DNA of 64,000 nucleotides from Bacteroidota bacterium (lineage in GTDB: Bacteria; Bacteroidota; Bacteroidia; B-17B0; Aurantibacillaceae): positions 1 through 64,000 of the forward strand of contig JAFDXR010000020.1 of NCBI GenBank assembly GCA_018267825.1. The letters are read 5' to 3'. Made by a program: the position numbers and the translations under genes. Below are positions 1-64,000 of this stretch, one piece after another (positions within the stretch are counted from its first letter, which is position 1; each line of letters begins with the position of its first letter). The notes beneath the pieces were generated by a model. It saw only the letters and a list, made by a program, of their open reading frames with translations. It was not told where the DNA came from and did not search any database.

Positions 1-107
1 AGTGGCGGATTTCGGAGCACAAAATTATCAATGTACCACCAAGTTGATTCGAGGTGGAATGTTCAATTAAACACTTCACCCGCCATTGAGCCAAACGCCT
101 GTTGGGT
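1..107 (-). repeat. attC site A, cut by the window edge (cassette C7)
   Basis: The right arm reads CCCGCCATTGAGCCAAACG and ends in GTTGGGT at 101-107. The matching left arm starts with AGTGGCGG at base 1 and is cut by the window. GTTGGGTGTA pairs with TACACCCAAC at the start of the same cassette (828-837). The inner arms are almost the same as those of sites E and G. Confidence 0.8.
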
Positions 108-120
108 GTAGTAATTATTC

Positions 121-381
121 CTACCAACTTATGGATATTATTCCATTTTCATAGTCAACTAAAACTGAATAATCTAAAGACTCTAATTTTTCCTTACAAT
201 ATCTTAAGTCTTTTGAAGTTAGACCTGCGGTTTTGTCATAATCAAATGAATATTTTCCATTTGAAGATTGTTCGGTAATATCCATAAATATTCCATCTAA
301 GACTCTATCGTCTATATAATCTTCGTCTTTGGAATAGTTATTCAAACCATCTGCTGTTAGTCTTGCATCATTTGCATTCAT
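121..381 (-). CDS. Small acidic protein of unknown function (cassette C7, second gene)
   Basis: This 86-residue protein is acidic and soluble, with no signal peptide or membrane segment and no family I recognise. Its ATG at 379-381 overlaps the stop codon of the upstream gene by four bases, so the two are probably translationally coupled. It is the last gene before attC site A, the normal place for a cassette gene. The C-terminal half alternates predicted helix and strand (segments around LRYCKEKLESL and YENGIISISW), suggesting a small alpha/beta fold. With its coiled-coil partner it may act as a two-component module, for example toxin-antitoxin or anti-phage, but nothing in the sequence shows that. 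Confidence 0.65.
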   Translation of the reverse strand: MNANDARLTADGLNNYSKDEDYIDDRVLDGIFMDITEQSSNGKYSFDYDKTAGLTSKDLRYCKEKLESLDYSVLVDYENGIISISW

Positions 382-773
382 ATTTCTGTCTTTTTTAATT
401 GTTTAACATGTTGCTTTATAAGCTCTTTGATTTTATTGATATGTGCTTTATCAGAATTTAATTCAGCGATTTTGTCCCTCGTTTTTTTTATTTCATTTTC
501 TTTTGACTTTATTCTATTGTCAAATGAATTAGATTCCCTTATTTTTTGCTTTCTTTTACTTTCCTTCGCTGTAGGTGTTCTTTGCTTTTTTATTTCTTCT
601 TGAATAGATTTTAGTGTTGTAGATTTTTTATTTTTTAAATCTGTTTTTTCATCTTTTTGTTTATTTAACGTTTGCTGTAATTCTGTTTTTTTTATTTCAA
701 TCTGCTTGATATGCAAGTTTGCTTGATCGATTTTTTCTTCAGCTTCTTGAATAGTTAAATTTTCAATTTTCAT
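378..773 (-). CDS. Coiled-coil protein of unknown function (cassette C7, first gene)
   Basis: The 131-residue product is extremely rich in Lys, Glu, Gln and Ile and should be one long alpha-helical coiled coil (about residues 5-130) with a strongly basic middle containing KRKQK-type stretches, which could contact nucleic acid. There is no signal peptide and no catalytic motif. It is the promoter-proximal gene of its cassette, with about 60 bases between its ATG and the cassette start, and overlaps the next gene by four bases. I do not recognise the family. Composition-driven similarity to many coiled-coil proteins makes homology calls unreliable. Confidence 0.65.
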   Translation of the reverse strand: MKIENLTIQEAEEKIDQANLHIKQIEIKKTELQQTLNKQKDEKTDLKNKKSTTLKSIQEEIKKQRTPTAKESKRKQKIRESNSFDNRIKSKENEIKKTRDKIAELNSDKAHINKIKELIKQHVKQLKKTEI

Positions 774-830
774 ATTTTAAAGTATCTTTATTTGATAAGT
801 TACCACCAAGTTTTTGCGTCCTATTATTAC

Positions 831-1010
831 ACCCAACGGATTGCAAGCTTGCACAGTGCGGTTTTGGAACACTCGTCAACCGAATGTTTTTATTGGAACA
901 CCATGCTTGCTTTTTGCTTACATGAAAATACAACTTTCTGCGAAGCAGGCAAAATTGTAAGCAAAAAACTTATTCGTCCGCCCGCATTGTGCAATTGCTT
1001 GCTGTTACCT
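831..1010 (-). repeat. attC site B (cassette C6), unusually long
   Basis: The left end is ACCCAAC (831-837) and the right end GTTACCT (1004-1010). The arms GCTTGCACAGTGCGG and CCGCATTGTGCAATTGC pair with small bulges. At about 180 bp it is longer than typical attC sites (roughly 60-140 bp). The extra length folds into a second hairpin whose arms TTTTTGCTTACA and TGTAAGCAAAAA are perfect complements. The two ends do not match each other, because each was brought by a different cassette: the right end matches CAGGTAAC at 4074-4081. Confidence 0.8.
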
Positions 1011-1261
1011 GATGCCAGCCGCATTTAGTGAGAACAGTACCAATAGAAGCCAATGTTACTAATTACGAACCCATATGTCTGACAGAAACCGAATGCCACC
1101 TATTAGCAATTTGGAAAATTGCCAGAGCGGGGGAGAACTTGCAAAGCTTTTTTGCGAAATTTTGATTGTGCGGCCAATTTGTGCGTTTTGCAAATGTGCT
1201 TGGCAAGTTATGTGAAGACAAAAATCTACCAGTTCCAATAACTGTGTCCTTTGGAATCGAA
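1011..1261. other. Non-coding 3' part of cassette C6
   Basis: About 250 bases lie between attC site B and the stop codon of the outer membrane protein gene. I see no convincing gene. There is an inverted repeat AACTTGC / GCAAGTT enclosing repeated TTGCAAA-like words (about 1137-1210), which could be a decayed attC arm or the end of an older cassette. Confidence 0.4.
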
Positions 1262-3673
1262 TTAGTGATTGAGTCGATCCTTCTCTTGTTCGTTACTGTT
1301 TGTTTCCCTTGCTGTTATCTTAATTTTGCCAAAGTTGTAATTGATACTTACAACTATACGACGAGTATCTGTAGTAGCACTAAAATTCCAATTTTGATTT
1401 TCAAAATTAACAGATGTACGACCTACATATGAATAAAATAAGTCATTTAGTCCTATACTACAGTCTAAGTTTCCCTTGAGAAATGTTTTTTTAATCGCCA
1501 GAGAAATCATCCATCTAGATTTCAATTGTATTAAGCCTATGTTTTGAGCACTATTGTATAAAGCCGTTACTTCAATTTTAGTATTTTTTGGAGCTATAAA
1601 TGTATTTATTAATGAAGGTGCATATGAAAAAGCTGTTGTTTTAAAAGGTATACTATTTACATCGCCTACAAATTCAATGTATGAAAAAACACTATTTGCT
1701 GTTATGTCCCACCAAGGTTTTAAGCTGTGTTGTATAAATAATGCATAAGAATAGTTATTATTTAACTTCATATTTTTTGTTGTAGCTGTGGTGATTTTTG
1801 TGCTGTCATTTTGTTTTGTATAATAGAGCATAACATTATCTATTCGAGTATATGTAAATGAGTTGGTAATAAGTTCTTTGTAAATATGAGTAAGTTCAAT
1901 AGTGTTACTGTAATGAGGTTGCAGAAAAGGATTTCCTTCGTCATACGAGTATTGATCTCTATAGAATCTAAAGGGATTAAGGTCACTATATTGAGGACGA
2001 TCTATTCGTCTATTTAAATTTAATTGTAGGGTATGGTTATTTGATAAAGAATATTCAATAGACATATTTGGAAACAAATTATAATAGTTTCTTTCAAGTT
2101 TAAATGATTTGATTGTATTTCGACCTAATAAGTTTGTGTTCTCTCCTCTTACTCCAATTTGTAAATTAATTTTTTTAAATGATTTTATGTAATTAAAATA
2201 TATAGCATAAGTTTGTTCAGAATAAGTGTAGTTATTTGTTAGTGATGTATCCTTAGCATAATTGCCTGAAAGGTTGTCTTTTCGTTCAAATAAATAGTTA
2301 TTATTTGTATTAATAAAGCTTGCTTTTGCACCAGATTCAAAAGAAGATTTGGAGTCAATGTTCTTTGAGAAATCTATTTTTGAAGCAAATATTTCTGTAG
2401 TGTTTAAATTATCACTACGGTAGATATTTGCGGGGAGAATCTCTTTATTATTGGCGTCTAAGAAATAATTCTGAATATTACTAGAATAATTTTCAGATAA
2501 TCTTGTGTAATCGGAAGTGAAATTTAGAACGGTTCCTGTCGTATCAAAATGATGTTCTGCATTAATATTGTAGTTATTTGTTTTCCACTTATCAGGTGTA
2601 TAGACAATGGCATTTAGATGTTCGAAACCCAAATTATTATATTGCGTAATTGTATTTGTTCCATTACCATTAGAATTATATGAACCAGGACCACCATCAA
2701 TTTTAAACCCTATAATATTATTTTTATTAATAAACCAATCAACACCAAAGTTATAGGTGAAGCTGTTATCTAAATCCTTGATTGTATTAACCGAATTAAA
2801 CTCTGTGATAGATGAATCAGAGCCAAACTTTTTATTAAATTTTTCATTTCTTTGATAATATCCATTGTTGTAATCTAAATTAGAAAATAAAGCTATTTTG
2901 TTGGTTTTATAATTAAGTGATATTCCTGACATAGATCTAGCATAAAACCCTTGCGAACTGGATGTATAAATACTTCCACTAAAACCAATAAGTTTTGTTT
3001 TTTTTGTTTTGATATTTATTACCCCAGCTGTACCAGAAGCATCATATTTAACGGGAGGATTTTTTAATAATTCTATTTTTTCAACCAATTCAGCATTCAT
3101 ACTTTTAAGCATGTTTATTAACTGAACATTTGTAAGCTGCTGCGGTCTCCCATCAATCATAATTATTGCACCCGATTTTCCATTTAATAATATCACATTG
3201 TTATCAATACTTACACCTGGTAGCTTGGATAGAAGATCATAAACAGTATTACCCTTTGCTAAAGGGCTGTTTTCGATATTTATAATAATATTTCCATTTT
3301 TAAATTCAATATTTTTTTGAATGGCTGAAACGGAAATCTCATTTAAATTATTTCCTTGTTGTTTCAATGTAATATTTAATAAATCAATGACAGATGTCGT
3401 GTCTAAATTTATCATACTACTATACAGAGGTGCAAACCCAACAGCTGTAATTTTAAGAAAATAAATACCTTTATGAAGATTTTGAATTAAACAACTGCCA
3501 TTGTAGTCTGCAATATTACCGCCAATTAACGAACTATCATTTGAGTTTAAAACTCCAATTACAGCAAATGGAATGGGTGTTTGTGTTGAATCAACTATTT
3601 TACACTTTATTATCTGTCCTGATACAGATTTAATCATAAAAAGAGAAAAGAATATCAATAAAGAATATTTCAA
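1262..3673 (-). CDS. TonB-receptor-like outer membrane beta-barrel protein (cassette C6)
   Basis: The product is 803 residues. Residues 1-19 form a signal peptide ending KSVSGQ. Residues 20-110 look like a carboxypeptidase-regulatory-like beta-sandwich (VDSTQTPIPFAVIGVL, GSCLIQNLHKGIYFLKI). A plug-like domain follows at about 115-225 with LSKLPGVSIDNN and IDGRPQQL, and the rest is a large Tyr/Asn-rich outer membrane barrel. This matches the Bacteroidota 'outer membrane beta-barrel family', related to TonB-dependent receptors. No classical TonB box is evident, so transport is not assured and the substrate is unknown. The start is TTG, because no ATG lies upstream of the signal peptide. It is a very large gene for an integron cassette and has long non-coding DNA on both sides. 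Confidence 0.85.
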   Translation of the reverse strand: MKYSLLIFFSLFMIKSVSGQIIKCKIVDSTQTPIPFAVIGVLNSNDSSLIGGNIADYNGSCLIQNLHKGIYFLKITAVGFAPLYSSMINLDTTSVIDLLNITLKQQGNNLNEISVSAIQKNIEFKNGNIIINIENSPLAKGNTVYDLLSKLPGVSIDNNVILLNGKSGAIIMIDGRPQQLTNVQLINMLKSMNAELVEKIELLKNPPVKYDASGTAGVINIKTKKTKLIGFSGSIYTSSSQGFYARSMSGISLNYKTNKIALFSNLDYNNGYYQRNEKFNKKFGSDSSITEFNSVNTIKDLDNSFTYNFGVDWFINKNNIIGFKIDGGPGSYNSNGNGTNTITQYNNLGFEHLNAIVYTPDKWKTNNYNINAEHHFDTTGTVLNFTSDYTRLSENYSSNIQNYFLDANNKEILPANIYRSDNLNTTEIFASKIDFSKNIDSKSSFESGAKASFINTNNNYLFERKDNLSGNYAKDTSLTNNYTYSEQTYAIYFNYIKSFKKINLQIGVRGENTNLLGRNTIKSFKLERNYYNLFPNMSIEYSLSNNHTLQLNLNRRIDRPQYSDLNPFRFYRDQYSYDEGNPFLQPHYSNTIELTHIYKELITNSFTYTRIDNVMLYYTKQNDSTKITTATTKNMKLNNNYSYALFIQHSLKPWWDITANSVFSYIEFVGDVNSIPFKTTAFSYAPSLINTFIAPKNTKIEVTALYNSAQNIGLIQLKSRWMISLAIKKTFLKGNLDCSIGLNDLFYSYVGRTSVNFENQNWNFSATTDTRRIVVSINYNFGKIKITARETNSNEQEKDRLNH

Positions 3674-4074
3674 ATGAATTTATTTAAGTCGTACGATTAA
3701 GTTTTCCGTAATTATTTAATAAATGTTTTTTAATCACTAATATTATGCTAATATCGTAATTCTAAGTTCATTTCAATAAATAATTTAGAAATAAATACCG
3801 CACGCCTGTGGCTTCTGCGCCTTTGACTGAACGGACGTGAGATGCGCAAAAAAGTGCTGAAAGCACACCTTATTGTGTGGGGAGGTAATTTAGCTTATTT
3901 GGTTTTTGCCTGCCTTTTGCAAAAACAAATGTGCTAAATTATGGGATAGCAAAAACGGCTTTTTCAAGCCGATAAAACAGTTTGGATTTCACATACAGGT
4001 CTAGCGAGTTTAGTGAGGTCGAACTGAAGTTTTGTGTCTAAAGTTAAAGTTTGATTTTTCTGTCGGCTGGTTGC
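3674..4074. other. Non-coding 5' part of cassette C6
   Basis: About 400 bases without a supported gene separate the TTG start of the outer membrane protein from attC site C. It contains the hairpin CGGCTTTTTCAAGCCG near 3956-3971 and scraps that look like degenerate coding or attC sequence. It may hold the promoter of the outer membrane protein gene, but I see no clear TAnnTTTG element in a good position. Confidence 0.35.
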
Positions 4075-4264
4075 AGGTAACGGTTTGGGTATTTATGAAG
4101 GGCGGAAAATCAACGAACAAATGTTGAGTTTTGCACTTCAGCAAGCCGAAGCCGTTTTATTTTGCTAAATTACAAAAAAGCAAATAAAAACGGCGAAGGC
4201 GAAATAGTAGTACAAAAGTTGAGGATTAGATTTCAGCCCGCCTTTCATAAATACCTTGTTAGCG
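4075..4264 (-). repeat. attC site C (cassette C5), unusually long
   Basis: The left end is AGGTAAC (4075-4081) and the right end GTTAGCG (4258-4264). The arms GGGTATTTATGAAGGGCGG and CCGCCTTTCATAAATACC pair closely. About 190 bp long, it carries an extra inner hairpin near 4150-4195 with arms GCCGTTTTATTTTGC and GCAAATAAAAACGGC. The right end GTTAGCGGC pairs with GCCGCTAAC at the start of cassette C5 (5409-5417). Confidence 0.82.
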
Positions 4265-4298
4265 GCACACCCTTTTCTATTCATGTTAAGGATGTAAC

Positions 4299-4745
4299 TT
4301 ATACAAATTTACTGATTAAACTGTCTAACGAATACTTTCCACTTCCTGTTAGCAGCAGAGCGACGCAAATTCCAATAACTAAAAGATGATATTCAAATCC
4401 TTCTCCCTTTTGAGCACCAAACCAATTCATAAAGAACCCAAACTTATAATTTGTTGTGATAATTGCTCCTATCATAATTATTATAAATAGTAAAGCACAG
4501 ATTCTGCTACTAAATCCAATAATAAACGCAATGGAGCAAAAAAATTCAATGAAGATTATAAGCAAAGCAATTACCCACGGTAGTTTCATCGTATCTGTAA
4601 AATAACTCATAGTGCCTTTAAAACCATAACCACCAAATAGACCAAATAACTTTTGCATTCCGTGTGGAAGCATTACTGTACCAAGTATCAGTCTAAGAAT
4701 TAACCCAGTCCATGAGTTGTCTGAAAAAAAGAATAGCTGTTTCAT
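4299..4745 (-). CDS. DoxX family membrane protein (cassette C5)
   Basis: This is a 148-residue inner-membrane protein with four hydrophobic segments. The N-terminal LRLILGTVMLPHGMQKLFG is the DoxX-type motif, with the conserved helix-loop containing HGxQKLFG. A longer reading frame exists, but the ATG at 4743-4745 is preferred because the family motif follows it at the usual distance. DoxX proteins are associated with redox and thiol stress, with no settled biochemical activity. It lies 55 bases downstream of a Crp/Fnr regulator, a pairing common in Bacteroidota that suggests control by that regulator. No terminator is visible before attC site C. Confidence 0.88.
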   Translation of the reverse strand: MKQLFFFSDNSWTGLILRLILGTVMLPHGMQKLFGLFGGYGFKGTMSYFTDTMKLPWVIALLIIFIEFFCSIAFIIGFSSRICALLFIIIMIGAIITTNYKFGFFMNWFGAQKGEGFEYHLLVIGICVALLLTGSGKYSLDSLISKFV

Positions 4746-4800
4746 GTCTTGTTTTTTATGCAAAAGAAATAGCAAAAAAAACAAAAAACGTTAATGTAGA

Positions 4801-5388
4801 TTAAGAAAGTGATGTCGCTCTTTTCTTTCTTAAAACACTTAAAAATTCCGGGCTGATTCCCAAGTAAGATGCAATAAGTTTTTGAGAAATCCTCAATTCA
4901 AGGTTGGGGTATTTGGCTTTAAAATGAAGATATTTTTCTTCTGCCGTAAGCGAGAGGTTTTGCATAATTCGTTGTTGAAGGGCTATAAATCCATTTTGCC
5001 AACGGGCATTTGAAAATTTTTCAAATTTAGGTATCTGTTGATGCAATAAATCATAGTTTGACTTGCTAATTTGAAATACTGTTGTTTCTTCAATTGCTTG
5101 TAAGAAATAAAATGATGGTTTACAGTGGAGAAAGCTGTCTAAATCCACAACCCACCAGTCCTCCAATGCAAATTTTATTATTGATTCAGTCCCTTTATCA
5201 TCAACATATCCCACTTTAAGGCATCCAGAATTTACAAAATAATCATATCGGCAAATGTCGCCAGTCCTTAATAGATATTTCTTTTTTTCTATCACTTTAA
5301 ATTCCAAAAGAGAAATGAAGAAATCAACCTCTTCGTTGGTGAGCTTTATGTCTCTTGATATATTTGATATGATCAAATCAAAGTTCAT
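4801..5388 (-). CDS. Crp/Fnr family transcriptional regulator (cassette C5)
   Basis: The 195-residue protein has a cyclic-nucleotide-binding-like beta-barrel at about residues 25-125 (LLRTGDICRYDYFVNSG, IKFALEDWWVVD), a long dimerisation helix and a C-terminal winged helix at about 160-195 (QKLIASYLGISPEFLSVLRK). The Cys residues are not arranged as an Fnr iron-sulfur ligand set, so oxygen sensing is not supported and the ligand is unknown. It precedes doxX. Only about 28 bases separate its ATG from the cassette start, so it probably depends on transcription from upstream cassettes or from a promoter inside attC site D. Confidence 0.88.
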   Translation of the reverse strand: MNFDLIISNISRDIKLTNEEVDFFISLLEFKVIEKKKYLLRTGDICRYDYFVNSGCLKVGYVDDKGTESIIKFALEDWWVVDLDSFLHCKPSFYFLQAIEETTVFQISKSNYDLLHQQIPKFEKFSNARWQNGFIALQQRIMQNLSLTAEEKYLHFKAKYPNLELRISQKLIASYLGISPEFLSVLRKKRATSLS

Positions 5389-5410
5389 GAATGCGTCTGT
5401 TGTGGGTTGC

Positions 5411-5543
5411 CGCTAACGGAAAAAGGCTTTGCGAAGTTGGGGCATTAAAGGCACAAATGTTCAATAAAGCACAAAAGCTCAATAGAATTACCAATGTTCA
5501 AATTTAGCAGTTCTGCCCCAATTTCGCAAAACCCTTGTTGGCG
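5411..5543 (-). repeat. attC site D (cassette C4)
   Basis: CGCTAAC (5411-5417) and GTTGGCG (5537-5543) bound a 133-bp inverted repeat with arms GGCTTTGCGAAGTTGGGGC and GCCCCAATTTCGCAAAACC. The loop contains the word GCACAAATGTTCAAT, which recurs in sites A, E and G in variant form. The right end GTTGGCGGT pairs with ACCGCCAAC at 8987-8995. Confidence 0.88.
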
Positions 5544-5584
5544 GTTAGTGGCTTTTGTTGTCCACTGTTGGTCGTTTGTTTGCC

Positions 5585-5620
5585 TAAAATAAAAAGGGCA
5601 AACTTCTAATGTGTTTGCCC
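5585..5620 (-). terminator. Rho-independent terminator after oleate hydratase
   Basis: Read on the minus strand, an 8-bp stem (GGGCAAAC / GTTTGCCC, 9-base loop) is followed by a run of T with one A. It lies 27 bases beyond the oleate hydratase stop codon and inside the same cassette. Confidence 0.85.
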
Positions 5621-5646
5621 CTGTATTGTTTTTACAAGTTTCAATT

Positions 5647-7242
5647 CTAACTTCTGTATGAAGTATGAATTGCTTTTGCCAAAACGTCCGGGCGTTTCCA
5701 ATAGTGAGTAACAGGCGCCACTTCTTTATTCAAATTCAAAAGCGTATAAACCGCTTGTCTTGCTGCACGAACCGAATATTCTTCCGTGAAAACCATATCT
5801 TCAGGTATTTCTACAAACTGGCTAATCATTGCTAAGTTGGTAGAACCTTCTGGGACCACAAAGGGGCGGTCGGCTTTAGCGTGCGGTTGAAACAACGCAT
5901 CAATGTAAGGCATCATACAAGGAATAACATTGATAACGCTATCTTTTATTTCTTGTTCGTGTTCTTCAAAATGCAAATGATGAATCAACTCCGTCAAAAT
6001 TTCTTCGCCCGTGCAATCAATCATCGGCTTTTTAATAAAGTCCCCGATTTTATCAGGAAATAATCCGTAGCCCCAAAGAATGGTAGTATCATCGCCTTGC
6101 GCTTTGAAATGCGGTTGTGCAGCCACCACAATTGACATCCGCCACGATGAATCTTTAAATGTCATCAAAGCTCCGCTGCCGGGTTTGTTTCCAGTGTATT
6201 CTTCAATAAGTTTCAGAAATTTATTTCCTTTGAATGTTGGTGTGAAAGAATACCATTTTGTTTCGTCAGGTTTGGTAAAGAACGGGTCGGGATTACCCAA
6301 CTTGCCGGGTTTCTTGTTGGCAATTTTACGCCATAATGCAAAACTTGGCGGATTTGAAGGCAAGTATTTTGCAGGCGTGTTATAATCGCCGTTATTAGAA
6401 TTGTCTGTAATACATCCGTTGGTAAAGAATACCAAATCGCCTTCATTCACGGTTATTTTCTCTGTGTTTCCTTCTGCATTGATGCATTCTATTTCCGTTA
6501 CGGTAATGCCATCATTATCGGCAAAATCCAAATCGGTAACGGTTTTTCTTAATGAAAAGTCCACTTTATGCTGGTCCAGAAATGCCTTCAGCGGTAAGAT
6601 AACGGATTCATATTGGTTGTATGGTGTTCTGGTAACGCCTTCGAGTGTTTCGATTCTTGAAAATTCCAACAGCATACGTTTCATATAGCGCTGAAATTCA
6701 AAAATGCTGCTCCATTCCTGCCAGGCGAAAGTGGTTTGCCACATATACCAGAAGTTGGTCGTAAAAAAATGATCGTCAAACCAATCACGAATGGTAATGT
6801 TGTCTAAATCATTTTCATCGGCAAAAAACAATTTCAAAAATTTCATCCGGTCCTGAGTGTTGAAACCCATATCCGTTACAGGTAAAATGTTTCCGTTCTT
6901 GTCAATCAATCGAGCTTTTGCCTTTGTCGGATTCGCGTGGTCAAATGCCAGAATTTCGTCTTTTACTGAAATGTTCGGGACATCCAGAGAGGGGATACGG
7001 GATGTTAATTCCCAAAAATTTTCATAGGTTTCTTCGTTGAGCATACGCCCGCCACGACAAATAAATCCTTTTTCTTTTGTTCCTGCACCATCGTTGCTAC
7101 CTCCCAAAATCGGCAGGGCTTCAATGATGTGTATGTTTTCGCCTTTAAATCCAGCATCTTCCAAAAGATAAACTGCTGCGGAAAGACTTGCCAAACCGCC
7201 TCCTACTAAGTAAGCGTGTTTTGTTGAATTGTTTGCACTCAT
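5647..7242 (-). CDS. ohyA: Oleate hydratase, FAD-dependent (cassette C4)
   Basis: The 531-residue protein belongs to the oleate hydratase (myosin-cross-reactive antigen, MCRA) family, which adds water to the cis-9 double bond of unsaturated fatty acids such as oleate to give 10-hydroxystearate. The FAD-binding site is YLVGGGLASLSAA at residues 11-23, followed by IIEALPILGGSNDG, the family RGGRMLNEETYENFW segment and DIRDWF-like substrate-lid motifs. Length is normal for the family. It is the last gene of a three-gene cassette (regulator, dehydrogenase, hydratase) and is followed by its own terminator. The 42-base gap to the dehydrogenase gene fits one operon. Likely roles are detoxifying host or environmental unsaturated fatty acids or making hydroxy fatty acids. 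It is unusual as integron cargo. Confidence 0.95.
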   Translation of the reverse strand: MSANNSTKHAYLVGGGLASLSAAVYLLEDAGFKGENIHIIEALPILGGSNDGAGTKEKGFICRGGRMLNEETYENFWELTSRIPSLDVPNISVKDEILAFDHANPTKAKARLIDKNGNILPVTDMGFNTQDRMKFLKLFFADENDLDNITIRDWFDDHFFTTNFWYMWQTTFAWQEWSSIFEFQRYMKRMLLEFSRIETLEGVTRTPYNQYESVILPLKAFLDQHKVDFSLRKTVTDLDFADNDGITVTEIECINAEGNTEKITVNEGDLVFFTNGCITDNSNNGDYNTPAKYLPSNPPSFALWRKIANKKPGKLGNPDPFFTKPDETKWYSFTPTFKGNKFLKLIEEYTGNKPGSGALMTFKDSSWRMSIVVAAQPHFKAQGDDTTILWGYGLFPDKIGDFIKKPMIDCTGEEILTELIHHLHFEEHEQEIKDSVINVIPCMMPYIDALFQPHAKADRPFVVPEGSTNLAMISQFVEIPEDMVFTEEYSVRAARQAVYTLLNLNKEVAPVTHYWKRPDVLAKAIHTSYRS

Positions 7243-7284
7243 ATAATATTTTGTTTTTGATAGTTTGAAAAAAATTACTCTCTT

Positions 7285-8181
7285 TTATTTAAGAAAATCT
7301 TTGTCCTTGTAGGCAGGATTAGGGTATTTATAAAAACCTTCGCCTGTTGATATGCCTAATTTCCCTTTATCCATAAACTGTTCTTTAAGCGTTGCTACCG
7401 CTTTTATTTTTACCGGGTTTTGTGTAGCCTCCGCTTCCATTTTATTGATGTTGTATGCTGTGGTAATACCTACCACATCCAAAATTCCGAAAGGACCAAT
7501 AGGCGCTCCTGTTGCCACCATCCAAGTTTTATCAATGGTTTCAATATCTGACACTTCGTTTACCCAAAGATTCATTGCTGCATTTAATAAAGGAACGAGC
7601 AATGAGTTTACAATATAGCCGGGTTGTTCTTTGTAAATTGGCAATGCAACCATTCCTATTTGTTTTGCAAATTCTAACACGTCATCAAATGTTTTTTGTG
7701 ATGTGCGAGCGTGCTTCATTACTTCGCCTGTGTTATGTTTCCAAATTTCATTGGCAAAATGTAACGCCACAAATTTTTCGGGACGACCTGTTGCATCAGC
7801 AAATTGGCTTGGCAATAATGTAGAAGAATTGGTTGCAAAAATTGTTTTTTCGGGAGCTACTTTAGATAGTTTATTGTAAAAATCAGTTTTGATTGCAGGA
7901 TTTTCGGGAACAGCTTCCACCAATAAATCTGCGTCTTTTACGGCTTCTGCCAAATCAGAAGTATAGCTAAGTCTTAACTTAGTAGCATCTAATTGCTCTT
8001 GCGTTGCTTTGAGGTCGTTTTTAAACGCTTCGCTCAAAACATCAAACTTGGATTTTGCTTTTTCCAAAACCTCATCGTTGATGTCATACAGGGTTACATT
8101 AAATCCGTGAAATGCTGTTTGAAACGCAATTTGGTAGCCCAAAACTCCGCTACCTGCGACTGTTACATTTTTGTATCCCAT
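7285..8181 (-). CDS. 3-hydroxyacyl-CoA dehydrogenase-like NAD-dependent dehydrogenase (cassette C4)
   Basis: The 298-residue protein has the N-terminal Rossmann fold with VAGSGVLGYQIA (GxGxxG at residues 10-15) and an Asp (LYDIN) that prefers NAD. The NSSTLLPS and HFANEIWKHNTGEVM segments contain the Ser, His, Glu and Asn typical of the 3-hydroxyacyl-CoA dehydrogenase family. The helical C-terminal domain has GPIGPFGILDVVG. It resembles 3-hydroxybutyryl-CoA dehydrogenases in size. Placed directly before oleate hydratase, it may instead oxidise the secondary alcohol that enzyme makes (10-hydroxy to 10-oxo fatty acid), since long-chain secondary alcohol dehydrogenases of this superfamily are known. 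That is inference. A large inverted repeat lies 44 bases upstream of its start. Confidence 0.88.
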   Translation of the reverse strand: MGYKNVTVAGSGVLGYQIAFQTAFHGFNVTLYDINDEVLEKAKSKFDVLSEAFKNDLKATQEQLDATKLRLSYTSDLAEAVKDADLLVEAVPENPAIKTDFYNKLSKVAPEKTIFATNSSTLLPSQFADATGRPEKFVALHFANEIWKHNTGEVMKHARTSQKTFDDVLEFAKQIGMVALPIYKEQPGYIVNSLLVPLLNAAMNLWVNEVSDIETIDKTWMVATGAPIGPFGILDVVGITTAYNINKMEAEATQNPVKIKAVATLKEQFMDKGKLGISTGEGFYKYPNPAYKDKDFLK

Positions 8182-8224
8182 TGCTTTTTAATTTAAAAGT
8201 TAATACAGCAAAGTTCGGCATACA

Positions 8225-8254
8225 TTTTAGGATAGTTTTTCATCTATCTTAAAA
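8225..8254 (-). promoter_or_regulatory. Candidate Crp/Fnr operator before the dehydrogenase-hydratase operon
   Basis: The arms TTTTAGGATAG (8225-8235) and CTATCTTAAAA (8244-8254) match at 10 of 11 positions around an 8-base spacer. The repeat sits between the regulator gene and the operon. A weak -7 element (CAAAGTTC on the plus strand, 8209-8216) places its centre roughly 35-40 bases before transcription, a position used by activating Crp-type proteins. Confidence 0.55.
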
Positions 8255-8273
8255 AATGATTTTGACAATAAAA

Positions 8274-8837
8274 TCAGGATTTAGCTGACCTGATTACGCT
8301 CAAAGTTTGTTGTGTGATACCAAGGTAGGAAGCGATGTGCCCAAGTGGGGCACGAAAAAGTATATCGGGGTTTGTTTTGAGCAAAATGTTGTACCGCTCT
8401 AGTGCAGACTGAAATTGCAGGGAATACAGATGCTCTGAAAGCTGCTTAATAGCAGAAATAGCAACATAATGAGCAAAGTGCTGCAATTTTACGTGTTCGT
8501 CTATATGTTTTTCTAATGTTGAATAATCCACCGTTCTTATGATGCTGTTTTCCAACAACTCAAGGTTGTAGGGATAGTGTTGGTTCAGAAAAACATTTTC
8601 TATCGGAACATAAATACCGCCCTCTGTATAAAAATGCCGGGTAATATCTTTGCCGTCTTTTACATAATAAAGTCGTAGCAATCCCTTTTCAATAAAGAAC
8701 ACTTTTTTTGAGCGACTGCCGTCTTTCAATAGTTGATGTCCTTTCAGCAATGATTTATCGTCAAACAAATCGTCAATCTGTTTTGCTGTTTCAGGTGAAA
8801 ATCCTGCGTCTTTTTGTAAGTATTCTGCAATGTTCAT
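8274..8837 (-). CDS. Crp/Fnr family transcriptional regulator (cassette C4)
   Basis: The 187-residue protein has the cyclic-nucleotide-binding-like barrel at about residues 20-120 (GHQLLKDGSRSKKVFFIEKG, FYTEGGIYVP), a connecting helix and a short C-terminal helix-turn-helix (HIASYLGITQQTLSVIRS). It is distinct from the regulator in cassette C5. The winged-helix tail is short: the protein ends soon after the recognition helix, as in many Bacteroidota members. It lies 92 bases upstream of the dehydrogenase gene with an inverted repeat in between, so it most likely controls the fatty-acid genes of its own cassette. Ligand unknown; a fatty acid or acyl-CoA is only a guess. Confidence 0.88.
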   Translation of the reverse strand: MNIAEYLQKDAGFSPETAKQIDDLFDDKSLLKGHQLLKDGSRSKKVFFIEKGLLRLYYVKDGKDITRHFYTEGGIYVPIENVFLNQHYPYNLELLENSIIRTVDYSTLEKHIDEHVKLQHFAHYVAISAIKQLSEHLYSLQFQSALERYNILLKTNPDILFRAPLGHIASYLGITQQTLSVIRSAKS

Positions 8838-8856
8838 TTTGTTTCAAACCACTGCA

Positions 8857-8864
8857 CAAAATTA
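8857..8864 (-). promoter_or_regulatory. -7 element (TAATTTTG) for the cassette C4 regulator
   Basis: On the minus strand TAATTTTG fits the Bacteroidota TAnnTTTG consensus. It lies 20 bases before the ATG of the regulator and inside the cassette, so cassette C4 seems to carry its own promoter. A TTTG lies upstream but closer than the ideal -33 spacing. Confidence 0.5.
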
Positions 8865-8988
8865 AAAATAATTGTAGTCAAAATTGATTTCTACTTGCTG
8901 GGTGGTGGGCTTTGGTTTATAGTATTTCTATTTTTTTTCGTATCAGGTTGGGATTTCTGTTTGTCGGCAAGGGTCGCTGTGCCATTAC

Positions 8989-9120
8989 CGCCAACGGTTT
9001 GCAGCTTGGCGAAGTGGCGGAAATCGAAGGACAAATGTTGGGTTTAGCACAAAAGTTCAATAGAATTACTGCTGTTGAATTTAGCACTAAACCCGCCATT
9101 TTGCCAAACTGCTGTTAGTT
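8989..9120 (-). repeat. attC site E (cassette C3)
   Basis: CGCCAAC (8989-8995) and GTTAGTT (9114-9120) bound a 132-bp inverted repeat with arms GCTTGGCGAAGTGGCGG and CCGCCATTTTGCCAAAC. The right end GTTAGTTGCA pairs with TGCAACTAAC at 10296-10305. The loop shares ACAAATGTT and AAAGTTCAATAGAATTAC words with site D. Confidence 0.92.
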
Positions 9121-9130
9121 GCAGTATTTC

Positions 9131-9763
9131 TTATTTCGTGTTCTCATTAATTTCCTTTTGCAAAGTAGTAATTTTATCTTTAAGGTTATTACTTATTTTG
9201 CTTGGTATGTCTTTCACTTTTTTAAGGTCAAATGAAAGAATAGTTAACGCAGTACCAATAAAAATAAATGCTAATGCTGTTGCTGTTACAATTGAAATCC
9301 CTGAAAATATTGGGTTTGCCAAAAGTATGAACGAAAAAACAATACCTAATACACTTGCTATGGCAAGGTTTCCCCATCTCAAAATACCCAAAGATTTCAT
9401 ATCAAATGCAATTCCTAACAATTGGAAAGAACGAAACATTACCGTAAATCCTACAATAAATGGTAAAATAACAATTGAAATTCCAGGATAAATTACCAAA
9501 TAAACACCCATTGTTAATGAAAAAAGACCTCCAACTAAATACCAACCCCAACCAGAAAGTGTTTTTGAATTTTGAATGGAAAAAAATATTTCAAATAATC
9601 CAGAAGTAATAAACGATATACTAAATAATATTGACAGCGTTACATAAGTTTCCAGAGGCACTGTAAAAATGTATATACCAAAAACTAAAAACAAAATGCC
9701 CAAGATAAGTGGCACATACCAATGTTTGATTGAATTAATTAACGTGTTTAATAAATTTGCCAT
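9131..9763 (-). CDS. HdeD-like (DUF308) membrane protein (cassette C3)
   Basis: The 210-residue protein has six hydrophobic segments in three pairs (for example LILGILFLVFGIYIF, WYLVGGLFSLTMGVYLV, LAIASVLGIVFSFILL), the repeated architecture of the HdeD/DUF308 family. A short Lys-rich cytoplasmic tail follows (DKITTLQKEINENTK). HdeD is linked to acid resistance in enterobacteria, but other members have no known function. It lies six bases downstream of a coiled-coil protein gene in the same cassette, so they form an operon. The stop codon is only ten bases from the attC right end, a compact layout normal for cassettes. Confidence 0.8.
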   Translation of the reverse strand: MANLLNTLINSIKHWYVPLILGILFLVFGIYIFTVPLETYVTLSILFSISFITSGLFEIFFSIQNSKTLSGWGWYLVGGLFSLTMGVYLVIYPGISIVILPFIVGFTVMFRSFQLLGIAFDMKSLGILRWGNLAIASVLGIVFSFILLANPIFSGISIVTATALAFIFIGTALTILSFDLKKVKDIPSKISNNLKDKITTLQKEINENTK

Positions 9764-9769
9764 TGTAGT

Positions 9770-10201
9770 TTATTTTAATGATTTATAAGAATTTGCTTCT
9801 GCTCTAGCTTTAACTGCCTCAATGACTGCTTCTTGAGCATCCGATATTGCATCTAATGCAAAATAGACACTCATTTCTGCGTCATCTTCTGCCCACTCTG
9901 CACTCATTTCTGCATCCGCAGCTTTCAAATTATACTTCGCTTCCCTAAAGTCTGCTTTTACTTTTGAAACACCATTGTCCCAATTTGATTTTACATTGTC
10001 CCAATGAGATTTAACTTCATTTTCAAGAGAATCTTTTTTTGCATCAAATGCCGCTTTAGTTTCGGCAACATTTTCTTTAGCACTGTTTTGCCATTGTTGA
10101 AGTTGCTCTTTAGAATCGTTTTTGGAAGTTTGAAATTTGTCTTCCAATTGTTTTGCTTTAGCTGTCAGATCTGCTAACAACTCTGATAATTTCTTTGCCA
10201 T
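9770..10201 (-). CDS. Helical coiled-coil protein, possible stress protein (cassette C3)
   Basis: The 143-residue protein is Ala-, Lys- and Glu-rich and almost wholly helical. Two similar segments (KEQLQQWQNSAKENVAETKA and SHWDNVKSNWDNGVSKVKA) have spacing like late-embryogenesis or apolipoprotein-type amphipathic repeats. The acidic stretch SAEWAEDDAEMSVYFALDAI follows. There is no signal peptide. It precedes the HdeD-like gene by six bases, so the pair may act at the membrane under envelope stress; that is inference. I know of no assigned function. Confidence 0.7.
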   Translation of the reverse strand: MAKKLSELLADLTAKAKQLEDKFQTSKNDSKEQLQQWQNSAKENVAETKAAFDAKKDSLENEVKSHWDNVKSNWDNGVSKVKADFREAKYNLKAADAEMSAEWAEDDAEMSVYFALDAISDAQEAVIEAVKARAEANSYKSLK

Positions 10202-10298
10202 AATTATGAATATTTATTTTTTGCCTACTTCTTAATACGGTGTTCGGCTTGTCCGTTTTTATTTATTATATTATTGTACTGCTGTTTTCTAATATTGC

Positions 10299-10391
10299 AA
10301 CTAACGGCCCGTCTGTTTGCGAAGATTAAAGTAACCATTAAAAAACAAACAACAAAGGTCGTCTTTTATTTTCGTAAACAGAATGTTAGGC
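10299..10391 (-). repeat. attC site F (ORF-less cassette C2)
   Basis: AACTAAC (10299-10305) and GTTAGGC (10385-10391) bound a 93-bp repeat with arms TCTGTTTGCGAAGA and TTTTCGTAAACAGA. Only 25 bases separate it from site G, so cassette C2 (10305-10422, 118 bp) has no room for a gene. Its ends, GTTAGGCG and CGCCTAAC, match. Confidence 0.82.
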
Positions 10392-10416
10392 GTCAGTGGG
10401 ACCTTGTGAGCATTGC

Positions 10417-10549
10417 GCCTAACGTTTTGCGGCTTGGCGTAGTGGCGGATTTTTAGCACAAATGTTCAATCGAAGAACTGCACTTGAACCTACCACAAAA
10501 CTGTCATACGAAGCACTGCACCCGCCATTACGCCAAACCGCTGTTAGGC
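10417..10549 (-). repeat. attC site G (cassette C1)
   Basis: GCCTAAC (10417-10423) and GTTAGGC (10543-10549) bound a 133-bp repeat with arms GCGGCTTGGCGTAGTGGCGG and CCGCCATTACGCCAAACCGC, the cleanest pairing in the array. The right end GTTAGGCGC pairs with GCGCCTAAC at the attI junction (12398-12406). Confidence 0.93.
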
Positions 10550-10568
10550 GCTGTTGCTCTTTCTGTGG

Positions 10569-11339
10569 TCAAGGTTTACCTGTCTTTTGAGTTACTGTCA
10601 CCCAAGATTTGTCGAACCCAAGTGCCTTTAAGATTTGGTCTTTGTCAAGCGTTTTTGGTTGTTTGATTTTTATTACCAAACATTTTTCTGGAACGTCTTC
10701 AACAATTGTAAACTGTGAACCGTGCGGTTGCCATGTAAAACAATGTTCTCCTGTCTTTTTATGCGTCCCTACAAGGTTATTATTCTTGTTCCATTCCCAA
10801 TTGTATAGTTCGTAGTCATAACGAATGGTGTCAAACTCAAATACAACAACTTCGGAGAGGTCGTTTGACTTCACCAATACTACCGTTCTTAAATGTTTGT
10901 GTTTTTCTCTAATTGCTGAAACTCTTTCGTTCCAAATTTCAAGAACAAGTTTGCCAATTAAAGTCGGGTCTGCTTTTTGGTCGCTTCGTTCTCCAAATGA
11001 ATAGTTCGGTGAGTTTCGTCCCGAAATTAGTCTTACACGTTTTTGAGTAGATGGCTTTGTAGCTTTTACAGTCTTTGCACCCCAAGCGGTGTTGCCCATT
11101 ACAACATCGTCAAGCCCAACATTTGAAGGTTTCCAGTCCGCGCCAATGCAAGTTGCAAAAATGCTTTCCCATTCAGAACCTTCAAGTTCGGGTTTGCCTT
11201 TTGAAGCCAACAAATAGATTAACTCTTTGCCGAGCAAAAAGGGAAAGTCTTTCGGAAATTCATTTAACGGAAAAGCCGAAACAGACTTATTTACTGTTCT
11301 TAATTTCGGTGATTTATTGTTCTCCATATCTGACTTCAT
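10569..11339 (-). CDS. Probable type II restriction endonuclease (cassette C1)
   Basis: This 256-residue protein partners the cytosine methyltransferase upstream, overlapping its 3' end by 26 bases. The segment SNVGLDDVVMGNTAWGAKTVK (residues 72-92) contains Asp77/Asp78 and Lys89/Lys92 in an order like the PD-(D/E)XK nuclease core (D...xxK), followed by VRLISGRNS. The paired-gene arrangement and this motif make a restriction enzyme the best call. The cut site cannot be read from sequence. It could instead be a specificity or control protein, though its size argues against that. An alternative start, ATG at 11327, is possible. Confidence 0.72.
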   Translation of the reverse strand: MKSDMENNKSPKLRTVNKSVSAFPLNEFPKDFPFLLGKELIYLLASKGKPELEGSEWESIFATCIGADWKPSNVGLDDVVMGNTAWGAKTVKATKPSTQKRVRLISGRNSPNYSFGERSDQKADPTLIGKLVLEIWNERVSAIREKHKHLRTVVLVKSNDLSEVVVFEFDTIRYDYELYNWEWNKNNNLVGTHKKTGEHCFTWQPHGSQFTIVEDVPEKCLVIKIKQPKTLDKDQILKALGFDKSWVTVTQKTGKP

Positions 11340-12291
11340 ATTCTCTTAAAACCGAAGTCATATCCATAGTGGTTGCTACAAACGGTAATAGTTTTAAAAT
11401 AACTGCTTTTACTAAATTCACTGGAACTGCATTTCCAGCTTGTTTTCTTGCTTGTCCGTCTGCTACAACAATTTTATAGCTGTCGGGAAAACCTTGTAAG
11501 CGAAACATTTCTCTTGGCGTTAATCGTCTTTCTCCGTTTACAAGCAAATAGTTGTATGATGCTCCTGCACGCAAGGCGCAAGAGTAAGGATAAGAACAAA
11601 TATTACCTGCTTTATTTTCGTGCCAAATAGAAAGTTTGTAAGCTGACTTGTGAGTTTCTTTGCGCTTTTGTGCAATGTATTCAGAAGCGTAATGTTTTTT
11701 GTCAACCTTTTTTTCAAGTATTTCTGAAAGTGGTTTGAATGGTCTAACTGGAGAGGGAAAACTAAACATAATAGGCTCTCTGTGTCCAACAATAATTACA
11801 CGTTCCCGTTTTTGAGGAAGTCCGTAATCAAGTGCGTTTAAGACTGCAAATTTTACTGAGTAGCCTAAATCTTTCTCTAAAGTCTTAATGATAGTTTTTA
11901 GCGTTTTACCACCGTTATGTCCAACAAGTTGTTTGACATTTTCAAGCACAAAAGCCTTTGGTTTTTTGTGCTTTATTATTCTTGCAATGTCAAAAAACAA
12001 AGTTCCCCTGATGTCATTAAAACCTTGCATCTGTCCGATTATGCTGAAAGGTTGGCAAGGAAAACCGGCAAACAAAATATCGTGGTCGGGAATATCTTTT
12101 TCGTCAACTTTTGTGATGTCGCCTGTCGGTCTATGCCCAAAGTTGGCTTCATAGCTGTCTTGGCAATATTTGTCAATGTCAGATGAAAACACACACTCGG
12201 GAATGAGGTCGTTTTCTATGCAGGCTTGGTCCATCGCTGTCCGAAAACCACCGATGCCACAAAAAAGGTCTATAAATTTTATTCTTTCCAT
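11314..12291 (-). CDS. DNA (cytosine-5) methyltransferase (cassette C1)
   Basis: The 325-residue enzyme transfers a methyl group from S-adenosylmethionine to C5 of cytosine. Motif I is IDLFCGIGGF (residues 7-16), the catalytic PCQ loop is FAGFPCQPFS with Cys79, the ENV motif is at about 117-119, and motif VIII is QKRERV. The target recognition region (about 185-265) is followed by motif IX RxLTPREMFRLQGFP and motif X GNAVPV. I chose ATG at 12291 over the TTG six bases upstream. A TAACTTTG -7 element (plus strand CAAAGTTA, 12311-12318) lies about 20 bases before it. The adjacent downstream gene is the probable restriction partner. This is the cassette closest to attI, therefore probably the most recently inserted or best expressed. 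Confidence 0.95.
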   Translation of the reverse strand: MERIKFIDLFCGIGGFRTAMDQACIENDLIPECVFSSDIDKYCQDSYEANFGHRPTGDITKVDEKDIPDHDILFAGFPCQPFSIIGQMQGFNDIRGTLFFDIARIIKHKKPKAFVLENVKQLVGHNGGKTLKTIIKTLEKDLGYSVKFAVLNALDYGLPQKRERVIIVGHREPIMFSFPSPVRPFKPLSEILEKKVDKKHYASEYIAQKRKETHKSAYKLSIWHENKAGNICSYPYSCALRAGASYNYLLVNGERRLTPREMFRLQGFPDSYKIVVADGQARKQAGNAVPVNLVKAVILKLLPFVATTMDMTSVLREYEVRYGEQ

Positions 12292-12399
12292 TGTCAAAAT
12301 GTTAGTTGGTCAAAGTTAATATTTTGGTCTTTATGTGCTTTCATTTTCTGTCAAAAGTTATCCAGTCTGTCTGTTGATTTAGGGTCGTCCTGCAATTGC

Positions 12400-12566
12400 G
12401 CCTAACTCTTTATTATACGCAAAAATACAAAATTATCTCAAATAATCGATTTTCACATAACTACTTGTTCTTCAGATTATAAAATCAAATAATATTTAAA
12501 ATACGCTATCGTATTTTAAATATTCCTATTTTTGTATTTACTATTTAAATATACGAAATACGCGTG
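12400..12566. other. Putative attI site and cassette promoter (Pc) region
   Basis: GCCTAAC at 12400-12406 (GTTAGGC on the minus strand) is the junction between cassette C1 and the platform. The 160 AT-rich bases up to the recombinase ATG should contain attI. On the minus strand, facing the cassettes, two TAnnTTTG elements overlap closely: TATTTTTG (plus-strand CAAAAATA, 12420-12427) and TAATTTTG (CAAAATTA, 12428-12435), about 15-30 bases from the junction. They are good candidates for Pc. No second inverted GTT core is obvious beside the junction, as is normal for attI. Confidence 0.6.
12491..12534 (+). promoter_or_regulatory. Perfect palindrome and -7 element before the recombinase gene
   Basis: AATATTTAAAATACG (12491-12505) and CGTATTTTAAATATT (12510-12524) are exact complements around CTAT. 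TATTTTTG (12527-12534) fits TAnnTTTG and lies 32 bases before the ATG at 12567. The palindrome would cover the -33 region, so it could be an operator. Alternatively its 15-4-15 layout could be a recombinase core site. Another AATACG lies at 12557. Confidence 0.6.
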
Positions 12567-13637
12567 ATGAATTTAATGCAAGAAATAGTCTTTACGGCTG
12601 GGCAACACAACAATAAAAATGTCATATGGTGTAAATTTCCTAAAAATGATTTGGTATTATCTGCTCTCAAAAAGCAATTTCCTTTTTGTCGATGGAGTAA
12701 TACAAACAAGTGCTGGTATATAACTGATAGCGTAGAGATTAGAAAAAAAATTAATATTTCTCAAGCAGAACCTACAAAAAATTTAATTCATAAAGTTCAT
12801 CCAATCAATCAGGTTGCACTGCAAAATATACAAAATCAACTACAACTTAAAGCATATAGTTCTAATACAATAAAGGTTTACCTTACAGAGTTTGTACAGT
12901 TATTGGTAATTTTAAAACACCATCCTATAAACGAACTTACTGCCGATAGATTAAAATCATACTTACTTTATTGTGTTAATGAATTAAAGCTATCAGAAAC
13001 CCATTTAAATAGCCGACTGAATGCTATTAAATTTTATTTTGAGCAAGTACTCCATAAAGAAAAATTCTTTTTTGATATACCTCGTCCAAAATCCAAAAGC
13101 ACTTTACCAAAGGTCTTAAGTACAAAGGATATTCAAAAATTATTTGAAGTAACAACTAACATAAAACATAAATTGATGTTGCAATTGTGTTATGGAATGG
13201 GTTTGCGTGTAAGTGAAGTGGTGGAACTTAAAATTACTAATATTGACAGTAAACGTATGCAAGTGCTAATTGAAAACTCAAAAGGAAAATCTGATAGATA
13301 TGTTAACTTACCCGAATCTGTTTTGGCTTTACTCCGCACTTATTATAAAACTTACAAGCCTAAAAATTATTTATTTGAAGGACAATATGGCGGACAGTAC
13401 TCTATTCGTAGTGTTCAATCCGTTTTTAAAAATGCCATGCTAATTGCTAAAATAAATAAATCAGTTGGTATTCATAGTTTAAGGCATAGTTATGCTACAC
13501 ATCTTTTGGAATATGGAACAGATATGGTCTTTATTCAAAAGCTACTTGGACACAAGGATATGAAAACAACCATGATATATGCAAAGGTTGGAAAAAAGGA
13601 AATTCAAAATGTGAAAAGTCCTTTGGATAATATGTAA
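12567..13637 (+). CDS. Integron-integrase-like tyrosine recombinase
   Basis: The 356-residue protein is a complete tyrosine recombinase: SAM-like core-binding domain at about residues 80-165 and catalytic domain at about 180-345. The catalytic residues are visible: Arg214 (GMGLRVSE), Lys241 (SKGKSDRY), His303 and Arg306 (IHSLRHSYATHLL), His329 (LLGHKD) and Tyr338 (TTMIYAKV). It ends VKSPLDNM, like the VRSPLD tail of IntI1. The additional segment that marks IntI proteins between the Lys strand and the HxLR motif is absent. There is instead an N-terminal extension of about 75 residues with RWSNTNKCWYI, a motif I associate with Bacteroidota recombinases. Its place beside attI, divergent from the array, argues for integrase function. 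XerC/D-like or transposon recombinase are the alternatives. ATG is preferred over the GTG one codon upstream. Confidence 0.9.
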   Translation: MNLMQEIVFTAGQHNNKNVIWCKFPKNDLVLSALKKQFPFCRWSNTNKCWYITDSVEIRKKINISQAEPTKNLIHKVHPINQVALQNIQNQLQLKAYSSNTIKVYLTEFVQLLVILKHHPINELTADRLKSYLLYCVNELKLSETHLNSRLNAIKFYFEQVLHKEKFFFDIPRPKSKSTLPKVLSTKDIQKLFEVTTNIKHKLMLQLCYGMGLRVSEVVELKITNIDSKRMQVLIENSKGKSDRYVNLPESVLALLRTYYKTYKPKNYLFEGQYGGQYSIRSVQSVFKNAMLIAKINKSVGIHSLRHSYATHLLEYGTDMVFIQKLLGHKDMKTTMIYAKVGKKEIQNVKSPLDNM

Positions 13638-13766
13638 CTAAGTATTTTATCAGTCACAACAATTAAATACCCCAAAAAGCACCACTCAAATTAAAACAGA
13701 AAGTAGAAATATGTTGAAATCTACATAAATTTATTATGGTTGATATATATTTTCTAATTTTATGCC

Positions 13767-14588
13767 ATGTCCAAGACTAAAGACAAAGATTTAAACAAGC
13801 GTAAGCCCCGAAAAGGAGTTTACTTGTCTGACATTGCAATAAAGGAAATTACAGAAGTGTTATCACATTATAACACTGAACAAAAGATAGAGTTGATTGA
13901 ACATTTACAACAAATGTTTAAAGAAGTGACTGAATATTTCAAAACTAATAGTGAAAACATTTATAAAAATTACGCTGAACGCCAACAGGAACTATTAAAA
14001 AAGTATGGCAAACTATTTAAACCCTTTGCAAATAAACGCTTTGATAATTATTTTGATTTTAAACGCATTTTAAGCATAAAAGATTATTATACAGCAGAAG
14101 AATATAATCAATTAGAAAGCAATGACGATTTAACAGAGCAAGACATCTATGAACTCACAACATCCATGCGTAATTTTCTGAACGGCGAATTACATTTTCT
14201 TTATTTAGATCGAGAGCCTCAATTTCCTACGACCGAAAATGAATCAAAAGAAGACGTAGAAAAAGAAAGTACCGAGATGCAACAACTACTCGCTTTACAT
14301 TATCTCTTAAAAGCAGGATTTAATATGGAGGCTAGAGGTAGTAACTCTGTAAGTGAACTAACTCAACTGGCACATTTACTACTGGGTAAAAAATTTACCT
14401 CATTACAGAACTCAAGTATCTACAAAAAATATAAAAAGCTACCTAATTTCGATAGCACATCACAATTAATTAAGGATTTAAAACATATCCGCCCGTATTT
14501 TGAGAAATTAGACCTCAAAAACATTGTAGAACTCATCAATAAAGACTTAAAAGAAGCCGAAATTGATAAGAAAACCAGCAAAAAGTAA
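13767..14588 (+). CDS. Protein of unknown function upstream of iterons
   Basis: The 273-residue soluble protein is charged and mostly helical. Its N-terminal KRKPRKGVYLSDIAIKEITEVL is basic, and the middle part is rich in Lys, Tyr and Asn. A C-terminal helical region (about residues 165-270, QQLLALHYLLKAGF, LIKDLKHIRPYFEKLDL) resembles C-terminal parts of proteins carried by Bacteroidota mobile elements. I do not recognise a named family. A row of iterons starts eight bases after its stop codon, so it may bind DNA as a replication initiator or partition/regulatory protein. No replication-initiator motif is visible. Confidence 0.65.
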   Translation: MSKTKDKDLNKRKPRKGVYLSDIAIKEITEVLSHYNTEQKIELIEHLQQMFKEVTEYFKTNSENIYKNYAERQQELLKKYGKLFKPFANKRFDNYFDFKRILSIKDYYTAEEYNQLESNDDLTEQDIYELTTSMRNFLNGELHFLYLDREPQFPTTENESKEDVEKESTEMQQLLALHYLLKAGFNMEARGSNSVSELTQLAHLLLGKKFTSLQNSSIYKKYKKLPNFDSTSQLIKDLKHIRPYFEKLDLKNIVELINKDLKEAEIDKKTSKK

Positions 14589-14595
14589 TTCTATC

Positions 14596-14729
14596 CGTCA
14601 ATTTCCATAAAGTTAATCGTCAATTCGTTTAACTTATCCGTCAATAAATTCATTTTAAAGCGTCAATGAATCAAATTAGTCGTCAATTGTAAAAAGATAA
14701 AGCGTCAATTTATTTTCTTATCCGTCAAT
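14596..14729. repeat. Seven iterons with CGTCAAT core
   Basis: CGTCAAT starts at 14596, 14618, 14639, 14661, 14681, 14703 and 14723: spacing 22, 21, 22, 20, 22 and 20 bases, all in the same orientation and about two helical turns apart. Flanks are AT-rich and often begin ATC or AAG. This is the form of plasmid origin iterons or of an array of binding sites for one protein. Confidence 0.85.
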
Positions 14730-14848
14730 TGCTGCCTAATTCATTTTCTGTTTTCAATTCCTCCCATAATGCTCCCGAAATGGAGTATTGATGTTTAAAA
14801 AATAAATTCTTAAAATTTTCACTCTGATTATCATGCAATTAATCCAAT

Positions 14849-14860
14849 TGGGTATACCCA
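14849..14860. promoter_or_regulatory. 12-bp palindrome TGGGTATACCCA upstream of the small-gene operon
   Basis: This is an exact palindrome about 90 bases before the ATG at 14952. A CACCTTTG word near 14891-14898 resembles a -7 element (TAnnTTTG with one mismatch). It is a candidate operator. The rest of 14730-14951 shows nothing else I can interpret. Confidence 0.4.
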
Positions 14861-14951
14861 TAGGTTAAGCCCATGCCAAAAATCTGCCCCCACCTTTGTG
14901 TTGTTAAACTAAAAAATCAAAACGACAATTAACAATTAAAAACGACAGAAA

Positions 14952-15347
14952 ATGGAAAAAACAGCAGAAAAAACAAACACAGCAAACACCACAATGATTA
15001 GTACAAACTGCGCATCACACGACATGGTAGTACAAATCTTAACAGAACACAAAATAGCTTACAAAGAGCTTGGTAAAGACCAGAAAGAAAACACCGTTCT
15101 TCAAGTAACTTATACAGATGAGCAAAAGCCTCTTGTTAATGATATTCAAGTCCTCATTAATTTCATTGAAGATGTGCTTGCCTTATTCATGCCAATAGCA
15201 ATCAAATTTTTAAAAGCCTTTGGTGAAGAAGCAGAATCAGCTTTAAAACAATTGCAAGAAAAGTATGCAAAAAAAGATTCAGCCGAAAACTATTCAGAAA
15301 GCAACCCACTAAATCAAAACACAAATGGAAGCGACAACACAAACTAA
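14952..15347 (+). CDS. Small protein of unknown function, island operon gene 1
   Basis: The 131-residue protein has a polar Thr/Asn-rich start, a possible alpha/beta N-terminal part (HDMVVQILTEHKIAYKEL, ENTVLQVTYTDEQ) and one hydrophobic amphipathic stretch VLALFMPIAIKFLKAF at about residues 76-91. The tail is charged and then Asn/Ser-rich and disordered. There is no signal peptide and no known family. It overlaps the next gene by 23 bases and opens a tight group of four genes (14952-16611), transcribed toward the serine recombinase. Confidence 0.65.
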   Translation: MEKTAEKTNTANTTMISTNCASHDMVVQILTEHKIAYKELGKDQKENTVLQVTYTDEQKPLVNDIQVLINFIEDVLALFMPIAIKFLKAFGEEAESALKQLQEKYAKKDSAENYSESNPLNQNTNGSDNTN

Positions 15348-15672
15348 TCAAAATACAACACCCAATAACTCAGCAGCCAATATCCCCGAATGGGTAATGC
15401 ACTTGCTTACGGGACTTGGCACTATGGGCGCAGAATACATGTTATTTATTAAACCCTTGCAAGAAAAAATGGAACTGCAAACACAATTAATAAAAGAATA
15501 TGGAGAACGTATTGAGGAATTAGAAGAACTATTGCAAAGCCCTCGAAAAACAAAGAGAGTTTCCCGAACCACTCAAGAAGATGAAGACGATGATGAAAAT
15601 GAGTTGTTTAGCATAAAACGAAAACCAGTTTCACATTCAAAGGCAAACAGACCCACGCATTTAAGACTATAA
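15325..15672 (+). CDS. Small coiled-coil protein of unknown function, island operon gene 2
   Basis: The 115-residue protein has an Asn/Thr-rich leader and a hydrophobic segment (WVMHLLTGLGTMGAEYMLFI, residues 22-41). A short coiled coil (QTQLIKEYGERIEELEELL) follows, then a very acidic run (EDEDDDENE) and a basic tail. The hydrophobic-then-coiled-coil arrangement resembles the preceding protein, and the two may interact. No known family. The start overlaps the upstream gene, and the next gene begins three bases after its stop codon. Confidence 0.65.
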   Translation: MEATTQTNQNTTPNNSAANIPEWVMHLLTGLGTMGAEYMLFIKPLQEKMELQTQLIKEYGERIEELEELLQSPRKTKRVSRTTQEDEDDDENELFSIKRKPVSHSKANRPTHLRL

Positions 15673-15674
15673 CT

Positions 15675-15935
15675 ATGAAACCAAGAAATACGAAAGAAGA
15701 AATTATCAAAGTACCGTCAGACATACTACTGGATGTATTAACTGTAATAGTTAAAGAACGTTTACGTCACGAAATATCACAAGTATACGGAAACAGGGGA
15801 ATCGTAGAAATTTCTTTATACCTAAGTAATGATACGTCAAAACATGAAAAGGTATTAGATAATATTCAATCTATAATGGAAGAATATAACGAGTACAGGT
15901 ATTCACAGAACGAAGAATTAAACTGGAAAGAATAA
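15675..15935 (+). CDS. Small protein of unknown function, island operon gene 3
   Basis: The 86-residue protein is soluble, with a predicted helix (SDILLDVLTVIVKERLRHEIS) then a strand-helix pair (GIVEISLYLSND, KVLDNIQSIMEEYNEY). No signal peptide, no recognised motif. It is packed between neighbours with two- and one-base gaps, which supports it being a real translated gene of the island operon. Confidence 0.6.
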   Translation: MKPRNTKEEIIKVPSDILLDVLTVIVKERLRHEISQVYGNRGIVEISLYLSNDTSKHEKVLDNIQSIMEEYNEYRYSQNEELNWKE

Positions 15936-15936
15936 G

Positions 15937-16611
15937 ATGGAAAAAGAGTGTTTGCATTGTAAGAAAATATACAAAATTCAAAGAATTGATGCGATTTATT
16001 GTTCTCGCTCTTGCCGACAAATGGCTTATATGCTCAGAAAAGCAGTAGCAGCAAAAACAATTTCTTCAAATGAGATTTTAAGTGGTGGTAATCAAATAAC
16101 CACTAAAATTCAGCCTGAAAAAAGTATGACCGAAACACCAATTTTCATTAAAACAGCGCAAAAGTATATTAATCACGATAGTAGATTTTTGCAAAAAATT
16201 AGGTTAGAAACAGTAGATAATGACAAACTATTAGCTTTAAACAAATGCCTTAAAACCCACCAAGACATTCATAATTATTGGATAGGACAACGCTTGCGTT
16301 GCTTAATAGAATGTTTGCTATTGTTTTCAGAAGCAAACCTTACACCCGTAACTGACCTTATGGAATTATGCAATGCTTTTACTTATCTACGTAAATCAAT
16401 TCACTACCAAAGTATGAATGAAATATTTCCTTATAAAACCGTAATAGAAAACCTAAATTATAAACTAAAAACATTGTGTTTAAAATGCAAGAAAAATGAA
16501 CAGATAAAATTCAGGATGCAAGAAAAGGATAAGATAGAGTTGATAGTAGTTCGTTATGAACTTGCCCAATTTTTCAGGAAAGAAAAATTCAGTCAACTAA
16601 ATTTTGAATAA
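15937..16611 (+). CDS. Zinc-ribbon-type protein of unknown function, island operon gene 4
   Basis: The 224-residue protein opens with four cysteines in a C-x2-C-x13-C-x3-C pattern (CLHCKK ... YCSRSCRQ), a probable zinc-binding finger similar to those in many small Bacteroidota mobile-element proteins. The rest is helical and basic, with a second CLKCKK motif near residue 185 that could bind metal too. It may bind DNA or RNA. Function unknown. It starts one base after the previous stop codon and ends the operon; a small hairpin follows at about 16644-16661. Confidence 0.7.
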   Translation: MEKECLHCKKIYKIQRIDAIYCSRSCRQMAYMLRKAVAAKTISSNEILSGGNQITTKIQPEKSMTETPIFIKTAQKYINHDSRFLQKIRLETVDNDKLLALNKCLKTHQDIHNYWIGQRLRCLIECLLLFSEANLTPVTDLMELCNAFTYLRKSIHYQSMNEIFPYKTVIENLNYKLKTLCLKCKKNEQIKFRMQEKDKIELIVVRYELAQFFRKEKFSQLNFE

Positions 16612-16643
16612 GCAAATTTAATAACAATAAATTAGCAGTATTT

Positions 16644-16661
16644 ACAGCCTTTTCGGGCTGT
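16644..16661. other. Short hairpin after the island operon
   Basis: ACAGCC and GGCTGT are complementary around a 6-base loop and sit between the zinc-ribbon gene and the next gene. No T-run follows on either strand in the right place, so I do not call it a terminator. Confidence 0.3.
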
Positions 16662-16764
16662 TAAAAAAAGAACTTTTGTGTGTGGAAAGATTTGATTATC
16701 TTAGACATTAACCCTGAATTCTATGGGTTTTTACAAGAGTTCTTTGACATGCTGGGAGGTGAAA

Positions 16765-16977
16765 ATGAAAAAACATAAAAGACTGAGCATAGAAGAACTA
16801 AAGAGTTATCCGGGCTTTGAAATTTTTACGGAAGAAGAAGCGGAGCAAGCTATTAAAACATTAGAAAGCTTGTCTATTCTTCTTTACGAACTGTTCATGA
16901 AAGAAAAGAATGAAAATGTAAAACATTTAAAACAAGAAGAAAATCATGAAACAGAACAACAACGCCTTGCTGCTTAA
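16765..16977 (+). CDS. Small protein upstream of the serine recombinase
   Basis: This 70-residue, helical, charged protein begins MKKHKRLSIEELKS. I chose ATG at 16765 because a full Shine-Dalgarno sequence (GGGAGGTG) sits six bases upstream, which is notable where such sites are rare; a longer frame from 16723 is possible but lacks one. The reading FEIFTEEEAEQAIKTLESLSILLYELF is amphipathic. It overlaps the recombinase gene by 32 bases, so it may be a recombination directionality or accessory factor, or simply a translation-coupling leader. Unknown family. Confidence 0.6.
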   Translation: MKKHKRLSIEELKSYPGFEIFTEEEAEQAIKTLESLSILLYELFMKEKNENVKHLKQEENHETEQQRLAA

Positions 16978-18634
16978 TAAATTTGCAAAAGGCAAACAAT
17001 CGGATACCATAGTTACAGAGGTATTAAATTGTGTCATTTACACCCGTGTAAGCTCAAAAGAGCAAATGGACACAAACCAAAGTCTTGAATGGCAAAAAAA
17101 ATATTGCGAAGAGTATGCAATCAAAAATAAACTCAACATCAAGGGTTACTTTGGCGGAACTTATGAAAGTGCAAAAAGTGATGAGCGTAAGGAGTTCAAC
17201 CGGATGCTAAAATTTGTAAAAGCCAGTAAAGAAGAGATAACTTATATCCTTGTTTACAGTTTGGATAGATTTAGCAGAACAGGAGATAGCGCCATTTATA
17301 TTGCCAGTGAACTAAAGAAAGTTGGTGTTAACATCATGGCTGTTACACAGCCAATAGATACCAATTCACACGCAGGTGCTTTGCAACAAAACATCCAGTT
17401 TATTTTCAGCAAATACGATAATGATTTGCGAAGACAAAAAACCATTGACGGCATGCGTGAAAAATTACTTCGTGGAGAATGGATTGGTGTTGCACCCAAA
17501 GGTTATAGGTATGTAAAAGGAGCCGAAAAGCAAACCATCATTATCAATGAGCAGGGAGAGTTGGTTCGGCAAGCTTTTGAGTGGCGTGCCAATGGAATGA
17601 CCTACGATCACATTGTAGAGAAATTAGCGAACTACGGAATGAAAATGCCAAAGCAAACCTTAACAGACACTTTCAGAAATCCTTTTTACTGTGGTTATCT
17701 TTCGCATAATCTTCTGAATGGTGAGTTAGCTAAAGGGAAACATCCTCCACTTATAAGCGAGGAATTGTTTTTTAGGGTGAATGAACTTAAGAAAACAGAT
17801 GGGTTTAAATGCAACAAGGTAAATGACAACTTGCCGCTTCGGGTATTTGTAAAGGATGCAGAAACGGGCGTTCCATTCACTGGCTATCTTGTAAAAAAGA
17901 AAGGGCTTTATTACTATAAAGTCAATAAGATTGGAATACACGTCAATAGAAGCGTCAAGATTATGCATTCCAAGTTTCATGAGTTATTATCCCAATATGA
18001 GATAAACCCTGCCTATTTGGAGCCTTTAAAGGCGCAATTAGGTTATACTTGGGAAAACCTGACAGAAACCAACACAAGCGAGAAAAAGGGGCTTTCCTTG
18101 CAATTACATTCGGCAGAGGAAGAATTCAAAATCCTACGTAAAAGGCATGCTTTAGGGCAGGTAAGTTTGGATGTTTATACAGAGTTTGGCGAGGAAATGG
18201 AAAAGAAGGTAAAAGCTATTTCTGAAGAACTAGCAAAATTGGAACAAAATTTATCGAACCCAAAAGAGCTCATCAATTACACCTGCAAAATGGCCTGTAA
18301 CCTTAGTAAAATGTGGGATTGTGGCGACTTCTACCAAAAACAGATGTTTCAAAACACCATGTTTCCTGCCGGTTTGGGTTATGATGCAAAAATTGAGCAT
18401 TATCGAACCGCAGAAGTAAATTGCATTTTCTCTCTAATCGCTGATTTATCAAAGGATTGGAGCGAAAATAAAAACGGGACTTCTCAAATTTTTATTGAAA
18501 AGTCCCGCTCAGTACCCAGGACGGGACTCGAACCCGTACACCTTGCGGCACACGCCCCTCAAACGTGCTTGTCTACCAATTCCAACACCTGGGCAGGTGT
18601 AATAAGGGACCGCAAATTTGGGAATTTTTTTTAA
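16946..18634 (+). CDS. Large serine recombinase whose frame runs through tRNA-Leu
   Basis: The resolvase/invertase catalytic domain (about residues 29-165) has IYTRVSSKEQ with the nucleophile Ser36 and SLDRFSRTGD. The 'recombinase' DNA-binding domain follows (about 170-260, GVAPKGYRY), then a beta-ribbon part and a coiled coil (LHSAEEEFKILRKRHALG onward). It lacks the zinc-ribbon cysteines of many family members. The natural protein probably ends near residue 505: the last 50-odd codons are the antisense of the tRNA-Leu terminator and of the tRNA itself (SVPRTGLEPVH). The stop seen at 18632-18634 is therefore chromosomal. It is likely the integrase of the island or of the iteron module. Confidence 0.9.
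   Translation: MKQNNNALLLNKFAKGKQSDTIVTEVLNCVIYTRVSSKEQMDTNQSLEWQKKYCEEYAIKNKLNIKGYFGGTYESAKSDERKEFNRMLKFVKASKEEITYILVYSLDRFSRTGDSAIYIASELKKVGVNIMAVTQPIDTNSHAGALQQNIQFIFSKYDNDLRRQKTIDGMREKLLRGEWIGVAPKGYRYVKGAEKQTIIINEQGELVRQAFEWRANGMTYDHIVEKLANYGMKMPKQTLTDTFRNPFYCGYLSHNLLNGELAKGKHPPLISEELFFRVNELKKTDGFKCNKVNDNLPLRVFVKDAETGVPFTGYLVKKKGLYYYKVNKIGIHVNRSVKIMHSKFHELLSQYEINPAYLEPLKAQLGYTWENLTETNTSEKKGLSLQLHSAEEEFKILRKRHALGQVSLDVYTEFGEEMEKKVKAISEELAKLEQNLSNPKELINYTCKMACNLSKMWDCGDFYQKQMFQNTMFPAGLGYDAKIEHYRTAEVNCIFSLIADLSKDWSENKNGTSQIFIEKSRSVPRTGLEPVHLAAHAPQTCLSTNSNTWAGVIRDRKFGNFF
18463..18507 (-). terminator. Terminator of tRNA-Leu
   Basis: On the minus strand an 8-bp stem (CGGGACTT / AAGTCCCG, 17-base loop) is followed by GTTTTTATTTTC. 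It begins five bases after the tRNA 3' end. It also lies inside the serine recombinase reading frame. Confidence 0.8.
18513..18594 (-). tRNA. tRNA-Leu (anticodon GAG)
   Basis: The cloverleaf reads on the minus strand. The acceptor stem is GCCCAGG with CCTGGGT (first pair G-U), with D-arm TTGGAATTGGTAGACAAG. The anticodon stem CACGT/GCGTG has loop TTGAGGG, giving GAG at positions 34-36. A long class II variable arm (GTGCCGCAAGGTGT) and T-arm GGGTTCGAGTCCC follow. The long variable arm and GAG agree on leucine. CCA is not encoded. It reads CUC/CUU codons. Confidence 0.93.
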
Positions 18635-18645
18635 TATTGCATAAC

Positions 18646-20583
18646 ATGAATTATAATTCGCTGAAAGAGAACGCATTTTTTATTTTTTTACTCCTTTTAG
18701 CCACACTTTTACGCCTTATTCCCCTCCCGGAGTACCAGTTCTCTCACGATGAACTCAGCGCCCTGAGTCGCACCATTTTCCCCGACCTCGGTCAAACCAT
18801 CCGTTACGGCGCCCAGTATACCGATACGCACCCCATCCTGGTGCAGGTATTCCTGTATTATTGGGTCAAGCTGGTGGGTTATTCCGAAATCGGAATCAAA
18901 CTGCCTTTTATATTCTGCGGGCTTCTCTCCGTGATCGTTTCCTACCGCTTTGCAAAGCGCTGGTTTGGTAAGCAGGCTGCCCTGTTCGCCCAATTGATCA
19001 CCGCCTGTTCGTTTGTTTTTATCATATACAGCAGCTATGCCCGCATGTATGCACCGGGTGTATTGTTTTCCATGCTCGTCGTTAGCTACCTGTTCCGTAT
19101 CGCCTTCGATGAGCAGGTTCCTAAAAAAGTATATGCCTGGTTCGGTCTTTTCTGCCTGCTGAGTGCCCTCAACAATCACCTCAATGCACTCTTTGCCATG
19201 ACCTGCGCCTTGGCAGGACTTTTTCTGGCGATCCGGGTCAAACGCCTGTGGCCGTACCTGCTTACCTGCGTAGCTGTGGTGCTGGTGTATCTGCCGCATC
19301 TGCCCGTTACACTCACACAATTTCAACTCGGTGGACTTGGTGTGGCCGACAATGGCTGGTTGCCTCCGCCTAAACCCGGTGTACTCGTCGATTTTATGCG
19401 GGTACTGTTCGGTACCGGTAAAGCCGGCCTGGCCATGCTCATGCTCCTGGCGGTGGTGGTGCTGTTCAGCTTCCGCAGCAAGGTGCGTATAAGCGGACGT
19501 CAATGGCTGCTCCTGTTTTTATTTGCTGTCAATTACCTGGTCATACACCTGTACTCCATTTACAAATCGCCCGTTCTGCAGTATTCGGTATTGTTGTTTC
19601 CGGGTACCTGCCTGCTGTGGTTCATGGCTTCTTTTTACAGGGCCTTGCCCAAAACACTGTTCTATTTGTTTATGGGTGTTAGTCTCGTTTTATTGCTGTT
19701 TCAGGGCATTGTGCAGAAACATGAATTGCGGGAGGCTCATTACCAGGCCTACGAAACCATGGTGAAACAGAGCCTGCAACAAGGCAACGACCATGGAGAC
19801 AGCTGCGTTACATCCATCTTTGCAGCCGAACAGTTTTTTATCACGGCTTATGAGCTCAAGTATAAAACCCCTTTATCGTATAAACTTACGACAGATACGG
19901 CGCTGGCTGATGTGCAGCATATTCGCCATTACATCAGTCATCTGCCGGCTGTTAAACAGCACATGGTATTGGGAGATCCCGATCCGCTGCTGATAGCCCT
20001 TTGCCGCGAACGGTTCCCGTATCTGCACGACCATGTACAGGGGTATTTCTACAACGCACTTACCCTGTCATCGGCCACTCCTGCAAAGGAAATGCAATCC
20101 GATCAGAGCCTTCTGAAGTCCTGGGAACTGTTGCATAAAGCATCACCTTTCACCATGGAGAGCCGCATTCAGCCTGCACCGGATGGTATCTGTAAAGTGG
20201 ATTCAATGGCCGGTGAATTTCCCCTGACGTTTAAAGCTAAATTTTCGGATCTCGGAACCCGACATGGGCAGTGGCTCCTGGCCGATGTGGAGTTTGATGC
20301 TGATTCACTGCCATTGGCGGACGATATAGTGTGTGTGTCGGTAAATACGGCTGACAGTACCAAAAATTATTTCACAGCCGCGAAGTTCGCCGATTTTAAA
20401 ACGGGCCAGTCACACAACCGGCTTTACCTGCAGGTGTTCATCGGCTCCGATAGCGATGAGTGGAGGAGGAGCGGAGAGTTTGCCTGTTACATCTGGAAGC
20501 GCAGCAAGGCTGTTCTGCGCATCCGGCATTTCAGGTTGCAACAGATCGATTACAACCCCGATAAATGGAGGCTCTGGGAGTAA
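18646..20583 (+). CDS. Glycosyltransferase family 39-like membrane protein
   Basis: The 645-residue protein begins MNYNSLKENAFFIFLLLLATLLRLIPLPE; ATG at 18646 is chosen because the frame upstream overlaps the tRNA gene. About ten membrane helices fill residues 10-400. The first loop carries SHDELSALSR, matching the acidic motif of the PMT/ArnT-like (GT-C) fold, and TDTHPILVQVFLYYWVKL is also typical. These enzymes move sugars from polyprenyl phosphates to lipids or proteins on the outer face of the membrane. The C-terminal third (about 400-645) is a soluble domain with a beta-rich end. Acceptor unknown. It is the first clearly chromosomal gene right of the island. Confidence 0.85.
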   Translation: MNYNSLKENAFFIFLLLLATLLRLIPLPEYQFSHDELSALSRTIFPDLGQTIRYGAQYTDTHPILVQVFLYYWVKLVGYSEIGIKLPFIFCGLLSVIVSYRFAKRWFGKQAALFAQLITACSFVFIIYSSYARMYAPGVLFSMLVVSYLFRIAFDEQVPKKVYAWFGLFCLLSALNNHLNALFAMTCALAGLFLAIRVKRLWPYLLTCVAVVLVYLPHLPVTLTQFQLGGLGVADNGWLPPPKPGVLVDFMRVLFGTGKAGLAMLMLLAVVVLFSFRSKVRISGRQWLLLFLFAVNYLVIHLYSIYKSPVLQYSVLLFPGTCLLWFMASFYRALPKTLFYLFMGVSLVLLLFQGIVQKHELREAHYQAYETMVKQSLQQGNDHGDSCVTSIFAAEQFFITAYELKYKTPLSYKLTTDTALADVQHIRHYISHLPAVKQHMVLGDPDPLLIALCRERFPYLHDHVQGYFYNALTLSSATPAKEMQSDQSLLKSWELLHKASPFTMESRIQPAPDGICKVDSMAGEFPLTFKAKFSDLGTRHGQWLLADVEFDADSLPLADDIVCVSVNTADSTKNYFTAAKFADFKTGQSHNRLYLQVFIGSDSDEWRRSGEFACYIWKRSKAVLRIRHFRLQQIDYNPDKWRLWE

Positions 20584-20659
20584 ACTACGGGTTATCCACT
20601 AATTTTGAACAGAACCTTTCTGTTTTTTACATTATGCCTAACTTAGCGCACGTTTTTAA

Positions 20660-21967
<1,308 letters not shown>

Positions 21968-21977
21968 TATCCGAATC

Positions 21978-22008
21978 GGGGGAGGGCAAAAGCTCTCCCT
22001 TTTTTATT
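21978..22008 (+). terminator. Rho-independent terminator of eno
   Basis: GGGAGGGC and GCTCTCCC pair (one G-U) around AAAA and are followed by six T. It begins about ten bases after the enolase stop codon. Confidence 0.85.
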
Positions 22009-22622
22009 TAACTCCTATCATAGCAAGCCAGGCAGCGCGATACCTTATCTACCGGGTCATATAATTATGTTTGACCAGATGAGGCCCCGGAGGAGCGAAC
22101 ATGAATCTGCATATATTTTTTCGCTTGATTGACGTAAATCCATGTTTTGCTCCTGCAGAGCAATGATCTCCTGCCTGGGTTTGAGAATTAATCATATTTG
22201 ACCCCGCTGGGTCCATGGATCGGGTATCTTACCTGAATTTTCATACTCGAAAAATGGAATGATCATTCAAAACCTACACACATTGGCCCGGAGGGGCCAG
22301 ACCTTATTAATACAGACATATATTTGCTACACTTGGCTCCGGAGGAGCCAAACATTTATAACTTTTTGTAGCCCTGTTGTTAAGATCATGAACATTGTTC
22401 CACCACAAAGCAACTTTTGTTATCTGCTCTATACAACCAGCCCCATCAGCACTGCTTTGTGCAGGGCCCCGGGACCCCATTATTTCTGCAGTCGGGCAAG
22501 GGTTTTTCAGCCCGCAGAGAACCAAACGAAAACTTAATGGTTGTTTAAAGATAATTGGGCAAAATTTATTTGCACATACCAAAACAACCCATAAATTTAC
22601 AGGGATTTTAAAAGACGAAACA
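22009..22622. repeat. Intergenic region with REP-like palindromes
   Basis: More than 600 bases without a supported gene separate eno and gltA. The region contains several short palindromes of one style, with GGAG or a similar core: TTGCTC/GAGCAA (22147-22163), GACCC/GGGTC (22200-22213), TGGCCC/GGGCCA around GGAG (22284-22299) and TTGGCTCC/GGAGCCAA around GGA (22333-22351). A related half-unit GAGGCCCCGGAGGAGCGAAC lies near 22082. The spacing of the last two is about 50 bases. They look like REP-type interspersed repeats. The gltA promoter should lie nearer 22600, but no clear -7 element stands out. Confidence 0.55.
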
Positions 22623-23948
22623 ATGGACAGATTGAAAGAAAAATTTCAGGTAAAAGCCACAGCACTTAACGCTGAGATCAAAGACATTATCAAGAATCAT
22701 GGTGATCTGAAATTAGGTGACATTACTGTAGCGCAGGTATACCAAGGGATGCGCGGTATGTTAGGAATGGTTACTGAAACCTCTAAACTCGATGCCGAAG
22801 AAGGAATCCGCTTCAGAGGTTACTCGATTCCCGAATTACGTAAACAATTACCAAAAGCACCGGGTGGTACCGAACCGCTTCCGGAAGGCATATTTTACCT
22901 CATGCTGGTGGGCGAACTGCCAACCCAGGATGATGTGACCTTTATTACCAATGAGTGGATGAAACGCAGTCACGTTCCGAAACACGTATTCGACGTGATC
23001 GAGAAACTGCCTGTGGATACACATCCCATGACCCAGTTTGTGATAGCGGTGATGGCTATACAAACCGAAAGCGTATTTGCCAAAGCCTATGCCAAAGGCA
23101 TCAATAAAAAAGACTACTGGGACTATGTGTACGAAGATTCAATGAACCTGATCGCCCGTTTACCGCGCGTTGCAGCTTATATCTATCGTCGTAAATACAA
23201 AAACGGCGCACACATTGAGCCGGATCATAAACTCGATTGGGCTGCAAACTTTGCACACATGCTCGGCTTCGAAGAATTTGATATGAAACGTTTAATGCGT
23301 TTATACCTCACCATTCACGTGGATCATGAAGGTGGAAACGTATCAGCCCATACCACACACCTCGTAGGTTCTGCACTCAGCGATCCATACCTCTCTTTTG
23401 CAGCTGGTATGAATGGCCTCGCAGGTCCTCTCCACGGTCTGGCCAATCAGGAAGTATTAGCCTGGATCATGGAACTGAAAGAAACCCTGGGTGGCGGATT
23501 ACCTACCAAAGAACAGATCGCAGACTATATCAAGAAAACCCTCGCAGAAGGTAAAGTTGTACCTGGATACGGCCATGCTGTATTACGTAAAACAGATCCA
23601 CGCTTTACAGCTCAGCAGGATTTCTATAAAACCTATATCAAACACGACGACATCTGTGAGATCGTTCAGATGATCTATGAAGTAGCACCTCCGATTCTGG
23701 AATCTACCGGCAAGATCAAAAACCCATGGCCTAACGTAGATGCACACTCCGGCGCCTTACTGGTTCACTACGGTATGCATGAGTATGATTTCTACACTGT
23801 ATTATTCGGTGTGTCACGTGCACTGGGTGTATTGGCAAGCCTTATCTGGGACCGTGCAACCGGTTCTCCGATCGAGCGTCCGAACTCCACAACAACCGAA
23901 AACATCAAGGCAAAAATCAAAGCAGCCCAACAGGAAGCAAAAGCCTGA
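22623..23948 (+). CDS. gltA: Citrate synthase
   Basis: The 441-residue enzyme condenses oxaloacetate and acetyl-CoA at the start of the TCA cycle. A longer frame exists upstream, but ATG at 22623 (MDRLKEKFQVK) follows the palindrome-rich spacer and gives family length. Recognisable segments are GMRGMLGMVTETSKLDAEEGIRFRGY split across the N-terminal domain, IHVDHEGGNVSAHTTHLVGSALSDPY with the substrate His, GMNGLAGPLHGLANQEVL, and GYGHAVLRKTDPR with the active-site His; the catalytic Asp is in the C-terminal PNVDAHSG region. A GC-rich terminator follows. Confidence 0.97.
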   Translation: MDRLKEKFQVKATALNAEIKDIIKNHGDLKLGDITVAQVYQGMRGMLGMVTETSKLDAEEGIRFRGYSIPELRKQLPKAPGGTEPLPEGIFYLMLVGELPTQDDVTFITNEWMKRSHVPKHVFDVIEKLPVDTHPMTQFVIAVMAIQTESVFAKAYAKGINKKDYWDYVYEDSMNLIARLPRVAAYIYRRKYKNGAHIEPDHKLDWAANFAHMLGFEEFDMKRLMRLYLTIHVDHEGGNVSAHTTHLVGSALSDPYLSFAAGMNGLAGPLHGLANQEVLAWIMELKETLGGGLPTKEQIADYIKKTLAEGKVVPGYGHAVLRKTDPRFTAQQDFYKTYIKHDDICEIVQMIYEVAPPILESTGKIKNPWPNVDAHSGALLVHYGMHEYDFYTVLFGVSRALGVLASLIWDRATGSPIERPNSTTTENIKAKIKAAQQEAKA

Positions 23949-23968
23949 TGAAATAATTATCCAAAATG

Positions 23969-24000
23969 AAATCCCGGCCTTCAAAAGCCGGGATTTTTGT
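23969..24000 (+). terminator. Rho-independent terminator of gltA
   Basis: AATCCCGGC and GCCGGGATT are perfect complements around an 8-base loop, followed by TTTGTTT. Confidence 0.88.
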
Positions 24001-24016
24001 TTATATTAGGTACCAT

Positions 24017-26077
24017 ATGCGGAGCTCCCAACCTCTATGCTTATGGATTTGCATCGGTTTACTCTTGTCGGTAAACCTGTGTGCACAAACCGATCCCGTT
24101 TTATCACAACCGGTAGATAGTATACTGCATGTATGCGCCCGGTTCTACCAGACCGACCCTGCACGCACCCTCGGATACGCGGAACATGCCCTGCAAAAAG
24201 CCCTCCGTAATAACGACGATCTGCAAATAGGACAGTCATACGAGTACATGGGCGTTTCCCACGATTTCCTCGGCGAGTTCGATTCGGCTCTGGTATACTT
24301 CGAAAAAGCAGAACCTTACCTCAAAAAAACAGAAACACAGGTGCAATATGCCAACCTGCTTCGTTCCCGTGCCAATAGCCTGTATTCGCTGAGTCGCTAC
24401 AAAGAGTCCCTGCAGGATTACCTGGCGGCCCTCGAGATCATCCGGAAAACAGACCGTAAACGCGACGAAGCCTCCCTGCTGATGGGTGTTGGAAATGTAT
24501 ACAGCAGCATGGACCTGAAACAGGAAGCCCTGAACTATTACAACAAATCACTCGATCTGTTTCTCTCGGTCAGAGACTCCGTTACAGTTTCCTACCTATA
24601 TACTAATATAGCAGAAGTGTTTTCCGCACTGGGACGCGAAAACGAAATGATCGAATACCACCGGAAAGCCCTCTTACTGAAAGAGCATATGCACGATGAT
24701 TATGGCCTGGTGTATTCCTATAAAAATATGAGCGAAATCATGGTGAAGCTCAATCGCCGCGATTCGGCCCTTTACTTTGCCTACAGAGCCGTGGCCATCT
24801 CACAGAAGATCGATAATACGGATTTTCTCTGTGAATCTTACCAGGGCCTCGCCAATGTTTACGATCTCTATAATAATCTGGATAGTGCCAATACCTATTA
24901 TAACAAGGCCCTGTACCTGGCTATCCAGATGAAAACCCTGCGGAATCAGCATGCCGCACTTTTATCGCTTGCCAAAGTTCTGCAGAAAAAGGGAGAGTAT
25001 AAACTGGCCCTCGAACGCTTATTCGATTACGTGGCGGTGCACGACAGCCTGTATAACCTCGACATGCAGCGATCCCTGCACGAACTGCAAACGCAGTACG
25101 AAACCGACAAGAAGGAAAAAGAAATTGTATTGCTCAACGAACGCGATAAAAAACGCAAATGGATTATCTATTCGGGCATCGGCGGTTTAATTCTGCTGGG
25201 TATGCTCAGCTTCAGCCTCTTTAACCGCTACCGCCTCAAACGCCGCTCGGCTACCGAACTCGAAGCGCGTAATGCGGTCATCCAGCACCAGAAAGAAGTG
25301 GTAGAAGAGAAAAATAAAGAGATCACCGATAGTATCAATTATGCCCGCCGGATCCAGCAGGCCCTGCTTACCGGAGATTCTTACTTTACAGCGAACCTTG
25401 GCGCCGAACATTTTATATTTCATAAACCCAAAGACATTGTGAGTGGCGATTTTTATTGGGGGCTTCAGCATCACGATATGTTTTATATCGCTACTGCCGA
25501 TTGCACCGGCCATGGGGTTCCTGGAGCATTTATGAGCATGCTCAATATCTCCTACCTCAATGAAGCCGTGATCGAACGTAATATCCGCGAACCCGACCAG
25601 GTACTCCATGCCATCCGGAAAGAAGTGATCAAAGCACTGAACCCGCACGGCACCACGATCGAATCGAAAGACGGGATGGATTGTGTGCTCTGCGCGTTTA
25701 ACCTGCAGGAGATGCACCTGAGCTTTGCTGCGGCGAATAATCCGCTCTGGCTGTGTCGCAACAATTTCATGGTTGAATACAAACCCGATAAAATGCCCGT
25801 AGGAAAACACGATAAAGAGCATGAACCCTTTACCTGCCATCATGTGGAATTGCAGAAAGGCGATGTTATCTACACGTTTACCGATGGCTATGCTGATCAG
25901 TTTGGCGGAGAGAAAGGAAAGAAATTTAAATACCAGCAATTGGAAGCACTTTTACTCAGCATACATCAACTGCCGGTGCATGAGCAGGCAATCGTTCTCG
26001 AGAAGCGCTTCCACGAATGGAAAGGTAATCTAGAGCAGGTAGATGATGTGCTGGTGATTGGCGTGAAAATTATATAA
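24017..26077 (+). CDS. TPR-containing SpoIIE-type serine phosphatase (first of a tandem pair)
   Basis: The 686-residue protein has a signal peptide (MRSSQPLCLWICIGLLLSV...CAQ). About seven tetratricopeptide repeats in the periplasm follow at residues 40-340 (YFEKAEPYL, ALNYYNKSLDLF, YYNKALYLA). One membrane helix lies near 381-402 (WIIYSGIGGLILLGM), then a short coiled coil and a PP2C/SpoIIE phosphatase domain (about 450-686). The metal-binding Asp residues are in KDIVSGDFYW, TADCTGHGVPGAFMS and DVIYTFTDGYADQFGG. It should link a periplasmic protein-protein signal to dephosphorylation, typically of an anti-sigma-factor antagonist. ATG at 24017 is chosen to give the signal peptide; the upstream frame lies in a terminator. 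Confidence 0.93.
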   Translation: MRSSQPLCLWICIGLLLSVNLCAQTDPVLSQPVDSILHVCARFYQTDPARTLGYAEHALQKALRNNDDLQIGQSYEYMGVSHDFLGEFDSALVYFEKAEPYLKKTETQVQYANLLRSRANSLYSLSRYKESLQDYLAALEIIRKTDRKRDEASLLMGVGNVYSSMDLKQEALNYYNKSLDLFLSVRDSVTVSYLYTNIAEVFSALGRENEMIEYHRKALLLKEHMHDDYGLVYSYKNMSEIMVKLNRRDSALYFAYRAVAISQKIDNTDFLCESYQGLANVYDLYNNLDSANTYYNKALYLAIQMKTLRNQHAALLSLAKVLQKKGEYKLALERLFDYVAVHDSLYNLDMQRSLHELQTQYETDKKEKEIVLLNERDKKRKWIIYSGIGGLILLGMLSFSLFNRYRLKRRSATELEARNAVIQHQKEVVEEKNKEITDSINYARRIQQALLTGDSYFTANLGAEHFIFHKPKDIVSGDFYWGLQHHDMFYIATADCTGHGVPGAFMSMLNISYLNEAVIERNIREPDQVLHAIRKEVIKALNPHGTTIESKDGMDCVLCAFNLQEMHLSFAAANNPLWLCRNNFMVEYKPDKMPVGKHDKEHEPFTCHHVELQKGDVIYTFTDGYADQFGGEKGKKFKYQQLEALLLSIHQLPVHEQAIVLEKRFHEWKGNLEQVDDVLVIGVKII

Positions 26078-26092
26078 TACGCAGATAGCAGG

Positions 26093-28096
26093 ATGAAGAA
26101 ATGCTTACATGTCTGGAATAAGTGCCGCGTGATGCTGTTGCTGCTGTTGGCAGCCGGTATAGCCAAAGCCCAGATCCGGCATGAAATAGATTCGCTTTTC
26201 GGAATATACCACAATGCTAAGAACGCCGATTCGGTGCGGCTTCAGGCACTCGACGACATCGCCTGGGATTATCTTTCCGTGAACCCCGATTCAACCATCA
26301 TCATGTCGGAGGAACTGTTGCAATATGCACGGAAAGTAAAAGGACTCAAATGGGCTTCCAAAGCCTATAACATGAAGGGAACCGCCTATTTCAATAAATC
26401 CGATTATCCGCATGCCCTCGAAAATTACCAGCAAAGCCTGCAGGTTCGCGAGGAACTCAAAGACCGCTATGGTGTGGCTGTCGTGCTTGGAAACATCGGG
26501 AATGTGTACCAGGCCATTCACGATGATAAAAAAACACTCGACTATGAGTTAAGAAGCCTGCATATCATGCAGGAGATTAAAAATAAAGTGGGGATTGCCC
26601 GCGCATTGGGAAACATAGGACTTGTGTATTACAGTGCCAAAGATTATCCCAAAGCCCTCGATTATCAGCAGCAGAGCCTTACGCTCATGAAAGAGATCGG
26701 CGACAGGGAAGGAGAGGCTGTTTGCCTGATCGATATCTCCAGTATCCAGGGACATAACAAACAATACGAAGAAGCGATCGCCAGCCTGCAACAGGCCCTG
26801 CAGATAGCCCGCGAGATCAACAACGACCGCATACTGTCTGCCTGCCTCCAGGGCATTGCCAATAATTATTATAGCCAGCAGAAATTTGACCTGGCCATCG
26901 AATACCTTAAAAAATCAAACGAAGTAGCCAGGGAAGTAGGCGAGCTGAGCTTTCAGAAAAACCTTCACGAAACACTTTACCGTATTTATAAAAAGAAACA
27001 CGATCCGGTAAAAGCCCTTGAAGAATATGAACAATACGTTATCCTGAAAGACAGCATTTTTAAAGGAGACTATCAGAAAGACATTGCCCAAAAAGAATTG
27101 CAGTTTGAATATGCACGCAAAGCCACTGCCGATAGTGTGAAACATGCCAACGAAAAGCAAATCCGTGATGCAGAGTTCTCACGCCAGGAAGCCATGTTGC
27201 GCCAGGAAGAAACACTGCGCTATGTATTGTATGGCGGGCTTGCCCTCATTGCTGTGTTTGCGCTTTTTATGTTCAACCGGTTTAAAATAACCCAGAAACA
27301 AAAACACATCATCGAGGTACAGAAACACATGGTAGATGAGAAACAGAAAGAAATTGTAGATAGTATTAATTATGCAAAGCGAATCCAATATGCACTACTG
27401 GCCAATGAGGAGATGATGAACAGGTATCTCCCTGAACATTTTGTGTTTTTTAAACCAAAGGATATTGTCAGTGGTGATTTCTATTGGGCCACTGCCCAGG
27501 AAAATGCGTTTTACCTGGCTTGCTGCGACAGCACGGGACATGGTGTTCCCGGAGCTTTTATGAGCCTGCTCAATATTGGCTTTCTCAGCGAAGCGGTGAA
27601 CGAAAAAAATATCGACAAGCCCAATGAGGCTTTTAATTATGTGCGTCGGCGCCTGATAAGCTCCATCAGCAAAGAAGAGCAGAAGGATGGTTTTGACGGC
27701 ATTCTCCTCAAAATGAAGAAACAGGAGGACGCCTGGAATATTACCTATGCCGCCTCCAACAACGCGCCTGTATTGGTTTCCGGCGGCGCCATCCGAAGCC
27801 TTGATGTCGATAAAATGCCGGTTGGTAAAGGAGAACGCATGAACGATTTCAACCTCTTCGAATTACCGGTTCGTACCGGTGATATGCTTTACCTCTATAC
27901 CGATGGCTATGCCGATCAGTTCGGAGGCGAAAAAGGAAAGAAATTCAAATACAAAGCCCTGCATGAATTGCTGCTGCAGATTTCAACAGAACCTGTTCAC
28001 GTTCAGAAACAACGCCTGGCAGATGCATTTGATGCATGGAAAGGCAGCCTTGAACAGGTGGATGATGTATTGGTGATCGGGCTGCGAATAACCTGA
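26093..28096 (+). CDS. TPR-containing SpoIIE-type serine phosphatase (second of a tandem pair)
   Basis: The 667-residue protein has the same layout as its neighbour 15 bases upstream: signal peptide (VMLLLLLAAGIAKAQ), TPR repeats (HALENYQQSLQVREEL, KALDYQQQSLTLMKEI, EAIASLQQALQIAREI), one membrane helix near residue 376 (YVLYGGLALIAVFALFMF), a coiled coil (IIEVQKHMVDEKQKEIVDSINYAKRIQ) and a SpoIIE phosphatase domain with KDIVSGDFYW, CDSTGHGVPGAFMS and YLYTDGYADQFGGEKGKKFKY. The phosphatase domains are much more alike than the TPR parts, which suggests a duplication with diverged sensing. Confidence 0.93.
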   Translation: MKKCLHVWNKCRVMLLLLLAAGIAKAQIRHEIDSLFGIYHNAKNADSVRLQALDDIAWDYLSVNPDSTIIMSEELLQYARKVKGLKWASKAYNMKGTAYFNKSDYPHALENYQQSLQVREELKDRYGVAVVLGNIGNVYQAIHDDKKTLDYELRSLHIMQEIKNKVGIARALGNIGLVYYSAKDYPKALDYQQQSLTLMKEIGDREGEAVCLIDISSIQGHNKQYEEAIASLQQALQIAREINNDRILSACLQGIANNYYSQQKFDLAIEYLKKSNEVAREVGELSFQKNLHETLYRIYKKKHDPVKALEEYEQYVILKDSIFKGDYQKDIAQKELQFEYARKATADSVKHANEKQIRDAEFSRQEAMLRQEETLRYVLYGGLALIAVFALFMFNRFKITQKQKHIIEVQKHMVDEKQKEIVDSINYAKRIQYALLANEEMMNRYLPEHFVFFKPKDIVSGDFYWATAQENAFYLACCDSTGHGVPGAFMSLLNIGFLSEAVNEKNIDKPNEAFNYVRRRLISSISKEEQKDGFDGILLKMKKQEDAWNITYAASNNAPVLVSGGAIRSLDVDKMPVGKGERMNDFNLFELPVRTGDMLYLYTDGYADQFGGEKGKKFKYKALHELLLQISTEPVHVQKQRLADAFDAWKGSLEQVDDVLVIGLRIT

Positions 28097-28165
28097 GATT
28101 CTTCACTACACCACGCCCGCAATGACAAGAAGCTCTCACGCATAAGCCGAAGCCTTGGCAAAGGC

Positions 28166-28639
28166 TTACTGCACGTTCAATAAATTAATATCGAAAATCA
28201 GAACCGAATTCGCCGGAATACCATTCTGGGCCTGGTCGCCATAACCCAATGCCGATGGGATCAGCAGTTTACCAACACCGCCCTTTTTAAACAGCGGAAT
28301 ACCTTCCTGCCAGCCTTTGATAACGCCGCTCAGGTTAAACGTGGCGCCACTCGACGAGCTTTGGTCAAATACATTGCCATTGGTCAGGTAGCCTTTATAG
28401 CTCACGGTGACTTTGGAGTTGATGTTGGGTTGGGCACCCGTACCCTGGGTCGTGATCACGTAATACAAACCATCACTGCCTTGCTGGGCATTGAGATGGT
28501 TATCCGAAATATACTTGGTAATGATATTATGATCCTCGGTCGACTGGTCAATCACTTTCTTTTTCTTACAGGAAACCGTGGAAGCCAGCAACAGAATTAA
28601 AAACAGGCTACTAAAACGTAAAGTATTCATTTTGAGCAA
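28166..28639 (-). CDS. FKBP-type peptidyl-prolyl isomerase lipoprotein
   Basis: The 157-residue lipoprotein has a signal peptide with lipobox LLLASTVSC (Cys at about 24) then a Lys-rich linker. The FKBP fold at about 60-157 has KVTVSYKGYLTNGNVFDQS, GVIKGWQEGIPLFKKGGVGKLLIPSALGYG and VLIFDINLL, with the usual aromatic pocket residues (Tyr, Phe, Trp, Tyr). It accelerates proline isomerisation in the periplasm or at the outer membrane. It is convergent with the SpoIIE gene. Confidence 0.93.
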   Translation of the reverse strand: MLKMNTLRFSSLFLILLLASTVSCKKKKVIDQSTEDHNIITKYISDNHLNAQQGSDGLYYVITTQGTGAQPNINSKVTVSYKGYLTNGNVFDQSSSSGATFNLSGVIKGWQEGIPLFKKGGVGKLLIPSALGYGDQAQNGIPANSVLIFDINLLNVQ

Positions 28640-28717
28640 TATTTGAACCGGCCAAATATAGACTTTATTTGTGATTTTTCTGTAACCTTCATCACTTTAT
28701 CTGCTGTTTTGATATGC

Positions 28718-28725
28718 TATATTTG
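28718..28725 (+). promoter_or_regulatory. -7 element (TATATTTG) for pruA
   Basis: An exact TAnnTTTG match lies 54 bases before the pruA start codon. The -33 element is not clear. Confidence 0.45.
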
Positions 28726-28779
28726 ATTAAATTTGTGCTTCTTTTTTAGTCAAACATTCATTTCAAAAATCATTATACC

Positions 28780-30411
28780 ATGCCAAAAGGAATTTATAAA
28801 GTACCAACACCGGTAAACGAACCCGTAAAATCGTATATGCCCGGAAGCCCTGAACGCAAAGAACTTCAGGCTATGCTGAAAGAATTACGCAGCAAAGAAC
28901 TGGATATTCCCATGTATATCGGTAAAGACGAAGTGCGCAGCGGTAAAACCTCACGCCTGGCTCCTCCGCACGATCATAAGCATACCCTGGGCTATTTTCA
29001 TAAAAGTGAAAAACAACATATCGAACAGGCTATTGCCGCAGCGATGGCTGCCCGCGAAAAATGGGCGGATCTCAGCTGGGAACACCGTGCTTCTATTTTC
29101 CTCAAAGCAGCTGACCTGATCGCCGGACCTTACCGTGCCAAATTAAATGCAGCTACCATGCTGGGGCAAAGTAAAAATGCCTACCAGGCCGAAATCGACA
29201 GCGCCTGCGAGATCATCGACTTTCTGCGTTTCAATGTGCATTTCATGACGGAGATCTATTCCGAACAACCGATCTCCGGTCCGGGTATGTGGAACCGCGT
29301 GGAATGGCGTCCGCTCGAAGGGTTCGTATATGCCCTGACTCCTTTCAACTTTACGGCCATTGCCGGCAACCTGCCCAGCAGCTGTGCCATGATGGGGAAC
29401 GTGGTTGTATGGAAACCAAGCAATACCCAGGTGTATAGCGCTAACGTGCTGATGGAGATTTTCAAAAAAGCCGGCGTACCGGATGGTGTTATCAACCTTA
29501 TTTATCCGAGCGGACCGGATGCAGCGGAGGTGATCTTTAATCACCGCGATTTTGCAGGTATTCACTTTACAGGAAGTACAGAAGTATTCCAGAATATCTG
29601 GCAATCTATCGGAAATAATATTCATAAATATAAATCGTACCCTAAAATTGTGGGTGAAACAGGAGGTAAGGACTTCGTGCTGGCACATCCGAGTGCCGAT
29701 GCCAAAGTTGTTTCCACAGCTCTTACCCGCGGGGCATTTGAGTACCAGGGACAGAAATGTTCAGCCGCCTCACGTGCGTATATTCCGCAAAGCCTCTGGG
29801 CCGATGTGAAAAAATACATGGTGGAAGACCTGAAATCCTTTAAAATGGGGCCTACCGAAGATTTCACCAATTTCGTAAATGCTGTTATCGACGAAAAATC
29901 ATTCGATAAACTGGCATCTTTCATTGATGCTGCCAAAAAAGATCCGGCCGTGGAAATCGTTGCCGGCGGTAACTACGATAAGAGCAAAGGCTATTTTATA
30001 GAGCCAACCATCCTCAATTGCAAAGACCCCCTCTATACCACTATGTGTACAGAGCTTTTCGGACCTGTATTGTCGTTGTATGTATACGATGATGCCAAAT
30101 TCGAAGAAACCCTGAAACTGGTCGATACGACAGGTATTTACGCCTTAACCGGTTCAATCATTGCCAATGATCGTTATGCGATTGAACAGGCTACCAAAGC
30201 CCTTCAGAATGCAGCCGGTAACTTCTACATCAACGATAAACCAACCGGCGCCGTAGTAGGTCAACAGCCATTTGGGGGAGCCCGTGGCAGTGGTACAAAT
30301 GATAAAGCCGGATCAAAAATAAACCTGCTCCGTTGGGTAAGCCCAAGAACGATTAAGGAGACCTTTGTTCCTGTAACGGATTACCGTTACCCGTTTTTGC
30401 TTGCCGATTAG
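28780..30411 (+). CDS. pruA: L-glutamate gamma-semialdehyde dehydrogenase (delta-1-pyrroline-5-carboxylate dehydrogenase)
   Basis: The 543-residue aldehyde dehydrogenase oxidises glutamate semialdehyde to glutamate with NAD, the last step of proline and part of arginine breakdown. Segments include ALTPFNFTAIAGNL (cofactor site), WKPSNTQVYSA, IHFTGSTEVF, GETGGKDFVL and the catalytic-Cys loop FEYQGQKCSAASR. PFGGARGSGTNDKAG is specific to the P5C dehydrogenase type. It is the one-function form: the proline dehydrogenase domain is not fused. Confidence 0.96.
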   Translation: MPKGIYKVPTPVNEPVKSYMPGSPERKELQAMLKELRSKELDIPMYIGKDEVRSGKTSRLAPPHDHKHTLGYFHKSEKQHIEQAIAAAMAAREKWADLSWEHRASIFLKAADLIAGPYRAKLNAATMLGQSKNAYQAEIDSACEIIDFLRFNVHFMTEIYSEQPISGPGMWNRVEWRPLEGFVYALTPFNFTAIAGNLPSSCAMMGNVVVWKPSNTQVYSANVLMEIFKKAGVPDGVINLIYPSGPDAAEVIFNHRDFAGIHFTGSTEVFQNIWQSIGNNIHKYKSYPKIVGETGGKDFVLAHPSADAKVVSTALTRGAFEYQGQKCSAASRAYIPQSLWADVKKYMVEDLKSFKMGPTEDFTNFVNAVIDEKSFDKLASFIDAAKKDPAVEIVAGGNYDKSKGYFIEPTILNCKDPLYTTMCTELFGPVLSLYVYDDAKFEETLKLVDTTGIYALTGSIIANDRYAIEQATKALQNAAGNFYINDKPTGAVVGQQPFGGARGSGTNDKAGSKINLLRWVSPRTIKETFVPVTDYRYPFLLAD

Positions 30412-30465
30412 TACCTTTGTAACAAAGTTGTGGTAAGTTTAACTTTCCCATAATAAAAATATTTT

Positions 30466-30473
30466 TATATTTG
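30466..30473 (+). promoter_or_regulatory. -7 element (TATATTTG) for the outer membrane protein gene
   Basis: An exact TAnnTTTG match lies 18 bases before the start codon at 30491, implying a leader of about ten bases. Confidence 0.5.
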
Positions 30474-30490
30474 TTGCGTTTAGAGTCTGA

Positions 30491-31444
30491 ATGTTTAGTA
30501 AGAAGATAGTATTCATAGTATTAGGAGTTTGCTCATTTTACGTTCATGCGTTTTCCCAGAACTTTGTTCGGTCTACCGACTGGAAAAAGTACCGGAAGGA
30601 AGTAATCATCCAGGTTGGAGTATCCGAGTTCCTTGGAGATTTGGGTGGACGTAACCGTGCCGGAACCGACTATAGCCCGGTTGATATGGAACTGGTGCTT
30701 ACCAGGCCAGCCATATCAATGGCATACCGCTATAAAATCTTCAAAGGACTGAATGTTCATACCAACTTTAACTACATGTTAGTTGCCGGTGATGATAAGC
30801 TGACCAAAGATATCTATCGTAATAACCGTAATCTTAATTTCAAATCCAATATTTTCGAATTCGGTACCCGCTTGGAATTAGCCTATTTGTCTAATAAGGT
30901 AGGCCACCGTTACGGAATCAAGAAAACACTTTCACGCCGTATGAAATCCCGCTCATGGGAAGTAATGGGCTTTGTGGGCATTGGCGCTTTCTACTTTAAC
31001 CCGAAAGGTAGAGATCCTCTTACCGGCCAGTGGGTAAAGCTGAAACCATTACATACCGAGGGCGAAGGCCTTCCGGGTGGACCAAAAAACTACTCCAGGG
31101 TTGCTATATGTGTTCCTGTTGGGCTGGTATACCGCGTGATCCTCTCTAAAAAATGGAGCGTTGGTGCGGAATTGAATTACCGTTTCACGTTCACCGATTA
31201 TATCGATGATGTACACGGAACCTATTACGACAAGAATGCACTCCTGGCTGCATATGGGCCCCAGGCTGTACGTATGGCCGATCCAAGCAAGGGGGATATC
31301 CCGGGAGCAACTGCTCCGAATGCGGATGGAACCGGTGCACAACGTGGCGAGCATCATCACGATAATTATATGTCATTCCAGATCACTGTAGGCCGCTTTA
31401 TAACACCGAAACGAGGCCGCGCACGCTTACGTTCGAAATTCTAA
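30491..31444 (+). CDS. Outer membrane beta-barrel protein, DUF6089-like
   Basis: The 317-residue protein has a signal peptide (VFIVLGVCSFYVHAFSQ) and alternating strands typical of an eight-stranded outer membrane barrel. The opening IIQVGVSEFLGDLGGRN and the internal SRSWEVMGFVGIGAFYFNPKG are features I associate with the Bacteroidota DUF6089 family. A His-rich loop (GEHHHDNY) lies near the C-terminus. Function unknown, perhaps structural. A bidirectional terminator follows. Confidence 0.85.
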   Translation: MFSKKIVFIVLGVCSFYVHAFSQNFVRSTDWKKYRKEVIIQVGVSEFLGDLGGRNRAGTDYSPVDMELVLTRPAISMAYRYKIFKGLNVHTNFNYMLVAGDDKLTKDIYRNNRNLNFKSNIFEFGTRLELAYLSNKVGHRYGIKKTLSRRMKSRSWEVMGFVGIGAFYFNPKGRDPLTGQWVKLKPLHTEGEGLPGGPKNYSRVAICVPVGLVYRVILSKKWSVGAELNYRFTFTDYIDDVHGTYYDKNALLAAYGPQAVRMADPSKGDIPGATAPNADGTGAQRGEHHHDNYMSFQITVGRFITPKRGRARLRSKF

Positions 31445-31465
31445 TCGTTTTTTCAGGAAATAAAT

Positions 31466-31499
31466 AAAAAAAGGCAATCGAAAACGGTTGCCTTTTTTA
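31466..31499. terminator. Bidirectional terminator
   Basis: AAAAGGCAA and TTGCCTTTT, extended inward by TCG/CGG, form a hairpin with A and T runs on the two sides. It serves the convergent outer membrane protein and lipoprotein genes. Confidence 0.85.
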
Positions 31500-31516
31500 T
31501 GCGTTTTTAAATAGGA

Positions 31517-31999
31517 TTATGGAACGGTAATCTCCGGCGTAGTGATCACATTGCTTTTGTGACCTGCCTTATCATACAGGTAAGATACGTATTTTACATG
31601 CTTGATCTTTTTGCTGTGCCTGTATTGCTGAAGCCGCACGCTGATCTCACCACTGATCGCTTTACCATTGTATGCATCGGATGGCTTCTTGACAATATAG
31701 CCTGTCTTTACGGTATCATTCAGGAATGTAGAATAATAACCCACATATTTTCCGGTAACCGTATCCTTGTAATAATAATTTACATAAAGTGTTTTGGTAG
31801 TGTCATCCTGGCCGACACCGATGTCGCCGTCGCCGTCCATAAACTTAATTACGAAATCGGCAGAATCGCCCGTATAGGGATAAAAGGCTTTGTATTCAAT
31901 TTCCGGGGTCGTCGAATAGGTTTTTTTCTTGACACAGGCCCAAAAAACAAGACCAATACCCAACCCGGCAACGATATATTTTTTATATCTTGAATTCAT
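31517..31999 (-). CDS. Small lipoprotein of unknown function
   Basis: The 160-residue protein begins MNSRYKKYIVAGLGIGLVFWACVKKK, a lipoprotein signal with lipid-carrying Cys22. The mature part is a beta-sandwich-like domain with FVIKFMDGDGDIGVGQDD, an Asp/Gly-rich loop that could bind calcium, found in many short Bacteroidota lipoproteins. It lies convergent to the outer membrane barrel gene and divergent from the LuxE-like gene. No family with known function recognised. Confidence 0.75.
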   Translation of the reverse strand: MNSRYKKYIVAGLGIGLVFWACVKKKTYSTTPEIEYKAFYPYTGDSADFVIKFMDGDGDIGVGQDDTTKTLYVNYYYKDTVTGKYVGYYSTFLNDTVKTGYIVKKPSDAYNGKAISGEISVRLQQYRHSKKIKHVKYVSYLYDKAGHKSNVITTPEITVP

Positions 32000-32041
32000 A
32001 GTACAACTATCATAAAATTACACATAATTTTGTAAATACTT

Positions 32042-33037
32042 TTGTTAAATCCAGTTCAAATAGAAACCGACGTATTTGCCATCCGAACCGAAGATGATTT
32101 TAACCGCGCTGCACTTGATGTGTTCCGCTATCAGGTCGAAACCAATTCCATTTACAGGCGTTATGTGCATGCACTGAACCGCCATACCAACGACATCGTA
32201 CACTATAAACAGATTCCTTGTATACCCATTGAGTTTTTCAAAACTGCCGATGTGTTTTGCGGACAGACACTCCACGAGGAAATTTGTTTCACAAGCAGCG
32301 CTACCACCGGCATGGTTGTTTCAAAGCATCACGTTCAAAAACTCAGCCTTTATGAAACTTCATTCCTGAAGGCCTTCGAATTGTTTTATAGCGATGTGCG
32401 CGACTACTGTATCCTGGCGCTATTGCCGGGTTACCTGGAACGCAGTGGGTCTTCACTGGTATATATGGCCGAAAAACTTATACAGTTATCAGGACAGCCG
32501 GAAAGTGGTTTCTTTCTGCACGATCATGTCGGACTCATTCATACAATTCAGGAACTTAATAAGCAAAACCGGAAATTTATTCTTCTCGGCGTCACATACG
32601 CGCTGCTCGATCTGGCTGAAAATAATCTGCAGCTGGGCAACAATGCCATTGTCATGGAAACCGGCGGCATGAAAGGAAAACGACGCGAGATGGTGCGCGA
32701 AGAATTGCATGCAGTGCTTTGCCGTGGTCTCGGCGTGAAGCAGATTCATAGCGAATATGGTATGACCGAATTACTTTCACAGGGCTATTCATCGGGTGGG
32801 GGGCTGTTTGCAACACCTCCCTGGATGAAAGTATTGATAAGAGATACCAATGATCCGTTCACATATGTTGATGCCGGACGCTCGGGTGGAATCAATGTGA
32901 TTGATCTTGCCAATTTATACTCCTGTGCGTTTATAGAAACCAAAGACCTTGGAAAAACATCGGTATCCGGACGCTTTGAGGTGCTTGGCCGTTTCGACAA
33001 CAGCGACATCCGGGGTTGTAATTTACTGGTTCAATAA
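32042..33037 (+). CDS. LuxE-like acyl-protein synthetase / acyltransferase
   Basis: The 331-residue protein resembles the LuxE/acyl-protein synthetase group of the adenylate-forming superfamily: ICFTSSATTGMVVSKHHV is the nucleotide-binding Ser/Thr/Gly loop, LLPGYLERSGSSLVYM and METGGMKGKRREM follow, and HSEYGMTELLSQ has the conserved Tyr-Gly-Met-Thr-Glu. The C-terminal SGRFEVLGRFDNSDIRGCN matches the family end. It should activate an acyl group or transfer it between proteins. Here it is probably linked to lipid or cell-surface modification, not to luminescence, because no lux genes lie nearby. The only in-frame start after the upstream stop is TTG at 32042. Confidence 0.82.
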   Translation: MLNPVQIETDVFAIRTEDDFNRAALDVFRYQVETNSIYRRYVHALNRHTNDIVHYKQIPCIPIEFFKTADVFCGQTLHEEICFTSSATTGMVVSKHHVQKLSLYETSFLKAFELFYSDVRDYCILALLPGYLERSGSSLVYMAEKLIQLSGQPESGFFLHDHVGLIHTIQELNKQNRKFILLGVTYALLDLAENNLQLGNNAIVMETGGMKGKRREMVREELHAVLCRGLGVKQIHSEYGMTELLSQGYSSGGGLFATPPWMKVLIRDTNDPFTYVDAGRSGGINVIDLANLYSCAFIETKDLGKTSVSGRFEVLGRFDNSDIRGCNLLVQ

Positions 33038-33041
33038 TTGG

Positions 33042-33077
33042 TTTATACGTATAAATATATTATCTTTGTCGTATAAA
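33042..33077 (+). promoter_or_regulatory. Operator and promoter of the toxin-antitoxin operon
   Basis: TTTATACGTATAAA (33042-33055) is an exact palindrome. A further half site GTATAAA lies at 33071-33077. Between them TATCTTTG (33061-33068) is an exact -7 element. This spacing suits autoregulation by the antitoxin. Confidence 0.6.
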
Positions 33078-33088
33078 AATTAAATTCC

Positions 33089-33346
33089 ATGGATGCCAAG
33101 GTTACTTTATCTTTCGATAAAAACATTATCGAAAAAGCCAAGCGCTACGCCGAAAGCCAGAATATGAGCCTCTCGCGCATGATGGAATTGATCCTGGACA
33201 GGATTACCAGCAATCAGTACGCATCTCTCGAAGATTTTCCAATCTCCGATTGGGTCAACGAAGTTGCCGAAGGCCCTGCCGAATACAACACTTCTCCCAA
33301 AAAGTATAAGAAACAAAAAACCGAATACCGCTCCCGGAAAAAATAA
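33089..33346 (+). CDS. Ribbon-helix-helix antitoxin (VapB-like, DUF6364-like)
   Basis: The 85-residue protein starts with a strand and two helices (KVTLSFDKNIIEKAKRYAESQNMSLSRMMELIL split at usual ribbon-helix-helix lengths), as in DUF6364/ParD-like antitoxins, and ends in a flexible basic tail that would clasp the toxin. The next gene starts three bases after its stop codon and encodes a PIN-domain toxin. The palindrome upstream supports self-repression. Confidence 0.82.
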   Translation: MDAKVTLSFDKNIIEKAKRYAESQNMSLSRMMELILDRITSNQYASLEDFPISDWVNEVAEGPAEYNTSPKKYKKQKTEYRSRKK

Positions 33347-33349
33347 CCG

Positions 33350-33766
33350 ATGAAGATTTTTCTGGACGCCAATATTCTTATTTCCGTGCTGAATAAAGAA
33401 TATCCTGTATTTACCTATAGCTCCAGGGTTTTAAGCCTGGCTGATCATAAAAGATTCAGGGTTTATACTTCGCCATTATGCCTGGCCATTGCTTTTTATT
33501 TTGCAGAGAAGAAAACCGGCAATGCCTCTGCACGCCACCGGATTTCACTACTGGCTCAAAAACTTTATATGACACGCATGGACTCGAAAACGGTAACACA
33601 GGTACTTGAGAACAAAATGATTCACGACCTGGAAGACGGCATGCAGTATTACTCGGCTATCGATAGTGGATGCCAGTGCATCGTCACGGAGAATAAAAGC
33701 GATTTTTATTTCTCAAAAATAGAAGTACTTTCAAGTCACGATTTTTTACAACATTATTTATTCTGA
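33350..33766 (+). CDS. PIN-domain ribonuclease toxin (VapC-like)
   Basis: The 138-residue protein begins MKIFLDANILISVLNK, the first acidic residue (Asp6) of the PIN nuclease site. Further acidic positions appear in NKMIHDLEDGMQYYSAI and VTENKSDFY, the usual C-terminal PIN motif (T-x-x-x-x-DF). VapC toxins cut tRNA or rRNA and are held inactive by the cognate antitoxin, encoded directly upstream. The next gene starts two bases after its stop codon. Confidence 0.85.
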   Translation: MKIFLDANILISVLNKEYPVFTYSSRVLSLADHKRFRVYTSPLCLAIAFYFAEKKTGNASARHRISLLAQKLYMTRMDSKTVTQVLENKMIHDLEDGMQYYSAIDSGCQCIVTENKSDFYFSKIEVLSSHDFLQHYLF

Positions 33767-33768
33767 TC

Positions 33769-34113
33769 ATGCAGAAAGTATATGGCGACGATTTTTTCGA
33801 ACAGGTTTATCAGGTTGTACGCTTGGTTCCCAAAGGACGTGTAACATCCTATGGTGCTATTGCAGCCTATCTTGGAGCCAAAGGTTCGTCCAGGCTTGTA
33901 GGCTATGCCATGAATGCGGCCCATGCACAAAAACCAAAGGTTCCTGCGCACCGTGTGGTAAACCGCAACGGACAGCTTACCGGTAAACATCATTTTGCCA
34001 CACCATCCCAGATGCAGGAGTTGCTGGAAAAGGAAAAAGTAAAAGTAGAAAACGACCGGGTTGTCGATTTTGCAAAACGGTTCTGGGACCCTATGAAAGA
34101 ACTTGCCCTCTGA
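33769..34113 (+). CDS. Alkyltransferase-like (ATL) DNA-binding protein
   Basis: The 114-residue protein is the C-terminal domain of O6-methylguanine-DNA methyltransferase with the catalytic Cys replaced: the motif reads VPAHRV with Ala60 where PCHRV is expected. The rest of the family is present (GRVTSYGAIAAYLG, SSRLVGYAMNAA, NRNGQLTGKHHF). ATL proteins bind O6-alkylguanine without repairing it and hand the lesion to nucleotide excision repair. It follows the toxin gene by two bases, perhaps only by chance. Confidence 0.9.
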   Translation: MQKVYGDDFFEQVYQVVRLVPKGRVTSYGAIAAYLGAKGSSRLVGYAMNAAHAQKPKVPAHRVVNRNGQLTGKHHFATPSQMQELLEKEKVKVENDRVVDFAKRFWDPMKELAL

Positions 34114-34116
34114 TCC

Positions 34117-37100
34117 TTAACGGATCAGGAGGAAAGTACCTTTCTTATTCTGGTCTTTATCAAATATATCCTTTGCTTCGATAATATAGAAGTAAGTACC
34201 TTCAGAAGCATCATGCCCGTTTATCTTTCCGTCCCATCCCGAATTAATCTCTTCCATTGTGTAAAGCAATAATCCCCAACGGTTGTAGATCTTACAGTTG
34301 AAATCCTTGATATTGAGAGCCGATACATGAAACATATCATTCACACTGTCCTGATTTGGCGTAAAGACGTTCGGTATGATAAGATATGGCTCTTCTTCGA
34401 GTACTGTTACCGTCTCCGTAGCAGTAGCCGTACAGGTGCCGTTACTTACCAAAAGTACAACGGTGTAAGTTCCTGAATTGATATAAGTCTCAGCATTTGG
34501 ATTCTGGGCCGTTGAGCTATGGCCATTGTCAAAACCCCAGGCATAGGTAGTTGCACCGGTTGAGGTATTGTTGAAGCCAACTAACAGAGGTTTTACACCC
34601 GATGATGGATTCACTGTGAAGGCAGCATTCAGAGTGGTTTGCGTGATCGTGATAGAGGCTGTACCCGTACCGCAGGCGTTCGTATTTGATACTGTATAGC
34701 TTCCTGCGCCCCCGGTAATAGAGTTTCCGGTTGATGATGATCCGGACCAGGCATAAGGTGCAGAGCCTCCACTCACCGTAAGCGTTGCTGTTTGTCCGGG
34801 ACATAAGCTAAGTGAACTGGCGGCCAGGTTCAATGTAGGGGTTTGTGATGTGCTGATATTAACACTGGCTGTGGCAGTGCCGCATTGATTTGTAACACTT
34901 ACCGTTTCAATTCCGGCGGTATTTACCAGCACGGTATTCGTTGTTGCCCCGGTAGACCAGGCGACTGCAGTGGCATTGGTAACAGCAGTAAGTGTTTCGC
35001 TTTGACCGTTGCATAATGTGAGCGAAGGCGTACTGATGGAAACCGTAGGTGATGGAAGAACCGCAAGGGTGTATGCTGCAGAGGCATTCCCGCAGGAACT
35101 GGTCACTGTAGCTGTATAAACACCCGCTGTGTTGGCGGTGATCGATGTACTTCCGGATCCTGTACTCCAGGTATAGGTTCCTGTGCTGCCATTGAGGGTA
35201 AGCGTGGCACTTTGTCCGGAGCAAATCACACTTTGTGTACTGCTGATCGAAAGCGTTGGCGTATTATTAACGGTTACTGTTGCAGAAGCGCTTGCAGAGC
35301 CACATGCATTGGAAACTGTCACAGTACTCACACCGGCATTGTTAACGCTTATACTGCCGGATGTTGCAGAGTTGGACCAGGCATAGGTGCTTGCATTGCT
35401 GACAGCAGTCAACGTCGCACTTTGCCCGCTGCACAAACTAACACTTGGTGTTGTAATGGAAACGGTTGGCACCGGAAGTGCGGCCAGTGTATAGCTGTCA
35501 GATGCTGTTCCGCAACTGGTGGTCACGGAAGCACTGTATATGCCACCGGTGTTAGCTGTTATGGAGCTTGTACCCGCTCCGGTATTCCATGTATAGGTCC
35601 CGGTGCTGCCACTAAGGCTCAATGTGGCCGTTTGAGCGCCGCATATAAGACTTTGAGTGCTGCTGATAGACAGTGTAGGAAGGCTCGTTACGGTCACAGA
35701 TACAGAAGCAGTGGCTGTACCGCAGGCATTCGATACGGTAACAGTTTTAACACCGGATGTATTTACAGAAATCGTATTGGTTGTAGCACCAGTACTCCAG
35801 TTAAAGGATGAAATGTTGGAACTGGCGGTTAAGGTGCCGCTTTGTCCGCTGCATAACGATAAGCTGGTCGGACTCACTGTTACGGTTGGAATCGGAGTTA
35901 CCACAAGGCTGTATGTATCTGAGGCAGATCCGCAGCTGTTGGTGGTTGTAACCACGCCTGTTGTTGATGTGCTGGCTGTAAGGCTCACGGTTGCTGTAGT
36001 CGCTCCGGCCGGGTTGTTCCAGCTGTAATTGGCTGGGCTGCCGCTGGCACTTATAGCTACCGTACTTCCGGCACAGGCTGTATAGGTATGTGCAGCAAGT
36101 GTTACGGAAGGGTTGGAAAGTGCATATACTGTAAAGCTTTGGGTAAATGTACCGCAACTGTTTGCCAGGTTTAATGTGTAGGTATTCGAAGTAGTGCCTG
36201 TTGGTGCCGATACCGTGTAGGTCGAAAGGGTAGAGGTAGGGCTGCTCCAGGTTGGATTTACCGTGCTGGCTACAGCAGCATTGGTAATCGAGTAGGAGAG
36301 TACGCTGGTTGCTCCCGGACAAAGTGAATAACCATTGCTGGCACTGATTCCCGCCTGTGGTAATGCTATCACATTGATCATAACACTGTCTTTCACTGTA
36401 GTTGTGGAAGCAGTACAGGAGCGTGTGAGTGAGCAGTAAAGTTTTACAGGGCCTGTTTCACCGGCGCCGGGTGTATAGGTTGTAGTGAGAGCTGTAGGGT
36501 TTGAGAAAGTACCTGTGCCTCCCGACCAGTTAAGACCGTTATAAATACCGTTGGTGGTAGCGGTAAGTACACTATGTGCATTGTAACAGATACTTTGATC
36601 AGGTCCGGCATTTACAGACAGGGGAATGTATGGAGCCTGGCAGCCATGGTTTACATAGGTCGGATTTCCTGCAGGATCATATTCAACCGCTCCACCGTCC
36701 TGGGCACCAACAGTAAGTGCCTGGGTCAGTAAAAGACTACGATCGTAAGTTACAGCATCGGTGCACGACGTCGGTGTAGTAAAGGCCATGGTCAGTGTCC
36801 GCAGACCTGTTCCGTAATTGGCGAAGTGTCCTGAGGTGTTTCCGGCACACTGGAAAATAACGATAAGTGTATCGCTCAGGTTTACAAAGCTTTGAGCGAG
36901 TGGATTCCAGGCGGTGCTGGTTACCAGCAACACTCTTGAGTTGGCAGGAAGGACGCCTCCAACGGGTTCTTTTAAATAACCACATTTTGTGATGGTTGCA
37001 TTCACGGTGGCTATATCGGCAGCTGTGCCCGCATTCTGGCACACGCCCAGCCAGCTGTTATTTGGCCAGGCTACAGTCAGATTTGCCGTATTTAAAGCGG

Positions 37101-37248
37101 TGCTTCCGACTTTAAACGTAACCATTTCATTTTTTCCTTCATTACTTCCGTCGCAGGCATCTACCAGGATGCTTTCTATTTCAAAACATTGCGCTTTTGA
37201 AATGAATGACGTTGTAAAAAGAGCGATAATCAGTAGCAGTTGTTTCAT
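34117..37248 (-). CDS. Large secreted Ig-like repeat protein with type B T9SS sorting domain
   Basis: The 1043-residue protein has a signal peptide (MKQLLLIIALFTTSFISKAQ; ATG at 37248 chosen for this). An N-terminal domain with YDRSLLLTQALTVGAQDGGA follows. A long row of roughly 75-80-residue Ig-like repeats marked by SLCSGQSATLTA-type and VSNACGTATASV-type motifs comes next (about residues 300-850), then a PKD-like domain (FNNTSTGATTYAWGFDNG) and the gliding-motility-associated C-terminal domain (IPNVFTPNQDSVNDMF ... YNRWG ... WDGKINGHDASEGTYFYII). It is probably exported by T9SS and surface-bound or released. The Ser/Thr/Gly/Ala-rich repeats suggest an adhesin or matrix protein. Confidence 0.9.
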   Translation of the reverse strand: MKQLLLIIALFTTSFISKAQCFEIESILVDACDGSNEGKNEMVTFKVGSTALNTANLTVAWPNNSWLGVCQNAGTAADIATVNATITKCGYLKEPVGGVLPANSRVLLVTSTAWNPLAQSFVNLSDTLIVIFQCAGNTSGHFANYGTGLRTLTMAFTTPTSCTDAVTYDRSLLLTQALTVGAQDGGAVEYDPAGNPTYVNHGCQAPYIPLSVNAGPDQSICYNAHSVLTATTNGIYNGLNWSGGTGTFSNPTALTTTYTPGAGETGPVKLYCSLTRSCTASTTTVKDSVMINVIALPQAGISASNGYSLCPGATSVLSYSITNAAVASTVNPTWSSPTSTLSTYTVSAPTGTTSNTYTLNLANSCGTFTQSFTVYALSNPSVTLAAHTYTACAGSTVAISASGSPANYSWNNPAGATTATVSLTASTSTTGVVTTTNSCGSASDTYSLVVTPIPTVTVSPTSLSLCSGQSGTLTASSNISSFNWSTGATTNTISVNTSGVKTVTVSNACGTATASVSVTVTSLPTLSISSTQSLICGAQTATLSLSGSTGTYTWNTGAGTSSITANTGGIYSASVTTSCGTASDSYTLAALPVPTVSITTPSVSLCSGQSATLTAVSNASTYAWSNSATSGSISVNNAGVSTVTVSNACGSASASATVTVNNTPTLSISSTQSVICSGQSATLTLNGSTGTYTWSTGSGSTSITANTAGVYTATVTSSCGNASAAYTLAVLPSPTVSISTPSLTLCNGQSETLTAVTNATAVAWSTGATTNTVLVNTAGIETVSVTNQCGTATASVNISTSQTPTLNLAASSLSLCPGQTATLTVSGGSAPYAWSGSSSTGNSITGGAGSYTVSNTNACGTGTASITITQTTLNAAFTVNPSSGVKPLLVGFNNTSTGATTYAWGFDNGHSSTAQNPNAETYINSGTYTVVLLVSNGTCTATATETVTVLEEEPYLIIPNVFTPNQDSVNDMFHVSALNIKDFNCKIYNRWGLLLYTMEEINSGWDGKINGHDASEGTYFYIIEAKDIFDKDQNKKGTFLLIR

Positions 37249-37318
37249 TGTGTGTTTATTTAGATACAAAGTAAAACGTCGTGGTTTTCTGTAATGCAAA
37301 GCCTGAGTGTTTAAATCA

Positions 37319-38977
37319 TTATGGAATAACCACTTTTATATTTTCTGTTTTATAAGGTGTTTGAATATGAATGATATATAAGCCACTGGCCATATCGGAA
37401 ATATTATAGGTGTTTTTACCCGAAGCGGCAGTTTCTGAAAATAAAGTGTTACCGGTCATATCAAGCATGCTTATACTGGTGTGATCAGGCAGGCAGTTTT
37501 TAAATTCAACAATTAACCGGGCATCTTGTTGGTAAACAATGGCTTTCCAGTTCTTGTCATGCCTGTTGGATGAAATAATCCGGTGTTGCACCACGCCACC
37601 TTCAATATCTGTGGAACTCAAGCGGTAATAGGTTAATTTCTCGAAGGGTTGGAGATCTTCGGCAGTATAGGTGATTTTGCCATCGCGGTTGCGGGGCTGT
37701 ACAGATTCGAGTGCCTGGAAATCCGTTCCGTTTTCACTTTTTTCGAGCAGGTAATTCTTCAGTGCATTTTCAGATTCTACGATCCAGGTAAGCTCTGTTT
37801 TATCGCCATTCTGTGTGGCATAAAAGTCGATAAGGTCTACCGGGAGAACAACAAAGTTGTTGCAGGAAGTGGTAACGTTGCTCCATCCGGAACCGGTTGG
37901 GTTAAAGCCGATACCCGAACCTGAAGAACTGGAACCACCGGATGTATAGGTTTCTGTATTCACGCAACCTGTTGCATTATTGGTGAGGCTGATGGTGCGG
38001 TAACATTGTGTACATGAACCATTGGAAAATTTTCCGGTACAATCGAGATTGGAAAATAAAACGTAAAATGGCCCCAAACCACAAACAGTGCTGAAGTTAT
38101 AGGTGTGCGTGGGGGTTGCACCGGTAACAAGAAGAAAATTGGCATTTGCAGGAATAGTATTGCTGGCAGGTATTGTTGTAAATGTGCCGGCGGCACAGCT
38201 CCCCGTTGTATTCAGGCTTGTTATATAGCCAAGTTGGGCAGCCGTGTAACTACTGTTGTTTGTCCAGATTGCATTGGTATTAATCGTGTTTCCGCCAATT
38301 ATTGTTCCTTTCGGGGAAGTTCCTCCCTGTGTTTGAATGGCTAGTTCCAGGTCATTAACTGATAGACCAGTGCTTCCATTCTGGCAAAAAACCAATTCAT
38401 TCCCACCTTCACAGCCACTGGTACAACTACCTTCGACGACAATAAGCTTTACAAATGGTGAAGTACCCGAGCAGGAACCGCTTTTTCGGATTTTGAAATC
38501 GTCGATGTAGCAATTGGCTGTACCACTCCTTGTATAGGTTAAACGCACATACCGTGTGGTGGATAAAAGAGCATTTGAAAACGCACTGGTAAGCGATGAC
38601 TGGATTGTATTGATAGTTGCTCCTACCGTTGTCCATGCAGAACCATTGGAAGATTCTTCTACAAGTATTGAACTGGCAGCACAATCAGTAGAACTACCTT
38701 CGCCACGGTAAACAAACCATACATTATCAGGGGCATTGGAAACACCGGTCCATGTGTAGGTCATAACCTGTGCATTTAATACGAATTTTGGCGCAGGCGA
38801 ATTTCTTCCAAAATTTCCGCTGCCGGTCGACGAGCCAAATGCACCGCCACTAAATGTCCAGTTCGGAGGAGCTGTTGCCCCGGAGTTAAACTCTTCGTCT
38901 ACAATATAAGCCTGGGAAGAGAGCTCTGTGGTTATACCACATAACACAAAGCAAAAAAGGATTATTTTCTTCATCAT
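37319..38977 (-). CDS. Secreted protein with type A T9SS sorting domain
   Basis: The 552-residue protein has a signal peptide (MMKKIILFCFVLCGITTELSSQ), then a carbohydrate-binding-like beta-sandwich (FNSGATAPPNWTFSG ... YIDDFKI; about residues 25-170). A second domain with VEGSCTSGCEGGNELVFCQNGS and a Ser/Gly-rich linker follow. The Por-type C-terminal sorting signal spans about residues 475-552 (SISMLDMTGNTLFSETA, NISDMASGLYIIHI). It shares its sequence style and gene orientation with the large Ig-repeat gene next to it, 70 bases away, and both may serve the cell surface. Substrate unknown. Confidence 0.88.
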   Translation of the reverse strand: MMKKIILFCFVLCGITTELSSQAYIVDEEFNSGATAPPNWTFSGGAFGSSTGSGNFGRNSPAPKFVLNAQVMTYTWTGVSNAPDNVWFVYRGEGSSTDCAASSILVEESSNGSAWTTVGATINTIQSSLTSAFSNALLSTTRYVRLTYTRSGTANCYIDDFKIRKSGSCSGTSPFVKLIVVEGSCTSGCEGGNELVFCQNGSTGLSVNDLELAIQTQGGTSPKGTIIGGNTINTNAIWTNNSSYTAAQLGYITSLNTTGSCAAGTFTTIPASNTIPANANFLLVTGATPTHTYNFSTVCGLGPFYVLFSNLDCTGKFSNGSCTQCYRTISLTNNATGCVNTETYTSGGSSSSGSGIGFNPTGSGWSNVTTSCNNFVVLPVDLIDFYATQNGDKTELTWIVESENALKNYLLEKSENGTDFQALESVQPRNRDGKITYTAEDLQPFEKLTYYRLSSTDIEGGVVQHRIISSNRHDKNWKAIVYQQDARLIVEFKNCLPDHTSISMLDMTGNTLFSETAASGKNTYNISDMASGLYIIHIQTPYKTENIKVVIP

Positions 38978-39271
38978 CGTTTTAATAAATTAAAAAGTCG
39001 AGAAAAAAATAAGCGGTTTCAGCTGGCTTTGAATGTGGTACTTCAAAACCCTTTCAAGGGTGATCACTTACTCTATTGCAAATTTAAGTCAAATTAATAA
39101 ACAAATGGAGGTTTATAAATTAACAAATTATTAATAATCAGCAGTTTACTGAGGTTTTTCTTCAGTCTTTCTTCAGACTTTAGACTAAAACGGTTAAATA
39201 TTCGAGGAACAAACCTTTACTTTGAATGTTATACTATTATATTTACCATATTAACAAATAACCACTTACAC
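38978..39271. other. Divergent promoter region
   Basis: About 294 AT-rich bases separate the type A sorting-domain gene and the thioredoxin-like gene. TTTCTTCAGTCTTTCTTC-type direct repeats lie near 39157-39178. No exact TAnnTTTG was placed with confidence on either strand. Confidence 0.3.
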
Positions 39272-39889
39272 ATGAAAAAAGGTTTTTTTGCAATCGTTTT
39301 ATTAGTTGTTTGCGGCTTTTTATTGTCGTTTATCAATACCAGTGGCGCCGGACCCGAACTGGGCTTAAATGCTGCAGTTCCCATGGCCGATATGAAAATG
39401 AAAGACGTGAGCGGAAAAGAGTTGAGTCTCAATGACGCGAAGACGGCCAAAGGCCTTCTCGTTATTTTCTCATGCAACACCTGCCCTTATGTAAAACTCA
39501 GCGAAACCCGCATTAAAGAGATTACCGATAATTGTGTGAAACAGGGATTGGGCTGTATTATAGTAAACAGCAACGAAGCACAACGTGCCGAAGATGATAG
39601 TTTTGACGAAATGGTGAAGTACTACCAGGCACAAAAACTGACCTGTCCGTATGTGGTTGATCAGGGCTCAAAACTGGCTGATGCTTTTGGAGCTACCCGC
39701 ACCCCGCAGTGTTTCCTGTTTAATGCCAAAGGATTGGTATATAAAGGCGCTATCGACGATAACGTGAAAGATGCGGCCCAGGCTAAGGAACATTTTCTGA
39801 AAGATGCGATTGATGCCGTATTGAAAGGGGCTACGCCTAAAACCCAGGAAAGCAAATCCATAGGCTGTACCATCAAGCGCGTTGAGTAA
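39272..39889 (+). CDS. Thioredoxin-like protein (AhpC/TSA-redoxin type)
   Basis: The 205-residue protein has an N-terminal membrane anchor or signal (FFAIVLLVVCGFLLSF) and a redoxin domain at about 40-190. The active site reads FSCNTCPYVK, a CxxC preceded by a strand, and TRTPQCFLFNAKG carries the cis-proline. It resembles the Bacteroidota redoxin family of unknown substrate, probably a periplasmic thiol-disulfide reductase or peroxiredoxin-like protein. The C-terminal Cys (SIGCTIKRVE) is typical of that family. Confidence 0.87.
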   Translation: MKKGFFAIVLLVVCGFLLSFINTSGAGPELGLNAAVPMADMKMKDVSGKELSLNDAKTAKGLLVIFSCNTCPYVKLSETRIKEITDNCVKQGLGCIIVNSNEAQRAEDDSFDEMVKYYQAQKLTCPYVVDQGSKLADAFGATRTPQCFLFNAKGLVYKGAIDDNVKDAAQAKEHFLKDAIDAVLKGATPKTQESKSIGCTIKRVE

Positions 39890-39907
39890 TTCTTTAAGAG
39901 AGCAGGA

Positions 39908-40903
39908 TTAACGGAACAGGGATATATGCCCGCTCCGTATTATTTTCTTATCGCTGTTTTTCTGCAGCGCTTCTATCTTGTATACATATATATCATCGGG
40001 GCAAAGGTTCCCTTTGAACTTGCCGTCCCACTTCCCGTTTATATTGTTTGATACATATACGGTGTTTCCCCAGCGATCGAATATAACCAAACTGAAATAC
40101 TGGTATTCGCACTGGCATACCGGGAAGAAGTAATCATTTTTATCGTCATCATTCGGTGTGAAACTGGTAGGGATATACATTTCACAATCGCAGTTTTTGA
40201 ACTTCACAGTTACACTGTCGGTATGCTTACCACAGGCTTTTGAAATGCTTTTAACCCAGTAGATTCCTTCACGGGTTGCATTCACCGATGGGGTCTGCGC
40301 ACCTGTGTTCCAGTACAACTTTACATCGGCTGCAGCTTTTACACTCAGTGTTTTGTTCTCATCCCCTTCGCAGAATAGTACTTCTTTTCCGAAATTCGGG
40401 ATCACGCTGTTGTTGAGGGTCACCCGGAAAGTATCGGTATATGTACAACCTTTATTGACAGCTTTCACCCAGAATTTACCCGGGTGATCAATTTTAATGG
40501 ATTCATTGACATCGCCTGTACTCCAAATATAACGGTAGCTTTTATTGGGAGGTTCCATTTTGACCGAGGTGCCCCAGCAAAGTGTTGTATCCTTCAGGTG
40601 AATTTTTGGAGGCTCATAAACTTTCAGGTAGGTAGAGTCGAGTATAACATAACTGCCATCGTATATTTTCACAGAATAACGTCCCTTGCGCTTAATATAC
40701 AATTGTTTGACATTGACAATAATGCCATATTTGGTAGTCCATTCGTAGGTTGCCTTGCTGCTGATAATGTCTTCCGGAAATTTCACCAATACCGAATCTC
40801 CCTGGCATACCCCCATGGTATCGGGAAGGATATTGAGGGGTTTCTGGCCATAAGCCCAGGCAAACTGCAGAACAAAAATGATTATATAAAAGCTACGCTT
40901 CAA
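39908..40903 (-). CDS. Secreted protein with type B T9SS sorting domain
   Basis: The 331-residue protein has a signal peptide (IIIFVLQFAWAYGQ), two or three short Ig-like modules (PDTMGVCQGDSVLVKFPED, DTTLCWGTSVKMEPPN, EVLFCEGDENKTLSV), and the gliding-motility-associated C-terminal domain (YIPTSFTPNDDDKNDYFFP, FDRWGNTVYV, WDGKFKG). Its make-up is a short version of the large Ig-repeat protein at 34117-37248. It is probably surface-exposed. It is convergent with the thioredoxin-like gene. Confidence 0.88.
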   Translation of the reverse strand: MKRSFYIIIFVLQFAWAYGQKPLNILPDTMGVCQGDSVLVKFPEDIISSKATYEWTTKYGIIVNVKQLYIKRKGRYSVKIYDGSYVILDSTYLKVYEPPKIHLKDTTLCWGTSVKMEPPNKSYRYIWSTGDVNESIKIDHPGKFWVKAVNKGCTYTDTFRVTLNNSVIPNFGKEVLFCEGDENKTLSVKAAADVKLYWNTGAQTPSVNATREGIYWVKSISKACGKHTDSVTVKFKNCDCEMYIPTSFTPNDDDKNDYFFPVCQCEYQYFSLVIFDRWGNTVYVSNNINGKWDGKFKGNLCPDDIYVYKIEALQKNSDKKIIRSGHISLFR

Positions 40904-40992
40904 TTTTGTGTAAATGTATATCCAATTTTATGCCTTATGCGTTAATCCTGTCTTAAATATTAAATATGTCAGGTTGATATTAAAATGGTGCA

Positions 40993-43905
40993 TCATATCT
41001 GTAAACTAATAGTGATGATTGTGCCCTGACCTTTGCCTATATCCGATTTATCGACAATAGATACTTTTTGTTTTTTACCGGTAAGCTTGGTGTTGAGGTC
41101 CAGGATGTTTTCAATGGTCTTGGTTCCCAGCGACCGGTGCCCGACTTTCACATTTTCGCGGGCTTTGTTATAGCCAATCCCGTCGTCTTCAATCTCAATC
41201 AATAATTCGTTCTGGCTTTGTTTCCGGAACCGGATGTAAAGATTGCCATGTGCATGTGTCGGCAGAATCCCATGAATAATGGAGTTTTCGGCATAAGGCT
41301 GAATAATCATATTGGGAATCTGTACCGTGGTGGTATCAACAGCTTCATGTACTTCAATATAAAAATCAAATTTCCCTTTGAAACGTTCCTTTTCCAGGTC
41401 CAGGTAATAGCTCAGGCGTGTTAATTCTTCATGAAGCGGGATATCGCTTTGAGAAGCTTTTTCAATGATCATACGTATAAGCCGCGAAAATTTTGCGAGG
41501 AATTCACTGGCACGCAACGTATCATTCATATTGATGTAATTCTGAATGGAGGTGAGGGAGTTGAAAATAAAATGCGGACTCATCAGTGAGTTCATAGCCT
41601 GGTGTTTCAGCAGATTGACCTGGCGTTCCTCCTGGATGCGCTTGGTAGCATTGACACGTACCCGCCTGATCCAGATCAGGGCAATGAGTATAATTATGAG
41701 TAGTGAGGCCGCTACAATAGATGCCGCATACCAGGGTGTTTCTTTGAAAGGCACCGCTTTATTGATGGTAATCTGCACCGGTTGCGACCAGTTGATCCCG
41801 TCGTAGGAACAGATAATCTGAACATTATGTTTGCCACCGATAATGGAGGTAATATGAACCTGTGTGTTTTCGAGGTTTGTCCATTTGCCGCCGTCGAAAT
41901 TATATCTAAAAAACTGCTTGTTGGGTTTCGAAAATAAAGGACTCGAAAAATTAATATTTACATCTGTCTCATCGGCTTTGAGATCAAGACTTCCGCTGAA
42001 TGGGATTGTTTTTTCGTTGATGTCGACCGACGTGATGAATACCGGATTGGGAAGAACAACATGTCCGGTAAGCTCTGAAATGGTACATACGGTTATGCCT
42101 TTATCGCTGCAGATACAGCAGGAGTCGCCACTGAAAAAGATATCATTAATGGTGTTTGACAGCAGGCCATTCGATTTGTTGTAAATAACTATGGGTTCAA
42201 ATTTCTGGTTGCAGATATACAGACCATCGAGTGTAGCCAGCCAGATCAGGTTTTTATAGAATTTGATGCGCTTTACAGCACTGAGCCTGTGTTCGCCGGC
42301 CTGTTGTATAAAGGTACTGTCTTCAAATACGCTTACACCATTTTCGTGGGCAATGTAGGTTTTGTTTTCGAAAGATGTAATTGAATTGATTCCGAAATTG
42401 AAACTGGGGTTGTTGTAATTGGCATAACGGTGGTTTTGTTTCGAGAAAACCGAAAGCCCATCGGAGGTCCCTACAAAAATCCGGTCTTTTGTTTCGTATA
42501 CCGCATTGATCCTGGTTTTATAATCCGGAAATGAAACTGTTGTATCCAGAACCGTGTATTTTTTCTCGGTATAGTTTTTAATCTTATAGAGTGTTCCCGA
42601 CCAGTCGGCGAGGTATGCCATGTGGTCTGAGCTTAGCGTAAAAACACGCGATGCAATCGGGATGAATTTGTAGTACACATCGCCCACCATAAAATTACGC
42701 GACTCGTTTTCCAGTGAGTTGTCTTTGGAATATATAACTGTATTGCCATCCTGGAAAACACCATAAATGGATTCATTGAAAACATTGTCGCTCTGGATAA
42801 CGGTTTGTGTATTGCCACTTTTTGGATCGAAAATAAAAAAACCGTTACGTGTACCAATGGCAATATGATCCTGGATAAAAGTCCCGCAGGAAACAGGCAG
42901 TGTTTTGCGTCCCGAGAAAAAAGAAGTGTTTTGCAGGCTTGGATTCTGAATAAAATAAACACCTTCGTTGAAAGTACCCACCCAGATGTTATCGTTCTTA
43001 TCTTTATATAAACAATTGATCAGCACTTTATCAATACCAAGCAGGTCGAAGGCATCGAAGAGACTGTTGTTTTCAAGAATATAGAGGTTATCTTCAGGTT
43101 GGGTTGTCAGCCATATTTTACCGTACTTATCGACCAGGAGCTTGCTCACATTCGATTCATTGAAGCCAAAAATGCTCATGGTGGCCTTGGTTCTTACCGG
43201 AATGGTTTTTATGATCTGCAGGTCCTTCAGGCAATACACAGCATTGGTGCTGCCAAGGTAGAGGACACCCGAGGTATCTTCGGCAATAGAGAATACGCTG
43301 AAGTTCTTCGGTAATTTAACCGGTTGCTGGTGTCCGTCTTTGAATTCATATAAACCGTCAGTACGCCCCACATAAACATGTCCCGATTTGGTTTTGTACA
43401 ATGAGAAAGCCTGGTTGTTCTTATTCAGTTTTTTTATTTCATCATCAATGACTTCGCCTGTCTTACGATTGAGAGAGGATACAGAGATCTGATCGGTCAG
43501 GGAGTAGTAGTACGCGTCGTTGTATACGAGTTCATCCACAGCCTCCCGGAAATGAATATCTTTTTGGAGACTGGCTTCGTTGTTTATGCCATCATAAGTA
43601 TAAACACCTTCGCGCCGGTTAATGATCATGAGTTTCCCCTGTTCATTGAATTCGATGTTCCGGATGAAATTGGACTTCAGGGATGCTTTCGGTTTTATTT
43701 TTGCAAAGTTGTAACCATCATAGGTATATACACCGTTTTCAGTAGCCAGGTATAAAACATGGTTATGATCCTGCTTAACCGAAAATACATTGGTATTGCT
43801 CAGGCCTTCTTCGGGTCCGTAGTGCTGAAATGAAAAAGCCCGTTTTTGAGACAGGCAAAATAATGGCACAACACTAAGCCACAAAAATATAAGGAGGGCT
43901 CTCAC
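40993..43905 (-). CDS. Two-component sensor histidine kinase with beta-propeller sensor (LytS/YehU kinase type)
   Basis: The 970-residue protein has a signal peptide (MRALLIFLWLSVVPLFCLSQ) and a periplasmic region of two-component-regulator propeller repeats (residues 25-620; words such as EDTSGVLYLGS, DKYGKIWLTT, DKNDNIWVGTFNEGVY). A Y_Y_Y-like beta-domain, one membrane helix at about 725-745 and a PF06580-type kinase domain follow, with SPHFIFNSL (His778) and an ATP-binding part (AENSIIHGI, EDDGIGY, GTKTIENI). The LytTR response regulator lies 65 bases upstream in the same orientation. It probably senses polysaccharides or envelope state. Confidence 0.94.
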   Translation of the reverse strand: MRALLIFLWLSVVPLFCLSQKRAFSFQHYGPEEGLSNTNVFSVKQDHNHVLYLATENGVYTYDGYNFAKIKPKASLKSNFIRNIEFNEQGKLMIINRREGVYTYDGINNEASLQKDIHFREAVDELVYNDAYYYSLTDQISVSSLNRKTGEVIDDEIKKLNKNNQAFSLYKTKSGHVYVGRTDGLYEFKDGHQQPVKLPKNFSVFSIAEDTSGVLYLGSTNAVYCLKDLQIIKTIPVRTKATMSIFGFNESNVSKLLVDKYGKIWLTTQPEDNLYILENNSLFDAFDLLGIDKVLINCLYKDKNDNIWVGTFNEGVYFIQNPSLQNTSFFSGRKTLPVSCGTFIQDHIAIGTRNGFFIFDPKSGNTQTVIQSDNVFNESIYGVFQDGNTVIYSKDNSLENESRNFMVGDVYYKFIPIASRVFTLSSDHMAYLADWSGTLYKIKNYTEKKYTVLDTTVSFPDYKTRINAVYETKDRIFVGTSDGLSVFSKQNHRYANYNNPSFNFGINSITSFENKTYIAHENGVSVFEDSTFIQQAGEHRLSAVKRIKFYKNLIWLATLDGLYICNQKFEPIVIYNKSNGLLSNTINDIFFSGDSCCICSDKGITVCTISELTGHVVLPNPVFITSVDINEKTIPFSGSLDLKADETDVNINFSSPLFSKPNKQFFRYNFDGGKWTNLENTQVHITSIIGGKHNVQIICSYDGINWSQPVQITINKAVPFKETPWYAASIVAASLLIIILIALIWIRRVRVNATKRIQEERQVNLLKHQAMNSLMSPHFIFNSLTSIQNYINMNDTLRASEFLAKFSRLIRMIIEKASQSDIPLHEELTRLSYYLDLEKERFKGKFDFYIEVHEAVDTTTVQIPNMIIQPYAENSIIHGILPTHAHGNLYIRFRKQSQNELLIEIEDDGIGYNKARENVKVGHRSLGTKTIENILDLNTKLTGKKQKVSIVDKSDIGKGQGTIITISLQI

Positions 43906-43970
43906 AAATAATTTTAGTATTAAAAATACAGATTATTTGTTAATAAGGAGATGGAAACTAGACGAATGGA

Positions 43971-44714
43971 TTATTTAGGGGTTACAGCCTTGGTACGGAT
44001 AAACTCGGCAAATTCCTGCGAACGTGCCTTGGAAACCTGAATATTTGTGCCATCGCTCATGATAATGGTACCACCTTCGGCATTGGAATATTCCTTGATA
44101 TAGTCAACATTAATGAGCGACGAACGGTGTATACGGAAAAACACGGTTGTAGGCAAAATAGCTTCGAATTCTTTCAGCGTTTTGGAAGCCACGATTTTTT
44201 TACCGGTATTCAAAAAGAGGTTTGTATAATTGTCAGAAGCTTCGAGCCATACAATATCTTTATAGTCGATGAGTGTAAAGCCTTTGCTGTGATTAATAAG
44301 AACGAGGTTTTTATCGTTGGAACCACCTGGTGTTGCTCCGCCTTTTTGCTCGTAAAACTGGATTACTTTTTTTACGGCACCCTGAAGCTCGCTTAAAATA
44401 AGGGGTTTCATCAGGTAGTCTGTGGCACCTGCTTTTACAGCATTGATCCCATGTTCACTGTAGGCCGTCAGAAAGATCAGGCAAAAATCACGGTGAACAA
44501 GGCTATCGATCATTTCAAGTCCACTCATGCCAGGCATATTGATATCGCAAAAAACAACCTGGGGTTTTAACTCCTGGATTAATTTTTTTCCTTCCATGCC
44601 ACTTCCTGCTTCTGCAATCACTTCAATCTCAGGACAGTAATTGGTAAGCATGTTACGCGTATTGCTGCGGCTGTTCTCTTCGTCGTCAATGATAATCGTT
44701 TTGAATGTCTGCAT
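43971..44714 (-). CDS. LytTR-family response regulator
   Basis: The 247-residue protein has a receiver domain (residues 1-125) with IIIDDEENSR and the phosphorylated Asp57 (VVFCDINMPG), FLTAYSEHGINA and LMKPL. A LytTR DNA-binding domain (about 145-240) has DIVWLEASDNYTNLFL, FFRIHRSSLINVDYIKEY and QVSKARSQEF. It is the partner of the histidine kinase downstream. LytTR regulators bind paired short repeats; none was looked for beyond this window. Confidence 0.94.
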   Translation of the reverse strand: MQTFKTIIIDDEENSRSNTRNMLTNYCPEIEVIAEAGSGMEGKKLIQELKPQVVFCDINMPGMSGLEMIDSLVHRDFCLIFLTAYSEHGINAVKAGATDYLMKPLILSELQGAVKKVIQFYEQKGGATPGGSNDKNLVLINHSKGFTLIDYKDIVWLEASDNYTNLFLNTGKKIVASKTLKEFEAILPTTVFFRIHRSSLINVDYIKEYSNAEGGTIIMSDGTNIQVSKARSQEFAEFIRTKAVTPK

Positions 44715-44895
44715 AATTGATGGTGCTTGATGTTGCTAAACTACTAAATAAATCTCCCATTAATTTACGAATTATTTAACAGACTATTTCATTGAGTTAA
44801 TAAAAACCTCAAAACAGGCTAAAATACCAGTCGTCACAATTCGCCCTCCGCCGCTCATATTTTTACTATCTTCAGGGCGAAAAATTTTTAGGAAT

Positions 44896-47076
44896 ATGCG
44901 TAAACTATTATCAGCCTGTGCCATCATCTTATCCCTGACGGTGGCCGCTCAGAAAACAATTACTGTTGAAGATATCTGGACCAATTATGTGTTCTATCCT
45001 TCAGCGGCAGGTGGGTTTAATGCCATGAAAGATGGCTTGCACTATACCGATATAGAAGATGATACTACCACCAAGGTTCGCAGCCTGGTGAAGTATGAAC
45101 TGAAGACCGGAAAAAAAATAGCCACGCTTGTAAAAGATAGCCAGGTAAAGGTCAATGGAAAAATGATTTCGCTTGATGCTTATTCATTCAGTCCTGATGA
45201 AAGCAAATTACTGCTCACCACGGAGAGTGAACACATCTATCGCCGTTCGGCTAAAACCCGCAATTACGTATACGATTTCAAAACGGAAAAAACCGTGGAG
45301 CTTTCGGCCAATGGGAAACAGATGTTCCCGACCTTTTCACCGGTTGGCAACAAAGTGGCCTTTGTACGCGATAACAATCTCTTTATTAAAAACCTCGATA
45401 CCGACCAGGAAACACAGGTTACCCGTGATGGCGCCGATAATAAAATTAAAAACGGCTGGGCAGATTGGGTATATGAAGAAGAGTTCAGTAAAGCCGATAT
45501 GTTCTGCTGGAATGCAGATGGCAGCAAGCTTGCCTTTGTGCGTTTTGATGAAAGCCGCGTACGCGAATATTCTTTTGATACCTACAACAATCACCTGTAT
45601 CCGGATAAGGTAACCTTTAAATATCCGAAAGCAGGCGAAGATAATTCGATCGTGAGTGTGCATGTATTCGACCTGGCCAGCGGTAATACAACTACCTGCG
45701 ATATAGGTAAGGAAACCGATATTTACATTCCGCGCATTCAATGGACCACCGATAAAAACACCCTATCGATCCAGCGCATGAACCGTCTGCAGAATAAACT
45801 GGAGCTCCTGTTTGCCAATGTAACCGATGGATCTACAAAAGCAGTTCTTACCGAAGATGCACAAACCTATATCGATATCACCGACGATCTCACTTTCCTG
45901 CCTGGTAATAAAGGCTTTATCTGGAGCAGCGAAAAAGATAACTACAACCACCTGTATCATTACGACATCAACGGAAAACTGGTGAAGCAAATCACATCAG
46001 GCAAATGGGATATTATTGAATTCAAAGGCTTTGACGATAAAACAAATACCCTGTATTATGTCTCGACTGAACAGGGCCCAATAAACCGCGATGTATACAG
46101 TATTAAACTGGACGGAAGCGCTAAAAAACGCTTATCGCCGGTCGATGGCACAAGCGATGCGGAATTCAGTACCGGCTACAAGTATTATGTAAGCACATAC
46201 TCAAATGCCAACACACCGCCTGTATACGAGCTACATAGTGCCGACGGTAAACTTATAAAAGTACTGGAGGATAATGCCGGATTAAAGTCCACCATGAAAG
46301 AATATAAACTTAGCACCAAGGAATTTTTCAAATTTAAAACCTCGGAGGGTATTGAGCTCAATGGCTGGATGATGAAGCCTGCCAATTTTGATCAGAGTAA
46401 AAAATACCCGGTATACATGTTTGCATACAATGGTCCGGGCAGCAATGAGTGTAACAATGCCTGGGAAACATTCGACTACTGGTGGCATCAGCTCCTGTGC
46501 CAGGAAGGCTACATCGTGGTGTGTGTCGACGGACGCGGAACACTGGGACGCGGACGTGAGTTTAAACACAGCACCTACCTGCAGCTTGGCAAACTCGAGA
46601 CCATCGATCAGATTGAAGTAGCCAAATACCTGGGCACATTATCCTATGTGGATAAAGCCCGCATCGGGTTCCAGGGCTGGAGCTTTGGCGGATATATGGC
46701 CAGCCTCCTCATCAGCAAAGGAGCCGATCAGTTTAAAATGGCGATTGCCGTGGCTCCTGTGACCAACTGGAAATTTTACGACAACATTTATACAGAACGT
46801 TTCCTGCGCAAACCTCAGGACAACAAAAGCGGTTATGAAGACAACTCGCCGGTGAATTTTACCGATAAGATCAAAGGAAAATTTTTATTGGTTCATGGTA
46901 GTGGCGATGATAATGTGCATTACCAGAACAGTATGGAACTGGCCGCAGCACTTGTGAAAAACAATATCCCGTTTGAGTTTATGACCTACCCGAATAAAAA
47001 CCACGGGATCTATGGCGGGTATACCCGTACCCATTTATACAATAAGATGCTGGAATTCGTGAAAAAGAACCTCTAA
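44896..47076 (+). CDS. Dipeptidyl peptidase IV-type S9 peptidase
   Basis: The 726-residue enzyme has a signal peptide (LLSACAIILSLTVAAQ), an eight-bladed DPP-IV propeller (residues 30-480) with the substrate-clamping Glu motif DWVYEEEF, and an alpha/beta-hydrolase domain with nucleophile GWSFGGYMAS, Asp in GSGDDNVHYQNS and His in NKNHGIYGG. It removes X-Pro dipeptides from peptide N-termini in the periplasm. Two peptide transporter genes follow directly, so this is a peptide-use locus. The hydrophobic ends support export and perhaps surface or membrane attachment. Confidence 0.95.
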   Translation: MRKLLSACAIILSLTVAAQKTITVEDIWTNYVFYPSAAGGFNAMKDGLHYTDIEDDTTTKVRSLVKYELKTGKKIATLVKDSQVKVNGKMISLDAYSFSPDESKLLLTTESEHIYRRSAKTRNYVYDFKTEKTVELSANGKQMFPTFSPVGNKVAFVRDNNLFIKNLDTDQETQVTRDGADNKIKNGWADWVYEEEFSKADMFCWNADGSKLAFVRFDESRVREYSFDTYNNHLYPDKVTFKYPKAGEDNSIVSVHVFDLASGNTTTCDIGKETDIYIPRIQWTTDKNTLSIQRMNRLQNKLELLFANVTDGSTKAVLTEDAQTYIDITDDLTFLPGNKGFIWSSEKDNYNHLYHYDINGKLVKQITSGKWDIIEFKGFDDKTNTLYYVSTEQGPINRDVYSIKLDGSAKKRLSPVDGTSDAEFSTGYKYYVSTYSNANTPPVYELHSADGKLIKVLEDNAGLKSTMKEYKLSTKEFFKFKTSEGIELNGWMMKPANFDQSKKYPVYMFAYNGPGSNECNNAWETFDYWWHQLLCQEGYIVVCVDGRGTLGRGREFKHSTYLQLGKLETIDQIEVAKYLGTLSYVDKARIGFQGWSFGGYMASLLISKGADQFKMAIAVAPVTNWKFYDNIYTERFLRKPQDNKSGYEDNSPVNFTDKIKGKFLLVHGSGDDNVHYQNSMELAAALVKNNIPFEFMTYPNKNHGIYGGYTRTHLYNKMLEFVKKNL

Positions 47077-47139
47077 ACTTTCTTTTCACGGCAAAAAAAG
47101 GTATTTTAGGCGGCTAAACTAGACACACAAAAGAGCTCT

Positions 47140-48660
47140 ATGGGACAAACAAGTGAACGTAAAGGACATCCATCAGGATTATATTTTCTTTTCTTTACTG
47201 AAATGTGGGAACGTTTCAGTTATTATGGAATGAGAGCAATTTTCATTCTTTTCATGACGAAGGTGTTGATGATGCAGGATAAAAATGCATCTGAGATTTA
47301 TGGAAGTTATACTGGGTTAGTGTATCTTACACCTTTACTTGGAGGGTATCTGTGCGATAAATTTCTGGGAAACCGCAGAAGTATTATTGTTGGGGGCATA
47401 TTGATGGCTATTGGACAGTTTTGCATGTTCCTGAGCGCTTCTGTTGGAGCTGGTAGTGCTGGCGTTACAATTATGTGGGCTGGTCTTACAGCATTAATTA
47501 TTGGCAATGGTTTCTTCAAACCCAACATTTCAACAATGGTAGGCCAACTATATCCGGCGGGTGACAGACGTATAGATAGTGCTTTTACAATTTTCTACAT
47601 GGGAATTAATCTTGGGGCTTTCTTTTCGCCTTTGGTCTGTGGTTCTATTGATTTTAAATGGGGCTTCCTGGCTGCTTGTATAGGTATGATAGTTAGTCTC
47701 ATAAGCTTTATTTCTTTCCAGAAAAAATATTTAGTTTCAGAAGAAGGAAAAGAAATTGGATTGCCCGTTAAAAAACTGGATTTACAGAGAATCCTTTTAA
47801 TAGTCGGGTCCATAGGAATAATTTTTTTCATGCTCAACTTTAAACAGATTTTTAAATCAGACAAGGATATAATCAGTTATTTTATCTATGGTGCGATGAT
47901 CCTTATGCCAATTGTCATTTTGAGCGATAAAAGTCTTAATCGACTGGAAAGAAATAGAATTATTGTCGTATTTATTCTCGCCTTTTTTGTAATCTTTTTC
48001 TGGGGGGCTTTTGAACAGGCAGGCGCTTCACTTACGCTTTTTGCAGACAGACAAACGGATCGTCATATTTTTGGTAAAGAAATGCCGGCATCGTATTTCC
48101 AATCTGTTAATCCTCTTGCCGTGATTATTCTCGCTCCATTATTTTCGATTATCTGGGGAATGCTCTATAAAAGAAATTTAGAACCGTCTTCTCCTAAAAA
48201 GATGGCTATTGGTCTTGCTCTTGTTGCTTTGGGTTATTTTGTGATAGCAATTCCTGTTAAAGGATTAGGTGGATCAGAAAAAGTAAGCATGATGTGGTTA
48301 TTTGCATTGTATATTATACATTCTATGGGAGAACTTTGCCTTTCACCAATTGGTTTATCCATGGTGTCTAAACTTGCGCCACTTCGCTTATCATCCCTGA
48401 TGATGGGGACATGGTTTCTGGCAAATGCTGCGGCTAATAAGTTTGCAGGAACGTTAAGTGCATTGATCCCACCTTCATCAGACGGCGTTAATGGACCTGT
48501 TGAATATCCATCTATTTTTGGAATGCAGATAACCAATCTTTATGAGTTCTTTATGCTTTTCATTGTTATGACTGGTATCGCAGCAGGTATTCTTTTCGGA
48601 CTAAGCTTTCTGCTTGAGAAAATGATGGATGAGAAAGCCAAGAATGTTGAAACGGTTTAA
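47140..48660 (+). CDS. POT-family peptide MFS transporter (first copy)
   Basis: The 506-residue protein is a proton-coupled oligopeptide symporter. It has about 14 membrane helices and the PTR2 motifs: FFTEMWERFSYYGMRAIF at residues 17-34 (ExxERFxYY), GGYLCDKFLGNRRSIIVGG and GNGFFKPNISTMVGQLY. Base use is visibly more A+T-rich and less codon-biased than its neighbours, which may indicate separate acquisition. It follows DPP-IV and precedes a second POT gene. Confidence 0.94.
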   Translation: MGQTSERKGHPSGLYFLFFTEMWERFSYYGMRAIFILFMTKVLMMQDKNASEIYGSYTGLVYLTPLLGGYLCDKFLGNRRSIIVGGILMAIGQFCMFLSASVGAGSAGVTIMWAGLTALIIGNGFFKPNISTMVGQLYPAGDRRIDSAFTIFYMGINLGAFFSPLVCGSIDFKWGFLAACIGMIVSLISFISFQKKYLVSEEGKEIGLPVKKLDLQRILLIVGSIGIIFFMLNFKQIFKSDKDIISYFIYGAMILMPIVILSDKSLNRLERNRIIVVFILAFFVIFFWGAFEQAGASLTLFADRQTDRHIFGKEMPASYFQSVNPLAVIILAPLFSIIWGMLYKRNLEPSSPKKMAIGLALVALGYFVIAIPVKGLGGSEKVSMMWLFALYIIHSMGELCLSPIGLSMVSKLAPLRLSSLMMGTWFLANAAANKFAGTLSALIPPSSDGVNGPVEYPSIFGMQITNLYEFFMLFIVMTGIAAGILFGLSFLLEKMMDEKAKNVETV

Positions 48661-48719
48661 TAAACCACATCGAATCACTCGAACAAATACAGAATTTTAA
48701 AGGCAAGTACCCCAGGCAA

Positions 48720-50171
48720 TTGTGGTACTTGTTTTTTAGTGAGATGTGGGAACGCTTCTCATTTTACGGTATGCGCGGCATGCTGGTGTTCTTCATGATT
48801 CACCAGCTCAGTATGAATGAAAAAGTAGCAAACCTGCAATATGGCGCTACACAGGCATTTGTATATGCCTTTACATTCATTGGTGGCATGTTTGCCGACA
48901 AAATCCTGGGTTATCGCCGTTCCCTGTTCTGGGGTGGTATACTCATGATCATTGGCAGTGTTGTACTGGCTATTGATCCCGTACGGTTTTTCTTTTTAGG
49001 GATAGGCTTCAATATTGTTGGTACAGGCTTTTTCAAACCCAACATTTCCACCATTGTAGGCAGGCTTTATAAAGAAGGCGATCCCCGCACGGATGCCGGT
49101 TTCTCATTGTTTTATGCCGGTGTAAACCTGGGGGCGTTGTTTGGCGGATATGCCTGTATTGCTATTGGAAAACATGCGTTCCTCGAAAATCTGATTCCCG
49201 GGAAACTGGCCTGGAATGTGGCTTTCGGACTGGCGGCCGTATTCATGGTGGTGAGTTTGCTCACCTTTACAAATACCCAGAAGAGCCTGGGTGTTATCGG
49301 GCTGTCGCCATTGCAACACCTCGACTCCAAAAAACGCCTGCTCCGCGAAATCCTTACTTATATCGGGTCAGTGGCGCTTATTCCGGTTATTATGATCATG
49401 GTATCCAAAACCGAGTATACCGATATTTTTATGTACATCATTGGTCCGGCATCGCTACTCTATATTATTTATGAGATGAAGAACTTCACGGCCGCTGAAA
49501 ATAAAAAGCTTTTGGCTGCAGTATTGTTCATGATCTTTTCCATTATTTTTTGGGCCTTTTTTGAGCAGAGTGGAGGATCGCTCAGCATCTTTGCCGATAA
49601 CAATCTCAACCATAACCTGATCGGCTTTAACCTCGATCCCAATGGCGTTAACAATTCTGCCAACTCGGTGTTTGTCATTATTTTTGCTACAATCATGGGG
49701 TTGATGTGGGTATGGATGAATAAAAAACGCATTGAACCCAATACCATTGTTAAATTCGGTTTGGGCTTCCTTTTCATTTCCGGCGGTTTCTATGTATTTA
49801 AGCTCACCAACCTGTTCAGCGATGCCAATGGCGTAACCTCCCTCAATGTATTTACATTGGGCTGGCTCATCATTACATTTGGCGAACTTTGCCTGTCGCC
49901 GATTGGTATGTCGGTGATGACAAAATTATCGCCGCATAAATTACAGGCAGTGATCATGGGTATGTGGTTTCTGGCCAGCGCTTACGGACAGTATTTTGCG
50001 GGCCTACTCGGAGCCAATATTGCAGAGGCCTCAGAAAATGCAACAAATCACCAGAAACTGATGGTATACACCGAAGGCTATGGGCAGTTAGGCTTATATT
50101 CTCTGATCGCCGGTGTTGTGATCATTGCTGCGTCTCCGTTTATCAAAAAACTCATGGGGGGCGTTAAATAG
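48720..50171 (+). CDS. POT-family peptide MFS transporter (second copy), start uncertain
   Basis: From 48720 the protein is 483 residues with the PTR2 motifs FFSEMWERFSFYGMRGM, GGMFADKILGYRRSLFWGG and GTGFFKPNISTIVGRLY and 12 or more membrane helices. The codon at 48720 is TTG. Just upstream, in frame and with no stop, codons spell a typical family N-terminus (QIQNFKGKYPRQLW), so the true start lies before 48720, though no ATG, GTG or TTG occurs there until inside the first POT gene. ATA or ATC starts, or an ATG lost by mutation, are possible. Base composition differs from the first copy. Confidence 0.88.
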   Translation: MWYLFFSEMWERFSFYGMRGMLVFFMIHQLSMNEKVANLQYGATQAFVYAFTFIGGMFADKILGYRRSLFWGGILMIIGSVVLAIDPVRFFFLGIGFNIVGTGFFKPNISTIVGRLYKEGDPRTDAGFSLFYAGVNLGALFGGYACIAIGKHAFLENLIPGKLAWNVAFGLAAVFMVVSLLTFTNTQKSLGVIGLSPLQHLDSKKRLLREILTYIGSVALIPVIMIMVSKTEYTDIFMYIIGPASLLYIIYEMKNFTAAENKKLLAAVLFMIFSIIFWAFFEQSGGSLSIFADNNLNHNLIGFNLDPNGVNNSANSVFVIIFATIMGLMWVWMNKKRIEPNTIVKFGLGFLFISGGFYVFKLTNLFSDANGVTSLNVFTLGWLIITFGELCLSPIGMSVMTKLSPHKLQAVIMGMWFLASAYGQYFAGLLGANIAEASENATNHQKLMVYTEGYGQLGLYSLIAGVVIIAASPFIKKLMGGVK

Positions 50172-50324
50172 CCCAATCTTCCGCTTTCCCGGACTGCTTC
50201 AGAGTCTAATTGAGTGATATAATATAATGCTTTAGTAAAATTTTACTTGAACTGTAGGACAGAATTCTCCACTGGCATAAATTTTGTTAATTTTAGGCCG
50301 GTGTTTACCTGGAAAGATATATCA

Positions 50325-50957
50325 ATGGCCGCGTTGATTCTGGTGGCTATCGTGTTTTTCGCTTTCAAGCGGAGCAGTCTTCAGGCATCTATCCAATCAC
50401 CCGAGCATCGCGCCAGTAATTATTTGCCCAAAGATCCTGTGCCGGCTCAGATAGCGGCTTTTCATAAGTCGCCGGAAACAAAAACCGGAAACGATCTTGT
50501 AAACTGGATTAGTTTTCATGAAGCGTATAAGCAGTGTAAAGTAAACCCACGCCCCATTATTGTAGATGTATACACCACCTGGTGCGGTCCCTGCAAAATG
50601 ATGAGCGCTCAGACATTCAACCAGCCGCAGATTGCCGAGTACATCAATAAGAACTTTTATGCCGTGAAATTTGATGCCGAATCCAAAGACAGTGTATTAT
50701 TCGATAAGTATGTGTTTGTGTCGAGCGATGCTTCAAACCCAAAATCACCACATCAGTTTGCCATGTCGATACTCGATAACCAATTGGCATACCCGTCTAT
50801 CGTGTTTCTGAATAACCAGATTCAACGCCTGGACATCATCAAAGGGTTTTACCCGCCTCAATCTTTCGAGCCTATTCTTAAATACTATGGTTCAGGCGAT
50901 TACCAGAAAACTACCTGGGAAGATTACAAAAATGCCTTTACTTCTGAGCTGAAGTAG
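50325..50957 (+). CDS. Thioredoxin-fold protein with CGPC active site
   Basis: From ATG at 50325 the protein is 210 residues with an N-terminal membrane anchor (MAALILVAIVFFAF), a short linker and a thioredoxin domain. Its active site is VYTTWCGPCKMMSAQTF, and the cis-proline is in AYPSIVFLNNQ. Additional in-frame starts upstream (GTG 50301, TTG 50247) are possible. The domain type (thioredoxin_7-like) is common in Bacteroidota periplasmic reductases. It is transcribed rightward, not closely linked to neighbours. Confidence 0.85.
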   Translation: MAALILVAIVFFAFKRSSLQASIQSPEHRASNYLPKDPVPAQIAAFHKSPETKTGNDLVNWISFHEAYKQCKVNPRPIIVDVYTTWCGPCKMMSAQTFNQPQIAEYINKNFYAVKFDAESKDSVLFDKYVFVSSDASNPKSPHQFAMSILDNQLAYPSIVFLNNQIQRLDIIKGFYPPQSFEPILKYYGSGDYQKTTWEDYKNAFTSELK

Positions 50958-51037
50958 TTTTAATTTGTTTAACGATTGAAGCCGGCCATGACTCCGGCTA
51001 TTTTATTATATTCGTATATCAATTTGTTTTTACTCCT

Positions 51038-51388
51038 ATGCTTTTAAAGAAGAAGATCGAAGAGATTTTAGAAAGGGAACACTATACATTTGCGCAACTG
51101 GCGGAGTACCTGAAGCTCGATGAACAGATACTATCAGAAGCTCTGGAGAGTCGTACACTTGAATTGCGTTACCTGGAAGAAATCTCTAAAAATCTGAAAG
51201 TGCCTCTCTATAGTTTTTTCAGATCAGAAGACCACCCCCCGACACTTCGTGAGAAGCCTTATTTTGTAAACCGGCTTTGGGATGACGATGGGGAGGAAAA
51301 AAGCCCTCAGAAACTGCAGGAAGAAATTAACCTGCTCCGTGAAGCCCTTGCTTATAAAGAGCAGGAGCTGAAAAAATGGAATACATAA
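51038..51388 (+). CDS. Small helix-turn-helix-like protein with coiled-coil tail
   Basis: The 116-residue protein has an N-terminal XRE-like helix bundle (LEREHYTFAQLAEYLKLDEQILSEALES, with LEEISKNLKVPLYSFF), a linker with REKPYFVNRLWDDDGE, and a C-terminal coiled coil (LQEEINLLREALAYKEQELKK). It may bind DNA as a dimer. It lies 14 bases upstream of the DUF2339 gene, so it may be co-transcribed with it. No target known. Confidence 0.72.
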   Translation: MLLKKKIEEILEREHYTFAQLAEYLKLDEQILSEALESRTLELRYLEEISKNLKVPLYSFFRSEDHPPTLREKPYFVNRLWDDDGEEKSPQKLQEEINLLREALAYKEQELKKWNT

Positions 51389-51402
51389 TACCACTCTGAT
51401 AT

Positions 51403-53811
51403 ATGACAAACGAACAGAAGATCAACCTGATTGCACAAAAAATCCTTTTATTGTCGAAACAGGTTGACCAGCATCGTCATGAGCTGGATCAATTGGCCCG
51501 GGAACTCGAAGCGCTAAAGGGCTCTTCGGTTACGACAACTGCGCCACCCATAACACATGTTCAGCAACCGGTGACACCACCGGTTCTCGAAGAGAAAATC
51601 CCGGTAGAAGAGATAGAAGATGTTGTGAAGGAGCCTGTTATTTCTGTCAGCGAACCACAAAAACAGGTATCACAGCCTGTGCCACTATATCAGCAACCGG
51701 TAAAAGAAAAAAAGACAACCACACTCGAAGAGAAAATCGGTTCGAAACTGTTCAGTATCATCGGGATTATTGTGCTCGTACTGGGCGTGTCGATTGGTGT
51801 AAAATACGCCATCGATAAAGACATGATCAATGAAACAGGAAGGTTGGTTCTCGGATTCGCTGCAGGTTTAATCTTAATGGGTTTCGCGTTTTTCTTCAAA
51901 AAGAAATATACAGTGTTCAGTGCCGTACTTCTGAGTGGGGCCATGGCCATCATGTATTTTACTACATACCTGGGGTATTCAAGCTATCATAAATATCCGG
52001 CAGGTGTGGCTTTTGCGGTTATGGCTCTTTTTACGGTATTTACGGTATTAGCCGCCAATATTTACAACTTCGAGGTTATTGCACTCATTGGCCTGGTGGG
52101 AGGCTATGCATTGCCACCATTGCTTAGCACAGGCGGCGGACAGATCGAATATATGTTTGGCTTTATGTTATTGCTGAACCTGGGCGTGCTGGCCCTGTCG
52201 TTCCTCAAGTACTGGAAGTTTGTAAACCACGTGGCTTATGCATTAACCTGGCTTATTTTTGTATCGTGGATGACCGTGTCTTATGATCCTCATGTTTACT
52301 TTGGACGCACCATGCTGTTTGCAACAGCATTCTTCCTGGTGTTTTACTTATCCTTTATTGCCTACAAACTATTCCGCAACAAGCCTTTCTCTGCCTGGGA
52401 TGTGATTCTGGTTATGAGCAACAGTATGATTTATTTCGGGGTTGGTTACAATGCTCTTTCCAGGGGAGAACATAATACATACGAAAGATTCGAGGGTTTA
52501 TTCTGTGTGCTTAATGCAGCCATTCATTTATCGTTTGCCTTTTTATGCCGTAAAAAAGAACTGGCCGATAAAACCATTTTTCATTTCATCCTGGCCATGG
52601 TTATCAGTTTCCTGACTATAGCCGTGCCGGTTCAGCTCGACGGAAACTACGTAACCCTGATCTGGTTCATGGAATTGATGGTGCTGCTCTGGATGTGGAG
52701 ACGCTTTGAATCGCTATTGTATTTTATACTGGCCTCGGCTGTCGGTGTTCTGGCTTTTGGTAGCCTCATGAACGACTGGACCATGTATTTCGATGGTTAC
52801 GACCTGTTGCTTCCATTGGGCACAAACCGTTATTTTATAACCGGTTTGTTTGGTATAGCAGCTTACTGGGGCGCCTGGCTTCTGTTACGTAATAGCAAAG
52901 AACAAAAGCCTGCCTATGCCGGGTTTGTTTCCGGAATCCGCTACATGGTGCTTGTCATGGCCCTGTTCGTGACTTATTTCACATTTGAAAACGAAATATC
53001 CCTGTACTTCCAGCAGCAGTATAAAGCCAGTGTGGCCATGATTAAAGATGGCTATGGGGGGAGTTACGAAACATACGATCATACCTGGAAGAGTTTTAAA
53101 GCCATCTGGATTCTGAATTACACAGCTGTGTTTCTCGTGGTACTGGGCCTTACTGCGATGAAACGGTTTAAGGACAGTATAGGCACCTATATCAGCTGGG
53201 GGCTCACCCTGGTGTTTATCTTTGGCTCCATGCTGGTAGGGCTTATCACACTGTCATCACTGAGGCCGGAGTCACACCTGTTGAATGGCGATACGCAGTT
53301 TGTAATAACGTCATGGAACACAGGCATCCGTTATGTGTATCTCCTGTTTATGGCCCTGCCGGTGGCAATGATTTATTTGTACCGCAATTCAGACCTGATG
53401 AAACCGTTGCGACCGGTTAATACGGCCCTGTTCCATGTTATTCTGCTGATCTTCCTGAGCTCGGAGTTAACCAATCAAATGATCGCTTCGCATCCGCTGG
53501 ATTACCTGCACTTCCGTAAAGTATCTTTCAGGATGGGGTACACGGTTCTGTGGGGTGTGTATTCCATGTTGCTCATTGTATATGGTATTATACGCCAGCA
53601 TAAAATGCTCCGTATTCTGGCCATGGTATTGTTCGGGGTTACCATTATCAAGCTGGCTATCGATGCCCTGAGCATGACACAGGGTTACAGGCTTATTGTG
53701 TTTATTACCATTGGAGTTATTCTCCTGCTTGTATCCTTTATGTACCAGAAGTTTAAAAACGTTTTATTTGGAAATGACAGTGAAGAGAATCATGAAACAA
53801 AACCTGAATAA
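51403..53811 (+). CDS. DUF2339 multispanning membrane protein
   Basis: The 802-residue protein has a coiled-coil N-terminus (residues 1-45), a Pro/Val/Gln-rich linker (TTTAPPITHVQQPVTPP) and then about 22 membrane helices from residue 110 to the end (GSKLFSIIGIIVLVLGVSIGVKYA is the family's first helix pair). DUF2339 proteins have no proven function; association with cell-envelope assembly is a guess. It overlaps the DUF3999 gene by 20 bases, an arrangement seen in several phyla, so the two products likely act together. Confidence 0.9.
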   Translation: MTNEQKINLIAQKILLLSKQVDQHRHELDQLARELEALKGSSVTTTAPPITHVQQPVTPPVLEEKIPVEEIEDVVKEPVISVSEPQKQVSQPVPLYQQPVKEKKTTTLEEKIGSKLFSIIGIIVLVLGVSIGVKYAIDKDMINETGRLVLGFAAGLILMGFAFFFKKKYTVFSAVLLSGAMAIMYFTTYLGYSSYHKYPAGVAFAVMALFTVFTVLAANIYNFEVIALIGLVGGYALPPLLSTGGGQIEYMFGFMLLLNLGVLALSFLKYWKFVNHVAYALTWLIFVSWMTVSYDPHVYFGRTMLFATAFFLVFYLSFIAYKLFRNKPFSAWDVILVMSNSMIYFGVGYNALSRGEHNTYERFEGLFCVLNAAIHLSFAFLCRKKELADKTIFHFILAMVISFLTIAVPVQLDGNYVTLIWFMELMVLLWMWRRFESLLYFILASAVGVLAFGSLMNDWTMYFDGYDLLLPLGTNRYFITGLFGIAAYWGAWLLLRNSKEQKPAYAGFVSGIRYMVLVMALFVTYFTFENEISLYFQQQYKASVAMIKDGYGGSYETYDHTWKSFKAIWILNYTAVFLVVLGLTAMKRFKDSIGTYISWGLTLVFIFGSMLVGLITLSSLRPESHLLNGDTQFVITSWNTGIRYVYLLFMALPVAMIYLYRNSDLMKPLRPVNTALFHVILLIFLSSELTNQMIASHPLDYLHFRKVSFRMGYTVLWGVYSMLLIVYGIIRQHKMLRILAMVLFGVTIIKLAIDALSMTQGYRLIVFITIGVILLLVSFMYQKFKNVLFGNDSEENHETKPE

Positions 53812-55072
53812 AGTAACCGCCTGCATATTTACTTTACTGCTTGTATCCTTCGGAGCCAGGGCCCAGCTGAAATCATACAGCTATTACAATTCCATTTTTC
53901 CGGTTGATACGACCGCGTATTATAAACTGCCGGTTCCGAATAGTGTTTTATTCCATGCCGGTAAACCCCCGGTGATGCGGGTTTATGAACTGTCCGGAAA
54001 AGATACACTGGAAGTGCCTTACCTCCGTGGAACCGACAGTTACGGAAAGTACGATCAATATGTGTATCCAATCAAAACGATCAATCAGAGTTTTATATCT
54101 CACAAAACATCCTATTACACATTTGTGTGTGATACGGACCTGGTGTATTCGAGCCTGAACCTGACATTCAGGGAAAGCGAATACGATAAGGATGTTGTGC
54201 TGGAGGGAAGCGATGATAATAAGATCTGGAAAACGATTGCTGAATACGATAAGCTGTTCAGTTTTAACCGTTCTGCCAGCGATCGCTATACCAGGAGCCG
54301 TATTTATTTTCCGCCGCAAAACTACCGTTACCTGCGGGTAAGTATAGACGATAGTCACAGCGCCCGTGTCAACCTGCAGGAAGCTTCCCTGCTTTGTACA
54401 TACGAGGTGCCCGACGATCCCACAGAGGAGATTATTCCGATGACGATGAAGCGTTATGAAGATAAACAGGCAAAAAAAACGGTGCTGATGTGCCGGTTCT
54501 CCCGCCGCTACAATGTTACAGCCCTTAAATTTGATATAAAACATGATGCGCCGTTTTTCAGGCGCGACATACATGTATACCAGAGCGGACTGAATATACA
54601 GAAGAAAAAGGAATGGTACATCTACCGCGACGAATACCTGGTTTCAAACGCATATAATTATATCCCTCTGGCCGACCCATACCTTAATGAGCTTAACGTG
54701 GAAGAACTGAAAATAGAGATCGACAACCTCGATGATCAGCCCCTGAAAGACATTGGCCTCATTGTTTACACGAACACGGAGATGCTGAGACTCAAACTGG
54801 AAAAAGGAAAAGAATATGTGCTGGCTTATGGAAAAGACAAAGATCATGAACCACAGTACGACATTGAGCATTTCAGGCATACACTGCCGAGAAAAATCAG
54901 TACGGCCAAACTGGGAGATATGCATGTGATTGAGCACCAGGTGACTCCGGTGGAGAAAAATGAACCCTTTTTCAAAAGCAATGCCTGGATCTGGGGACTG
55001 ATGATCGCATCTATTATACTCATTGGCGGTTTTGCAGTATCCCTTCTGAAGCAGCCGGGGAAGGGCAAGTAG
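53792..55072 (+). CDS. DUF3999-like membrane-anchored protein
   Basis: The 426-residue protein starts MKQNLNKVTACIFTLLLVSFGARAQ (signal peptide), chosen over longer frames. The periplasmic part is a run of beta-domains (LKSYSYYNSIFPVDTTAYYKLPVPNS split across strands, ending GKDKDHEPQYDIEHF). A C-terminal membrane helix follows (WIWGLMIASIILIGGFAVSLLK). This layout and its overlap with the DUF2339 gene fit the DUF3999 family. Function unknown. It may form a periplasmic partner of the multispanning protein. Confidence 0.85.
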   Translation: MKQNLNKVTACIFTLLLVSFGARAQLKSYSYYNSIFPVDTTAYYKLPVPNSVLFHAGKPPVMRVYELSGKDTLEVPYLRGTDSYGKYDQYVYPIKTINQSFISHKTSYYTFVCDTDLVYSSLNLTFRESEYDKDVVLEGSDDNKIWKTIAEYDKLFSFNRSASDRYTRSRIYFPPQNYRYLRVSIDDSHSARVNLQEASLLCTYEVPDDPTEEIIPMTMKRYEDKQAKKTVLMCRFSRRYNVTALKFDIKHDAPFFRRDIHVYQSGLNIQKKKEWYIYRDEYLVSNAYNYIPLADPYLNELNVEELKIEIDNLDDQPLKDIGLIVYTNTEMLRLKLEKGKEYVLAYGKDKDHEPQYDIEHFRHTLPRKISTAKLGDMHVIEHQVTPVEKNEPFFKSNAWIWGLMIASIILIGGFAVSLLKQPGKGK

Positions 55073-55082
55073 CCCGTATCGC

Positions 55083-55111
55083 TTGACATCAGCTAAAAAA
55101 GTGTATATTTG
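55083..55111 (+). promoter_or_regulatory. Promoter of the CorC/HlyC gene
   Basis: TTG (55083-55085) is followed after 18 bases by an exact TATATTTG -7 element (55104-55111). Transcription would start near 55118, giving a leader of about 17 bases before the ATG at 55135. Confidence 0.6.
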
Positions 55112-55134
55112 CTATACAGTATTTATTTCTATAT

Positions 55135-56445
55135 ATGGGCGGTGACCTTTTATTAACTTCTTTATTAATCTTACTCAACGGTTTTTTTGTAGCAGCAGAA
55201 TTTGCCCTGGTTAAAGTCAGGTCATCACAACTGGATTTAAAAGCACAGAAAGGAAGCAACCGGGCCAGAATTGCCAAAATACTGGTGAGTAAGCTGGATG
55301 CGTATTTATCGGCCACCCAGCTGGGTATTACACTGGCCAGTCTGGCATTGGGTGCCGTGGGCGAGGAAGTGATTTCGGAAATTGTCATCAAAATTCTGCA
55401 CCGTTTCGGCTATGCCTCAAATCCTGTAACGGCGCACAGCATTGCTATCCCGGTCGCTTTAACCTTCCTGACGGTATTTCACGTGATCCTGGGTGAACAG
55501 ATTCCGAAAATGTTCGGAATCAAATATTCCATGGAAACGACGCTTTTTATAGCCTGGCCTTTACGTATTTTCTATTTCATATTCAGTCCTTTTATCTGGT
55601 TCCTCAACAAATCCTCCAATTTTCTGCTGAGGTTAATGGGCGTTAAAAAAATAGGGGAGGAAGAGGTACACACCGAAGAAGAACTTCGCCTGATCCTGAC
55701 CGAAAGCGAAGAGGGCGGCGCTATCAAACCCAGTGAAAATGAGCTGATCCAGAATGTATTTGATTTCGATGATCGCATTGTGCGCCAGATTATGGTGCCT
55801 CAGAACCGCGTCACAGCCATTGATGTAGAGGCACTGGATAAAGACGGGATCATCCAGACAATTACTGAAGAAGGCTTCTCGCGTTACCCGGTTTACCTGG
55901 GCGATATCGATAATATTATTGGTGTTATTTACGCCAAGGATTTATTCAAGGATGTTATATCCAAAAAATTCAAAACGATTAAAGACATCATGCGCCCGGC
56001 TCACTTTATCCCGGAAAGTATGAAGATCAATGATCTGTTGCGCGATTTTCAGAAACTCCATATCCAGATTGCCATTGTAACCAATGAATTTGGCGCCACA
56101 GCCGGGATTGTTACCATGGAAGATATTATCGAAGAACTCGTGGGCGAAATCCAGGATGAGCACGATGAGGAAAAACCGGACGTGGAGAAAAAGAGCGATA
56201 CCGAATTTATTGTAAAGGCACACAGCAATATTATTGATGTGAATGAGGCCTTACCAATGGCGCTTCCTGAGAATCCGAAATATGAAACGGTTTCGGGCTT
56301 CATTAACTTTTTATGGGGACGTATCCCGGCTGTGAACGAAAAGCGTATATACGCCGGCTACGAGATCATTATTCTTCAACGCAAAAAGCAGACAGTGGAA
56401 CTTGTGAAGCTAAGGGTTATTGATCCTGCAGCACATGGTTCCTGA
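55135..56445 (+). CDS. CNNM/CorC-HlyC family membrane protein with CBS domains
   Basis: The 436-residue protein has an N-terminal CNNM membrane domain (about residues 1-190, three to four helices, with LLTSLLILLNGFFVAAEFALVKVRSSQL), two CBS domains (about 205-330, QNRVTAIDVEA, RPAHFIPESMKINDLLRDFQ) and a C-terminal CorC_HlyC domain. TAGIVTMEDIIEELVGEIQDE is the family signature. It is thought to move or regulate Mg2+ or Co2+, with nucleotides bound by the CBS pair. The older name 'hemolysin' has no support here. Confidence 0.93.
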   Translation: MGGDLLLTSLLILLNGFFVAAEFALVKVRSSQLDLKAQKGSNRARIAKILVSKLDAYLSATQLGITLASLALGAVGEEVISEIVIKILHRFGYASNPVTAHSIAIPVALTFLTVFHVILGEQIPKMFGIKYSMETTLFIAWPLRIFYFIFSPFIWFLNKSSNFLLRLMGVKKIGEEEVHTEEELRLILTESEEGGAIKPSENELIQNVFDFDDRIVRQIMVPQNRVTAIDVEALDKDGIIQTITEEGFSRYPVYLGDIDNIIGVIYAKDLFKDVISKKFKTIKDIMRPAHFIPESMKINDLLRDFQKLHIQIAIVTNEFGATAGIVTMEDIIEELVGEIQDEHDEEKPDVEKKSDTEFIVKAHSNIIDVNEALPMALPENPKYETVSGFINFLWGRIPAVNEKRIYAGYEIIILQRKKQTVELVKLRVIDPAAHGS

Positions 56446-56462
56446 ACGGCGTTTATTCCATT

Positions 56463-57722
56463 TTAATTGTCGAGGTAAATCCGCCCCTGCCGCCAGAAAT
56501 CAACGGCCTGGTACCAGGGTGTTTTGAAAATTTCGCTGCGTTCAAGCGTGTAGTCATTATCTGTAAAAGGGTTCAAAACCTTGAGGAACGAAAATACCAG
56601 TGAGTTGGGGTTCCCACTTTCTCCATAGACCCAGGCTTCGCCATTCTTACGTTTAATAACCATATTGGGTGCACCAAATACGATGTATACCATACCACGG
56701 TCTGTTTTCCAGCCCTCGCGGTGACTGGTAAATAATTTATTGGACTCCTGCACACGGCCGTAATATTTCCGGATCAGTTCATGTGCCCTTTCGTTGCTTC
56801 CGGCAATATCGAGCCAGAACTTGTCAATGGCGGTTTTCTGGTCGGGGGCATTGATGGCAGCATCAAATTCTTTTTTCGACATAATGTAACGCGTGGCCAG
56901 GATCATCTGGTAGGTATTACTGATTTTGGGGTAGGAGGGCTCATACACAAAACAGGTAACACCATCTTTCGTTTCGGCATCGGTACGTATATGGTAAAAA
57001 CCTTTATCGGGTAGTGTTAAATGCAGGAGATCGTTTGATTTGCTGATAGTAAAACTGGAATCCGGTTTGTACGAAAAATGCTCCATGGGCTCTGCCGAAA
57101 ACGGAGGCTTGGCAATTTTGAAATCCTTATAAAAATAATCAACGGTAAATACCATATCAGGATTGGTCTGTGTTTCGAGACTAATGCTTTCACCGGCTGA
57201 AAAATAGGAGTCGAAATGAATGGAGCCATTGGCATTCCGGATCAGAAAGTTCTGCCGGGTCACATGCGACGATTTATCAATAAACTGGGGGTATACGTAC
57301 TGCGCATGTTTATTGACATCAGTTACGGTTATTTCCCCGAAATACATGTTGCCGTGATGTGCTTTAATGGCAAAGTTACCCGTGAGGTGCTTTGTGCCTA
57401 CATTCAGCTGCCTATCGTATATGTGAACTGTGATGGAATCATATAGCGGTTTAAAATCGGGTTCAAAAGCACTTTTGAAAAACAAACGGCACCCGCTGTA
57501 AAAATAATTGCTGGTATCGGTTTTCTTATAAATAAGAGCTTCATTGTAGATGTCATAATACACCATGCTGATGCTGTCGTTGAGGTGATATACACAAAAA
57601 CGGGCATTGAGCTCATTGTTTTCTTTTTTGTAGAGCTTTTCATTCCGGGATTGCGTTACACGCGGCTGTGTACACGAAACCAGAACAATGAGGCATAATA
57701 TAACCGGCAGAAACTGCTTCAT
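56463..57722 (-). CDS. GWxTD-domain lipoprotein
   Basis: The 419-residue protein begins with a lipoprotein signal (LCLIVLVSCTQPR, Cys at about 18). The middle is beta-rich. The C-terminal domain carries GWKTDRGMVYIVFGAPNMV, the GWxTD motif, with EAWVYGE and LERSEIFKTPWYQAVDFWRQG. GWxTD proteins are common in Bacteroidota and their role is unsettled; periplasmic proteostasis is one suggestion. It overlaps nothing and lies four bases downstream of bshA, so it may be co-transcribed with bshA and tilS. Confidence 0.9.
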   Translation of the reverse strand: MKQFLPVILCLIVLVSCTQPRVTQSRNEKLYKKENNELNARFCVYHLNDSISMVYYDIYNEALIYKKTDTSNYFYSGCRLFFKSAFEPDFKPLYDSITVHIYDRQLNVGTKHLTGNFAIKAHHGNMYFGEITVTDVNKHAQYVYPQFIDKSSHVTRQNFLIRNANGSIHFDSYFSAGESISLETQTNPDMVFTVDYFYKDFKIAKPPFSAEPMEHFSYKPDSSFTISKSNDLLHLTLPDKGFYHIRTDAETKDGVTCFVYEPSYPKISNTYQMILATRYIMSKKEFDAAINAPDQKTAIDKFWLDIAGSNERAHELIRKYYGRVQESNKLFTSHREGWKTDRGMVYIVFGAPNMVIKRKNGEAWVYGESGNPNSLVFSFLKVLNPFTDNDYTLERSEIFKTPWYQAVDFWRQGRIYLDN

Positions 57723-57726
57723 ACAT

Positions 57727-58866
57727 TTAGGTGGTGGCAGCCATGCGGCTTACCACGTGCTCGTAGATCGATTCATATTTTGGCAGGATTACTTCCAGGT
57801 CAAATGTTTTGGCTTGTTCAAATGCCTGCTTCTTAAATTGTTTCAGGGTATGATCGTCTTTTAAAATATGAATGGCATTTTTTGCCATGTCTTCATAATC
57901 ACCCACATTGCTCAGGAAACCTGATTTACCATGGATGTTTAACTCCGGCAAACCACCCGTGTTGGTTGATATTACAGGCATTTTCATAGCCATGGCTTCC
58001 AGTGCGGCCAGGCCGAAACTTTCGGTTTCAGATGGCAGAATAAATAAGTCGCCCACAGCCAGGATATCGCGCGGATTGGCAATTTTTCCCAATGAAATAA
58101 TATCATTGCAGGTGTTGAGCTGGCGGCAGAGTTTTTCTATGTTGGAACGCTCAGGACCATCACCCACCAGGATCAGTTTACTTGGTACGGTCTTACGCAC
58201 AATGTCAAACACACGGAGCACATCTTCCACGCGCTTTACTTTACGGAAATTGGATACGTGCACCATGACCCGCTCATTGGGCGCAGCATAATGGTTGCGG
58301 TGACATAACGGTTTGGCGGTGGTATACTCTTTTATATTGATAAAGTTCGGTATCACATGAATGTCTTTTTCAATATGGAACTGGGCCAGTGTGTCATCTT
58401 TCAGGCTTTGTGAAACGGAGGTGATGGCATCGCTGTGGTTCAGCGAAAAACGGATCACCGATTCAAACGACGGGTCGCGCCCTACCAGTGTAATGTCGGT
58501 ACCGTGCAAGGTGGTAATGTAAGGGATGTCAATGCCTTCGTGTTTTAAGATCTGCTGCGCCAGGTAAGCCGCCGCTGCATGAGGTATGGCATAATGTACG
58601 TGGAGCAGGTCGAGTTTTTCATAACGTGCCACGTCCACCATTTTACTGGACAGTGCCGATTCATAAGGCTGGTAATCAAATAGGGGGTAGTCATTTACAC
58701 TTACCTCGTGATAGAAAATATTTTCGGTAAAATGATCGAGCCTGAATGGCTGTGAGTAGGTAATGAAATGTATTTTATGTCCTTTTTTGGCAAGGGCGAT
58801 TCCGAGTTCTGTGGCTACTACGCCGCTACCCCCGAAAGTAGGGTAGCAAACAATTCCGATGTTCAT
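57727..58866 (-). CDS. bshA: N-acetyl-alpha-D-glucosaminyl L-malate synthase (bacillithiol synthesis)
   Basis: The 379-residue GT4-family (GT-B fold) enzyme makes the first bacillithiol precursor from UDP-GlcNAc and L-malate. It starts MNIGIVCYPTFGGSGVVATELGIALAKKGH with the Gly-rich loop and has HFITYSQPFRL, TLHGTDITLVG and VSNFRKVKRVEDV. The C-terminal FGLAALEAMAMKMPVISTNTGG holds the conserved Glu. Its ends match BshA more closely than generic glycosyltransferases. It sits between tilS and the GWxTD gene, two and four bases from its neighbours. Confidence 0.93.
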   Translation of the reverse strand: MNIGIVCYPTFGGSGVVATELGIALAKKGHKIHFITYSQPFRLDHFTENIFYHEVSVNDYPLFDYQPYESALSSKMVDVARYEKLDLLHVHYAIPHAAAAYLAQQILKHEGIDIPYITTLHGTDITLVGRDPSFESVIRFSLNHSDAITSVSQSLKDDTLAQFHIEKDIHVIPNFINIKEYTTAKPLCHRNHYAAPNERVMVHVSNFRKVKRVEDVLRVFDIVRKTVPSKLILVGDGPERSNIEKLCRQLNTCNDIISLGKIANPRDILAVGDLFILPSETESFGLAALEAMAMKMPVISTNTGGLPELNIHGKSGFLSNVGDYEDMAKNAIHILKDDHTLKQFKKQAFEQAKTFDLEVILPKYESIYEHVVSRMAATT

Positions 58867-58868
58867 AG

Positions 58869-60191
58869 TTAAATGTAGGTAATTTTGAGAATACTTTTTG
58901 TGTTTTGGGTTAATTTAAAACGGTCGTCGATGCGGTGACCAATAATCCAGATAATATCATTTTCACTTGCCAGCAGCCAGGCCTGTTCTTTCTCGAAACG
59001 ATTCATTTTTTCCTGCGTAAAAAAATCACTCAGCTTTTTAAATCCGTTCATGCCCAGCGGTTTAAACTTATCGCCTTTCTGCCAATGCCGCAGGATCAGC
59101 GGAAATGAAACGACTTCAGCATCCAGCAAAGCCACGTGGGGCGCATGGATCAGATCAGCTTCGGCAATAAGTTCAATAGTTAGCTCTATGGGCAGATGAT
59201 GGATGTCTTCTGGCGTTTGAATGATATACGAAATATCATCATCCTGCGGATTTTGTTTTTTCACAACAATATAGCCGCGGTCCAGCGTCAGGGTATGGCC
59301 ATTGCCGTGAATCATTTTACCCGGCAGTGTTCCGGCTTCCAGCATTTTGAGCAGGGTGTCGAGCTGGCTCGAATTAAAACCGTAAGGATGCAGCCAATGG
59401 TAGATAAGTGTTTTCCGATGAGGTTCCGCTTTCAGGCGCTCCATCTGGATCCAGAGCAAACCATCACTTTTTTCGCAGAGCTGCTGAAACTTTGAAGCAC
59501 AGAATTCAGAAACAATCTTTTCACTTTCGCTGAGGTATTCCATATTCTGCATCATCGTTCTGCCAAAAGCCGGATTCAGTTTCTTGAACTCGGGAACAAT
59601 ATGCCGGCGAATGAAATTCCGTTTGTACTTCACTTCAATATTGCTGCTGTCTTCGCGGTAAGGCAGGTTATGCAGCCGGGCATAAGCCATCACATCGGCT
59701 TTGAACGCAAACAGTAGCGGCCTCACCACAAATCCCTGTAAGGCTTTAATCCCCTGGAGTCCGTTGATACCGGAACCCCTGATCAGGTTCACGAAAAATG
59801 TTTCAATGCTGTCGTCGGCATGATGCGCTGTGGCCACATACCTGTAACCATAGTGCTGCTGCAGTTCGGAAAACCAGTTGTAACGAAGTTCGCGCGCAGC
59901 CATTTGAATAGAAAGTCCGTTTTCTTCGGCATAATGCATTGTATCAAACCGAATATGGTAAAATACAACACCAAGGCTTTCTGCCATGTGGCGGCAAAAT
60001 GCTTCGTCGGCATCGGCTTCTGCACCACGCAGCATAAAATTGCAGTGCGCAATAGCAAAATGATATCCCTGGCTATGCAGGAGATGGGCCAGTACAACAG
60101 AATCCACTCCGCCGCTGAATCCCAGCAAAAGCCGGTCTCCTTTGCTGAAGAGCCCGCAATTCTGTATGTTTGAGAGGAATTGTTGTACCAT
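58869..60191 (-). CDS. tilS: tRNA(Ile)-lysidine synthetase
   Basis: The 440-residue enzyme adds lysine to C34 of tRNA-Ile(CAU) so that it reads AUA. It has the ATP-pyrophosphatase P-loop LLLGFSGGVDSVV (residues 21-33), the family HCNFMLRGAEADADE and ATAHHADDSIET, a middle domain and a C-terminal TilS domain (RHWQKGDKFKPLGMNGFKKLSDFF). I chose ATG at 60191 because the family starts a few residues before the P-loop. It is divergent from the YdeI-like gene 16 bases away. Confidence 0.94.
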   Translation of the reverse strand: MVQQFLSNIQNCGLFSKGDRLLLGFSGGVDSVVLAHLLHSQGYHFAIAHCNFMLRGAEADADEAFCRHMAESLGVVFYHIRFDTMHYAEENGLSIQMAARELRYNWFSELQQHYGYRYVATAHHADDSIETFFVNLIRGSGINGLQGIKALQGFVVRPLLFAFKADVMAYARLHNLPYREDSSNIEVKYKRNFIRRHIVPEFKKLNPAFGRTMMQNMEYLSESEKIVSEFCASKFQQLCEKSDGLLWIQMERLKAEPHRKTLIYHWLHPYGFNSSQLDTLLKMLEAGTLPGKMIHGNGHTLTLDRGYIVVKKQNPQDDDISYIIQTPEDIHHLPIELTIELIAEADLIHAPHVALLDAEVVSFPLILRHWQKGDKFKPLGMNGFKKLSDFFTQEKMNRFEKEQAWLLASENDIIWIIGHRIDDRFKLTQNTKSILKITYI

Positions 60192-60207
60192 ATGCAAATT
60201 TACTAAA

Positions 60208-60822
60208 ATGGCGAAAACAAAACATGTGGCAGATGCTTCCGAAAGGGTCGACGGGTATTTTGAAACCATGCCCGCCTGGAGCCGAACAATTTGTGAAAAG
60301 CTCCGGAAGATTGTTATGAAGAGCGATCCCGCGATGATTGAAGACTGGAAATGGGGTCCGAATTATTACTGCGACGGCGTGGTTTGCTGGATTGCGGGTT
60401 TTCAGAAATTTGTTAACCTGACGTTTTTTCAGGGTGTCATGCTCAAAGATAAACGGAAAATACTGCTGTCGAATCCCGGTACTTTGCATAACCGCCACAT
60501 CCGGTTCACAGACATTAAACAGATAGATGAAGATGTGATCCTGGAATACCTGATGGAAGCCATTGATAATAACCGGAAAGGCAAAGTCCTGAAAATAAGC
60601 CCGGATAAAACCGTCGACATTCCCACAGACATGAAGAAGGCCCTTAAAGCAGCCGGTATACTGGGGTATTTTGAAAATCTGGCTTTTTCGCACCGCAAGG
60701 AATATGTACGCTGGATCAACGACGCCAAAAGAGAGGAGACACGTATAAACCGCATTCAGAAAGCCATTTCTAAATTGGGGGAGCAGGAAATGCTTCACGA
60801 TAAATATAAAAAAAGTAAATAA
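60208..60822 (+). CDS. YdeI/OmdA-like protein with DUF1801 domain
   Basis: The 204-residue protein has an N-terminal DUF1801-type alpha/beta fold (SERVDGYFETMPAWSRTI, WGPNYYCDGVVCWIAGF, VNLTFFQGVML) and a C-terminal OmdA/YdeI helical part (VDIPTDMKKALKAAGILGYFENLAFSHRKEYVRWINDAKREETRINRI, split across helices). Members occur widely and are described as associated with the outer membrane protein OmpD, but a general biochemical role is not known. The start (ATG 60208) is set by the family N-terminus. Confidence 0.85.
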   Translation: MAKTKHVADASERVDGYFETMPAWSRTICEKLRKIVMKSDPAMIEDWKWGPNYYCDGVVCWIAGFQKFVNLTFFQGVMLKDKRKILLSNPGTLHNRHIRFTDIKQIDEDVILEYLMEAIDNNRKGKVLKISPDKTVDIPTDMKKALKAAGILGYFENLAFSHRKEYVRWINDAKREETRINRIQKAISKLGEQEMLHDKYKKSK

Positions 60823-60908
60823 AGAGTTGTGAAAACAGAATACCAGACGGAGCGGTTCAATGCCCGTATTTAATGACAACTGTCATTTCTATAAACGAAA
60901 TATTTTTT

Positions 60909-60916
60909 TAGCTTTG
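60909..60916 (+). promoter_or_regulatory. -7 element (TAGCTTTG) for kmo
   Basis: An exact TAnnTTTG match ends nine bases before the ATG at 60925. Transcription would begin almost at the start codon, so the mRNA may be leaderless or nearly so. Confidence 0.5.
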
Positions 60917-60924
60917 GAACCATT

Positions 60925-62271
60925 ATGGAATCAAAACATGTAACCATTGTCGGAGCTGGTCTTGTAGGCTCACTCCTCTCGATATACCTGGCCAAAAGAG
61001 GCTATAAAATTGATATTTATGAACGTCGTCCGGATATGCGTAAAACAAGCATTTCGGCCGGAAAGTCCATCAACCTGGCACTGAGCGATCGTGGCTGGCG
61101 CGGACTGGAGGGAATAGGCATTGCCGAAGAAATCCGCAAGATAGGCATCCCGATGTACGGGCGTTATATCCATAACCGCGACGGTTCATCTGCCTACCAG
61201 CCTTATGGTAAGAAAGACCAGGCTATTTTTTCGGTTTCACGTGCCGATATCAATATGAAACTGATGGACCTGGCAGAGCAGCAGAATGGCGTGAAAATCC
61301 ATTTCAATGAACGCTGTACCAGTGTCGATCGGAAAGATCATACGGTGCATTTTGAACACAATGACACGCACCAGGTAACTACAGCCAAAAGCGACCTGCT
61401 GTTTGGTGCAGACGGGGCCTTTGCAGCTTCGCGTTTAAATATGCAGCTGAGCTCCGACCGCTTCGAATACAACCAGCATTACATATCTGCCGGGTATAAG
61501 GAGTTGATTATTCCTCCGGGAGAAAACGGCAGCTTCCTGCTCGAGAAAAACGCCCTGCATATCTGGCCGCGTGGCAGTTTTATGATGATTGCCCTGCCTA
61601 ATCCCGATGGGAACTTCACCTGTACATTGTTCCTGCCATTTGAAGGCGAGAAATCATTTGCGAAACTTCAGACCCGCGAAGCCGTGAAGAAATTTTTTGA
61701 TGAAGAGTTTTCTTCAGCTGTACCGCTGATGCCAACGCTCCTTGATGATTTCATGAATAACCCGACATCATCACTGGTCACCGTTAAGTGTTTTCCGTGG
61801 ACATTTGATGATCGTATTGCACTGATCGGAGATGCGGCTCATGCCATTGTTCCTTTCTTCGGACAAGGTATGAACTGTGGTTTCGAAGATTGTGTAGTGC
61901 TCGACGGACTGATCAGCAAGCACAAGGAAAACTGGCCGGCGATCCTGGATGAATACCAGCGCCTGCGTAAACCCGACGGTGATGCTATAGCCGACCTGGC
62001 TATTGCCAACTTTGTGGAAATGCGCGATAAAACAGCTGACAAGACTTTCCTCTTACAGAAAAAAATTGAAGCAAAATTCAGTGAAAAGTATCCGGATAAA
62101 TGGATACCTTTATACTCCATGGTAACGTTTAGCCCGCACATTCGTTACCATGAAGCGATGTCTTACGGAAAACGCCAGCAGGAGATCATGGACAAGGTAA
62201 TGGCCATGCCTGATATCGAAAGCCGTTGGGACAGCGCAGAAGTAGAAAATGAAATTTTAAAACACATTTAA
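60925..62271 (+). CDS. kmo: Kynurenine 3-monooxygenase
   Basis: The 448-residue flavoprotein hydroxylates L-kynurenine with NADPH and O2 in tryptophan degradation. FAD-binding segments are TIVGAGLVGSLLSIYLAKRG (GxGxxG at 10-15) with IYERRPDMR and the GD motif IALIGDAAHAIVPFFGQGMNCGFEDC split as usual. KSINLALSDRGWRGLEGIG and DRFEYNQHYISAGYKEL are KMO family segments. A hydrophobic C-terminal anchor is absent, as in bacterial KMO. No other tryptophan-catabolism gene is in the window. It overlaps the next gene by one base. Confidence 0.95.
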   Translation: MESKHVTIVGAGLVGSLLSIYLAKRGYKIDIYERRPDMRKTSISAGKSINLALSDRGWRGLEGIGIAEEIRKIGIPMYGRYIHNRDGSSAYQPYGKKDQAIFSVSRADINMKLMDLAEQQNGVKIHFNERCTSVDRKDHTVHFEHNDTHQVTTAKSDLLFGADGAFAASRLNMQLSSDRFEYNQHYISAGYKELIIPPGENGSFLLEKNALHIWPRGSFMMIALPNPDGNFTCTLFLPFEGEKSFAKLQTREAVKKFFDEEFSSAVPLMPTLLDDFMNNPTSSLVTVKCFPWTFDDRIALIGDAAHAIVPFFGQGMNCGFEDCVVLDGLISKHKENWPAILDEYQRLRKPDGDAIADLAIANFVEMRDKTADKTFLLQKKIEAKFSEKYPDKWIPLYSMVTFSPHIRYHEAMSYGKRQQEIMDKVMAMPDIESRWDSAEVENEILKHI

Positions 62272-63308
62272 TGAAACGTTCCAGCCTGATTGCCCTGCTG
62301 GTGCTCGTCGCACTGGTAGGAGTTTCGATTGCCGTTTATATCCATAAATCGCGGAGTGGCACCATCGACGAGGATGCCAGCAATTTCAAAGTAAAGGATA
62401 CAGCCTCTATCGATAAGATTTTTATGGCTGATAAAAATGGAAAATCCGTAACGCTTACCCGCGAAAAGGGAACCTGGATGGTCGATGGTAAGTTTGAAGC
62501 CCGCAGCGATATCATGCGTGAATTACTCGCAACTATTTTCAGTGTGGAAGTAAAATCGCCTGTGGCAAAATCTGCCAGGAAAAATGTGATCAAACGTATG
62601 GCCGCACAGGGCATTAAGGTAGAGATCTACAGCCAAGGCGACAAAATAAGGCAATACTACGTCGGGAGTTCAACCCAGGATTATACGGGTACATATATGC
62701 TCCTGAGCGACCCGGAGAGCGGTGAAAACTTCGAAGAGCCTTTTGTAACCTATATCCCCGGCTTTGAGGGATTTCTGACAAACCGTTACCTCACCGATGC
62801 CGCCGAATGGCGCAACCGCCTCGTAATTAATTTTATTCCGCCGCAAATGAAGTCCATCCGGCTGGATCTGCACGAAACACCTGATTCATCGTTTACCATC
62901 GACCTGAGTAACAACGCCATGTCCTATAGCCTGAAATCAGGCAAAGGACAACCGCTGAACTTTGATCCGATGCGTATGAAACAATACCTGGCCTATTTCC
63001 AGAATATACACTGCGAAAAATTACTCACCGGTATCAAGGATCATGTAACCGATTCGCTGCAGCATGCGTTGCCTTTTGCCACCATGACAATTACTGAAAC
63101 AGCCGGAAAAACACACGTTTATAATTTCCTGCACAGGCAGCCGAATGCCGGTAAAAACCAGCAATACGGGGTCGATTACAAATACGATCCGGATCGCCTG
63201 TTCCTGAAATTTGACAACGACAAAGAACTGGCAATTATTCAGTACTATGTGTTCGGAAAACTGCTTCAGACCTGGGGATATTTTATGCCGCCCCCTGTTA
63301 AAAAGTAG
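62271..63308 (+). CDS. DUF4340-like membrane-anchored protein
   Basis: The 345-residue protein begins with an uncleaved or signal helix (SSLIALLVLVALVGVSIAVYI). A mostly beta periplasmic region follows, with DKIFMADKNGKSVTLTREKGTWMVDGKFEARSD in the DUF4340 style (strand-turn-strand with Trp) and a second such unit around SSFTIDLSNNAMSYSL. DUF4340 proteins are found with gliding-motility GldG-type ABC components; no such genes lie here. It is translationally coupled with kmo (TAATG). Confidence 0.78.
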   Translation: MKRSSLIALLVLVALVGVSIAVYIHKSRSGTIDEDASNFKVKDTASIDKIFMADKNGKSVTLTREKGTWMVDGKFEARSDIMRELLATIFSVEVKSPVAKSARKNVIKRMAAQGIKVEIYSQGDKIRQYYVGSSTQDYTGTYMLLSDPESGENFEEPFVTYIPGFEGFLTNRYLTDAAEWRNRLVINFIPPQMKSIRLDLHETPDSSFTIDLSNNAMSYSLKSGKGQPLNFDPMRMKQYLAYFQNIHCEKLLTGIKDHVTDSLQHALPFATMTITETAGKTHVYNFLHRQPNAGKNQQYGVDYKYDPDRLFLKFDNDKELAIIQYYVFGKLLQTWGYFMPPPVKK

Positions 63309-63354
63309 TTTATAAAATCAATCACGGCAATCCGCGCAGACCGGGCTATATGGT

Positions 63355-63362
63355 TATATTTG
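63355..63362 (+). promoter_or_regulatory. -7 element (TATATTTG) for dnaN
   Basis: An exact TAnnTTTG match ends 26 bases before the ATG at 63389; a short AT-rich leader follows. Confidence 0.5.
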
Positions 63363-63388
63363 ATTTTGCTTAAAATCGTATAACCATT

Positions 63389-64000
63389 ATGAATTTTGTC
63401 GTATCCTCAACTACTTTATTAAAACACTTAAAGTCTATAAGCGGTGTGCTGAACACCAGCAACACTATACCAATCCTGGATTGTTTCTTATTTGACCTTG
63501 GCAATGGCGACTTAACCATCAGTGCCAGCGATATGGAAACCACCATCACCACCTCCCTGAAGGTGGAGGCCAAAGATGGCGGAATGATTGCTATTCCGGC
63601 CAAAACCCTGCTCGAAGCCCTCACCAATTTACCCGAGCAGCCGGTATCGTTTATTATCGATAACAAGAAATTTTCGGCCAAACTGAAAACAGAAACCGGT
63701 GATTATACCCTGACCGGTCACAATGGCGAAGAATACCCTAAGCTGCCAAAAGTAGATTCAGCTACATCTGTGGTGATCAAAAGCGACGTACTCGCTTCTG
63801 CCATCAATAAAACCATTTTCGCAACCGGTAACGACGATCTGCGCCCTGTAATGAGTGGCGTGTTCTGCCAGTTCAGCGACGATAACTCTATTTTTGTGGC
63901 TACGGATGCTCACAAATTGGTGCGTTATACCCGCAACGATGCAAAAGCAGGCGCTTCCGCCTCTTTCATCATGCCTAAAAAACCGCTGAATGTTCTGAAG
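63389..64000 (+). CDS. dnaN: DNA polymerase III sliding clamp (beta subunit), 5' part
   Basis: The first 204 codons are present; the gene runs off the right edge. MNFVVSSTTLLKHLKSISGVL, TIPILDCFLFDL, TISASDMETTI, IPAKTLLEALTNLP, YTLTGHNGEEYPKLPK and DLRPVMSGVFCQF are characteristic. The clamp encircles DNA and tethers the polymerase. Standing apart from dnaA, as is usual in Bacteroidota. Confidence 0.96.
   Translation, partial: MNFVVSSTTLLKHLKSISGVLNTSNTIPILDCFLFDLGNGDLTISASDMETTITTSLKVEAKDGGMIAIPAKTLLEALTNLPEQPVSFIIDNKKFSAKLKTETGDYTLTGHNGEEYPKLPKVDSATSVVIKSDVLASAINKTIFATGNDDLRPVMSGVFCQFSDDNSIFVATDAHKLVRYTRNDAKAGASASFIMPKKPLNVLK

Follow-up and report, generated by a model that had tools for sequence, protein, structure and literature searches.

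Cassette C4 occupies 3.6 kb of the minus strand near the beginning of a contig from a Bacteroidota bacterium of the family Aurantibacillaceae, of which a stretch of 64,000 nucleotides, hereafter the window, was analysed. Read along the minus strand, the cassette carries a Crp/Fnr-type regulator, a dehydrogenase of the 3-hydroxyacyl-CoA dehydrogenase (3HCDH) superfamily, an oleate hydratase and a terminator. The features considered here, with the basis of each assignment, are as follows.

5415..5539, minus: attC D, the attC of C4 (structure scan, R'' match to the C4 start, stem pairing)
5417..8994, minus: cassette C4 from crossover to crossover, 3578 bp (match between start and own attC, rank 1)
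5588..5620, minus: intrinsic terminator, GGGCAAAC-N9-GTTTGCCC and a T-run (sequence; folded within a 95-nt 3' stretch)
5647..7242, minus: oleate hydratase, 531 aa (PRK13977, 725 bits, cut-off 567)
7285..8181, minus: dehydrogenase of the 3HCDH superfamily, 298 aa (PRK08293, 450 bits, cut-off 312)
8225..8254, no strand: imperfect inverted repeat, proposed operator (11-nt arms with 10 positions paired, loop of 8)
8274..8837, minus: Crp/Fnr-type regulator, 187 aa (cNMP_binding PF00027, 31.6 bits, cut-off 27.5)
8857..8864, minus: candidate -7 element TAATTTTG before the regulator (perfect TAnnTTTG; weak)
8993..9116, minus: attC E, the attC of the preceding cassette (stem pairing and clustering)
12399..12563, minus: attI, with TAnnTTTG elements that resemble promoters and are directed into the array (identity with genomes G028 and G275 breaks off exactly here)
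12564..13637, plus: platform integrase (TIGR02249, 187 bits, cut-off 265, with a gap at the IntI-specific region)
16946..18634, plus: large serine recombinase, located where the island ends at tRNA-Leu (PF00239 and PF07508)

The neighbouring cassette (4081-5416) pairs a Crp/Fnr gene with the effector DoxX. An Rfam scan of the whole window returned 0 matches.

Boundaries of the C4 cassette

A structure scan for AAC...GTT hairpins identified exactly six sites in the 64 kb, all of them inside 835-10545, while shuffled sequences gave 0-1. C4 ends in one of these, attC D, whose imperfect hairpin contains the R and L boxes, and it begins at the G|TT of attC E (8995/8994). Among 31 sites pooled from several arrays the arms pair at 82% of positions, compared with 52% (s.d. 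1.9%) when arms were re-dealt, and the stems contain many compensatory pair types. Pairing is in a single register, without bulged bases and with one conserved A-C mismatch. The structure scan, the clustering and the matches between starts and R'' boxes together indicate that attC D and E are, as originally predicted, genuine attC sites.

In the circular form of an integron cassette, the start (TTRRRY following the crossover G) is joined to the R'' box of the cassette's own attC, so that the two have to match. We applied this as an end-pairing test in which every GTT near each site's end was admitted, for all comparisons. The start of C4 is complementary to the R'' box of attC D, and of the 1,202 GTTs on that strand only the one at 8995 matches it so well; across the window's seven cassettes, pairing each start with its own attC was the unique best of 5040 permutations. 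Over six arrays the test confirmed 24 of 25 cassettes, with the start ranking first among 274-393 GTTs. By this comparison the two ends of C4 belong together, and the implied crossover points reproduce the predicted interval 5417-8994 to the base. The match between the start and its own attC also supports the view that C4 is a single self-contained multi-gene cassette. We put the probability at roughly 0.7 that C4 is a genuine integron cassette that moves an operon for processing unsaturated fatty acids as one unit, its movement being predicted from comparative evidence of cassette capture at attI.

Regulation, enzymes and origin of C4

The -7 element proposed for C4 is present as a perfect TAnnTTTG, TAATTTTG, about 20 bp ahead of the regulator, though inspection of the upstream sequence found no TTG at the usual -33 spacing. 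The terminator following the hydratase could likewise be located, a stem of GGGCAAAC and GTTTGCCC followed by a T-run; a consensus scanner passed over it because its loop of 9 nt exceeds the 8 that the scanner allows. Owing to its own promoter and terminator, C4 would be expressible at any position in the array. The 30-bp inverted repeat also exists, but is at most a candidate operator: an equally good repeat arose in 170 of 2000 shuffles (8.5%) of the 92-bp gap in which it lies, which places it near chance, and its core pattern occurs at three sites in the genome against five for a control pattern. As a genome-wide regulon motif it was rejected for this lack of enrichment.

The best relatives of the regulator share 37-38% identity with it and none exceeds 38% in 395 genomes of the class; the nearest (loci L086 and L087) have unrelated neighbouring genes, and no homolog lies beside any other oleate hydratase in 80 loci. 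One instance favours a link between Crp/Fnr genes and the dehydrogenase: at locus L143 a dehydrogenase of 60% identity comes immediately after a Crp/Fnr gene (36%), and between the two lies a perfect TTTGACATATGTCAAA, a site unlike the C4 repeat. Control of the operon by the Crp/Fnr protein is probable.

Both enzymes assigned to C4 score above their curated profile cut-offs. The hydratase is a full-length MCRA/PRK13977 match and its closest solved structure is the monomeric Rhodococcus enzyme 5odo. It lacks the catalytic Glu of the RGGREM motif, reading RGGRML with Met instead, a form shared with the active Rhodococcus enzyme and about 30% of family sequences (PMC8403116); we count that study as further support for hydratase chemistry. 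The dehydrogenase has the 3HCDH fold with its NAD site (PF02737, PF00725). Its closest solved structure is the diketoreductase 4dyd (phmmer, 324 bits), with which it has in common the stretch HFAN...W..NT.EVM, where the human CoA enzyme has HFFNPVPVM, and the predicted protein resembles a diketoreductase more closely than it does any enzyme with demonstrated activity on 10-hydroxystearate.

Judged by their families, the hydratase would hydrate oleate or palmitoleate to 10-hydroxy acids, which the dehydrogenase would oxidise to 10-oxo acids, leaving unsaturated fatty acids less toxic or opening them to degradation. Oleate hydratases of Staphylococcus inactivate antimicrobial unsaturated fatty acids (PMC7948970). 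The predicted two-step conversion of oleate to 10-hydroxystearate and on to 10-oxostearate appears to be the best reading of the enzyme pair. It is plausible since, among the related loci of Bacteroidota, roughly half have the two enzymes side by side, and since a Nocardia member of the superfamily, annotated as a 3-hydroxybutyryl-CoA dehydrogenase, converts 10-hydroxystearate to 10-ketostearate (PMC7101164). That they act in series in this host is a part of the prediction drawn from other genomes, given that in C4 the nearest relatives of the two enzymes differ and their order is reversed. The family name PRK08293 and the diketoreductase as best solved relative would fit a different role, in which the dehydrogenase is an ordinary or CoA-dependent 3-hydroxyacyl-CoA dehydrogenase or a diketoreductase of fatty-acid degradation that does not act on 10-hydroxystearate, the benefit coming from the hydratase by itself. 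We hold this to be possible but distinctly the less probable option, in view of its repeated occurrence next to oleate hydratase across several families of Bacteroidota and of the activity of the Nocardia enzyme; moreover the host already has two other, ordinary 3HCDHs (28-32% identical, also present in relatives), which makes the dehydrogenase of C4 an extra one.

A horizontal origin of C4 is indicated by its hydratase, a kind that 59 relatives lack, among them 36 members of the host's own family, and yet 95% identical in amino acids and 92% in nucleotides to that of Epilithonimonas. The dehydrogenase groups with those of Chitinophaga terrae, Olivibacter, Flavobacterium sasangense and Empedobacter (up to 82%), whereas in the Epilithonimonas species with the closest hydratase the nearby dehydrogenases reach just 53-60%. 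In the related loci the hydratase gene comes before that of the dehydrogenase (L010-L012, L014-L016, L019, L021, L022 and L024, and less tightly L018), the opposite of the order in C4. The reversed order and the differing relatives of the two enzymes mark C4 as a mosaic, so that it appears to be an assembled cassette and not a transplanted chromosomal regulon. Downstream of an unrelated regulator, an Epilithonimonas-like hydratase would have been combined, in reversed order, with a dehydrogenase of the lineage found in operons with OhyA. The search originally suggested, for the same three genes at other Bacteroidota loci, turned up the enzyme pair repeatedly and the regulator beside no other oleate hydratase.

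In Flavobacterium sasangense (L010) we identified a second such cassette, in which attC sites at about 1692-1825 and 7205-7387 flank the operon AraC - OhyA2 - OhyA - dehydrogenase. Among the 264 GTTs of that strand the start of this cassette takes first rank, and one GTT in a coding region of the other strand scores higher. Counting C4, there are thus at least two occasions on which the enzyme pair was made into a regulated cassette. In Empedobacter stercoris a near-identical segment with the dehydrogenase (98.3% over 2.27 kb) stops just inside the attC that closes the L010 operon. Inspection of the Olivibacter-type (L014, L016), Chitinophaga and E. bovis loci showed no attC after the dehydrogenase. 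A conserved vestige of the OhyA stop before the dehydrogenase was considered and is not claimed, its basis being an AT-rich alignment only.

An integron platform and its proposed Xer-like integrase

The recombinase gene at 12564-13637 is oriented away from the array and adjoins attI, whose crossover GTTA is at 12403-12406. Its product is an Xer-like tyrosine recombinase with an N-terminal extension of about 85 aa and without the additional I2 domain specific to IntI. Its alignment with the structure of the Vibrio integron integrase (2a3v) is interrupted by a gap of about 35 residues; homologs have the same gap in TIGR02249, at model positions of about 181-239, and in 18 close homologs the spacing from the GLR to the HxLRH motif is 91 aa.

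The recombinase is 100% identical in G028, a genome of the same family but another genus, and in G275, from another family. From the attI GTTA to the tRNA-Leu at 18595, the island end common to the window and both of these genomes, identity across the three is 99.5-100%. It breaks off at the same base in all of them, beyond which each has different DNA on the array side, and in every array the start of the first cassette fits that cassette's own attC. Comparing these platforms thus shows that different cassettes were captured at a fixed attI. In six platforms attI keeps a conserved distance of 158-210 bp ahead of the recombinase gene; where its position was not preset, the best-ranked start was found 159-210 bp upstream of that gene. 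We infer that this recombinase acts on the attC sites described here. C4 would be excised by it at single-stranded attC hairpins and would then insert at attI or at another attC. The I2 domain accommodates the extrahelical bases of attC (PMC4792948) and serves to recognise IntI (PMC9668308); the joint absence of I2 and of attC bulges is consistent.

Two other accounts of the array and of C4 have to be weighed. The score below the IntI cut-off and the missing I2 domain would suit an array of degenerate repeats that the Xer-like recombinase does not move and that a canonical IntI elsewhere once did. This we consider very improbable, as no IntI above the cut-off occurs in any of the six genomes that carry such a platform, the attI distance holds in all six, and the same recombinase in three genomes is adjoined by different first cassettes that start at the same base. 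C4 itself might be a regulator cassette and an enzyme cassette fused through loss of an attC, which the 92 bp separating regulator and enzymes and the regulator's want of linkage to oleate hydratase elsewhere would favour. Such a pair should have retained the regulator cassette's own start, but it is the start before the regulator that matches, uniquely, the attC after the hydratase, and the end-pairing test found no boundary within C4 scoring within 2 points of the start at 8995; the Crp/Fnr gene immediately ahead of such a dehydrogenase in L143 also counts against fusion. Fusion was rejected on the absence of an internal boundary and we regard it as unlikely, if somewhat less so than the degenerate array.

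It is probable that Bacteroidota have a distinct, so far unrecognised kind of integron, with an I2-less Xer-like integrase bearing an N-terminal extension, bulge-less attC sites and regulated operons as routine cassettes, C4 being one of two fatty-acid regulon cassettes found. At least two ORFs in the sense direction are carried by 14 of the 24 confirmed cassettes in the arrays studied here; an apparent seven-ORF cassette at 4163-9487 of L131 fails the end test, probably conceals a missed site and was left out of this count. C4 is large and tidy yet typical of its kind, and the novelty is the kind.

Relation to known integrons and oleate-converting systems

Integrons are usually seen as collectors of mostly single, promoterless genes, with an integrase defined by its I2 domain. 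Here whole operons travel as cassettes with their own regulator, on a platform that has neither I2 nor bulges. The larger finding is this platform, in which hairpins without bulges are combined with an integrase lacking the IntI-specific I2; it makes the requirement of I2 for cassette recombination directly testable and suggests that software based on I2 profiles overlooks integrons in a major phylum. C4 in turn would supply, ready for use, a pair of enzymes leading from oleate to 10-oxostearate. The only complete integron that IntegronFinder 2.0 reported from Bacteroidetes is one in Salinibacter (PMC9024848). We found no description of I2-less integrons of Bacteroidota in the literature searched, and one may exist elsewhere.

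Cassettes generally carry one ORF, sometimes two or none (PMC8618304); C4 is unusual by that standard, but not within this type of integron. Cassettes with two ORFs or their own promoter, such as toxin-antitoxin cassettes and cmlA1, share with it the 3' attC, the TTRRRY start, the tandem array and the possibility of an own promoter (PMC8876359, PMC8618304), whereas C4 has a regulator, two enzymes and a terminator, and the L010 cassette four genes. The AraC - OhyA2 - OhyA - dehydrogenase operon, found in Chitinophaga terrae (L012), Olivibacter (L015), Flavobacteriaceae bacterium PS02337 (L016) and the L010 cassette, likewise has the same two enzyme families adjoining on one strand. C4 differs from it in the reversed order, the absence of OhyA2, a Crp/Fnr regulator in place of AraC and another hydratase sublineage. 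With the secondary alcohol dehydrogenases of Nocardia and Micrococcus (PMC7101164) the C4 enzyme shares its superfamily, and the Nocardia enzyme, of about 290 aa, serves the same two-step route with an oleate hydratase; there, however, the genes are unlinked, and the C4 enzyme is of the PRK08293 type and is likened to them by description. As for the platform, it resembles the canonical integron of IntI, attI and Pc in its divergent integrase, adjoining attI, promoter-like elements reading into the array and single orientation of cassettes, and departs from it in an integrase without I2, attC stems without bulges and residence in a serine-recombinase island in tRNA-Leu.

A mobile island at tRNA-Leu

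The island spanning 12403-18595, comprising the integrase, a serine recombinase and the tRNA-Leu target, is 99.5-100 % identical across three genomes from two families (the window, loci L127/L128 and L129) with different cassettes in each, a pattern which, on sequence comparison, marks it as a recent mobile integron. The integrase (12564-13637) groups with those of loci L127 and L129-L137 in a single Xer-like family lacking the IntI-specific additional domain I2, found alongside attC arrays and spread over several Bacteroidota families, with attI lying 158-210 bp upstream of the integrase gene. Homologs were identified in 34 of 395 genomes of the class (E < 1e-70).

Between attI and the integrase, conserved palindromes of the TTTAAAATACGATAGCGTATTTTAAA type and TAnnTTTG elements occur at 12410-12560, and both recur in the equivalent interval of L130-L132. 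These may represent an integrase operator and a cassette promoter.

Cassette content and attC stems

Other cassettes of the array
4081-5416, cassette adjoining C4: another Crp/Fnr regulator and a DoxX protein
10305-10422, cassette without an ORF: 118 bp, hardly more than an attC
10423-12405, first cassette: C5 cytosine methyltransferase, plus a protein of 256 aa that matches no family

The 256-aa protein is probably the restriction partner of the methyltransferase. Elsewhere (L014, L015 and L016), Olivibacter and a bacterium of the Flavobacteriaceae share an OhyA2-OhyA-dehydrogenase segment at 99.9 % identity, which points to another recent transfer.

The attC stems are paired except at pair column 23/8, where a single A-C mismatch, which reads T-G on the bottom strand, is conserved; this mismatch is a candidate strand-selection mark replacing extrahelical bases.
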